Source: a virus
Length of the DNA stretch: 32,524 nt
Direction: 5' to 3' (one strand)
IMG/VR virus record: IMGVR_UViG_3300002835_000672
Coordinates: 1 to 32,524 of that record
The translations under genes were made by a program, and so were the position numbers. Below are positions 1-32,524 of this stretch, in pieces; positions within the stretch are counted from its first letter, which is position 1; each line of letters starts with the position of its first letter. The notes beneath the pieces are model-generated. The model made no database searches. It was not told the DNA's origin and was given only the letters and a program-made list of their open reading frames with translations.

Positions 1-99
1 ATCGACAAGCTGGCACCTGTTGCCAGAGTACTGGGCTACAACATAGTCCTTCAGAAAACCAAACAACCTGTACCTAAGCACTTAAGGAGTGTGAAATGA
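1..99 (+). CDS. C-terminal end of an upstream gene (partial)
   Basis: An open frame runs from the first base to a TGA at 97-99 and gives the last 32 residues of a protein whose start lies outside the window. The TGA overlaps the next start codon as ATGA, the arrangement used by most genes in this block, which supports it as real coding sequence. The visible stretch LAPVARVLGYNIVLQK resembles the tail that follows a helix-turn-helix in small XRE-type regulators, but the helix-turn-helix itself is not visible, so this is only a guess. Confidence 0.55.
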   Translation: MDKLAPVARVLGYNIVLQKTKQPVPKHLRSVK

Positions 100-542
100 A
101 ACACAAACACGCAGACAAGATGGCGGCGTACGCACAAGATGCACTAAATACGGACACACCTTGGGAGTTGTGGGAGGCTCGCGCCCCTCGCAAGCATGAC
201 TGGTTTGCGATGAAGGGTCATCACCCGTGCTGGAGTGTAGATTTTGAGTACCGACGCAAGCCTCAAGAGCACACAGTCACGCTCAACACCGAGCAGATCA
301 AAGAAATCCTCATGGCTTGCGAGTACCCGAGCTGGGAGAACGAGGACTTTAAATCTGGTGTGCTAGCGTTGGAAGCTGCGCTGGGTATACCGACAAAGAC
401 CAACGCTCAGATAGCCTGCGACATGCTGGGACAAGCGCACAAAGCACTGGAAGAGCACTCAGCAGAAATCTGCGAGCCGAACGTAGACCACATCCAGCTG
501 CTGGTGTGGGGCGCAATGAAATTACTGGAGCAACAAGCATGA
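96..542 (+). CDS. Hypothetical phage protein, 148 aa
   Basis: The function is not recognised. AAGGAG at 83-88 sits well placed before the ATG. Residues 1-55 are rich in Trp, His and Tyr and end in an FEYRRKPQ-like strand, a pattern common in small phage proteins built as a W-rich N-terminal module plus a variable tail. Residues 60-148 are predicted mainly helical (EQIKEILMACEYP onward). The gene is tied to its neighbours by an ATGA overlap upstream and another downstream. The 3' end with the following start codon is nearly identical to the junction at 6087-6115. Confidence 0.8.
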   Translation: MKHKHADKMAAYAQDALNTDTPWELWEARAPRKHDWFAMKGHHPCWSVDFEYRRKPQEHTVTLNTEQIKEILMACEYPSWENEDFKSGVLALEAALGIPTKTNAQIACDMLGQAHKALEEHSAEICEPNVDHIQLLVWGAMKLLEQQA

Positions 543-554
543 ACAAAGAACGTG
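526..554 (+). repeat. Duplicated gene-junction sequence, copy 1
   Basis: This 29-nt stretch spans the end of one gene, the GGAG ribosome-binding site, the ATG and the first codons of the next gene. It matches 6087-6115 at 27 of 29 positions. The two copies join different gene pairs, so the similarity is confined to the junction. Confidence 0.8.
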
Positions 555-793
555 CGAACAAGAGTATACAAAAGCTGGCGGTGAAACTGATCCAGCCCAT
601 CAATGAGTACATGAGCCTCAATGATGGTGACGAAGAAGTGGCGAAGATGGCCGTTGTTCTGTCCGCTATCACTAGGATGATGGCGGGGGCGGTCATAGCA
701 CTAGGAATGCCGGAGGAAGTTGCGCAGGAGGCGCTCAAGCTGGAGATGCAGTTAGTACTGGAAGCAATGGCAGAAGACGAAACCAAACACTGA
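539..793 (+). CDS. Hypothetical helical phage protein, 84 aa
   Basis: The ATG at 539 is chosen over the open frame's upstream start at 506 because GGAG at 527-530 is ideally spaced and the ATG overlaps the previous TGA (ATGA). The protein is almost wholly helical, with a hydrophobic Ala/Met/Val-rich middle (AVVLSAITRMMAGAVIALG, about residues 37-55) between charged ends. That could be a membrane-associated or oligomerising helix. No family is recognised. Its TGA stop is the first three bases of the first conserved intergenic element. Confidence 0.75.
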   Translation: MNKERANKSIQKLAVKLIQPINEYMSLNDGDEEVAKMAVVLSAITRMMAGAVIALGMPEEVAQEALKLEMQLVLEAMAEDETKH

Positions 794-824
794 CCACAGC
801 ATAACAATTGTTAGCTAATGACCA
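791..824 (+). promoter_or_regulatory. Conserved 34-nt intergenic element, copy 1
   Basis: TGACCA (791-796), five bases, the palindrome TAACAATTGTTA (802-813) plus G, four bases, then TGACCA (819-824). The same layout with identical spacing occurs at 2041-2074 and 4040-4073. The first TGA is the stop of the 84-aa gene, and the second box runs straight into the AGGAG of the next gene, so the element fills the whole intergenic space. It is likely an operator or a leader-RNA signal; which one is not decided by sequence. Confidence 0.75.
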
Positions 825-836
825 AGGAGAAACGCT

Positions 837-1676
837 ATGTCTTTTTCACAGTTCACTGATATGCCCAGCCTCGGCAATTACAAGCGAGCACTGGATCACT
901 ACAACTCAATCACTCCGATACGGGGTAGGACAGAAGATGTAAGACCGCTGTGCAACACAACAACGGGCAGACGCAAGACGCACCTCCGCATACTACCCAC
1001 TACCTACGACGGGCTTGCGGCCATGGCGTGCAGACTATACGACACGGACGTGGTGATCTACGTGAGCGATGGGCGGGTGGTGATCGACAACGACTACCCA
1101 AGCCTGAGCACTAACTCGTTTGCCAACGCACTAACACCACACGGTATGGTGCTGGGGCAGCGTTATAGCGAGACGTGGGTGTGGTGTAAGGATCAGGCGT
1201 ACTGGCTGCCGGTACGAGCGAAGCTGGAGATGAAGCAGTACGACAACGGTATAGGCTGGTATCCGGTGGAGCCGCACACGTTTTACAAGCACGTGGCTAA
1301 TCGCAAGGTGCTGAGTGCATTCACCAAGCAGTACAAGCCGTTCGGGGATCACTGCATGAATATACTTAAGCTCCTAGGTGCAAACGTTGAGGAGAACAAA
1401 GAGTACGTACGCACACCAGATGCACAGGTGCTGCGTGATGCGAGTCGTGAGGGATGGGGCGAGGCGACTAAGTACTTCTTGCGCCATGCGGAAGTTACTA
1501 CGTGGACATATGGGTACAAGAGCCGGATCACTAAGCTTGTGCCAGCCAAGCTGAAGAAGGCGCTCCTCGACTATGTAAAGGTAGAGCACAACGAGGAGAT
1601 TTTTGAGAAGGAAGCTGCGCCCATAGGCGTGGCGATCAACGACATTAACTGTAAGTACATAGGAGCAAGTAACTAA
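837..1676 (+). CDS. Hypothetical phage protein, 279 aa
   Basis: AAGGAG at 824-829 precedes the ATG by a normal distance, directly after conserved element copy 1. The N-terminal 45 residues are polar with basic patches (GRRKTHLRILP), followed by a probable alpha/beta segment and a C-terminal half rich in Lys, Tyr and Trp. No catalytic motif or known family is recognised. The TAA overlaps the next ATG as TAATG. It is probably an early protein, judged only by position. Confidence 0.8.
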   Translation: MSFSQFTDMPSLGNYKRALDHYNSITPIRGRTEDVRPLCNTTTGRRKTHLRILPTTYDGLAAMACRLYDTDVVIYVSDGRVVIDNDYPSLSTNSFANALTPHGMVLGQRYSETWVWCKDQAYWLPVRAKLEMKQYDNGIGWYPVEPHTFYKHVANRKVLSAFTKQYKPFGDHCMNILKLLGANVEENKEYVRTPDAQVLRDASREGWGEATKYFLRHAEVTTWTYGYKSRITKLVPAKLKKALLDYVKVEHNEEIFEKEAAPIGVAINDINCKYIGASN

Positions 1677-1915
1677 TGATAATCAAACAAGATGGTACGC
1701 CGCTGGACTTGGATGACGTGTTCGAGGTGGAGGGTGTTAAGTACACGGTGCATGACATCGCGGGCAACACCGTGATCGCGTGGGGTAAGGACAACAGCAA
1801 GCTGCGCAAACGGTTCCAAGCCGATGCTATAGGTATGACCGCAGATGAAGCGTCAACGGACAGATCGAAAGTTGTGCTGGCTCGCGTAAAGCTGCGCGAC
1901 TACTGGGAGAACTAA
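1676..1915 (+). CDS. Hypothetical small phage protein, 79 aa
   Basis: The start is fixed by a TAATG overlap with the previous gene and AGGAG at 1661-1665. The first 40 residues look like a small beta-rich fold (EVEGVKYTVHDIAGNTVIAWG) and the rest is charged. No family is recognised. It ends in a TAATG overlap with a 42-aa ORF, so translation of the three genes is probably coupled. Confidence 0.75.
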   Translation: MIIKQDGTPLDLDDVFEVEGVKYTVHDIAGNTVIAWGKDNSKLRKRFQADAIGMTADEASTDRSKVVLARVKLRDYWEN

Positions 1916-2043
1916 TGCTGCGATACAAGCCAAGCAAGCACGTGCCGGTACGGGTGCGGCTGCCCAAGGGTATTGACATTCGTACCACAAAAGTATATAA
2001 TGGTAGATGTAAAAGTAACAAACCAACTAAACAAACTAACTGA
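1915..2043 (+). CDS. Tiny basic ORF, 42 aa, possibly a remnant ribbon-helix-helix protein
   Basis: GGGAG at 1905-1909 and a TAATG overlap support this start. The TGA at 2041-2043 is also the start of conserved element copy 2, just as the other two copies begin with their upstream gene's stop. The peptide is strongly basic. Its HVPVRVRLP stretch resembles the HVNVRLP strand of the ribbon-helix-helix protein at 3869-4042, but the two helices that should follow are missing, so it may be a decayed or truncated relative. A consensus promoter lies inside the reading frame. Confidence 0.5.
   Translation: MLRYKPSKHVPVRVRLPKGIDIRTTKVYNGRCKSNKPTKQTN
1973..2001 (+). promoter_or_regulatory. Consensus sigma70-type promoter
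   Basis: TTGACA (1973-1978), a 17-nt spacer and TATAAT (1996-2001) match the bacterial consensus perfectly. Transcription should begin near 2008, so element copy 2 falls in the first 35-70 nt of the transcript. The promoter lies inside the 42-aa ORF and would serve the genes from 2088 onward. Confidence 0.85.
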
Positions 2044-2074
2044 CCATCCCCTAACAATTGTTAGGGGGTAACCA
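2041..2074 (+). promoter_or_regulatory. Conserved 34-nt intergenic element, copy 2
   Basis: TGACCA (2041-2046), five bases, TAACAATTGTTAG (2052-2064), four bases and TAACCA (2069-2074). In this copy the palindrome grows to a perfect 20 bp at 2048-2067, with CCCC and GGGG arms, so it could form an 8-bp RNA stem with an AATT loop. It sits downstream of the consensus promoter and immediately upstream of the GGAG of the 295-aa gene starting at 2088. Confidence 0.8.
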
Positions 2075-2087
2075 CTGGAGAAGCATC

Positions 2088-2975
2088 ATGGGTATTTCAA
2101 ACTCAGCAGTATTGGTACAGCTCAGCATCAGCACGTGGGGTACTGAGCGACTCGACCGAGGGCAAAGCGACCGCATCAACGCGATCAACAACGCCGACTC
2201 AAAGGCTGGCAAGGTGCACAAAGACTTGATGTGCGGCACGTCACTGGCGAAGGACATCGAGTTGTACGTGGCGAAGTGCAGGCTGTTCAACAACGAGCAG
2301 ACACTGCCGTGGCAAGACCGAGGGACAAGGCTGCTACCGACCAGTATGTTCATGCAGTACAAGGCCGACATGAACAAGCGAGAAACTAAATTCAACGCGA
2401 TGGTAAACAAGTTCGTGCCTAATTTTGAAGCGGCTAAGCAGACTGCACGTAACTACCTAGGTGCTATGTTCAACGAAGCAGACTACCCACGGGCTGAGGA
2501 CGTAGCGAGTAAGTACCGATGGTCTCTGGTGATTAGCCCGATACCGGAGTCAGGGCACTTCTGCATTGACGTGCCAGCTAAGGAGCTAGCTGAAGTGAGG
2601 CTGTCATGCGACTCAGATGTGGAGCGCAAGCTGGCCGAGGCGATGCGTAAACCGTGGGAAGACCTGCACAGTATGCTGCGCAGCATGAGCGAGAGGCTCG
2701 AGGAGGTTGAGATACCCACGGAGCGTGACGAGAACGGGGTACTGATAAAGCCTAAGTATCGGCGGTTCCACGATTCGTTTGTATCCAACGCGATACAGCT
2801 GTGCGACCTGCTCAAGCACATGAACGTGACGGGTGACCCCAAGCTCGAGGAGGCGCGGCGCAGGGTTGAGATAGCAGTTAGGGGCGTAGACGTTGAGGAC
2901 GTTAAAGAGTCGGTGATCGTGCGCTCTCAGGTTAAGTCCAAGCTCGACAGCATACTGGGGCAGTTCGATTGGTAA
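2088..2975 (+). CDS. Conserved phage protein, DUF3150-like
   Basis: The ATG at 2088 is used because GGAG at 2077-2080 is well placed; a TTG further upstream at 2058 lies inside the palindrome and is rejected. The 295-aa product has the layout I associate with DUF3150-type phage proteins: an opening VQLSISTWGTERLD strand, then TLPWQDRGTRLLP, then a helical segment leading to a YP motif, and a C-terminal helical bundle. The family has no established activity. The family match is from memory of the pattern and is moderately certain. Confidence 0.7.
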   Translation: MGISNSAVLVQLSISTWGTERLDRGQSDRINAINNADSKAGKVHKDLMCGTSLAKDIELYVAKCRLFNNEQTLPWQDRGTRLLPTSMFMQYKADMNKRETKFNAMVNKFVPNFEAAKQTARNYLGAMFNEADYPRAEDVASKYRWSLVISPIPESGHFCIDVPAKELAEVRLSCDSDVERKLAEAMRKPWEDLHSMLRSMSERLEEVEIPTERDENGVLIKPKYRRFHDSFVSNAIQLCDLLKHMNVTGDPKLEEARRRVEIAVRGVDVEDVKESVIVRSQVKSKLDSILGQFDW

Positions 2976-2984
2976 GGGGCGCAC

Positions 2985-3872
2985 ATGAAAATAAAACTAG
3001 GTAAGGTGAGTAACATGAAACGAGTACCGTATTCGGAAGTAGCTAAAGAACTAGGCAGTAAACTGGTATGGATCAAAGAGATACCCAAAGCGTACGAGCA
3101 CCTCACGAGTAACGACGTGTATTTTGATGGGCTGTTGGCGGAGTTCCTTTTGAAGATGCACGACAAGCACCCTAAGTTTGTGTTCCAGCCACGGTGGATT
3201 ATGTACGCAGACTCCGAGAGTCCGTCAATTATCCACACGAACGTGTCGTGTGACAAGGTAGTTCTGGGTGATGTGGAGGTGTACGCAGGCACGTTCACGA
3301 TGAGGAGCGACCGGATAATCAGGGATAAGCCGAGGTCAGGCCGCGTACAAACCTCGGACATCAAGCGGGCAGGGAGGGAGTTCACTAAGTACTTCAAGCC
3401 GGAGAGCGCAGCTGAGGTGTTAGCGACGCGGGCAGGCGAGGCTAGGCGTGCAGTTTACAACGCCGTGGATACAGCAAGGGGCAAGCGCAAGCTGGCGTTG
3501 AACCTAGTTGACTCGTACCTGCTTCAGCACATCATGGACAACCTCGACACGTACGGGGTTATAGCTAAGAGCTACGGTGCAACGGACGCTATGCTGGACG
3601 CGGCTAAGCTTGGGTACGAGGAGTGGTCTGTGATCGACAGCGCGGTTGGCGATAAGTTCGATGGGTACATTGTGCACATCAAGGACGGGCTGTACATGGT
3701 AGGCAGGCGACACAGAGAAAAGGCGTGCGATGTGTATGAGGCTAAGGACTTACCTGCTTACATCAACGACAAGCTCGGCCAGCTCAAGTTGGTGCAGGAC
3801 AACACGTACATACGCAACGTGGGGCTGCGTGTGGACGACAACACATTCTATGTAAGAGGGGAACTGTTATGA
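2985..3872 (+). CDS. Hypothetical phage protein, 295 aa
   Basis: AAGGGG at 2974-2979 supports the ATG at 2985; a second candidate ATG at 3015 also has a purine-rich site. The protein is an alpha/beta mix with many Lys, Tyr and Asp residues, no signal peptide and no recognised motif. The central part (about residues 125-165) is a basic helical stretch rich in Arg and Lys. It is co-directional with the DUF3150-like gene and overlaps the ribbon-helix-helix gene as ATGA. Confidence 0.75.
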   Translation: MKIKLGKVSNMKRVPYSEVAKELGSKLVWIKEIPKAYEHLTSNDVYFDGLLAEFLLKMHDKHPKFVFQPRWIMYADSESPSIIHTNVSCDKVVLGDVEVYAGTFTMRSDRIIRDKPRSGRVQTSDIKRAGREFTKYFKPESAAEVLATRAGEARRAVYNAVDTARGKRKLALNLVDSYLLQHIMDNLDTYGVIAKSYGATDAMLDAAKLGYEEWSVIDSAVGDKFDGYIVHIKDGLYMVGRRHREKACDVYEAKDLPAYINDKLGQLKLVQDNTYIRNVGLRVDDNTFYVRGELL

Positions 3873-4042
3873 GTAAAACGCGTAAGGAAGCTATGGTGCA
3901 CGTGAACGTGAGGCTACCGGTGGAGGTGCTGGACTACTTCATGCAGTACAACAACTACACGAAGGCGATACGTGCGGCGCTTGAGCAGCATGTGGCACAG
4001 GCTACGGAAGTAGACGCAAGCCCCGAGACGGACAACCCCTGA
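3869..4042 (+). CDS. Ribbon-helix-helix DNA-binding protein, 57 aa
   Basis: This small gene starts at an ATGA overlap with GAGGGG a few bases upstream. The peptide has the classic ribbon-helix-helix layout: a beta strand with alternating polar residues (VHVNVRLP, residues 10-17), helix 1 (VEVLDYFMQ), a turn at NNYT and helix 2 (KAIRAALEQHV), then a short acidic tail. Such proteins bind inverted repeats as dimers and usually repress their own operon. Its stop codon is the first triplet of conserved element copy 3, so that element and its two relatives are plausible binding sites. Fold confidence is good; the target is inference. Confidence 0.75.
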   Translation: MSKTRKEAMVHVNVRLPVEVLDYFMQYNNYTKAIRAALEQHVAQATEVDASPETDNP

Positions 4043-4073
4043 CCACAGGATAACAATTGTTAGGTAGTAACCA
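4040..4073 (+). promoter_or_regulatory. Conserved 34-nt intergenic element, copy 3
   Basis: TGACCA (4040-4045), five bases, TAACAATTGTTAG (4051-4063), four bases and TAACCA (4068-4073). Unlike the other two copies it is not followed by a ribosome-binding site; an intrinsic terminator begins ten bases later. GGATAACAATT here matches half of the lac operator by chance composition. Confidence 0.8.
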
Positions 4074-4083
4074 CACCTTATGA

Positions 4084-4107
4084 GCCCGCCCAGTGCGGGC
4101 TTTTTTT
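4084..4107 (+). terminator. Rho-independent terminator
   Basis: GCCCGC (4084-4089), loop CCAGT and GCGGGC (4095-4100) are followed by seven T residues (4101-4107). An additional A-T pair extends the stem. It ends the first early transcription unit directly after element copy 3. The reverse strand has no T tract, so it acts on + strand transcripts only. Confidence 0.92.
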
Positions 4108-4120
4108 CGTCTAAAATAAT

Positions 4121-4148
4121 TTGACACTGTCCACACACATGATATAGT
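4121..4148 (+). promoter_or_regulatory. Sigma70-type promoter for the second early unit
   Basis: TTGACA (4121-4126), a 16-nt spacer and TATAGT (4143-4148), one mismatch from consensus. It lies just behind the terminator and would start RNA near 4155. The first ten bases TTGACACTGT recur in the promoter at 11973. Confidence 0.8.
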
Positions 4149-4187
4149 TCCCTTATCGACTTTATGTCTGCGAAGAAGGGGAAGTAT

Positions 4188-4490
4188 ATGGCACTCACGC
4201 CAGAGAAGAAAGTTAAGCTCAAAGTTGCTGCACTACTCAAGGAACGGGGGGTGTACTACTTTTCTCCCGCCACATTCGGTATGGGTCGCTCAGGCGTGCC
4301 CGACATCATCTGCTGTCACCTAGGTAAGTTCATAGGCGTTGAGTGCAAGGCAGGCGTAAACAAACCCACAGAGCTACAGAAGCGCGAGCTAGCTGCCATA
4401 GAGAAGGCTGGCGGCGTTGCGCTTGTCATTAACGAGACCAACCTAGACCTGCTGACGCAGGCGCTAAACACCATAGAACGAGGACACTAA
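4188..4490 (+). CDS. VRR-NUC domain nuclease
   Basis: The 100-aa product fits the VRR-NUC branch of the PD-(D/E)XK nucleases, small enzymes related to Holliday-junction resolvases. The active-site pattern is visible: GVPD with D39, then E52 and K54 in GVECKAG, then Q64. The length is normal for stand-alone phage members. The ATG at 4188 is preferred over the ATG at 4164 because AAGGGG lies correctly before it and 4164 would leave almost no leader after the promoter. A role in resolving or trimming replication intermediates is inferred from the family and from the replication genes downstream. Confidence 0.88.
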   Translation: MALTPEKKVKLKVAALLKERGVYYFSPATFGMGRSGVPDIICCHLGKFIGVECKAGVNKPTELQKRELAAIEKAGGVALVINETNLDLLTQALNTIERGH

Positions 4491-4491
4491 T

Positions 4492-4860
4492 ATGAACCAA
4501 GGCTTAGCTATATTGATGGAGCGCATAGACACAAACCCAGAGGAGTTTTATCAGTATTCTAATCCCACTACGGGGCTTGGGGGGGTTACTCACACCTCAT
4601 CGCGTTGGAGCGCGGTCATTCTAATGGCATTAGATGAGCAGCGAAGTGGTGACTTTATCACCCCCGAGGAGCGTGCCGAGCTACGCCGCAAGCTGGGCGT
4701 CGTGAGTGGTGACGCCTTTCACAAACATGTGCTACGCAAGCTAATGGAAGACCAGACTGGTGATGATAGTAGTGACCAGCGCAGCGGTGGGAAGAAAGTT
4801 ACCTTTCAGCAGTTAACGGCTTTGAACGCAAAATTAGGGAACGCAAGCTCCAATATTTAA
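4492..4860 (+). CDS. Hypothetical phage protein, 122 aa
   Basis: The gene begins two bases after the nuclease stop with GAGG upstream. The middle (ITPEERAELRRKLG, about residues 60-75) is a charged helix and the C-terminal third is Ser/Asp/Gly-rich followed by another helix. No family is recognised. It is the last gene before the hairpin-rich gap at 4861-5002. Confidence 0.7.
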   Translation: MNQGLAILMERIDTNPEEFYQYSNPTTGLGGVTHTSSRWSAVILMALDEQRSGDFITPEERAELRRKLGVVSGDAFHKHVLRKLMEDQTGDDSSDQRSGGKKVTFQQLTALNAKLGNASSNI

Positions 4861-4870
4861 GTTACGTCCC

Positions 4871-4980
4871 AGCGGGCGGTGGATGTATGTCTAAAAACAC
4901 CCGCAGTATGCGAGGGGTCAACAGCCGGATGGTGTGGCCTCCAACCTCGGCGCATACCGGCTAGCCCACGATACGGGCTC
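4871..4980 (+). other. Gene-free leader with three consecutive hairpins
   Basis: The 142-nt gap between genes holds three inverted repeats in a row: GCGGG 4872-4876 with CCCGC 4900-4904, AGCCGG 4923-4928 with CCGGCT 4957-4962, and AGCCC 4963-4967 with GGGCT 4975-4979. There is no U tract, so it is not an intrinsic terminator. A 25-codon ORF (4887-4964) crosses it but looks unconvincing. It may be a structured 5' leader of the acidic protein gene at 5003, or a small RNA. Confidence 0.35.
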
Positions 4981-5002
4981 CACTAATTTAAGGAGAAACA
5001 CG

Positions 5003-5344
5003 ATGAACGACTACGATCCAGACGATTATGAATACCGCGTACTGTTGTCTGAACACCGCCACGCAAAGAAGAGCAACAAGTACTACGCACAGAATGATCC
5101 CGAAGCACCGGAGCCAGACGACGAAGACGACGAGGACGGTTTGATATATCTGACTGCCGATACAATCAACGGCGTGATGTTCAGCGAGAAGTTGGATAAC
5201 GATTACGACGTACTGGGGGACATGGACTTTTATGATGCCCTGCCGTCCGTTGAAGATGGGGAGGTTATCTACGGTGCGGTTAGCCCAGATGTGTACAAAC
5301 GTGTTGAGCAAGAGTACGGAGTGCGAGGTACAAACCATGATTGA
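5003..5344 (+). CDS. Very acidic hypothetical protein, 113 aa
   Basis: AAGGAG at 4990-4995 fixes the ATG at 5003; an upstream start at 4934 in the same frame is rejected because it runs through the hairpin region. The protein is strongly acidic, with an Asp/Glu run at about residues 32-45 (PEPDDEDDEDG) and many Tyr. Small acidic early proteins of phages often bind basic host factors or mimic DNA charge, but nothing here identifies a partner. The end overlaps the following gene by eight bases. Confidence 0.7.
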   Translation: MNDYDPDDYEYRVLLSEHRHAKKSNKYYAQNDPEAPEPDDEDDEDGLIYLTADTINGVMFSEKLDNDYDVLGDMDFYDALPSVEDGEVIYGAVSPDVYKRVEQEYGVRGTNHD

Positions 5345-5612
5345 TCTAAACAAGTACGACAATAGGTCTACGTCCGCAGCTGGAAGACTGCGTGACTTCA
5401 TCAAGGACGAGGTGGGTCACCAGCCGTTCTGCGCGTCGCAGCTAGTACGTGCAGTGATGGACATTGATCCGTGGTTTGGTAAACGCGATGCCGAGTCGGT
5501 GCGATGGGCAGTGAACGATGTGATAAGAAACATGATTAAGGCTGGCAAGTTAGAGGTAGTGGGCGGTGAGAAACGCAGGCGCATGTTTATGCTGGTAGGG
5601 GGTGGGAAATGA
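5337..5612 (+). CDS. Winged-helix-like small protein, 91 aa
   Basis: The ATG at 5337 has GAGG at 5325-5328 and overlaps the previous gene's end. A longer open frame reaching to 5232 is rejected because it lies wholly inside the acidic gene. Residues 25-91 run helix (FCASQLVRAV), helix (ESVRWAVNDVIRNMIKAG), then KLEVVG and a basic strand RRRMFMLV, which resembles a winged-helix DNA-binding fold. No exact family is recognised, so DNA binding is inferred from the pattern. Confidence 0.7.
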   Translation: MIDLNKYDNRSTSAAGRLRDFIKDEVGHQPFCASQLVRAVMDIDPWFGKRDAESVRWAVNDVIRNMIKAGKLEVVGGEKRRRMFMLVGGGK

Positions 5613-6103
5613 ACGCGGGTGAAATTGATTGCAACAACATGCCCGAGGGTGCGACGCACAAAAACCAGCGCACCGGCAGGTGGTACATGTACGAGTCGGG
5701 TGCGGGTGAATACTCTAAAGGTTGGTACAGATCATCCGCTTCGGGGAGCCTCTGGGTAAAAATGAAGATGGGTAAAGCTGCGAAGGCCAATCTTATTGAA
5801 CTACCTATCACAAAGAGCAGACCAATTGAATACGAATTCGGCATGGCGCCGCTCAAAGCATCAGGCGGGAGTTACGTGCCGTTTCCTGAGAAGCCCAAAG
5901 CACTCGACGTGCAGGTTGGCGGTGGGCACTACAAAAGTTACGCCATACAACCTGTGGAGTTTATCCACAAGAACAAGATTCCCTACATCGAGGGCTGCGC
6001 GATCAAGTACTTGTGCCGCTGGCGCGAGAAGGGCGGCATCGAAGACCTGAAGAAAGTTAAGCACTACATTGACCTGCTGATTGAGATGGAGCAACAACCA
6101 TGA
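5609..6103 (+). CDS. DUF3310 phage protein with W/Y-rich N-terminus
   Basis: The C-terminal part (about residues 101-160) carries the DUF3310 pattern: GGGHYK, then IQPVEFI, then EGCAIKYLCRWREKGG and EDLKKVKHYIDLLI. DUF3310 occurs in many phages, sometimes annotated near nucleotide kinases, with no settled function. The first 60 residues form a separate module rich in Gly, Ser, Trp and Tyr. The 164-aa length is about twice the bare domain. The start overlaps the previous stop (ATGA) with a G-rich ribosome-binding site. Confidence 0.85.
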   Translation: MNAGEIDCNNMPEGATHKNQRTGRWYMYESGAGEYSKGWYRSSASGSLWVKMKMGKAAKANLIELPITKSRPIEYEFGMAPLKASGGSYVPFPEKPKALDVQVGGGHYKSYAIQPVEFIHKNKIPYIEGCAIKYLCRWREKGGIEDLKKVKHYIDLLIEMEQQP

Positions 6104-6115
6104 ACAAAGAACATG
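6087..6115 (+). repeat. Duplicated gene-junction sequence, copy 2
   Basis: This is the second copy of the 29-nt junction at 526-554, with two mismatches. It includes the last codons of the DUF3310 gene, GGAG, the ATG and the first codons of the membrane-peptide gene. Confidence 0.8.
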
Positions 6116-6261
6116 ACAGGTTGATAGGGTCAATCCTCGTACTGCTGATCTGCGTTATTGCAGTCATCTGGGGGACGCGAGATGGGGAGGTGGCCGAGGT
6201 ACGCCACGCGATGGAGTCATCATACGGCGAAGAGCCGAAACCGCAGGGGCATGGGAGATGA
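6100..6261 (+). CDS. Small single-pass membrane protein, 53 aa
   Basis: ATG at 6100 with GGAG at 6088-6091, overlapping the DUF3310 stop. The peptide has a short charged N-terminus (MNKEHDRL), one hydrophobic helix of about 17 residues (IGSILVLLICVIAVIW) and a polar tail of 29 residues. The layout would fit a membrane-anchored peptide or a spanin-like or superinfection-exclusion protein, but its early position argues against lysis. It has no lipobox. Function is unknown. Confidence 0.65.
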   Translation: MNKEHDRLIGSILVLLICVIAVIWGTRDGEVAEVRHAMESSYGEEPKPQGHGR

Positions 6262-6323
6262 AACACAATCAACATTACATAACTTATTTGCTGCACCGCA
6301 TTGAGTGCAGGAGGGTGAGATGA
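6258..6323 (+). CDS. Possible 21-aa leader peptide
   Basis: A 21-codon frame fits exactly between two genes, sharing ATGA overlaps with both. Its ribosome-binding site (GGGAG) lies very close to the ATG, and the peptide has no recognisable feature. It could couple translation of the flanking genes or be spurious. Confidence 0.25.
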   Translation: MKHNQHYITYLLHRIECRRVR

Positions 6324-6799
6324 GAAAAGATAGGGCAGATAAAAAATGGCTACTGCATCTTGAGGCATCAAGATCGGCGCTCGTTAGTGTGCTTGGATTT
6401 GATTCTTACGAAGAGTACAAAAACTATAAATATGGCACAGGCGGTTACAGCAAACGGGCAGCTAAGTGCCTGCGAAATTTTATTCCGTACTGCATACAAA
6501 AACTCAATAAAGATAGCAGCAAAGTTATTGTATTGAACCGCGAATATAAGCCCATTGGTTATTGCGGTTCATACCTTGATTGGGTTGAGTACAGTGATTT
6601 TGACTCTGCCATTGCAGATATAGAAAGCCCTGAAATGAAAGCTTTTCTTACTGCCTGTGGCAAAGATAGAGCCGGTAGAGATTGGATGTGGTTTACGTGC
6701 AACGATAGCACTGTGCCTTGGACAAATTCTAAAAATGCCAAACGTCTTATTGGTTTAATTGATGCGGCACTGTGCGCCACGGTGCAGGAGGATAAATGA
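6320..6799 (+). CDS. Hypothetical AT-richer protein, 159 aa
   Basis: ATG at 6320 with AGGAGGGTGAG directly upstream; the alternative start at 6305 would overlap that site and is rejected. The protein is an alpha/beta mix with several Trp and Cys residues and no recognised motif. Codons here end in A or T more often than in neighbouring genes, and many runs are AT-rich, which suggests a separate origin from the genes on both sides. The end overlaps the next ATG (ATGA). Confidence 0.75.
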   Translation: MRKDRADKKWLLHLEASRSALVSVLGFDSYEEYKNYKYGTGGYSKRAAKCLRNFIPYCIQKLNKDSSKVIVLNREYKPIGYCGSYLDWVEYSDFDSAIADIESPEMKAFLTACGKDRAGRDWMWFTCNDSTVPWTNSKNAKRLIGLIDAALCATVQEDK

Positions 6800-7020
6800 A
6801 GTCACCTAAGTATTACCATCTGCTGAAGTACTACCGGCTGATTGAAGAGGCTCCACCCGAGCTAGCCGACCAGCGCAAGAAGCTGGCCGACGACATCAAG
6901 AAGTACCTTGCCAGCGGCAAAAAGATAAAGCAGATACCCAAAGGCTACTCAAAGTTCAGCGAACAGCCTATGCGCAGCTGGATAGAAGAGTCACGTAAAC
7001 GAAAATTTGGAGAACAATGA
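6796..7020 (+). CDS. Small basic phage protein, 74 aa
   Basis: AGGAGG at 6785-6790 and ATGA overlaps at both ends support this gene. The product is rich in Lys and Tyr and mostly helical (ADQRKKLADDIKKYLASGKK), ending in a basic tail SRKRKFGEQ. It may bind nucleic acid, but no family is recognised. Confidence 0.7.
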   Translation: MKSPKYYHLLKYYRLIEEAPPELADQRKKLADDIKKYLASGKKIKQIPKGYSKFSEQPMRSWIEESRKRKFGEQ

Positions 7021-7235
7021 TGAAAGTATTTGTATGGAAGGAAGTAGAAAAATGCAGCCATAGTTATCACAGTGAGGGTGGCGTAGTTGTTTTTGCTGAG
7101 ACCGAGGAACGTGCGCGTGAGCTGGCAAATTCTCATAGCGGGTGCGCCATTCGTGAAGACGAGATGCCGTGTGACGTTCGCACAACCAGAGGCAAAGAGG
7201 CCGTCTACATCATGGAAAACGCGGGGTGCTGTTAA
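7017..7235 (+). CDS. Conserved small phage protein ending in GCC
   Basis: GGAG lies six bases before the ATG at 7017. The 72-aa product has the pattern of a widespread small phage protein: FVWKEVEKCSHSYHSEGG, then VVVFAETEERARELA, and a terminal MENAGCC. The paired Cys at the end and the Ser/His-rich start may bind metal, which is speculative. No activity is known. The gene abuts the polymerase gene through a TAATG overlap and is probably translated with it. Confidence 0.7.
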   Translation: MMKVFVWKEVEKCSHSYHSEGGVVVFAETEERARELANSHSGCAIREDEMPCDVRTTRGKEAVYIMENAGCC

Positions 7236-9139
7236 TGAACCTCGTAGTTGGGGATTTTGAAACGTACTGGTCACAGACCCACTCACTTACCAAGATGAGT
7301 CCCATCGAGTACGTGATGCACCCAGAGACAGAAATCATATCGCTGGCTATTAAATACGGTGACGAGCAGACGCAGGTTATCTTTGGCGAAGACTTAATCC
7401 GCGACCACCTTGAGGCGCAGGACTGGTCTGATGTCATGCTGGTGGCGCACAACATGTCTGCGTTTGATGCGATGATCTTTGCGTGGCGTTTTAAGATACA
7501 GCCCAAAGTGTGGGGGTGTACGCTGGCTATGGCTAGGCCGATACACAGTAAGACTACGGGTAACTCCTTAGCCAAGCTCGTTGCCCACTACGAGTTGGGT
7601 GAGAAAGACAACACCGCACTACTCAACACCAAGGGTAAACACCTCGCTGACTTTACTGCCGAAGAAATTGAAGCGATGCGCCAGTACAACTGCGACGACA
7701 CCGATCAGTGTTACGGCCTGTTCAACATCCTGATCAAACACTACAACGCAGTAGAGCTGTGGCAGATCGACGCTACGATACGTATGCTGGTTGAGCCTAA
7801 GTTTACACTGAACAAGCGGGTGCTAGATGGGGCGCTCAGTGACTCTCGGATACAGAAGCAGCAGGCGCTCGAGGCGATGGGGCGTATTCTGTACGGGGAC
7901 ACACTTGTAGACGTAGAGGAGGGTGTACGCAGTATGCTTGCATCAGCCCCGCAGTTTGCAAAACTGCTAACTACCCTTGGTGTGGACGTACCAATGAAGG
8001 CAAGCCCATCAGACCCAACTAAGCAGATACCGGCGCTGTCCAAGACAGACCAAGAGTTCCTAGACTTGCAAGAGCATGATGACCCTATAGTTTCTTTAGC
8101 GGCAAGCACCAGACTCGATGTAAAATCCACGTTGCTACAAACCCGACTGGAGTCTTTTATTGCTACAGGTAACAAGCTACGTGGAAGGCTACCAATACCC
8201 CTGCACTACTGCGGAGCCGACACAACGGGGCGGTGGTCGGGGTTCATGTACAACCCGCAGAACCTGCCGAGAATAAACCCGGATAAGCCTAAGCTGTCCG
8301 ACGCCCTGCGAAAGTCTATGGTTGCCCCGCCCGGGTACAAGGTTGTGGTGGCTGACCTGTCGGGTATCGAGCTGCGGGTGAACCACTTCTTGTGGAAGGT
8401 GCCAAGCTCCATGGCGCTGTACCAAGCGTCTCCGGACAAAGCCGATCTGTATAAGGACTTTGCTGCAAAGCTGTACGAGATAACTGAAGCCGAGGTAATA
8501 AAAACGCAGCGGCAGGTGGGTAAAGTAGCGCACTTAGGTCTGGGGTTTGGATCGGGTGCGGCTACATTCCAGAAGGTAGCCAAGCTGATGGGTGGGGTTG
8601 ACCTGACGCTCAAAGAGTCCGAGCAGATCACCTATCGTTGGCGGGACGAGTACGAAGAAATAGTCAGTGGCTGGAAAGCCTGTGAGGCTGCGCTGCCGTA
8701 CGTACTGGCTGGCGACAAAGTGTACGAAGTTGACCCTTGGGGGCTTATCACGACGGAGAAAGGTGCACTGGTGCTGCCCAGTGGCAGGCGTATTCGCTAC
8801 CCGGCGCTATCCGTAGAGAAGGTGGGCAAGCACAAAGAGTGGGAGTACGGTCAAGGCCGGCACCGCACCAAGATATATTCTGGAAAAATTGACGAGAACT
8901 GCGTTCAGGCATTGGCACGTGACATTATCGCGCAGAATGCGTACGACGTGTTCAAGGAGTTGAAGCTACGTCCGAGCTTGATGGTGCACGACGAGCTTGT
9001 TTACGTAGTCCCAGAGGAAGATGCGCAGCATGTACTGGACACTGTGCAGAGAATTATGCGGACTCCTCCCGTATGGTGGCCGGAGCTGATAACATGGTCA
9101 GAAGGTGACATCGCACAATCCTATGGGGAAGCTAAGTGA
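7235..9139 (+). CDS. polA: Family A DNA polymerase with 3'-5' exonuclease domain
   Basis: This is the phage replicative polymerase, 634 aa. The exonuclease domain shows DFET (residues 7-10), NMSAFD (73-78) and YNCDD (151-155). The polymerase domain shows motif A with D374 and E379 (ADLSGIELR), motif B RQVGKVAHLGLGFG (426-439) and motif C VHDE (584-587). There is no 5'-3' exonuclease domain, as usual for viral enzymes. The position matching E. coli Pol I Phe762 is Leu434, and the one matching Tyr766 is Phe438. The ATG at 7235 overlaps the previous TAA; a GTG at 7226 in the same frame is possible. The nuclease gene follows with a GTGA overlap. Confidence 0.97.
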   Translation: MNLVVGDFETYWSQTHSLTKMSPIEYVMHPETEIISLAIKYGDEQTQVIFGEDLIRDHLEAQDWSDVMLVAHNMSAFDAMIFAWRFKIQPKVWGCTLAMARPIHSKTTGNSLAKLVAHYELGEKDNTALLNTKGKHLADFTAEEIEAMRQYNCDDTDQCYGLFNILIKHYNAVELWQIDATIRMLVEPKFTLNKRVLDGALSDSRIQKQQALEAMGRILYGDTLVDVEEGVRSMLASAPQFAKLLTTLGVDVPMKASPSDPTKQIPALSKTDQEFLDLQEHDDPIVSLAASTRLDVKSTLLQTRLESFIATGNKLRGRLPIPLHYCGADTTGRWSGFMYNPQNLPRINPDKPKLSDALRKSMVAPPGYKVVVADLSGIELRVNHFLWKVPSSMALYQASPDKADLYKDFAAKLYEITEAEVIKTQRQVGKVAHLGLGFGSGAATFQKVAKLMGGVDLTLKESEQITYRWRDEYEEIVSGWKACEAALPYVLAGDKVYEVDPWGLITTEKGALVLPSGRRIRYPALSVEKVGKHKEWEYGQGRHRTKIYSGKIDENCVQALARDIIAQNAYDVFKELKLRPSLMVHDELVYVVPEEDAQHVLDTVQRIMRTPPVWWPELITWSEGDIAQSYGEAK

Positions 9140-9804
9140 AAAATCTAACATGGTCGTACAGCAGTCTGAAGACTTTTGAGCAGTGCCCGAAGAAGTATTA
9201 CCACCTCAAGGTTGCCAAAGACGTCAAGGACACCGGCAGTGCTGCGACGGTGTACGGCCAAGATGTGCACAAAGCTGCAGAAGACTTTATAGCTATAGGT
9301 ACGCCGATACCTGCTAAGTTTAAGTTTGTAGCCCCAGCACTGGAAGCACTAAAACAAATCCCCGGCGAGAAGCATTGTGAGCTTAAGCTGGCGGTGGCGT
9401 ACAACGATGCGGGGCATACGCCCACTAAGTTTTTTGCGAAGGACGTGTGGTGGCGGGGGGTTGCTGACCTGCTCATCATAGACGGCGACAAGGCGTTCAT
9501 GGCTGACTACAAGACCAGTAAAAACGCCAAGTACGCTGACACTACGCAGCTAGACATAATGGCCGCGGCGGTGTTCACCCATTACCCAGAGGTGAAAGAA
9601 ATAAAGTCCGCGCTCATATTCGTGGTGAGCAACGAGTTCGTTAAGAAAGTACATAGTAGCGAGCTGCACAAGTCCTACTACGCAGCGTTTGATGCCCCGC
9701 TTGAAAGACTGGCTGGTGCATATGAGAGTGACGTGTGGAACGCTGTGAGCGGCCCGCTGTGCGCATACTGCCCAGTAAAATCTTGTGTACATAATAGGAG
9801 ATAA
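9136..9804 (+). CDS. PD-(D/E)XK nuclease, Cas4/RecB type
   Basis: GTG start overlapping the polymerase stop (GTGA). The 222-aa product has the PD-(D/E)XK superfamily layout: opening TWSYSSLKTFEQCPKKYY, H45 in VHKAAEDF, D111 in RGVADLL, then D124 and K126 in ADYKTSK, and Q138 behind. Four cysteines, C17 near the start and C209, C212 and C217 at the end, match the iron-sulfur staple of Cas4 and AddB nucleases. It likely trims DNA ends during replication or recombination. The nuclease call is strong; the cluster is inferred from cysteine spacing. Confidence 0.9.
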   Translation: MKNLTWSYSSLKTFEQCPKKYYHLKVAKDVKDTGSAATVYGQDVHKAAEDFIAIGTPIPAKFKFVAPALEALKQIPGEKHCELKLAVAYNDAGHTPTKFFAKDVWWRGVADLLIIDGDKAFMADYKTSKNAKYADTTQLDIMAAAVFTHYPEVKEIKSALIFVVSNEFVKKVHSSELHKSYYAAFDAPLERLAGAYESDVWNAVSGPLCAYCPVKSCVHNRR

Positions 9805-9806
9805 AA

Positions 9807-10166
9807 ATGAGTGCTGTTAAACCGAACGAAACAGATTTCCGTGGGACTTACATTGATTCAGTAGAAGGCGGTGTGGACTGTGCTTACCCCAACTGTCGCA
9901 GTGGTAAAGTAGTCAAAGCGCAGGCATATGTCGTTTGGGATGTTAGTTTAGACTTAAACCTTATGTTCACCCGAGTAGCCCCCGTTATAAAACTTGCGAT
10001 GCAAGAGCACTTGCACCCGCATGAGCTAGAAGATAAATATCTACCTTGGTCTTTTATTCTTCATCCAGAGTGCGCCGCCGAATGGGGGATGCAATTAATA
10101 TCTGACGGGCTTAAAGCTAATTCTCAAGTTGGGCGTGTTCTCAGCCACAGAGGAGAAATAAAATGA
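9807..10166 (+). CDS. Hypothetical protein with Cys/His pairs, 119 aa
   Basis: AGGAG at 9795-9799 sets the ATG at 9807. The product has CAYPNC near residue 25 and HPEC near residue 83, two pairs that could hold one zinc ion in a treble-clef-like fold. The region between is hydrophobic and helical. No family is recognised. Its place between a nuclease and an HNH-like protein suggests a DNA-related role, but that is only context. Confidence 0.7.
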   Translation: MSAVKPNETDFRGTYIDSVEGGVDCAYPNCRSGKVVKAQAYVVWDVSLDLNLMFTRVAPVIKLAMQEHLHPHELEDKYLPWSFILHPECAAEWGMQLISDGLKANSQVGRVLSHRGEIK

Positions 10167-10423
10167 CTAAAGAACGAAACTACCGCTCCGAGTACGACAA
10201 CTACCAAGGCACTGAGAAGCAAAAAAAGAACAGGGCCAAGCGCAACGCGGCTCGCAAAATGATGGCAGACGACGGTAAGGTTAGTAAGGGTGATGGCAAG
10301 CACGTCAACCACAAGACCCCGATGTCCAAGGGTGGCGGCAACAGTAAAAGCAACCTGTCTGTAAAAAACGCCAAGGACAATTTCTCTTACCCAAGAACGA
10401 AAACGGGTGCTATGAAGGACTGA
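10163..10423 (+). CDS. HNH-like small basic protein, 86 aa
   Basis: The protein is highly basic at residues 18-33 (EKQKKNRAKRNAARKM). It then shows a pattern typical of HNH nucleases: HVNHKTPMSKGG with H47 and H50, followed by NSKSNL with N60 and N64. It is short and lacks the zinc-binding Cys pairs of full HNH enzymes. Proteins of this type are common in phages and often left as hypothetical. It may be a nicking enzyme or a DNA-binding relative. Start AGGAG at 10151-10155, ATGA overlap upstream. Confidence 0.75.
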   Translation: MTKERNYRSEYDNYQGTEKQKKNRAKRNAARKMMADDGKVSKGDGKHVNHKTPMSKGGGNSKSNLSVKNAKDNFSYPRTKTGAMKD

Positions 10424-10425
10424 TC

Positions 10426-11976
10426 ATGCAAATCATAAACGACACGGCGGTAGTGCTGCGTACGCGCAAACCACACCTACTGGCCGAAAAGTCTGCGACG
10501 TATAAAATTATAGAAGAAGTTGATGGGATGTACACGGTGGCGGTCAAGTGGACGCTGCGAGATGCGCAGATACTGGCTGGGTTGGGCATGAAAGATGTGC
10601 CGTCCACCATCGAGCGGGACTACCAGTGGACTGGTAAGTTCAAGCCGTTCGCGCACCAGAAAGAAACCTCCGGATTTTTGACGCTACACAAGAAGGCGTT
10701 CTGCTTTAACGAGCAGGGCACCGGCAAGACTGCATCCGTTATATGGGCCGCGGACTACTTGATGAAGGCGGGTCTGGTTAAGCGCGTATTGGTAGTGTGC
10801 CCACTGTCGATCATGAAGTCTGCGTGGCAGCAAGACTTGTTTACCTTTGCCATGCACCGGGGGTGCGCGGTTGCGCACGGTAGCGCCGAGCAACGCAGGA
10901 AGATAATTGCGGAAGGCACCGAGTTCGTCATCATAAACTTCGATGGTGTGGCCGTTGTTCATGAAGAAATCGCAAAGGCCGGCTTTGACATGATAGTAGC
11001 TGATGAAGCTAGCTACATAAAAAACGTACAGACCGACCGATGGAAAGTTATAAACTCGCTGGCCTCGGAAATGGACTGGGTGTGGTTGCTGACGGGCACT
11101 CCAGCTGCGCAGTCGCCCACCGACGCCTTCGGTCTGGCTAGGATCGTAAACCCAGATAATTCTCCAAAGTATTTCGGGCAGTTCCGCGACAAAGTGATGT
11201 ACAAAGCCACGCAGTATATATGGCGACCGAACCGAGACGCAGACAAGATAGTGCACCAGCTACTGCAGCCGGCCATACGGTTCAAGAAAAGCCAGTGCTT
11301 GGACCTGCCCCCAGTGACCCACGTAGAACGGGAGGCTCCGCTTACCCCACAGCAGCAGAAGTACTACGACCTGCTCAAGAAGAAGATGATTATGGAAGCG
11401 GGTGGCGAGCAAGTAACCTCAGTCAACGCAGCCGTTAACATCAACAAGCTGCTGCAGATATCGGGCGGCGCCGTTTACACGGACAACAATGAGGTTGTGG
11501 AGTTTGACGTAAAGAATAGGCTGAACGTGGTGCTGGAGGTTATCGAGGAGTCGTCCCACAAGGTGCTTGTCTTCGTGCCTTTTACGCACACGATAGAGCT
11601 GTTGGAGACGTTCCTTACTAAGCACAAAATATCGTGCGGCGTTATATCTGGGCAAGTATCGGTAAACAAACGCAGTGAAATAATTCAGCGCTTCCAAAAC
11701 GACCCAGACCCATACGTGCTGATCATACAGCCACAAGCTGCATCCCACGGGCTTACACTTACCGCGGCTAACACCATAATCTGGTACGCACCGGTGACAA
11801 GCGTAGAGACTTACCTGCAAGCAAACGCCCGCATAGACCGGCCGGGGCAGCACAACCCCATGACCATCGTGCACATAAAAGGCAGTGAGGTCGAGGCTAA
11901 GCTGTACTCCATGCTGCGTTACAACATAGACAACCACAAGAAAATAATCGAGCTGTACAACGAAATAAACACTTGA
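10426..11976 (+). CDS. SNF2-type superfamily 2 helicase
   Basis: The 516-aa product carries the ordered helicase motifs: FKPFAHQ before motif I, NEQGTGKT (residues 95-102), DEAS (193-196), LTGTP (222-226), and in the second lobe ASHGLTLTAA and QANARIDRPGQ. This is the SNF2/Rad54-like pattern, and no accessory domain is present. Phage members are thought to remodel or unwind forks and branched DNA. The N-terminal 70 residues are a separate beta-rich part. Its TGA lies inside the TTGACA of the next promoter, so two transcription units meet here. Confidence 0.93.
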   Translation: MQIINDTAVVLRTRKPHLLAEKSATYKIIEEVDGMYTVAVKWTLRDAQILAGLGMKDVPSTIERDYQWTGKFKPFAHQKETSGFLTLHKKAFCFNEQGTGKTASVIWAADYLMKAGLVKRVLVVCPLSIMKSAWQQDLFTFAMHRGCAVAHGSAEQRRKIIAEGTEFVIINFDGVAVVHEEIAKAGFDMIVADEASYIKNVQTDRWKVINSLASEMDWVWLLTGTPAAQSPTDAFGLARIVNPDNSPKYFGQFRDKVMYKATQYIWRPNRDADKIVHQLLQPAIRFKKSQCLDLPPVTHVEREAPLTPQQQKYYDLLKKKMIMEAGGEQVTSVNAAVNINKLLQISGGAVYTDNNEVVEFDVKNRLNVVLEVIEESSHKVLVFVPFTHTIELLETFLTKHKISCGVISGQVSVNKRSEIIQRFQNDPDPYVLIIQPQAASHGLTLTAANTIIWYAPVTSVETYLQANARIDRPGQHNPMTIVHIKGSEVEAKLYSMLRYNIDNHKKIIELYNEINT

Positions 11977-12000
11977 CACTGTAAAGTATTTAGGTACACT
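11973..12000 (+). promoter_or_regulatory. Sigma70-type promoter for the third early unit
   Basis: TTGACA (11973-11978), a 16-nt spacer and TACACT (11995-12000). The first ten bases match the promoter at 4121. It overlaps the helicase stop codon and lies about 30 nt before the next gene's strong ribosome-binding site. The -10 box differs from consensus at two positions, so strength may be moderate. Confidence 0.7.
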
Positions 12001-12032
12001 AACTCTCCCGGAAACCCAAAAGGAGGATTACC

Positions 12033-12440
12033 GTGAGCGACCTGAATGCTGCAACACTGGCTAGTATTTATATAAAAATGCGTAATGAAATCAAGGCCCT
12101 CGACGACAAGGCAAAAGAAATAAAGGAGAAGCAGGACTTAATAGCTAACACGCTGCTTGAGCTGTGTAACGCGGAAGACGCAAACACTATATCAACCCCC
12201 GAAGGCACGATAAGCCGACGATTGCAGTCCAGCTACTGGACTAGCGACTGGGATAGTTTTTATCAGTTTGTGGGGGAACACGATGCGTACCATCTGCTTG
12301 AGAAGCGCATACACAACGGCAACATGAAAGAGTTTCTTTCGATGAACAAGGACTCCGTGCCCATGGGGCTGCAGTCCAAACAACACTACGTGATAAGCGT
12401 ACGCAAACCAACCAGCAAAGTAGGAGATAGTGATGAGTAA
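12033..12440 (+). CDS. Conserved phage protein with coiled-coil N-terminus, 135 aa
   Basis: GTG start with a strong AAAGGAGG at 12019-12026. Residues 8-45 form a long charged helix (KALDDKAKEIKEKQDLI), likely a coiled coil. The rest has a pattern common in phage replication clusters: TPEGTISRR, then DWDSFYQFV, then LLEKRIHNGNMKEFL, and PMGLQ near the end. The function is not settled; some relatives are labelled as host-nuclease inhibitors, which I cannot confirm. It comes first in the unit driven by the promoter at 11973. Confidence 0.78.
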   Translation: MSDLNAATLASIYIKMRNEIKALDDKAKEIKEKQDLIANTLLELCNAEDANTISTPEGTISRRLQSSYWTSDWDSFYQFVGEHDAYHLLEKRIHNGNMKEFLSMNKDSVPMGLQSKQHYVISVRKPTSKVGDSDE

Positions 12441-13362
12441 AGACGTATCCATTTTTAACAACCAGTCACAAGTGATTGCCTCTACCGGTCGTAGGGCAAG
12501 TGCTCTCGGTCAACAACTGGCCTCGTCAGCTAAGGTGTTCACTCGCCGCATTCAGACCAGCAACAAGGGCATTTTCCGCAAGATCATCAACGGCGAGCAG
12601 GTGGGTGACCCGATCCGTGACTCGTTCAACGCAATCATCGTGGGTATGCTCACCGAAGTGAGCCGAGTGTACTACGAAGACAAGTACGACCCTAACAAGG
12701 AGGCCACTGCACCAAACTGCTGGTCTAATCAGGGCGACAAGCCCGAGGCAGACGTTAGCGACCCACAGCACTCCAACTGCGCTGACTGCCCGCAGAACAT
12801 AAAGGGCTCCGGTGACAACGGCGGTAAAGCGTGTCGATACCAGCGCCGCGTTGCCATACTGCTTGAGGGTGACACCTCGGGAGACGTGTACCAGTTTAGT
12901 ATCCCGGCAAAGTCTTTGTTTGGTAAAGGCTCTGGTAATGTGCATCCATTCGAGAGCTACTTCAAGTACCTCTTTATGAATCGTGAAGCGCCCGATACGG
13001 TGGTAACGACTATAAGCTACGACATTAACGCCGATGGTATGGAGTTGCTGTTCTCCCCTACCCGGCAGCTTACTGATGCCGAGCTTGATCTTGTTGAGTT
13101 TGCACAGGCTAACCCAGAAACACAGCGGTACACTCGCATCACGGTTGCTCAAGCTGACGGCGTAACAAAGCTGCCACCCAAGGTTGAGGCGAAGAAAGAA
13201 GCAGCGAAGCCCGCACCGAAGGTTACCCGCTCAGAAGAACCGGATGACGACGAGCCGATGCCCGAGCCTGTAAAGCGCACAAAGGCGCGTGAAGAGCCAG
13301 AAGCTGAAGCAGTCTCCGATAAACTGGCTTCCGTAATCAGCGAATGGGGCGGGGTCAGCTAA
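12433..13362 (+). CDS. Cys-rich phage protein with acidic tail, possible ssDNA-binding protein
   Basis: The ATG at 12433 (preceded by a GTG at 12430) has AGGAG at 12422-12426 and overlaps the previous gene. The 309-aa product has an N-terminal domain with NCWSNQG, then NCADCPQN and ACRYQRR, four or five Cys that could bind zinc, followed by a beta-rich core and a long disordered Pro/Glu/Lys segment ending near EWGGVS. A core plus acidic C-terminal tail, in the middle of a replication operon, is what phage ssDNA-binding proteins look like. The assignment rests on layout and context rather than a sure family match. Confidence 0.6.
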   Translation: MSKDVSIFNNQSQVIASTGRRASALGQQLASSAKVFTRRIQTSNKGIFRKIINGEQVGDPIRDSFNAIIVGMLTEVSRVYYEDKYDPNKEATAPNCWSNQGDKPEADVSDPQHSNCADCPQNIKGSGDNGGKACRYQRRVAILLEGDTSGDVYQFSIPAKSLFGKGSGNVHPFESYFKYLFMNREAPDTVVTTISYDINADGMELLFSPTRQLTDAELDLVEFAQANPETQRYTRITVAQADGVTKLPPKVEAKKEAAKPAPKVTRSEEPDDDEPMPEPVKRTKAREEPEAEAVSDKLASVISEWGGVS

Positions 13363-13592
13363 TGAGCGTAGGATACTCATTGAGAATAGTTGAGCTCAAT
13401 AGGTCCGCAGGCGAAGAACTACTAGGCGTAAAGTTGGGCAGGGTGTGCATACGTAACAATATGCCCGTTTCTGTGCTAGCTGCACGCCTAGGAGTCAGTC
13501 GGCAGACGGTGTACAACTGGTTTGTTGGCGCATCAAAACCCAGTCTAAACACAAAAATTAAAATAGAAGCCCTACTGACTACGCTGCGGTAA
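13362..13592 (+). CDS. Small helix-turn-helix protein, 76 aa
   Basis: The start is set by a TAATG overlap with the preceding gene; the longer frame beginning at 13344 is rejected. Residues 34-58 form a clear helix-turn-helix: VSVLAARLGVSRQTVYNWF followed by GASKPS, as in XRE-type regulators. The N-terminal 30 residues are a short capping segment. It could regulate early transcription or guide replication proteins to an origin. No operator is obvious nearby. Confidence 0.85.
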   Translation: MSVGYSLRIVELNRSAGEELLGVKLGRVCIRNNMPVSVLAARLGVSRQTVYNWFVGASKPSLNTKIKIEALLTTLR

Positions 13593-13596
13593 CACC

Positions 13597-16488
13597 ATGG
13601 AAAACTTTGACTTACTAGAGTACGTACAGCCACAAGAAGGCTGGTTCTGCATACTTGGGTTGGATTCCTCGGGCAGGCCGAACCAGACACTTGTTGCTAC
13701 TAGGGAAGAAGTGGACGCTGTAGTCAAAAAGTTTGTCGCTAGAAAATTGGATGTGTATTTTGGTGTTGCTAAGTTTATAACCGATGAGAATAGGAAACAG
13801 GATAACGTCCTATCTTTAAAGGCGTTCTGGCTGGATATTGACTGCGGTCCGGCCAAGGCGGAGATAGACCCAAAGACCGGCAGACCTGCTGGGTACATCA
13901 GCCAAGCTGCTGGGGCCGATAAGCTCAAAGAGTTTTGCACCGCCGTTGGTCTACCAAGACCGACTATTGTGAACTCAGGGCGCGGTCTGCACGTGTACTG
14001 GACGCTTGACACCGTAATCAGTCCTACACAATGGAAGCCTGTGGCCGACAGGTTCAGGCAGTTGTGCGACGAGCATAAGTTCTACGTGGACTACAATGTC
14101 TTTGAAACGGCACGTGTGCTGCGAGTACCGGGTACACCCAACTTCAAGGACACTCCACCTAAGATCGTAACAGTACTCCACGTGGCCCCGGTCATGAGCT
14201 TCGATGCGTTCCGCAATATAGTGGGCGTCAGCGAGATTAAGCTCATGCCTTCCGCTAAACCAAAGAAACTGTCTGCGCTGGGTAAGGCGTTGATGGAGAA
14301 CATGGGGAGTAACTTTGGCAAGATAATGTTACGAAGCGCAAAGGGGGATGGTTGTGCGCAGCTGCTAAGCTGCTATACAGAGCGAGAGGCGTTATCCGAA
14401 CCGCGATGGTTCGACGCGTTATCGGTGGCTAAGTTTTGCTCTGACGCGGATGTAGCAATACACAGGTTGTCTTCGGACCACCCAGACTATGACCCCAGTG
14501 AAGTGGAAAAGAAGATATCGCACATCGTTGGACCCCACACTTGTGACGTGTTTGAGCGAAATAATGTGGGAGGTTGCGATGGATGCCCCTATAAAGGGAA
14601 GGTAAAGAGCCCAATATCGTTAGGCAGGGAGATACTCAGGCACGATGAGTCGGCCGGGGAAGAAGCAGCACTGCCAGCGGGAGACACCGCGTCCGAAGAT
14701 ACGGATGACGATGGCATCGACATAGACGGTAAAGAACGCTGCGCAGCGCCCTACTTCCGCGGTAAGAATGGAGGGATTTATGTGCAGCTGGACGACGATG
14801 ACGAGCCTAGGCTGGTCTACGAGCATGACTTTTTTGTTGTAAAGCGAATGAGTGACCCCCTGCTGGGTGACGTGGCAGTGTTTAGATTGTACGCACCGAA
14901 GGACGGTAAGAAGACTTTTACCGTACCTAACGCCAAGATTTCGCAGGTGCTTGAGTTTAGGAGAGAGTTAGCTAAGCACGGGATTTTAGGTTCCGAAGCG
15001 CAGTTTAAATTAATCAACGCATATGTAATACACGCTCTGAAAGAGCTGCAATTTAAGAGGAAGGCAGAAGTTATGAGAAGACAATTTGGTTGGGCCGACG
15101 GGGACACTAAGTTTATCGTCGGGGAAAGAGAGATTACCAAGGACGGGGTGTATCACAGCCCACCGTCCTCAATCACCGAGTCGATTGCACCGTATCTACA
15201 AAGCGCCGGGGACTTAGAACTCTGGAAAGAAGTGTTCTCGCTGTACGGCAAGGAAGGCTTGGAGATTCAGGCGTTTGGTGCACTGACCGGTTTTGGCGCT
15301 CCACTGCTTAAGTTTACTGGGCAAAAAGGCGCGATCATCAACATGATCCACAGGTACGCCGGCACAGGCAAAACTACCATCTTGCGCATGGCAAACAGCG
15401 TATGTGGGCACCCCGAGGAGCTACTGGGTAACTCCGAAGACACAAAGGTTGCTCGTATAACAAAGGTAGGCATACTCAACAACATCATCAACACCGTGGA
15501 CGAGATCACTAACTTGGATGCCAAGACGTTCTCTGATCTGGTGTACGCCTACTCGCAGGGTAAAGGTAAGGACAAGGGTGACCCGCACGAGAACAAGCTG
15601 CGCTTGAATAACACGACGTGGCGTACACCAACACTTACATCATCAAACGCATCATTCTACGACAAAATGGGTGCGCTTAAGACAACGGCTGACGGCGAGA
15701 TAATGCGATTATTAGAGTTTAAAGTTGAGTACACCGGTACTGATGTTATAAGCACCGCGCACGGCAAAAAGATGTTTGACCACCAGCTTAACGAGAACTA
15801 CGGCTTAGCTATTGTTCCGTACATTCAGTTCATTCTGTGCAATATGGACGAAGTTTTAGCGACGCTGCAGCGGGTGCAGGACAAGATAGACAGAGAGCTG
15901 AACCTAACATCACGCGAGCGCAACTGGTCGGCTATGGCCGCAGCTAACCTGACTGGTGGTCTTATTGCGGAGCGTGTCGGGCTGCTCGTGGGCTGGAACA
16001 TGGCGCGGTTGTATAAAGTGGTCACGGACAAGCTGCAGGAAATGAGGGCATTAACAAAGGCTCCCGTGAACAACGTAAGCGCAGTGGTCGGGGACTATAT
16101 ATACCGGCACATAAACAACATCCTCGTCGTGGAAGAAGGCGCGGACAAGCGCACACACCTGCCGATGGCCCCGCTGGTTGAACCTAGAGGCGAGCTGTTG
16201 ATACGGTACGAGCCTGACACCAAGCGCATGTTCATCGCTATCACTGCCTTCCGCAAGGACTGTGTTGACTACCAAGTGGACTACACTGAGACGGTCAAGG
16301 AACTTAAGGAGAAAGGTCTGCTCGTAGAAATAATGAACAAGCGGCTGTCTAAAGGCATGAGCGTGGCGTCAGCTGGCGTGCGCTGCTTAGTGTTAGACTG
16401 CAACAACTCAGAGTTTATTGATGTGGATAGCTTAGTAGCTGCAAAACCAGCAGAGACAACCGATGCAAGTGGAATCAGTAAAGTATGA
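13597..16488 (+). CDS. Primase-helicase, archaeo-eukaryotic primase fused to a superfamily 3-like helicase
   Basis: The 963-aa protein has two enzymatic parts. Residues 75-180 carry a primase-polymerase core: WLDID (D80, D82), SGRGLHVYW with H132, and D165 in YVDYNVFETARVLRVPG. A Cys group (C316, C327, C330) may bind zinc. Residues 380-800 form a DUF927-like helicase with Walker A AGTGKTT (588-594) and Walker B TVDE (633-636). An acidic linker (about 365-380) separates the halves. Combined with the family A polymerase it would supply priming and unwinding. The ribosome-binding site is weak, so coupling to the upstream gene is likely. Confidence 0.88.
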   Translation: MENFDLLEYVQPQEGWFCILGLDSSGRPNQTLVATREEVDAVVKKFVARKLDVYFGVAKFITDENRKQDNVLSLKAFWLDIDCGPAKAEIDPKTGRPAGYISQAAGADKLKEFCTAVGLPRPTIVNSGRGLHVYWTLDTVISPTQWKPVADRFRQLCDEHKFYVDYNVFETARVLRVPGTPNFKDTPPKIVTVLHVAPVMSFDAFRNIVGVSEIKLMPSAKPKKLSALGKALMENMGSNFGKIMLRSAKGDGCAQLLSCYTEREALSEPRWFDALSVAKFCSDADVAIHRLSSDHPDYDPSEVEKKISHIVGPHTCDVFERNNVGGCDGCPYKGKVKSPISLGREILRHDESAGEEAALPAGDTASEDTDDDGIDIDGKERCAAPYFRGKNGGIYVQLDDDDEPRLVYEHDFFVVKRMSDPLLGDVAVFRLYAPKDGKKTFTVPNAKISQVLEFRRELAKHGILGSEAQFKLINAYVIHALKELQFKRKAEVMRRQFGWADGDTKFIVGEREITKDGVYHSPPSSITESIAPYLQSAGDLELWKEVFSLYGKEGLEIQAFGALTGFGAPLLKFTGQKGAIINMIHRYAGTGKTTILRMANSVCGHPEELLGNSEDTKVARITKVGILNNIINTVDEITNLDAKTFSDLVYAYSQGKGKDKGDPHENKLRLNNTTWRTPTLTSSNASFYDKMGALKTTADGEIMRLLEFKVEYTGTDVISTAHGKKMFDHQLNENYGLAIVPYIQFILCNMDEVLATLQRVQDKIDRELNLTSRERNWSAMAAANLTGGLIAERVGLLVGWNMARLYKVVTDKLQEMRALTKAPVNNVSAVVGDYIYRHINNILVVEEGADKRTHLPMAPLVEPRGELLIRYEPDTKRMFIAITAFRKDCVDYQVDYTETVKELKEKGLLVEIMNKRLSKGMSVASAGVRCLVLDCNNSEFIDVDSLVAAKPAETTDASGISKV

Positions 16489-16657
16489 AATAAACTGGCT
16501 GAACTTTAAGGTGGGGTCGTCGTTCTTTATACCCTGCCTTAATGCACGCAAGGCCAAGAAAAGGATAATGGACGATATCCGCCGTCTTCGCTATAAGGTC
16601 GTAACCAAAATAGTTATAGAAGACGGCGTGCGTGGCGTCCGGGTGTGGCGGGTCTAA
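16463..16657 (+). CDS. Small basic protein at the end of the early region, 64 aa
   Basis: The frame overlaps the end of the primase gene by 26 bases and ends one base before the stop codon of the converging late operon. It has the look of a known small phage protein: WLNFKVGSSFFIPCL, a Lys/Arg-rich helix, then EDGVRGVRVWRV. Function unknown; the fold is probably beta-hairpin plus helix and may bind nucleic acid. No strong ribosome-binding site is visible. Confidence 0.7.
   Translation: MQVESVKYEINWLNFKVGSSFFIPCLNARKAKKRIMDDIRRLRYKVVTKIVIEDGVRGVRVWRV
16580..16628. other. Strong inverted repeat at the end of the early operon
   Basis: CGCCGTCTTC (16580-16589) and GAAGACGGCG (16619-16628) are perfect reverse complements. 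After a two-base bulge the stem continues with TATAA (16592-16596) and TTATA (16614-16618), and the loop holds a further GGT-CGTA-ACC mini-hairpin. It lies inside the last early gene, about 30 bp before the point where the two operons meet. Neither side has a T tract, so it is not a standard terminator. Confidence 0.7.
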
Positions 16658-19600
16658 TTACTGCGCTTCTTCCGGTGGGTTAGTGACGGCTCTGGATGGC
16701 ATAATTATCCTGTTCAAGTACGGAGCTACGGCGTCGCCTAGGTACAAGCCCTCATCCGTTATGCCGTCCCGTCGCAGCCTCTCTCCGAGTGAAGACATCA
16801 GATCATCCGTGGTTATGCCGTCAAAGAAGTTTTTGTAGTTGTACCTACGGACTTCCTGCAGTGCGTCGTCAAACTTGTTGCCGGCAACTATGGCTTGTCT
16901 GCTCTCCGGGCCGTACTCGTCAACAGCAGCATTTCTCTCTTTGAACGCTTTCTCGAAGCTGTCATACACCGCTACTTTTTCGGCTTTTATCTCGTCAATT
17001 AGCTTACGTGCAGCGAACGTCGATACTTGGCTTTCAGCTACTTCCGCAGAGCCAAAGCCCAAAGCCTGCCCCACTACCTTCCACCCGGTGTAGTACTCCT
17101 CTGGCTTAAGTACGTCCCCAGCGCGTGTCACGTTGCCGTCAGTAGCAAACCGCATAGCTTCCAGAGGCTCTCGTAGGAACGCAGGTGCCATCATCTCGAA
17201 CCCCCTGAGTATCTCCCCCTCATTAACCATGGTTTCGTAACCCTTGAGGAAATTGCGAGCTAAACTGGCACTTGGTCCGAACATAGTGTCGAACGCTAAG
17301 TTGACTGCCGTGTCCTCTAAACTATTGTCCTGCCGGCCGTAGCTGTTGTAGATCAAACCATCCAGAGACATAGACGATTGCACGTTCCAGTCAGTGAGTG
17401 CAGATGGAACTCCCAGCTCAACGCCACGCTGCAGCTGCTGAGCTTGCTCCGGAGTAAGCCCCATAAAGTTAGCCAAGCTTGAGCCCGGGCCGAAGTACTT
17501 ATCCAGCAGGTGATTCCTAAAGTACAGGTCTATGCTGCGCAGCCCCAGCGGGTTGCCAGCGTCATCTATGTCGTAGTACAGGTCAGCGTCTTCGTCGTCC
17601 AAATCGGGGCGTAGAGCCTCACGCAGCCCGTCAATCAACGCAACCATAGCGGTGTAGCCGAACATGCCAGTCACGCCGCCAAAAAACAGCCCCATGCCCA
17701 TGGTGTCCCAGAACATAACCGCGGCTTCTTTCTTCTCTGCCTTGGTCAGCCCCGATGCAGCAAACGCTTTGTAGAAGTTAGTTACTATGTGGGCAAGCGC
17801 CTGCACGCGGTAAGTCATGAACTGATAGCCCATACGACCGTACCATGTCTTCGCAAACAAAGGTTTGTTAAGGGCACTATAGTCAAACATCAGGGTTTTG
17901 GTAAGCTCTATGGCTTGCTCCGTCGCTGCTTCAATTGCAGCATCTCCTTTTTTGCCCTGTGCTAATTGTTTTTCGTAGGCCAGCTCAAAGGCAGACATGA
18001 AGAACACTTCACGGGAAACGCGTTCCGCGTGGTGTATTGGAGCGGATACAAAGTTGAGACCGGCCTGTGCCCCCTTGCTTATTGAAGTCCCACCGCCAGC
18101 TTGGCGAAGCTCAGACTCCAGTGCATCCGCAGAGCCAGCAAGATCAGAGGCCCTAGTGTCAATGAACAAGTTGCGCACGTCCGCTACGTCGTACGCTTTT
18201 TGAAGCGCGTCTTTTATAGGGCTCTCGGTCACGTACTTGGAGTTACGCATCGCCGCTTCGCCCTTCTCATCGACCACATTACCGGCCTCGTCGAGCTCCG
18301 TACGGCTTAACGCCCTAGCAGTTAGGAAGTTACCCATATACTTGGCAGCCATAGCCGCCGACTTGCCCGCACCGAATTTAGCGTGCAGCCCACCAAACCC
18401 AAACATAATTAACTGCGTGGGCTGAATGATTGCTGATCGCATAGAAGTGAGCATAAACAGGAACGACGCTTTGGTGCCCAGCCGAGAAGCGGCATCTGCT
18501 TTCTCTTCCATAGAACCCATGCTCGGTGGACTAAGTGTTACGGTAGCGCGTTCCGCCAAAATATCTATAATTGCTGTTTTTTCCCTTATGTTTTTATCGG
18601 TAGCAGGGATACCCTTTAGCGACTCTTTACCCGCAGCTATTTCGTTGCGTATTTGGTTGCCGTACTTAAGCCTTGCCAGCTGATTAACGAGCGTTGATTG
18701 GTTAATCGCAAACGACCGAAGAGCATCCTCTTCAAAACCAAGCACGCCTTTGCGGTTGACCACAGACTTACGTGCAGCCCCGGATGGCAGTGTCTGCAGG
18801 TACAGTTGGTATATGCTGTCTTTTAGGTCTTGCGCAGCGTCAGGTACGCCGGACTTCACTTTGTCTATACGCGCAAATAAGTCTGTTACTCTGGTGCTAT
18901 CGTTGAGCAGCAGATCGCGCATTGTCCCTGCTCTGTCTTCTTGATCCACTCGGGTTAGTAGATCAGTCGGGTACTGAAGCTCGTACTCGCGTATAAAGTC
19001 TTCGCGCTTACCATCAGTCTCAAACGACTTGTAAAACACACGCTTACCGGCAGAGTCCGTGACATTTAAGGCAAACCGGCCGGGGCGCGACAGGGGCGAG
19101 TACACTTTGAGTTTTAGCATCTCGGTGTAGTCCGCGACTATGTTAGCCATCAAAGCGCCTTTGTCCGACGAAGGGTCCGCCTCGGTGCCGGGTATCGCAG
19201 CATCTTTTCGTATGGTGTCTAGCAACAAAGTCACCGCTTCCTTTACATCTGCCCGGTACTTGTCCTGCACACGTGCGTAGAGGTCCAGTGCACCTTGCCC
19301 GTTAGGCGTAGCTTTTAACGCCGCAACGCGTTGAAATAACTCAGTTATGCTTTGGACCCTATCCGCTAATTCCTTTTTAGCTATGGTTAGCGCAGCTTTT
19401 TCTTCCCGGGTTCTGTTTTGCAATGGTATGCGGTCTATAGAACTGATGGTAAAACGAAGGTCACTTACTTCTGCGTCATTATCTATTGAGTTTTTCACGG
19501 ACAAGAAAGTCTTGCTGTCCACGTCGTACACGACGATATTGAACAGCGTGCTGTCGTTAAACAAATCCGTAAGCGGTTTAGCGTTAGCTGGATTTTTAGC

Positions 19601-22600
19601 TATGTACGCTTCCCAGTCTTTTGCAATTCTTGAGGACGCGTCTATCCGCTGACTTCGGTACGAGACCAAGTCCTGCATCAGTTTAGCCAGCCTGTCCGCC
19701 ATGCCTATCTGGTAATCTTTAGTGTTAGCCAGCGCCGTCAGCATGTTGGTGTCAAACGCCTGCAGCATAGCTCGGTACGCTCTTCCCGTTACGTACTTAC
19801 CAAAGTAGCGCATCTGTTCAATGGCAGCTTTGGGATCGCGCAGCAGTTGATACAGCGACTTCTGCTTGCCCAACACGGCGTTGATGCGGTTCTGTACCGC
19901 CTTTGCTTGCTGCAGTGTACTGACCTGCCTACGCAGATTCTTTGCCTGTGCTATTTCACTGGCTTTGTACGGCGTACCGTTAAGAGTTTCCCAAGCTACT
20001 ACGCCCGTCAAATCCAAAAGCTGCGTGAACGCGCTGTAGTCAGTGCTTGGCAACCCAATCATACGCGCAAGGTTTTTAGCCAAGTCGTTAAACGCGGAAA
20101 CAACCCCCGCTATAAACCCCCTGCTGACCGGGGGCATTCCAAGCAACATGCGTTGTAGTGCGGGTGTAGTTATCCCGTAGCTTAAAAATTCTTTCAAATC
20201 CGTAAAGTTTTCTGTTCTTTCGGCCGCGGCGTCCAACTCTGGAGTGGTTCTTCCAGCTAGTTTTAGCTGCGCGTACCGGTTCCCCGCCGACACCATAAGT
20301 TCCAGTAGCGCTGCTATTGCTTCACGCGAGCCTTCTGGCACGGAGTTTTTGTCTACGAAATAGCTGTCCAGCATATCTACGGTTACAGCGTGAACCCCCT
20401 CGTGCAACGCAGTGCGTGTGTCGCCGCCTTCGGTCGAGTGCAGATAAATGGTGCCACTTTTCGGGTCATATAGACCGGCGGTAACAACTTTGTCGCCTTT
20501 TAAAAAAATACTTCGTATGTTTTCTGGCACCGTGCTGGGGTCTGTGAACACCACGACTTTAGTACCAAGCGCGTTAGTCATGCGCTTTAGAATAAGCGCT
20601 AACCTTTTTTCAAACGGTGTGGCGTCGTTTAGCTTAGATATTGCGACAAACAGGCCCGAGCCAGTAGTTTCTTTCTGCGCCTCTTCCGGTAACACCGTAT
20701 TACTAATTAAAGTTTTATCTTTTTCAACAGCGTTTATTTTTTCACTGATTTCTTTTTGTAGTAGCTTTTCTTCCGCAGTATTAATTTCGGATTCAAGCTC
20801 GGCTTTAAGCTCAGCGTCGGTGACAGTGTCCGTTTCTGTTTGCGATTCGACGGTAGCTGGCTTCGCCCGCTCTGCACGTGTAGGTATAGCCGGCGCCCTA
20901 CCAAACTGCTCCGCATCTATCCGCGCTTCAAGTGCAGCGGCGGCAAACTCAGCTTGAGGAATATTGGGGTCTTTTAGCGTTTCTCTGGCCGCGGCGTACG
21001 CTGCACTGCCACTTAGTTTTGGATTGTTGGCTATCTGCATTGCCTTGACCAAAAGTTCTTTACGCTTAGCTTTCAGCTTTTCCAACTCTTCTCTGGCAGC
21101 GTTAAACACGCCTTGCTTTTTATTTGCTGCCCGTTCGGCTTTGGCAGGCGACATCCCTGCAGCTATATTAGCTTCCACCTCTTGTGCGCGTGCCGCTTCT
21201 GGGTTGGCTGCGTACGCGTCAAACGCTTCGGGTGTTGTAAACACACCAGCGTACACCTTCTTACTTAGTATCTGTTGCGCACGGTCATACAAACTTTTTT
21301 TGAAGTACTTTGAAACTCTTTTGCTGCGCTGGCGTGCGGCGTCCCCCGCCCTACTAAGCTGCTTGACCTTTTCAACAACTTCTGGAGGTCTTTTTAAAGG
21401 GATGCGCCCACGGGTGGCTCCTGTAGGTGCTGCGGGTAGAGCAACGGTAAGCGATTCTACGCCGGGCATAGCGGCTACTTGCTCAAGCTCAGTTTCTTCA
21501 AGCAGCCCCATTTGGTTTATTGCATCTTCTTCCGCAACGGTTATGGCGGCTTGTTCTGTGACGGGCTCTACGGCCGGTGTCGGAGCTACTTGTTCTGTGA
21601 CGGGCTCTACGGCCGGTGTCGGAGCTACTTGTTCTGTGACGGGCTCTACGGCCGGTGCGGCAGCGGCTTGTTCAGCTGCTACTCGTGCAGCAATACTTTC
21701 ACCGGCGAGTCTTGCGGCTTCGGCTTCATCGGCTTCAAACTGAGCCTGTTCAGTGGCACGGGCAGTGGGGGCTTCTTGCTGCGCTCGTAACTGTGCGTTT
21801 AGAGCGTCCATCATTGCGCGGCCGTACGCCGCCCCAGCTTCTTGGCCGTACGTTTCAGCCAACTCTTGCCGCTTTTCGAGTACCGTATTTCTGTCTATTT
21901 CACCTTGCGAGTCGTTTTGTACTTCCGCAGCTATCACCGGTGCCCACTCACGCGCAGCAGGCGGCGCAGTGTCGTCGATGGTTAGGGGCGCAACAGCTTC
22001 TTCCGGTGCAGATGGGGGTATGTCTTCAAGAAACGCAGCCAACGCAGCTTCAGCGTCTGCTTGGCGTTGCTCCTCGGTAACCGCGGCAGGTTCTTCTTCA
22101 AGCCCCGCTTCAGCAGCTCTGGCAGCTCTAGCAGCTTGGCGCTCAGCAATCTCAGTATCCGCACGCTGCGCTTCAACCGCACCCACACCACCACCGAGTA
22201 GTGCACCGATACCACCTTCAAGTGCGGCGCTACCAACAACGCCACGCATCAACGGCGTAGCCATTCCTTCGCGGTTTAACGCTAAGTTCTGAGCAAACTG
22301 TTCCTGTCCGGCCTGCGCCGCTTCGGGCACTGCTTCGGACGCTGCGGTTCTGCCTAGGTTGCTAAGCACTCCGCGCTCCAGTGTTTCTTGCGTAGCAGCT
22401 TCCGTTACTGCAGTTCTAGCTACGGCCGGGGAAACGCCTTCCTGTATTAACCTGTCCCCAAGTTTTTTCTGGATAAGCGCTGGCTGCACACCAAACCTAG
22501 TAGCGGCGTACCCAAGCACTCCGCCCAGTGCAATCATGTCCAAGTTGTCGCCTGTGTAAGCCTGCGCTTCTTCAGCAGCCTGCCTAGCTTCTTCCGGACT

Positions 22601-23185
22601 CTTACCTTGCTCAACCAAAGCTTCGTTAACGGCGTCGAATACCGCGCTCTTCACCAGACCCACGCCTGAAGCTGCGCCATACCCAATAAGCCCCGGTATA
22701 CCAGCTGCAACGCCAGCAACAACGCCCGGTACTATAGTTCCAGCACCTTGGGACAGGAAGTCTATCGGTGACACCATGAACGCTCTGGCAGCGGCACGTA
22801 GCTGCGGACCTACACCCATGTCCTCGGCTTCGGACATAATGCGAGCAACTTCTTGCTGGTCTGCCTTAGCCTGCGCAGATAAAAGGCTTTGTAAGTACCC
22901 TTCAACGCCACGTATGGACTCAGATACAGGGTTAGTAGCCCCGGCTATGTCCGTCAGCATTCGCGTGCCCGTCGCTATACCACTGAGCAAGTTTATCGGT
23001 ACGTCTGCTATTTCTCGGAATATATTGGACTCAACTTCTTGTGGTTGAGCTTGTGCAACGGGTGCGGTGGCAGCGGGGGCGTACTCAGAGAACAGCGCCT
23101 CAAGCTCTTGCTCAGTGGGAGGAGAGTCACCACTAAGTTTTAACTTAACCCCCGTAGTTGGGTCGGTAACTAGATATTCCGGCAT
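16658..23185 (-). CDS. Giant virion or ejection protein with HExxH metallopeptidase motif
   Basis: At 2175 aa this is the largest gene here and the last of the late operon. It opens with YLVTDPTTGVKLKLSGD, a start seen in large phage internal virion proteins, followed by Gly/Ala-rich hydrophobic stretches (about residues 149-182 and 325-340) and an Ala/Glu-rich middle. HEGVH (928-932) with E999 in DLKEFLS suggests a zinc metallopeptidase. About residues 1773-1795 read KPLFAKTWYGRMGYQF, like the PLxRFG region of phage polyvalent proteins, followed by a hydrophobic segment near 1820-1855. It is probably packaged and injected with the DNA. It has no ribosome-binding site and overlaps its upstream gene as TAATG. 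Confidence 0.8.
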   Translation of the reverse strand: MPEYLVTDPTTGVKLKLSGDSPPTEQELEALFSEYAPAATAPVAQAQPQEVESNIFREIADVPINLLSGIATGTRMLTDIAGATNPVSESIRGVEGYLQSLLSAQAKADQQEVARIMSEAEDMGVGPQLRAAARAFMVSPIDFLSQGAGTIVPGVVAGVAAGIPGLIGYGAASGVGLVKSAVFDAVNEALVEQGKSPEEARQAAEEAQAYTGDNLDMIALGGVLGYAATRFGVQPALIQKKLGDRLIQEGVSPAVARTAVTEAATQETLERGVLSNLGRTAASEAVPEAAQAGQEQFAQNLALNREGMATPLMRGVVGSAALEGGIGALLGGGVGAVEAQRADTEIAERQAARAARAAEAGLEEEPAAVTEEQRQADAEAALAAFLEDIPPSAPEEAVAPLTIDDTAPPAAREWAPVIAAEVQNDSQGEIDRNTVLEKRQELAETYGQEAGAAYGRAMMDALNAQLRAQQEAPTARATEQAQFEADEAEAARLAGESIAARVAAEQAAAAPAVEPVTEQVAPTPAVEPVTEQVAPTPAVEPVTEQAAITVAEEDAINQMGLLEETELEQVAAMPGVESLTVALPAAPTGATRGRIPLKRPPEVVEKVKQLSRAGDAARQRSKRVSKYFKKSLYDRAQQILSKKVYAGVFTTPEAFDAYAANPEAARAQEVEANIAAGMSPAKAERAANKKQGVFNAAREELEKLKAKRKELLVKAMQIANNPKLSGSAAYAAARETLKDPNIPQAEFAAAALEARIDAEQFGRAPAIPTRAERAKPATVESQTETDTVTDAELKAELESEINTAEEKLLQKEISEKINAVEKDKTLISNTVLPEEAQKETTGSGLFVAISKLNDATPFEKRLALILKRMTNALGTKVVVFTDPSTVPENIRSIFLKGDKVVTAGLYDPKSGTIYLHSTEGGDTRTALHEGVHAVTVDMLDSYFVDKNSVPEGSREAIAALLELMVSAGNRYAQLKLAGRTTPELDAAAERTENFTDLKEFLSYGITTPALQRMLLGMPPVSRGFIAGVVSAFNDLAKNLARMIGLPSTDYSAFTQLLDLTGVVAWETLNGTPYKASEIAQAKNLRRQVSTLQQAKAVQNRINAVLGKQKSLYQLLRDPKAAIEQMRYFGKYVTGRAYRAMLQAFDTNMLTALANTKDYQIGMADRLAKLMQDLVSYRSQRIDASSRIAKDWEAYIAKNPANAKPLTDLFNDSTLFNIVVYDVDSKTFLSVKNSIDNDAEVSDLRFTISSIDRIPLQNRTREEKAALTIAKKELADRVQSITELFQRVAALKATPNGQGALDLYARVQDKYRADVKEAVTLLLDTIRKDAAIPGTEADPSSDKGALMANIVADYTEMLKLKVYSPLSRPGRFALNVTDSAGKRVFYKSFETDGKREDFIREYELQYPTDLLTRVDQEDRAGTMRDLLLNDSTRVTDLFARIDKVKSGVPDAAQDLKDSIYQLYLQTLPSGAARKSVVNRKGVLGFEEDALRSFAINQSTLVNQLARLKYGNQIRNEIAAGKESLKGIPATDKNIREKTAIIDILAERATVTLSPPSMGSMEEKADAASRLGTKASFLFMLTSMRSAIIQPTQLIMFGFGGLHAKFGAGKSAAMAAKYMGNFLTARALSRTELDEAGNVVDEKGEAAMRNSKYVTESPIKDALQKAYDVADVRNLFIDTRASDLAGSADALESELRQAGGGTSISKGAQAGLNFVSAPIHHAERVSREVFFMSAFELAYEKQLAQGKKGDAAIEAATEQAIELTKTLMFDYSALNKPLFAKTWYGRMGYQFMTYRVQALAHIVTNFYKAFAASGLTKAEKKEAAVMFWDTMGMGLFFGGVTGMFGYTAMVALIDGLREALRPDLDDEDADLYYDIDDAGNPLGLRSIDLYFRNHLLDKYFGPGSSLANFMGLTPEQAQQLQRGVELGVPSALTDWNVQSSMSLDGLIYNSYGRQDNSLEDTAVNLAFDTMFGPSASLARNFLKGYETMVNEGEILRGFEMMAPAFLREPLEAMRFATDGNVTRAGDVLKPEEYYTGWKVVGQALGFGSAEVAESQVSTFAARKLIDEIKAEKVAVYDSFEKAFKERNAAVDEYGPESRQAIVAGNKFDDALQEVRRYNYKNFFDGITTDDLMSSLGERLRRDGITDEGLYLGDAVAPYLNRIIMPSRAVTNPPEEAQ
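21551..21657 (-). repeat. Three 39-bp tandem repeats inside the giant gene
   Basis: Units start at 21551, 21590 and 21629 and are nearly identical; the third is partial. Each encodes 13 residues of the type EPVTEQVAPTPAV, extending a disordered Ala/Pro/Glu linker at about residues 509-545. Copy number may vary between related phages. Confidence 0.9.
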
Positions 23186-24984
23186 TAGTTAATTCGCTCT
23201 ACTGCAAATCTACCCGTGGTACTGGAGTTCCCGGTCGGTGTAGCCGTTCCTTGGTTTATACCGTACAGCGCCTCTATCCTTCTTCTCTCAGCTGCCATAT
23301 CTGCATCTCTTTCCCTGATTGGAACACCTTTAAGCGCCTGAGCTTTTGCATACTCAAGCATGTAATTTTCTACTGCTTGAATTTTACTAAAGTCGCTTTC
23401 AGCTCCCTGAAGCCCAAGTCTACCGCTGGCAATCGACTGTTCATAGGCGTAGAACCCCTGCAACCCAATTAGTTTAGCCTCGGCGTCAGTAATCTCCGGG
23501 TTATCTCTCTTGGCTTTTTCAGTCAATATGCTGGTCACTTGAGTGAACTGCGACTCTTGTCCTCGGTCACTGGCGTTTATCCTAGCAGCTTCCAACTGGG
23601 CGTCTATATTTTCTAGGCTTATGCCTCTACCAGTAGCGGCGTCAAATGCACCGGCTTCACTTTCTAACAACTGCGCTATGTTACCGCCCAGTGTGTCCCT
23701 TCGCCCCTCAACAGCGGAGCGTGCTGTGTTTTCCGCCTCAAACTGACTAAGCCCCATAGCACGAAGCTCAGCAATCATCCTATCCATCTCAGCAACGGAG
23801 CGTTCGCTTTCAGCCGCTTGCTCTGCGTATATGCGCTCATCTTCTGCACCGGCACCGGCACTAAATCCACCCAAACCCCGCTCAGCTAAACCCGCCAAAC
23901 CTGCTCGTAGGGCACGACGGCGCTGCGCTTCTGGGGAGAACCTAGTTTCAGCCAGCTCTCTACGGCTTCTTTCAGCCTCTGCCCGCTGCGCAACAAGATC
24001 GTCAGCCCCAGTAAGTTCTTTGAGCCTAGCTGCTCGCCTAGTCGCCGCTGCATCCGGGTCCAAAGCAGCCATTTCTTCCTCTTGTTGTCTTCTAAAACTA
24101 CGAGCTTCTGCCTCAAACGGGTTATTTTCTATTCGTTCGGCAAGCGCTCTTCGTCTTGCTGCAGACTCAGCTGCCGCAACTTGTTCGGGTGATACAGCTT
24201 GAGGTGATGTATTTTGCGCAGGCTGTTGCGCGTAACGCTGCAACGTGGGTCTACCGCTAGCGTCGTATACTACCTGTTCTTCTGTATCTTGTTGTGCGGT
24301 AGCTTGATTGCTCAAAACATTAACTTTAGGCTCTACGTCCATAAGCTCAAGCGGTAAAGCTGCTACGGCGGGATCGCTTTGTGGCTGTAAGCTAACGGGC
24401 CTTTCAGGGGGTACTTCTCCTGCGGCAATTGCTCTGTTCACTGCTTGTATGTAAGCAATTTCTTCCGCTTCTCTATCCCTTAATGCACGCCGCTCCGCGA
24501 CTCTTTGCGTCATGTCAGAAACCATAGACCCAAAGTTGTCGCCTTCAACACCGCCTCCTTGATCGAACGAAACAATACCGCCACCGGCCATACCAGCCAT
24601 GTTCGGTGCAGAGAGCTGAGGTAACCCGCCACTCATCGCTTGCTGCATCTGTTGGGCCTGCATGTTGCCGCCTTGGCGTTGGATGCCCGGGGACAGTCGT
24701 GAGGCAAGTCCTGCAATACCCTGCTCGGCTGCAAGTTTAGTGCGCTCAGCAACGGTAGGGGGCATAGGCTGAGGCTGCGCCGCGGCCATCATCTGGTCAG
24801 CAGCTTGCATCGCTTGCAGTGCATCTTTGTACTTCAACATTGCCAACGTGCGCGGGTCGAGTATCTGCTTCTCTGCATCCGACGAAACAACGTCAACAGC
24901 GGCGTTAAGCCGTGGGTTATTCATTTGCGGAGCCTGCTGCGCACCTTGCGGCATCAGCGCACCTAGACCTTGAGGTTGCATCAT
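23185..24984 (-). CDS. Probable virion protein with long coiled coil, 599 aa
   Basis: Two ATG codons stand at the start with AGGAG at 24995-24991. The N-terminal 130 residues are Met/Gln/Pro-rich, then comes AGGGIVSFDQGGG (about 133-145), a motif I know from marine phage virion proteins. Residues 260-480 are Ala/Arg/Glu-rich helices, probably coiled coil. No enzyme motif is seen. Placed between the 318-aa and the giant protein, it likely belongs to the same ejection or internal-core set, in the way P22 gp7, gp16 and gp20 or T7 gp14-16 work together. The assignment is by context. Confidence 0.7.
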   Translation of the reverse strand: MMQPQGLGALMPQGAQQAPQMNNPRLNAAVDVVSSDAEKQILDPRTLAMLKYKDALQAMQAADQMMAAAQPQPMPPTVAERTKLAAEQGIAGLASRLSPGIQRQGGNMQAQQMQQAMSGGLPQLSAPNMAGMAGGGIVSFDQGGGVEGDNFGSMVSDMTQRVAERRALRDREAEEIAYIQAVNRAIAAGEVPPERPVSLQPQSDPAVAALPLELMDVEPKVNVLSNQATAQQDTEEQVVYDASGRPTLQRYAQQPAQNTSPQAVSPEQVAAAESAARRRALAERIENNPFEAEARSFRRQQEEEMAALDPDAAATRRAARLKELTGADDLVAQRAEAERSRRELAETRFSPEAQRRRALRAGLAGLAERGLGGFSAGAGAEDERIYAEQAAESERSVAEMDRMIAELRAMGLSQFEAENTARSAVEGRRDTLGGNIAQLLESEAGAFDAATGRGISLENIDAQLEAARINASDRGQESQFTQVTSILTEKAKRDNPEITDAEAKLIGLQGFYAYEQSIASGRLGLQGAESDFSKIQAVENYMLEYAKAQALKGVPIRERDADMAAERRRIEALYGINQGTATPTGNSSTTGRFAVERIN

Positions 24985-25005
24985 TTGTAGCTCCTGTTAA
25001 TTTTA

Positions 25006-25962
25006 TTACGGCCCTATACCGGCTAGTTTGTCCCGTTCCTGCTTCTGGCGAGCTGCTTCTAGTATTAACGCCTGTTGCGCATTAGCCTTTTGATTAGCCC
25101 CAGCCGTGTTAGTGTTTGAAGGGAACAGCCGACCCAACATGTCGTATATGTCGTTAGCACCGCCGGCAATATCCTGCAGGGGGCTTGTGCTGGTGTAGTT
25201 GTACGCCTGTGTTTCCAACGGGAGCCCTTGTAATAGCGACTGCATGAACTGCAACTGACGCTGTGGGTAGTCCCGCTCAAACTCAAACTGCGCCAAGTCC
25301 GCACCTATACCCTGCTGCTCAATACCACGCTGCTCGGCGCCACCGGCTCGCTGCGCCCCTAAGACATCAAGACCTAACCGGCTGGCTTGCTGCGCCGCCG
25401 CCATTTGACGGGCCTGTTCAGTATTAAACTGCCCTTGAGCTTGGGTAAACGCTTCGTTGTACCCGCGACCGGTAATATCGGCCATACGATCCAACAACCC
25501 ACGCTGCAACTCAGCTTCAGCTACACCCTGACGTGATCCACCGTATGCACCGGCTTTACCGTACTGGCTCTGCAGTGCTTGCTGTTGCATCTCGCTTTGT
25601 CTGCGTGCAGCCGCATACTGCGGGTCTAAGACCGACTGCAAATACGGAGTCATGTACTGCTGAACCACATTACCAGAAGCGGGTGTAGTGACACCGGGAA
25701 TCCCAGCAGCTGCTTGAGTCGCAGTGGGTGGAGTGTACGCCGCACCGGTAAACGACATCGGGTTATACGCCATTGTGGAGGCATTAGGAACTTGCAACGC
25801 CCCCAGCCCCTGAAATGCCTGCGTTTGCAACGCAGATGGGCCGGCGCTTAAAGGTCCTTCATAGGCTGTGTACGGCAGGTTTGATGCCGCTGCGCCTCGA
25901 CCCAACATCTGGGTAACATAGGGCCCTGCAAAACTGGATAGGGAGGACTCTTCAGCTCTCAT
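25006..25962 (-). CDS. Probable DNA-ejection or internal virion protein, 318 aa
   Basis: A GAGG site precedes the ATG. The central region has a pattern common to marine podophage virion proteins: QQYMTPYLQSVLDPQ, then ARRQSEMQQQALQSQYG and AGAYGGSRQGVAEAE, followed by a Gln/Ala-rich helix (about 165-215). The rest is low in charge and Gly/Ala-rich. It resembles the short helical proteins that leave the capsid with the DNA. The pattern is recognised, the function inferred. Confidence 0.72.
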   Translation of the reverse strand: MRAEESSLSSFAGPYVTQMLGRGAAASNLPYTAYEGPLSAGPSALQTQAFQGLGALQVPNASTMAYNPMSFTGAAYTPPTATQAAAGIPGVTTPASGNVVQQYMTPYLQSVLDPQYAAARRQSEMQQQALQSQYGKAGAYGGSRQGVAEAELQRGLLDRMADITGRGYNEAFTQAQGQFNTEQARQMAAAQQASRLGLDVLGAQRAGGAEQRGIEQQGIGADLAQFEFERDYPQRQLQFMQSLLQGLPLETQAYNYTSTSPLQDIAGGANDIYDMLGRLFPSNTNTAGANQKANAQQALILEAARQKQERDKLAGIGP

Positions 25963-25969
25963 ATTAACC

Positions 25970-27259
25970 TCACACCGGTATAAACTTGTTAGGGGCTATC
26001 TTACGCCCTTGCTCCTGACGCCCAGTACGCGCTTGTCGCACCCGGTCCATCATGGAGTACAGTTGTTTAGCGCCGGCGTCAGAGTTACCGTTGCCCAAGT
26101 GACTAACCACGTCAGCAGGCACTACGAACTCCCCGTCGGATAATGCAGCTTGTTGCGTACCGTCAATAGTAGCAGGTATCTGGTCTGCCATGCCATCAGT
26201 AGCACCGCCTAGGTAGTACCCACGGGACTGCGGTGCTGCAACGTTACCGCCTCTGGCGTAACCAAAACCTTTGTAATCCGCTTCCACCATTTTTGGATCA
26301 TACCCTGTAACTCTAGCAACCTGCGCTGGGCTAACTCCGTACTTTTTCATGGCAGCGGCTATAGTGCGGTGTGCATCCACCCCCGCTCCACCGTACTGGT
26401 CGTACGTACTTTTGATAAAGTTCAAAACGTCGGTATCACTAAACTTACCAAAAGCTGTGTAGTCCGCAAGAATTTCTTCCGGCTTGAAACCTGTTATTTT
26501 GGACACTTGCGCCACCGGTATGCCCTTTTCTGCTATATCGTTAGCAATTGCCCTGTGCGCCGCTACTCTATCTCCCCCAGCTTGCTGAACCCTAAAGTCT
26601 ATTAACTCCTTAACCGACGCGTCCGTGTAGTTTTTAACTGGAGCCGCTGTGTTTATCTTAAAATCTGTAGTAGTAGTAGTTACTTTATTCGCAGCGTCAT
26701 CACCAACGACATCACCCGCGTCATCACCAACGACATCACCCGCGTCATCACCCGCCGAGCTAATCCCCGTTCCGCTAAATAAATTACCAAATAGGTACTG
26801 AACTACTTCTTTAGGTAACGAATTAATAATGCCCTGCGCTTTGGCTAGTCGCTGCTCTTGAGTTTCTGGGGTTTCTGGGGTTTCTGGGGTTTTAGTAGTC
26901 ACTGGGACGTTGACTGGGCTGATTCTTTCAGCGGCCATTGTTTCGCCCGTTGGGGTGTAGGTTGTATTCGTAAAGTATTGTCGTCCCGCACTGCCCGGTA
27001 TACGCGGCTCTCCCGTAGGCATAGTGGTAGAAAAGGCATTTGGTACAAGGGTTCTGTTGATGCCAAACTCAGGGATACCGCCCGTGTAGCCCGTGACGCG
27101 CTCCGCACCGCTACCGGCACCTATAAACTCTCCCACTTTACTATCCGGTTTTACGGCACCATATACAAGAGCGCCAAGGCCCGCGGTGGAGGCAACTTTG
27201 CTAAGGTCCAAATTACCACCGGGCATAAAGTAGTCGCTTACAGCTTTTCTAATGGACAT
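25970..27259 (-). CDS. Virion-associated protein with an internal domain duplication, 429 aa
   Basis: The C-terminal 80 residues match a conserved ending of aquatic phage proteins: YYLGGATDGMADQIPA, then LSDGEFVVPADVVSHLGN and MMDRVRQARTG. Residues 214-272 and 276-333 are two copies of one helical unit, each with AHR-I near its start, ITGF or VTGY, and a closing DY-FG. The linker before them (about 125-190) holds short ETP and GDDAGDVV repeats. It lies six bases after the previous gene and GAGGGGG precedes its ATG. It is probably a minor structural protein. Confidence 0.72.
   Translation of the reverse strand: MSIRKAVSDYFMPGGNLDLSKVASTAGLGALVYGAVKPDSKVGEFIGAGSGAERVTGYTGGIPEFGINRTLVPNAFSTTMPTGEPRIPGSAGRQYFTNTTYTPTGETMAAERISPVNVPVTTKTPETPETPETQEQRLAKAQGIINSLPKEVVQYLFGNLFSGTGISSAGDDAGDVVGDDAGDVVGDDAANKVTTTTTDFKINTAAPVKNYTDASVKELIDFRVQQAGGDRVAAHRAIANDIAEKGIPVAQVSKITGFKPEEILADYTAFGKFSDTDVLNFIKSTYDQYGGAGVDAHRTIAAAMKKYGVSPAQVARVTGYDPKMVEADYKGFGYARGGNVAAPQSRGYYLGGATDGMADQIPATIDGTQQAALSDGEFVVPADVVSHLGNGNSDAGAKQLYSMMDRVRQARTGRQEQGRKIAPNKFIPV
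26694..26888 (-). repeat. Two short tandem repeat tracts in the 429-aa gene
   Basis: A 24-bp unit occurs at 26694-26717 and 26718-26741 with a partial third copy, encoding GDDAGDVV. A 9-bp unit, GTTTCTGGG on the + strand, occurs three times at 26862-26888, encoding ETP. Both keep the reading frame and lie in the linker before the duplicated domain. Confidence 0.88.
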
Positions 27260-27265
27260 GGCGGG

Positions 27266-28978
27266 TTACCCCCTCAACAATTTAATAAGTTCGTCAGTGG
27301 CATTATACCGATTTACGCTGCCACCACCATATAACTCGGTCTCTTCGGCGCCCGCGTCCCTTTCAGCCAATATACGCATAATGTTATCTATCAGCGACGC
27401 GTTCAAATCGTACGGTGTGCCTATGTCCGCAAGACCTGCCTGCTCCGTGCTGACTGAGTACATGTCTTGTGTACTCTGAGGTTGCTGTATTGGCGTAGCG
27501 GGACTCCCGGGGCTACCGGGGCTACCGGAGCTACCGAGGTCGGGCGCAGGAGACGTTCTTAGCGGCGGACCATCCGGGCTTACCCGCTTTGCTACTTTAA
27601 CTTCTTCCAAGGCCGCCGGCGTTTTTGCTACTTTAACTTCTTCCAAGGCCGGCGGCGTCTTTGCTACAGTATCTTTGTTAATTACCGTCTTAGTTTTATC
27701 GGCTTCTGTTTGTGCTACAGTACCTGTGTTAACCACCGTCTTAGTTTTATCGGCTTCTGTTTTTACTTCGGCGCCAGTGATTGTGTCGTTGCCTACGGCG
27801 CCAGTGATTGTGTCGTTGCCTACGGCGCCAGTGATTGTGTCGTTTTTGACTGTAGCGGCTCTATTAACGTCCTCTTGCGTTTTGTACCTTTCATCCAGTT
27901 CCGCAACGTTTTGATTAACCCCAAGAACAACTTTGGTCGTAGCATCTATAAGTCCTTGAACGTCGCCCTGAATCGCTGCCGAAATTGCACCGGCGTTAGT
28001 CCCGGTAGCCTTACCTATTTCTTCAAGAATTACAACTTTAATGATTTCCCTAAGATTGGGGTCGGATTGGCCGGGGGAGCTCCGGGAAAATACTTTTTGC
28101 AGTACGCCGTCTATAAACGGATTGCCGGTGTACACGCCTACGGGAGCGCCACTGGTTGGCATACTACCTACGATTGTTGGGGTAGCGCTACCCGTGGGCT
28201 TTCCAATGACGATGGTGCCGGATTGGTTTGTTGGGTTTAACACAACAAGTGAAGGAAGCGGCGCGTTAATGAGTTCAAACAGAGCATTTGTGCCCCTACC
28301 AATCACGTTACCTATGCCGCCAATAATATTACCTGCGCCGGTAACGGCACCCTGTATCGGGGCGGGCAACAAATCAAATAGGCTACCCGTAGCCGCACCG
28401 GGAAGCGCAACTGTACTTGGTCCAGTGGCCGTGGTTGGCGCTGCCGCACCGGGTGTAGCTGCCTGTGCCATCGAAGTAATGTATTGGTTCCCCCCCGGAG
28501 GTGTAGTGACAGCGGGTGTGGTTCTGTCTATCGGTGCCTTCCCGCCAGAGTCCCCGGGTATGTTAATGGTGGGTTGACCTATAAAAACAGGGGTGGGTGG
28601 CGCCAAAAAAGACTCAGGGGATGGCGCCCCAGCGGGTACCGAAACCCCATACCGCGACATAAGCTCGTCAAAAGCGGTCTTTCTCTGTGTGAGCGACGTA
28701 GTTTCAGGATTGTAAGTCGCGTTTACGTAGCCAATAACATCCTCAAACGTTGGGGCTCTTCCCAGCAACTCTGTTAAGTTAGGGTCGTAAAGCCCTACTC
28801 CTCCGCCGACTGGGCTAACATTTGTAGAACCTATGTCGCCTAAAAGCTCTTGAATAAAATCAGTGGGGCTGTAGCCGCCTAAGCGTTGACCAATGACTGT
28901 GGTTGACCCTATACCAAAATAAGGATCGACGTCCCCGCCAGCGTCAAAGTGAATTTTCCCATCTTCATCAATTCTCAT
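27266..28978 (-). CDS. Repeat-rich virion protein, 570 aa
   Basis: GAGGTGAG precedes the ATG. The N-terminal 140 residues look ordered (DPYFGIGSTTVIGQRL and FEDVIGYVNATYNPETT), followed by a Pro/Ala/Gly/Thr-rich disordered zone with hydrophobic Gly-rich patches near residue 210. Residues 378-493 are almost entirely tandem repeats of four sizes. The last 60 residues (LIDNIMRILAER) are helical and ordered. No family is recognised. The layout of ordered ends joined by a repeat linker fits a minor tail or head-tail protein in this structural operon. Confidence 0.7.
   Translation of the reverse strand: MRIDEDGKIHFDAGGDVDPYFGIGSTTVIGQRLGGYSPTDFIQELLGDIGSTNVSPVGGGVGLYDPNLTELLGRAPTFEDVIGYVNATYNPETTSLTQRKTAFDELMSRYGVSVPAGAPSPESFLAPPTPVFIGQPTINIPGDSGGKAPIDRTTPAVTTPPGGNQYITSMAQAATPGAAAPTTATGPSTVALPGAATGSLFDLLPAPIQGAVTGAGNIIGGIGNVIGRGTNALFELINAPLPSLVVLNPTNQSGTIVIGKPTGSATPTIVGSMPTSGAPVGVYTGNPFIDGVLQKVFSRSSPGQSDPNLREIIKVVILEEIGKATGTNAGAISAAIQGDVQGLIDATTKVVLGVNQNVAELDERYKTQEDVNRAATVKNDTITGAVGNDTITGAVGNDTITGAEVKTEADKTKTVVNTGTVAQTEADKTKTVINKDTVAKTPPALEEVKVAKTPAALEEVKVAKRVSPDGPPLRTSPAPDLGSSGSPGSPGSPATPIQQPQSTQDMYSVSTEQAGLADIGTPYDLNASLIDNIMRILAERDAGAEETELYGGGSVNRYNATDELIKLLRG
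27501..27844 (-). repeat. Cluster of four different tandem repeat arrays
   Basis: From left to right: 9-bp units around 27501-27539 (Gly-Ser-Pro), 36-bp units from 27588 (two and a part, ALEEVKVAK type), 51-bp units at 27666-27716 and 27717-27767 (TEADKTKT type) and 27-bp units at 27770-27796, 27797-27823 and 27824-27844 (GNDTITGAV type). All periods are multiples of three, so copy changes preserve the frame. Confidence 0.92.
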
Positions 28979-28986
28979 AACTCACC

Positions 28987-29643
28987 TCAAGGAAGCACGG
29001 GTAGAATGGCAGGTAGCGCGGAAACAAAGCTCACGGCTACGACAGCTGAGGCTATCCCCGGGTGCGGAGATGTTGGTGCAACCGTATCGAGCTGCAACGC
29101 AGTGCTGTCTGCGGCGATCATTATCTGAATATACTGCTTTGCCTGCAAATCAATGTTAAAGCTCCAGTTAATCTCAAGCTCCTTACCGGAACCCGATATG
29201 CTGTACTCCCGCGTCGAATACCCAACGTTAGTGCCGTTTCGCCTGAGCCACACAAAAACAACCTTGCTACTGCCCGACGTGCTGCGTAGCTGCCCAGTAA
29301 ACTGGAAGTTGTAGATACCTGAGTTAGCCACCGTGATCTCGGAGGTAGTAACGCCGTTTATACTCACCCCAGCGTTAAGGTACGTCTGGTTAAAGCGCAC
29401 CGGCTGCGCGGTGTTAATTACAGCAATTGCCTGATCTCCGGTATCAAAGAACAACCCGTTCGGGCTACTTATAAACACGCCGCCGTTGTCGCCGGTGAGC
29501 AGGTTCAACGTGTTAGCTATCTGATTAAAGAACAAACGCAGGATGTTGTTAAGGTCATCCAAGTACACGCGTATCGGGTTCTGCTGCGGAGCTACGGGCA
29601 GGGCAGGCGGCTGAACTTTCTTTATCTTGTTTGTGTTAGACAT
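28987..29643 (-). CDS. Beta-sandwich virion protein, C1q/TNF-like C-terminus, 218 aa
   Basis: The ATG lies one base after the stop of the upstream gene and lacks a clear ribosome-binding site. The first 60 residues are a helical or linker segment (DLNNILRLFFNQIANTLNLL). Residues 95-205 have the strand pattern of phage jelly-roll decoration or tail domains: SGIYNFQFTGQL, then KVVFVWLRRNGTNVG, then KQYIQIMIAAD and a final VVAVSFVSA. Such domains often trimerise on the virion surface. The fold is inferred from pattern; a receptor-binding role is possible but not shown. Confidence 0.72.
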   Translation of the reverse strand: MSNTNKIKKVQPPALPVAPQQNPIRVYLDDLNNILRLFFNQIANTLNLLTGDNGGVFISSPNGLFFDTGDQAIAVINTAQPVRFNQTYLNAGVSINGVTTSEITVANSGIYNFQFTGQLRSTSGSSKVVFVWLRRNGTNVGYSTREYSISGSGKELEINWSFNIDLQAKQYIQIMIAADSTALQLDTVAPTSPHPGIASAVVAVSFVSALPAILPVLP

Positions 29644-29644
29644 A

Positions 29645-31510
29645 TTAACGTCTGCCGTCAGGGCGGATATCTAGTCTGGGTTTACCTAGTTTCCACGTCA
29701 CTCCAAGGCCAGTAGACTCAATCTTTACCGCTATCTGCCGGCCACGTATGCGCACGAACACCTGCCCAGTAAACTCTTCAATCGGCACTGTGGTGATCCG
29801 CGTTATTGTAGTGGTGCTGTTACCACCAACGGACAGGGGGTTGTAGTAGCCTGAGCCAGAGTTCTGCAGAGGCAGTATTGTCATCGTAGCCGACGGCGCG
29901 TCCGCGGTAGACCCCACAAAGGTCATGTCCGGCAGAATGCGGTTAATCATCATAAACCGGTCGCCCTCGTCGATATCAAACTCGCCCGAAGTAATCGTCG
30001 CTATAATCGGATTTGCGGTACCCAGCTCGTTGCAGTCAACGCCAAACTCTTGGGAAACTAGGTTGTTACTGTAAGTAGCCGCAATCGGGTTGTCTCTGAG
30101 GTCAGCATCTATCCACGCTGAACGACTCAGGTTGCCGTAGAACCAGATGTTCTCAACGTAGTTGTACACCACATACCGGTTGTTCTGCGTGGAGCCGGCA
30201 GAAGGGTAGAACCACCACACCTCATCAAACTGCTCGTTGGTACCGCATATCACCTGATTGAACTGATTTTTGTTAATGTCGTTGAACACGTAGCTACGCA
30301 GTGTGCAGGGGAGCGTCTTAACCGTACCGTCGTAGTAGTAAAACTTGTCTATGCCCATCCAGTACGCAACGTTGTTTGCGTAGATGGTACCGTTCGGGCT
30401 GACCACGGTTATGTTAGAACCAAGCAGCTGCGCACCCCACACTTCCGGAGCACCTAGATACTGCAGACCGTACACGGCCGAGTCAGTCCACACCAACACT
30501 TCTTGACGCGCTTGGCGTACAGCAACTATCTCGGTGCCTTGGGACAGACGTAGGCTACCGGCTTGATTAAGTGCCGTCGGTGTCCAGTTAGCTACGTCCT
30601 CTTGGTCAGACCAGCGGATCAACATGGGGTCCAGCGGGGCGGCGCCCAGCTCGTTGGCTCCGAAACAGAACGCAAACCGGAAGATGTCAGATACAAACGC
30701 AATGTTGGCGATCACCGGCACATTGGACGCTCCGCCCAGTGACGATACGTACACCGCTCTCGTAGTAACTCCAGTCGAAGCATCCCAGTAAAACGGAGCG
30801 CTGCCACGGTACGTAAAGAACAAGTCCTCACCGAAGTTAGACTGACTCCATATCCGCATCGGGGCTAGTGTTACCCCGCCAAAGCCCCACGTACCAAAAC
30901 CCCAGCGACCTGCACTCCACCCGGTAAAGGGCACTTCAATCTCGTTGCCTATAGGTATCTGGTAAGCCCCAACGACGGACGCTCCACCGTCTCCGGAATC
31001 CGAAGAATTTGCCGTGGCTGTAGCTACAAATGTGTAGTTGTCGTCGTCGATGATGGAGGCAATGACGTACTCTCGGTTTAGCACCGTAGCCGTAATGTTA
31101 CCGCCCAGACTTACCGCACCCGAGAACGTAACAAAGTCGCCCTGCTGTGCGCCGTGATCCACATCGGTAGCCGTGATAACAGCGGAACCAGTAGTTGCAT
31201 CAAACTCTACATCCCCAGCAGCTGTGGTTAAGCGAATGGGGGTAACGTCAAAGTACTGCCCACCACGCTCAATGTAGTATTTGAGGTTAGTGCCGACCGC
31301 TAACAGGTTCTGCCCAGAGAGCGTAGCCCAGTTAGTTAATGATCTAGCGACACCCAAATACGTATTTGCAGAAAGCCGCTGCCACCCACCTATTTTCTCG
31401 GGCAGGCCGAAACGGAAACGGACTTTATCCGTCTCGAACCATGTACCCTCCGCAGCGTACCGCGTACTTTCTCGGTTAACGCCGGGTTTTAAGGTGAGTG
31501 ACTTAAGCAT
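29645..31510 (-). CDS. P22 gp10-like packaged-DNA stabilisation protein
   Basis: The 621-aa product has the signature of tail stabilisation proteins of the P22 gp10 family: LKPGVNRESTRYAAEG and FETDKVRFRFGLPEKIGGW at the start, SDQEDVANWTP in the middle, and beta-propeller repeats with many Trp and Tyr. In P22 this protein plugs the portal channel beneath the needle. It is longer than P22 gp10 (472 aa), partly through an inserted beta domain at about residues 100-170 (VDHGAQQGDFVTFSGA). It supports a podovirus-like tail. Confidence 0.85.
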   Translation of the reverse strand: MLKSLTLKPGVNRESTRYAAEGTWFETDKVRFRFGLPEKIGGWQRLSANTYLGVARSLTNWATLSGQNLLAVGTNLKYYIERGGQYFDVTPIRLTTAAGDVEFDATTGSAVITATDVDHGAQQGDFVTFSGAVSLGGNITATVLNREYVIASIIDDDNYTFVATATANSSDSGDGGASVVGAYQIPIGNEIEVPFTGWSAGRWGFGTWGFGGVTLAPMRIWSQSNFGEDLFFTYRGSAPFYWDASTGVTTRAVYVSSLGGASNVPVIANIAFVSDIFRFAFCFGANELGAAPLDPMLIRWSDQEDVANWTPTALNQAGSLRLSQGTEIVAVRQARQEVLVWTDSAVYGLQYLGAPEVWGAQLLGSNITVVSPNGTIYANNVAYWMGIDKFYYYDGTVKTLPCTLRSYVFNDINKNQFNQVICGTNEQFDEVWWFYPSAGSTQNNRYVVYNYVENIWFYGNLSRSAWIDADLRDNPIAATYSNNLVSQEFGVDCNELGTANPIIATITSGEFDIDEGDRFMMINRILPDMTFVGSTADAPSATMTILPLQNSGSGYYNPLSVGGNSTTTITRITTVPIEEFTGQVFVRIRGRQIAVKIESTGLGVTWKLGKPRLDIRPDGRR

Positions 31511-31707
31511 TATCTGCCACGTGGTGCAGATTTACCGCCCGCAGCACCGCCTTTCTTAGTAGCACCACCAGCTGCATAGCCTTTCTTAGCCATACCACCA
31601 GCTGCCATCTTGCCTTTGCCATCCGCAGCAAACGCCGGGACTTTCTTACCGTCCTTTTCAACCATCTTCATTGCGCCGCCTGCTGCCATACCCTTAGCTT
31701 TCATCAT
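31510..31707 (-). CDS. Tiny Lys/Gly/Ala-rich basic protein, histone-like
   Basis: Of two possible starts, the ATG at 31707 is chosen because GGAGAG lies about ten bases before it; an ATG at 31725 has no such site and would add six residues. The 65-aa peptide is extremely basic, has almost no hydrophobic core and repeats AAGGxxKKG units, like the tail of histone H1. It overlaps the preceding gene by 14 bases and the next by one, so it is translationally embedded in the structural operon. It may neutralise packaged DNA or be a low-complexity virion peptide; no function is proven. Confidence 0.7.
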   Translation of the reverse strand: MMKAKGMAAGGAMKMVEKDGKKVPAFAADGKGKMAAGGMAKKGYAAGGATKKGGAAGGKSAPRGR

Positions 31708-32380
31708 TTTCTTCGCTCTCCGCATACAGATTGTTAAAAGTTACATTGGGGTCCAGATACGAATCGTCTTGCTCTGCGCAGTGTATCCACTGACTCGGTT
31801 TAAAGTCCGGTGCGCCTTCACCTGTTACCCAGTAAGCTGGGCTAGTGACACGGACTCTGTTGTTCGGTAAGGCTACAATATTTCCTGTCCACTTGCCAGC
31901 ATCCGTCAGGATGAGGACGTGTGTCTGCTTGTGCTGTGCAGGGTCCTCGGAGACCTCGCTCTCGGCGTAGTCAACCGTAAACAAATAGCGACCCTTGAAG
32001 AACTCGTTGTTGATCTTGCACATCCACTGGGACGGTTTAGCCCTGTCAATGGAGATAATGCTGTGGTGGTAAGAACTACAATCCCACGGCTGCACAAAGT
32101 GCGTTTCCATCCTTTCCGGCCACTCTTCCAGTGGTATGTCGCCAACCAAGGCTGTGATGGGCATACGTGCCCACATCGCCCCGCCGTGTACGTTAGGCTG
32201 GCTACCATCGTCTGCTTCGCACCCGGTGAAGATCAACTGAAAAGACAGACACCTGTCGGGCATGGTGGTAACAGCAACTGCCAGCGCATGGACGTACTCG
32301 CCGTGGTAGTTTTGATGACCGTTAGTGAACTCTTTGCGCACCCAGCACTTGAAGTACGGGATGTTGCTTATAAGATACAT
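31694..32380 (-). CDS. Conserved phage protein of the late operon, 228 aa
   Basis: The ATG follows the lysozyme stop with no gap (TAAATG) and a run of five G upstream. The product has a pattern I know from marine and cyanophage proteins: NIPYFKCWVRKEF, then HGEYVHALAVAV, LPITAL-like and QPWDCSSYHH segments, a GRYLFTVDYAES core and a LPNNRVRVTSPAYW strand near the end. The family is conserved but uncharacterised. It is beta-rich without enzyme motifs. Its place between endolysin and structural genes suggests a virion or assembly role. Confidence 0.7.
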   Translation of the reverse strand: MYLISNIPYFKCWVRKEFTNGHQNYHGEYVHALAVAVTTMPDRCLSFQLIFTGCEADDGSQPNVHGGAMWARMPITALVGDIPLEEWPERMETHFVQPWDCSSYHHSIISIDRAKPSQWMCKINNEFFKGRYLFTVDYAESEVSEDPAQHKQTHVLILTDAGKWTGNIVALPNNRVRVTSPAYWVTGEGAPDFKPSQWIHCAEQDDSYLDPNVTFNNLYAESEENDES

Positions 32381-32524
32381 TTAACCCCCAGACAAAAATA
32401 AAGCTCGTTCGGCCTCTCTACGTCTGACTAGACCGTTCAGCACTTTGCCGCCGGCCTTGTTCCATTTGAGGAACTCTTCTGCTGCGCCATCGTAGTCGCC
32501 ACGATTGTACTTCATTCTTAGGGT
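32381..32524 (-). CDS. T4-type lysozyme (endolysin), C-terminal fragment
   Basis: Only the last 47 residues lie in the window; the gene continues past the right edge. They read GDYDGAAEEFLKWNKAGG followed by VLNGLVRRREAERALFL, the conserved C-terminal part of GH24 lysozymes such as P22 gp19 and T4 gpe. These cleave the cell wall between N-acetylmuramic acid and N-acetylglucosamine at the end of infection. The catalytic Glu, near the start of the protein, cannot be seen. The stop abuts the next start codon. Confidence 0.9.
   Translation of the reverse strand, partial: TLRMKYNRGDYDGAAEEFLKWNKAGGKVLNGLVRRREAERALFLSGG

What the first reader, a model, noticed from the sequence alone, without database searches (positions are those of the whole stretch)
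27501..27844. Four adjoining tandem arrays of different period in one virion gene
Within 345 bp there are repeats of 9, 36, 51 and 27 bp, all in frame and all nearly perfect. Four independent expansions side by side are hard to explain by chance. The segment may be under selection to change length, or a local mutator process such as slippage or repeat-templated copying may act here. Shorter arrays in the neighbouring genes (26694-26888 and 21551-21657) show that the tendency extends through the late operon.
Basis: seen in the sequence. Interest (0 to 1): 0.58.

Follow-up and report, generated by a model that had tools for sequence, protein, structure and literature searches.

The report
Phage gene of ever-changing repeats
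A gene in a water-borne phage carries four neighbouring in-frame repeat arrays; near-identical relatives have different copy numbers, and distant relatives carry different arrays at the same spot, so this stretch is a natural hotspot of protein-length change.

Summary
Gene 27266-28978 (minus strand, 570 aa) holds arrays of 9, 36, 51 and 27 bp, all in frame. None of 2,000 codon shuffles gave more than one array.

Five IMG/VR contigs about 99% identical to the window settle the main question. The 27-bp array has 3 or 6 copies. The 51-bp array has 2 copies, or 1 in two different hybrid forms. The 36-bp array is constant in all five and the 9-bp array in the four that reach it. Every indel against the window lies in this gene.

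Among 147 related loci, the gene at this position has arrays in 102 of 124, against 0/141, 24/147 (0.33% of bases), 1/41 and 1/25 in neighbours; only the next gene (25/44) shares the trend. All 243 arrays have periods divisible by 3. Units are mostly unrelated between clades.

Best reading: a disordered linker in a probable DNA-ejection-cassette protein, where slippage or unequal recombination keeps making and erasing in-frame arrays. No special mutator is needed. Selection for length change is possible but not shown. It is a strong case of a known kind (coding VNTR) in an undescribed place.

The parts
27266..28978 (-). hypervariable 570-aa gene at the '570 position' between a needle-like gene and p429
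   Evidence: ORF; no PHROG match; Pfam only PF00353 on the 27-bp array
27769..27844 (-). 27-bp array, 2.8 copies, encodes NDTITGAVG (RTX-like nonapeptide); 5.8 copies in L003 and L005
   Evidence: Pfam PF00353 25 bits, cut-off 23
27662..27762 (-). 51-bp array, 2 copies here; 1 copy in L004 (VVNTGTVAK form) and in L003/L005 (VINKDTVAK form)
27587..27667 (-). 36-bp array, 2.2 copies, constant in all five close relatives
27499..27536 (-). 9-bp array, 4.2 copies, SPG (collagen-like) triplets; constant in the four close relatives that reach it
27266..27463 (-). C-terminal stretch (MYSVSTEQAGLADI...YGGGSVNR...ELIKLLRG) that recurs after the arrays in many relatives
   Evidence: in the 58 of 61 complete genes with arrays the last array ends 67-406 aa (median 88) before the end of the gene
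28103..28249 (-). best conserved central block (LVVLNPTN...PTIVGSMPTSGAPVGVYTGNPFIDGVLQ)
   Evidence: invariant columns of alignment A2
28379..28458 (-). divergent allelic patch with a 21-bp indel (28389-28409), shared by L001, L002 and L004
   Evidence: four-gamete conflicts with sites further on
28296..28296 (-). site of an extra 21-bp tandem copy in L004
28987..29643 (-). 218-aa needle-like protein: N-terminal helix plus TNF/C1q/BclA-like jelly roll; no arrays in relatives
29645..31510 (-). 621-aa tail 'stabilization protein' homologue (conserved anchor gene)
25970..27259 (-). 429-aa next gene, the only other array-rich gene (arrays 26694-26755 and 26862-26892)
   Evidence: fused to the 570-position gene in 14 loci
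25006..25962 (-). 318-aa gene, PHROG 'DNA ejection protein'
   Evidence: 1.4e-07
16658..23185 (-). 2175-aa DarB-like protein with a 39-bp array 21550-21673
   Evidence: shares an N-terminal domain with the 570-position gene of four relatives

Best explanation
The four arrays are the current state of a flexible, Thr/Pro/Gly-rich linker in a fast-evolving protein encoded between the tail needle and the DNA-ejection genes of a P22-like (short-tailed) phage lineage. Replication slippage or unequal recombination between short repeats keeps creating, lengthening, shortening and replacing arrays there. Selection keeps only in-frame changes and broadly preserves the type of peptide, but not its exact sequence or length. 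Homologous recombination with other alleles, often with a break right at the start of the gene, swaps larger pieces of the same gene. Shown: copy-number alleles, in-frame periods, location, clade-wide recurrence, synonymous excess between copies, mosaic alleles. Inferred: slippage/unequal recombination as the mutational step; disorder of the linker; that the protein is a virion, probably ejected, protein; that the linker acts as a length-tolerant spacer.
For: Copy number: L003/L005 have 6 nonapeptides where window/L001/L002/L004 have 3; the 51-bp array is reduced to one copy in two different ways (L004 and L003/L005), i.e. at least two separate events at about 99% genome identity. All indels between the window and L001-L005 fall in this gene (0 elsewhere in 2,635 to 11,971 bp compared per contig). 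Other groups: 75 bp = five 15-bp units between L099 and L100 with 0 SNPs in 2,516 flanking bp; 42+12 bp between L163 and L139; 3 bp in L160/L161 and L059/L062. Recurrence: arrays in 102 of 124 genes at this position, 12.85% of bases against 1.26% after local codon shuffling; 61 of 124 have two or more arrays; 243 of 243 periods divisible by 3; closed gene lengths 226-1303 aa against 615-629 for p621. 209 arrays of period 12 or more fall into 96 similarity groups, 57 of them single. Single-base codon differences between copies: 407 synonymous, 296 not (0.58 against 0.295 neutral), arrays rich in T, P, G and poor in L, F, Y, M, R. Arrays lie mostly at 60-90% of the gene. Breaks at the gene start: L030/L033 99.5% over 5,157 bp then nothing; L015/L026 98.5% up to the gene, homology again near its end. 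Cassette: DNA ejection PHROG and DarB-like PHROG downstream; DarB-like N-terminal domain inside the 570-position gene of 4 of 124 loci, E 1e-8 to 1e-24. AlphaFold gives pLDDT about 30 over the arrays (shallow alignment, whole model poor).
Against: 10 of 15 near-identical groups show no array length difference, e.g. L030/L031/L032/L034 (my grouping of its rows), so turnover is not fast everywhere. The 36- and 9-bp arrays do not vary among the close relatives. No reads were examined, and short-read assemblies can miscount repeats; 33 of 63 contigs that end inside this gene have an array within 30 bp of the end. Virion location is unproven; the gene has no PHROG or useful Pfam match. Whole-gene replacement is also what receptor-facing genes do.
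Confidence: 0.62

Rival explanations
1. Diversifying selection: the protein is exposed to the host (receptor- or envelope-contacting appendage) and repeat change plus allele swapping are kept because they alter infection, as in metaviromic islands.
For: Near-identical phages carry quite different versions of this gene, with breaks at its start. The neighbour is a C1q/TNF-like protein. Marine phage islands are rich in host-recognition genes and also held three internal virion proteins (PMC3909814, passages).
Against: Single-base codon differences between repeat copies are biased to synonymous; in L001 10 of 15 gene SNPs outside the array columns are synonymous. No adhesin, spike or fibre match. 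The C1q-like neighbour itself is conserved.
Confidence: 0.25
2. Contingency switch: slippage acts as a programmed dial of length (or on/off) within a phage population.
For: Perfect 27-bp units with 3 or 6 copies in near-identical genomes.
Against: 243 of 243 periods are multiples of three, so no on/off frameshift. The same allele recurs in three contigs (window, L001, L002) and many groups are invariant.
Confidence: 0.06
3. Assembly artefact: repeat collapse or chimeras in short-read metagenomes produce the length differences.
For: Contigs often end in the arrays (33 of 63); all length alleles come from metagenome contigs.
Against: Same alleles in independent contigs, with unit-exact differences that carry distinct hybrid units. 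Arrays also in isolate genomes CRP-901 and CRP-902 and in the record of DSL-LC04.
Confidence: 0.05
4. A local mutator (for example a diversity-generating retroelement or other templated copying) acts on this gene.
For: Excess of SNPs and indels in this gene over the rest of the genome.
Against: SNPs come in shared blocks that fail the four-gamete test, i.e. recombination. Changes are not adenine-specific. No reverse transcriptase among the 19 window proteins scanned with Pfam (the record is incomplete).
Confidence: 0.03

Closest known systems
Coding variable-number tandem repeats (intragenic minisatellites)
   Same: In-frame arrays, whole-unit length alleles between close relatives
   Different: Here units are replaced by unrelated units from clade to clade at one fixed place in a phage gene
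Metaviromic islands of marine phages (Mizuno et al. 2014, PMC3909814; passages read)
   Same: A hypervariable gene between near-identical flanks; [quoted passage not shown]
   Different: That paper measured read recruitment; here the variation is resolved to repeat copy number and gene-edge replacement, in a gene outside the fibres
Podovirus ejection proteins (review PMC8954989; passages read)
   Same: Gene order by the needle and ejection genes; the review says ejection genes are more variable than other assembly genes and mosaic
   Different: The single 'repeat' match in that text concerns bootstrap repeats, so tandem arrays are not treated there; packaging of this protein is untested
BACON domain tandem repeats of crAss-like phages (PMC6949934; abstract and outline read)
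   Same: Tandem repeats recurring in tail-linked phage proteins
   Different: Those are whole folded domains; these are short 1- to 48-residue units (periods 3-144 bp), mostly of low complexity
RTX nonapeptide repeats (PF00353)
   Same: The 27-bp unit encodes GAVGNDTIT, above Pfam's cut-off
   Different: Only 2 of 76 members match; the second glycine of the motif (motif recalled) is alanine; no secretion context

Membership tests
Coding VNTR (intragenic minisatellite) | head-to-tail units in one reading frame | tested here: met
   243 of 243 periods divisible by 3
Coding VNTR (intragenic minisatellite) | copy-number differences between close relatives | tested here: met
Coding VNTR (intragenic minisatellite) | length change within one growing population | not testable with these tools
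   no reads or cultures available
Phase-variable contingency locus | repeat change switches the reading frame | tested here: not met
   all periods are multiples of three
Diversity-generating retroelement target | reverse transcriptase nearby and adenine-directed substitutions | tested here: not met
   none among 19 proteins scanned with Pfam; mixed substitutions; the record is a partial genome
Podovirus ejection protein | encoded in the needle/ejection gene cassette | tested here: met
Podovirus ejection protein | sequence or domain relation to known ejected proteins | tested here: inconclusive
   DarB-like domain in the 570-position gene of 4 of 124 loci, not in the window's copy
Podovirus ejection protein | protein is in the virion and enters the cell | not testable with these tools
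   needs proteomics
RTX nonapeptide repeat | Pfam PF00353 above its cut-off | tested here: met
   25 bits, cut-off 23; best E 7e-10 among members
RTX nonapeptide repeat | calcium-bound beta roll | not testable with these tools
   model confidence over the array about 30
Tail fibre / receptor-binding protein | match to a known fibre, spike or adhesin family | tested here: not met

The most novel reading that the evidence does not exclude
A phage lineage uses one ejection-cassette gene as an evolutionary length dial: an obligatory disordered tether whose arrays are continually reborn from unrelated units, so that phages can match the reach of the ejected machinery to the host envelope, with near-identical phages in one water body carrying different lengths as a standing polymorphism.
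Probability: 0.18. Interest if true: 0.75.

Novelty: new variant of a known kind. Interest (0 to 1): 0.5.

Why it matters
It gives a natural, repeated experiment on how repeat arrays are born, grow and die in a coding gene: same position, same lineage, dozens of unrelated unit sequences, with alleles in genomes that hardly differ elsewhere. It marks a gene that short-read viromes break at, and it raises a testable question about how length-tolerant the injection machinery of short-tailed phages is. My eight searches of the open library listed no paper whose title or abstract start describes this locus; that is a limited search.

Tried and rejected
Rejected: frameshifting phase switch (periods all divisible by three); retroelement mutagenesis; pure assembly error; clade-wide conservation of the particular units (96 groups among 209 arrays). 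Led nowhere: the AlphaFold model of the 570-aa protein (mean pLDDT 37.5) was too poor for a fold search; PHROG and Pfam scans of 76 family members gave only scattered weak families; a second flank pattern returned only four contigs already held; of two Pelagibacter/uncultured relatives (L092, L093) only one weak array lay in the cassette genes listed. A shared junction word GTAGCAMAR occurs four times in the window, all at boundaries of the 36- and 51-bp units; its count alone is not significant (12 of 100 shuffles reach it), so it is only a hint that short shared words seed the arrays. L111/L112 array mismatches lie at a contig end and were not counted as change; the 207-bp gap of L059/L062 is at a contig end and was ignored. 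Searches used a first set of 70 genes; the pooled set replaces it.

Full report
What is there. The window is a 32.5-kb virus record. Its late half, read on the minus strand, runs: tail stabilization protein homologue (31510-29645; PHROG virion structural protein; 39% identical to Phage DSL-LC04), a 218-aa needle-like protein, the 570-aa gene of the finding, a 429-aa gene, a 318-aa gene (PHROG 'DNA ejection protein'), a 599-aa gene and a 2175-aa DarB-like protein. The 218-aa protein models as an N-terminal helix plus a jelly roll whose best PDB matches are TNF-ligand, BclA and C1q domains, with the cyanophage A4 portal-tail complex among the hits; the Sf6 needle ends in such a TNF-like knob (PMC3741392, abstract and passages). 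So the finding sits between the needle and the ejection genes of a P22-like tail and ejection module. P22-like here is by gene order and these matches; no full phylogeny was made.

The observation. TRF finds the four arrays (9, 36, 51, 27 bp), all in frame in gene 27266-28978. The 36-, 51- and 27-bp arrays run on from one another; the 9-bp one stands 50 bp away. Codon shuffling does not produce this: of 2,000 shuffles, 15 had one array and none had two.

Alleles in near-identical genomes. Five IMG/VR contigs encode the protein. The window aligns with them over 4.4 to 13.7 kb at 98.7-99.7%. In the gene, the window, L001 and L002 have nonapeptide x3 and the 17-aa unit x2; L004 has x3 and x1; L003 and L005 have x6 and x1. 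The single 17-aa unit left in L004 (VVNTGTVAK) differs from that in L003/L005 (VINKDTVAK), so the array changed at least twice, with different break points. L004 also has an extra 21-bp tandem copy further upstream in the gene. All indels against the window are in this gene; outside it there are 0 indels and 6 SNPs in 11,971 bp for L001, 3 in 4,228 for L002, 1 in 2,635 for L003, 2 in 9,205 for L004 and 1 in 3,546 for L005. Gene SNPs are 15, 16, 28, 13 and 21; part of those of L003, L004 and L005 come from misaligned array columns. Outside the array columns they are 15, 16, 7, 9 and 0, counted by codon as synonymous/nonsynonymous 10/5, 9/7, 5/2, 4/5 and 0/0. They come in blocks that fail the four-gamete test: alleles recombine. 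Against fast change: the 36-bp array is constant in all five and the 9-bp array in the four contigs that reach it.

The clade-wide picture. 147 non-redundant loci with the stabilization gene were pooled. The '570-position' gene was taken as the longest ORF of at least 100 aa starting near the end of the needle-like gene; it was found in 124 loci. This rule picks a wrong, inserted ORF at least once (L022). Arrays (TRF score 50 or more) were found in 102 of 124 of these genes (12.85% of bases), 25 of 44 p429, 24 of 147 p621 (0.33%), 1 of 41 p318, 1 of 25 p599 and 0 of 141 of the needle-like gene. After shuffling codons within 40-codon windows the 570-position genes still gave 27.2 of 124 with an array (1.26% of bases), because their composition is itself repetitive. 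All 243 arrays had a period divisible by three; 61 of 124 genes had two or more arrays. So several arrays side by side is typical for this gene, not an accident of the window. Of the complete genes, 58 of 61 had arrays, mostly at 60-90% of the gene, ending at least 67 residues before the C terminus. 209 arrays of period 12 or more fall into 96 similarity groups: the place is conserved, the units are not.

Change in other groups. Among pairs with flanks at least 99% identical and alignable genes, my grouping of the rows gives 15 groups; 5 have array length differences (window group; L099/L100/L101, 75 bp; L163 against L139/L140/L175, 42+12 bp; L160/L161, 3 bp; L059/L062, 3 bp) and 10 have none, some of these over short truncated arrays. 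No indel occurs in the flanking p621+p218 stretch of any of these pairs (details). In further pairs the whole gene differs although the flanks match: L030/L033 (99.5% over 5,157 bp, ending 8 bp before the gene), L170/L172 (99.8% over 3,699 bp, ending 6 bp into the gene), L015/L026 (98.5% up to the gene; homology resumes near its end).

Constraint on the peptide. Comparing neighbouring copies codon by codon in 161 distinct arrays, single-base differences were synonymous in 407 cases and not in 296 (0.58 against 0.295 expected); array residues are enriched in Cys, Thr, Pro and Gly and depleted in Leu, Phe, Tyr, Met and Arg. The peptide therefore matters somewhat, but as a type. The structure model of the protein is poor overall (mean pLDDT 37.5), with fair confidence only in a helical patch near residues 66-128 and about 30 over the arrays; this fits disorder but does not prove it.

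What the protein is. No PHROG matched the window's copy; the only Pfam hit is the RTX nonapeptide model on the 27-bp array, matched by 2 of 76 family members. Three lines point to the ejection cassette: position; fusion with p429 in 14 loci; and a DarB-like N-terminal domain inside the 570-position gene of L081, L126, L134 and L135. DarB of phage P1 is packed in the head and believed to enter the cell (PMC9024508, abstract and passages). [quoted passage not shown] This remains an inference.

Mechanism. Slippage or unequal exchange between units explains unit-exact changes and hybrid units; frame filtering explains 243 of 243; weak constraint on composition explains the synonymous excess; and allele recombination explains the blocks and gene-edge breaks. 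No mutator is needed. Whether selection favours length change, or merely tolerates it, cannot be told from sequence. Metaviromic islands show that phages keep hypervariable genes between near-identical flanks, including a few internal virion proteins whose variation that paper called obscure (PMC3909814, passages). The present gene may be one explanation of such cases.

Limits. All length alleles come from metagenome contigs; no reads were examined; 33 of the 63 contigs that end inside the gene have an array within 30 bp of the end, so copy numbers of long arrays may be underestimates. Isolate phages CRP-901 and CRP-902 do carry arrays in the cassette, different ones, and DSL-LC04 has a 51-bp x4.5 array in its neighbouring 'tail tape measure' gene. 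The sampling sites of the IMG/VR contigs were not available, so independence of samples is assumed from their differing data-set numbers.

Noticed in passing
window 27769-27844; L003: The 27-bp unit encodes GAVGNDTIT, an RTX-like nonapeptide above Pfam's cut-off; 2 of 76 members match, best E 7e-10. Slippage may be building an RTX-like stretch from scratch.
   Followed up: partly
window 21550-21673: 39-bp x3.2 array (EPVTEQVAPTPAV) in the DarB-like 2175-aa gene; same copy number in L010 and L004.
   Followed up: partly
window 26694-26755 and 26862-26892: 24/12-bp (GDDAGDVV) and 9-bp (PETPETPET) arrays in p429; no indel in L001 or L004.
   Followed up: partly
window 31510-31725 (minus): Small 71-aa Ala/Gly/Lys-rich ORF with a 30-bp x1.9 array, next to the stabilization gene.
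   Followed up: no
L081, L126, L134, L135 (570-position gene): A domain of roughly 200-290 aa related to the N terminus of the DarB-like protein sits inside the 570-position gene of these phages.
   Followed up: partly
L022 3985-4665: An extra ORF of 226 aa, not alignable with the 570-position gene of its near relative L023, stands at the junction between the needle-like gene and the variable gene.
   Followed up: no
window 4164-4490 and 9136-9804: A weak Hjc-resolvase-like match (just under cut-off) and a PD-(D/E)XK nuclease: possible recombination enzymes of this phage.
   Followed up: no
L090 and L177 (CRP-901, CRP-902): Two isolate phages of one host carry different arrays in the ejection cassette (117 bp x1.9 against 36 bp x2.5 and 54 bp x3.3, in neighbouring genes).
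   Followed up: partly
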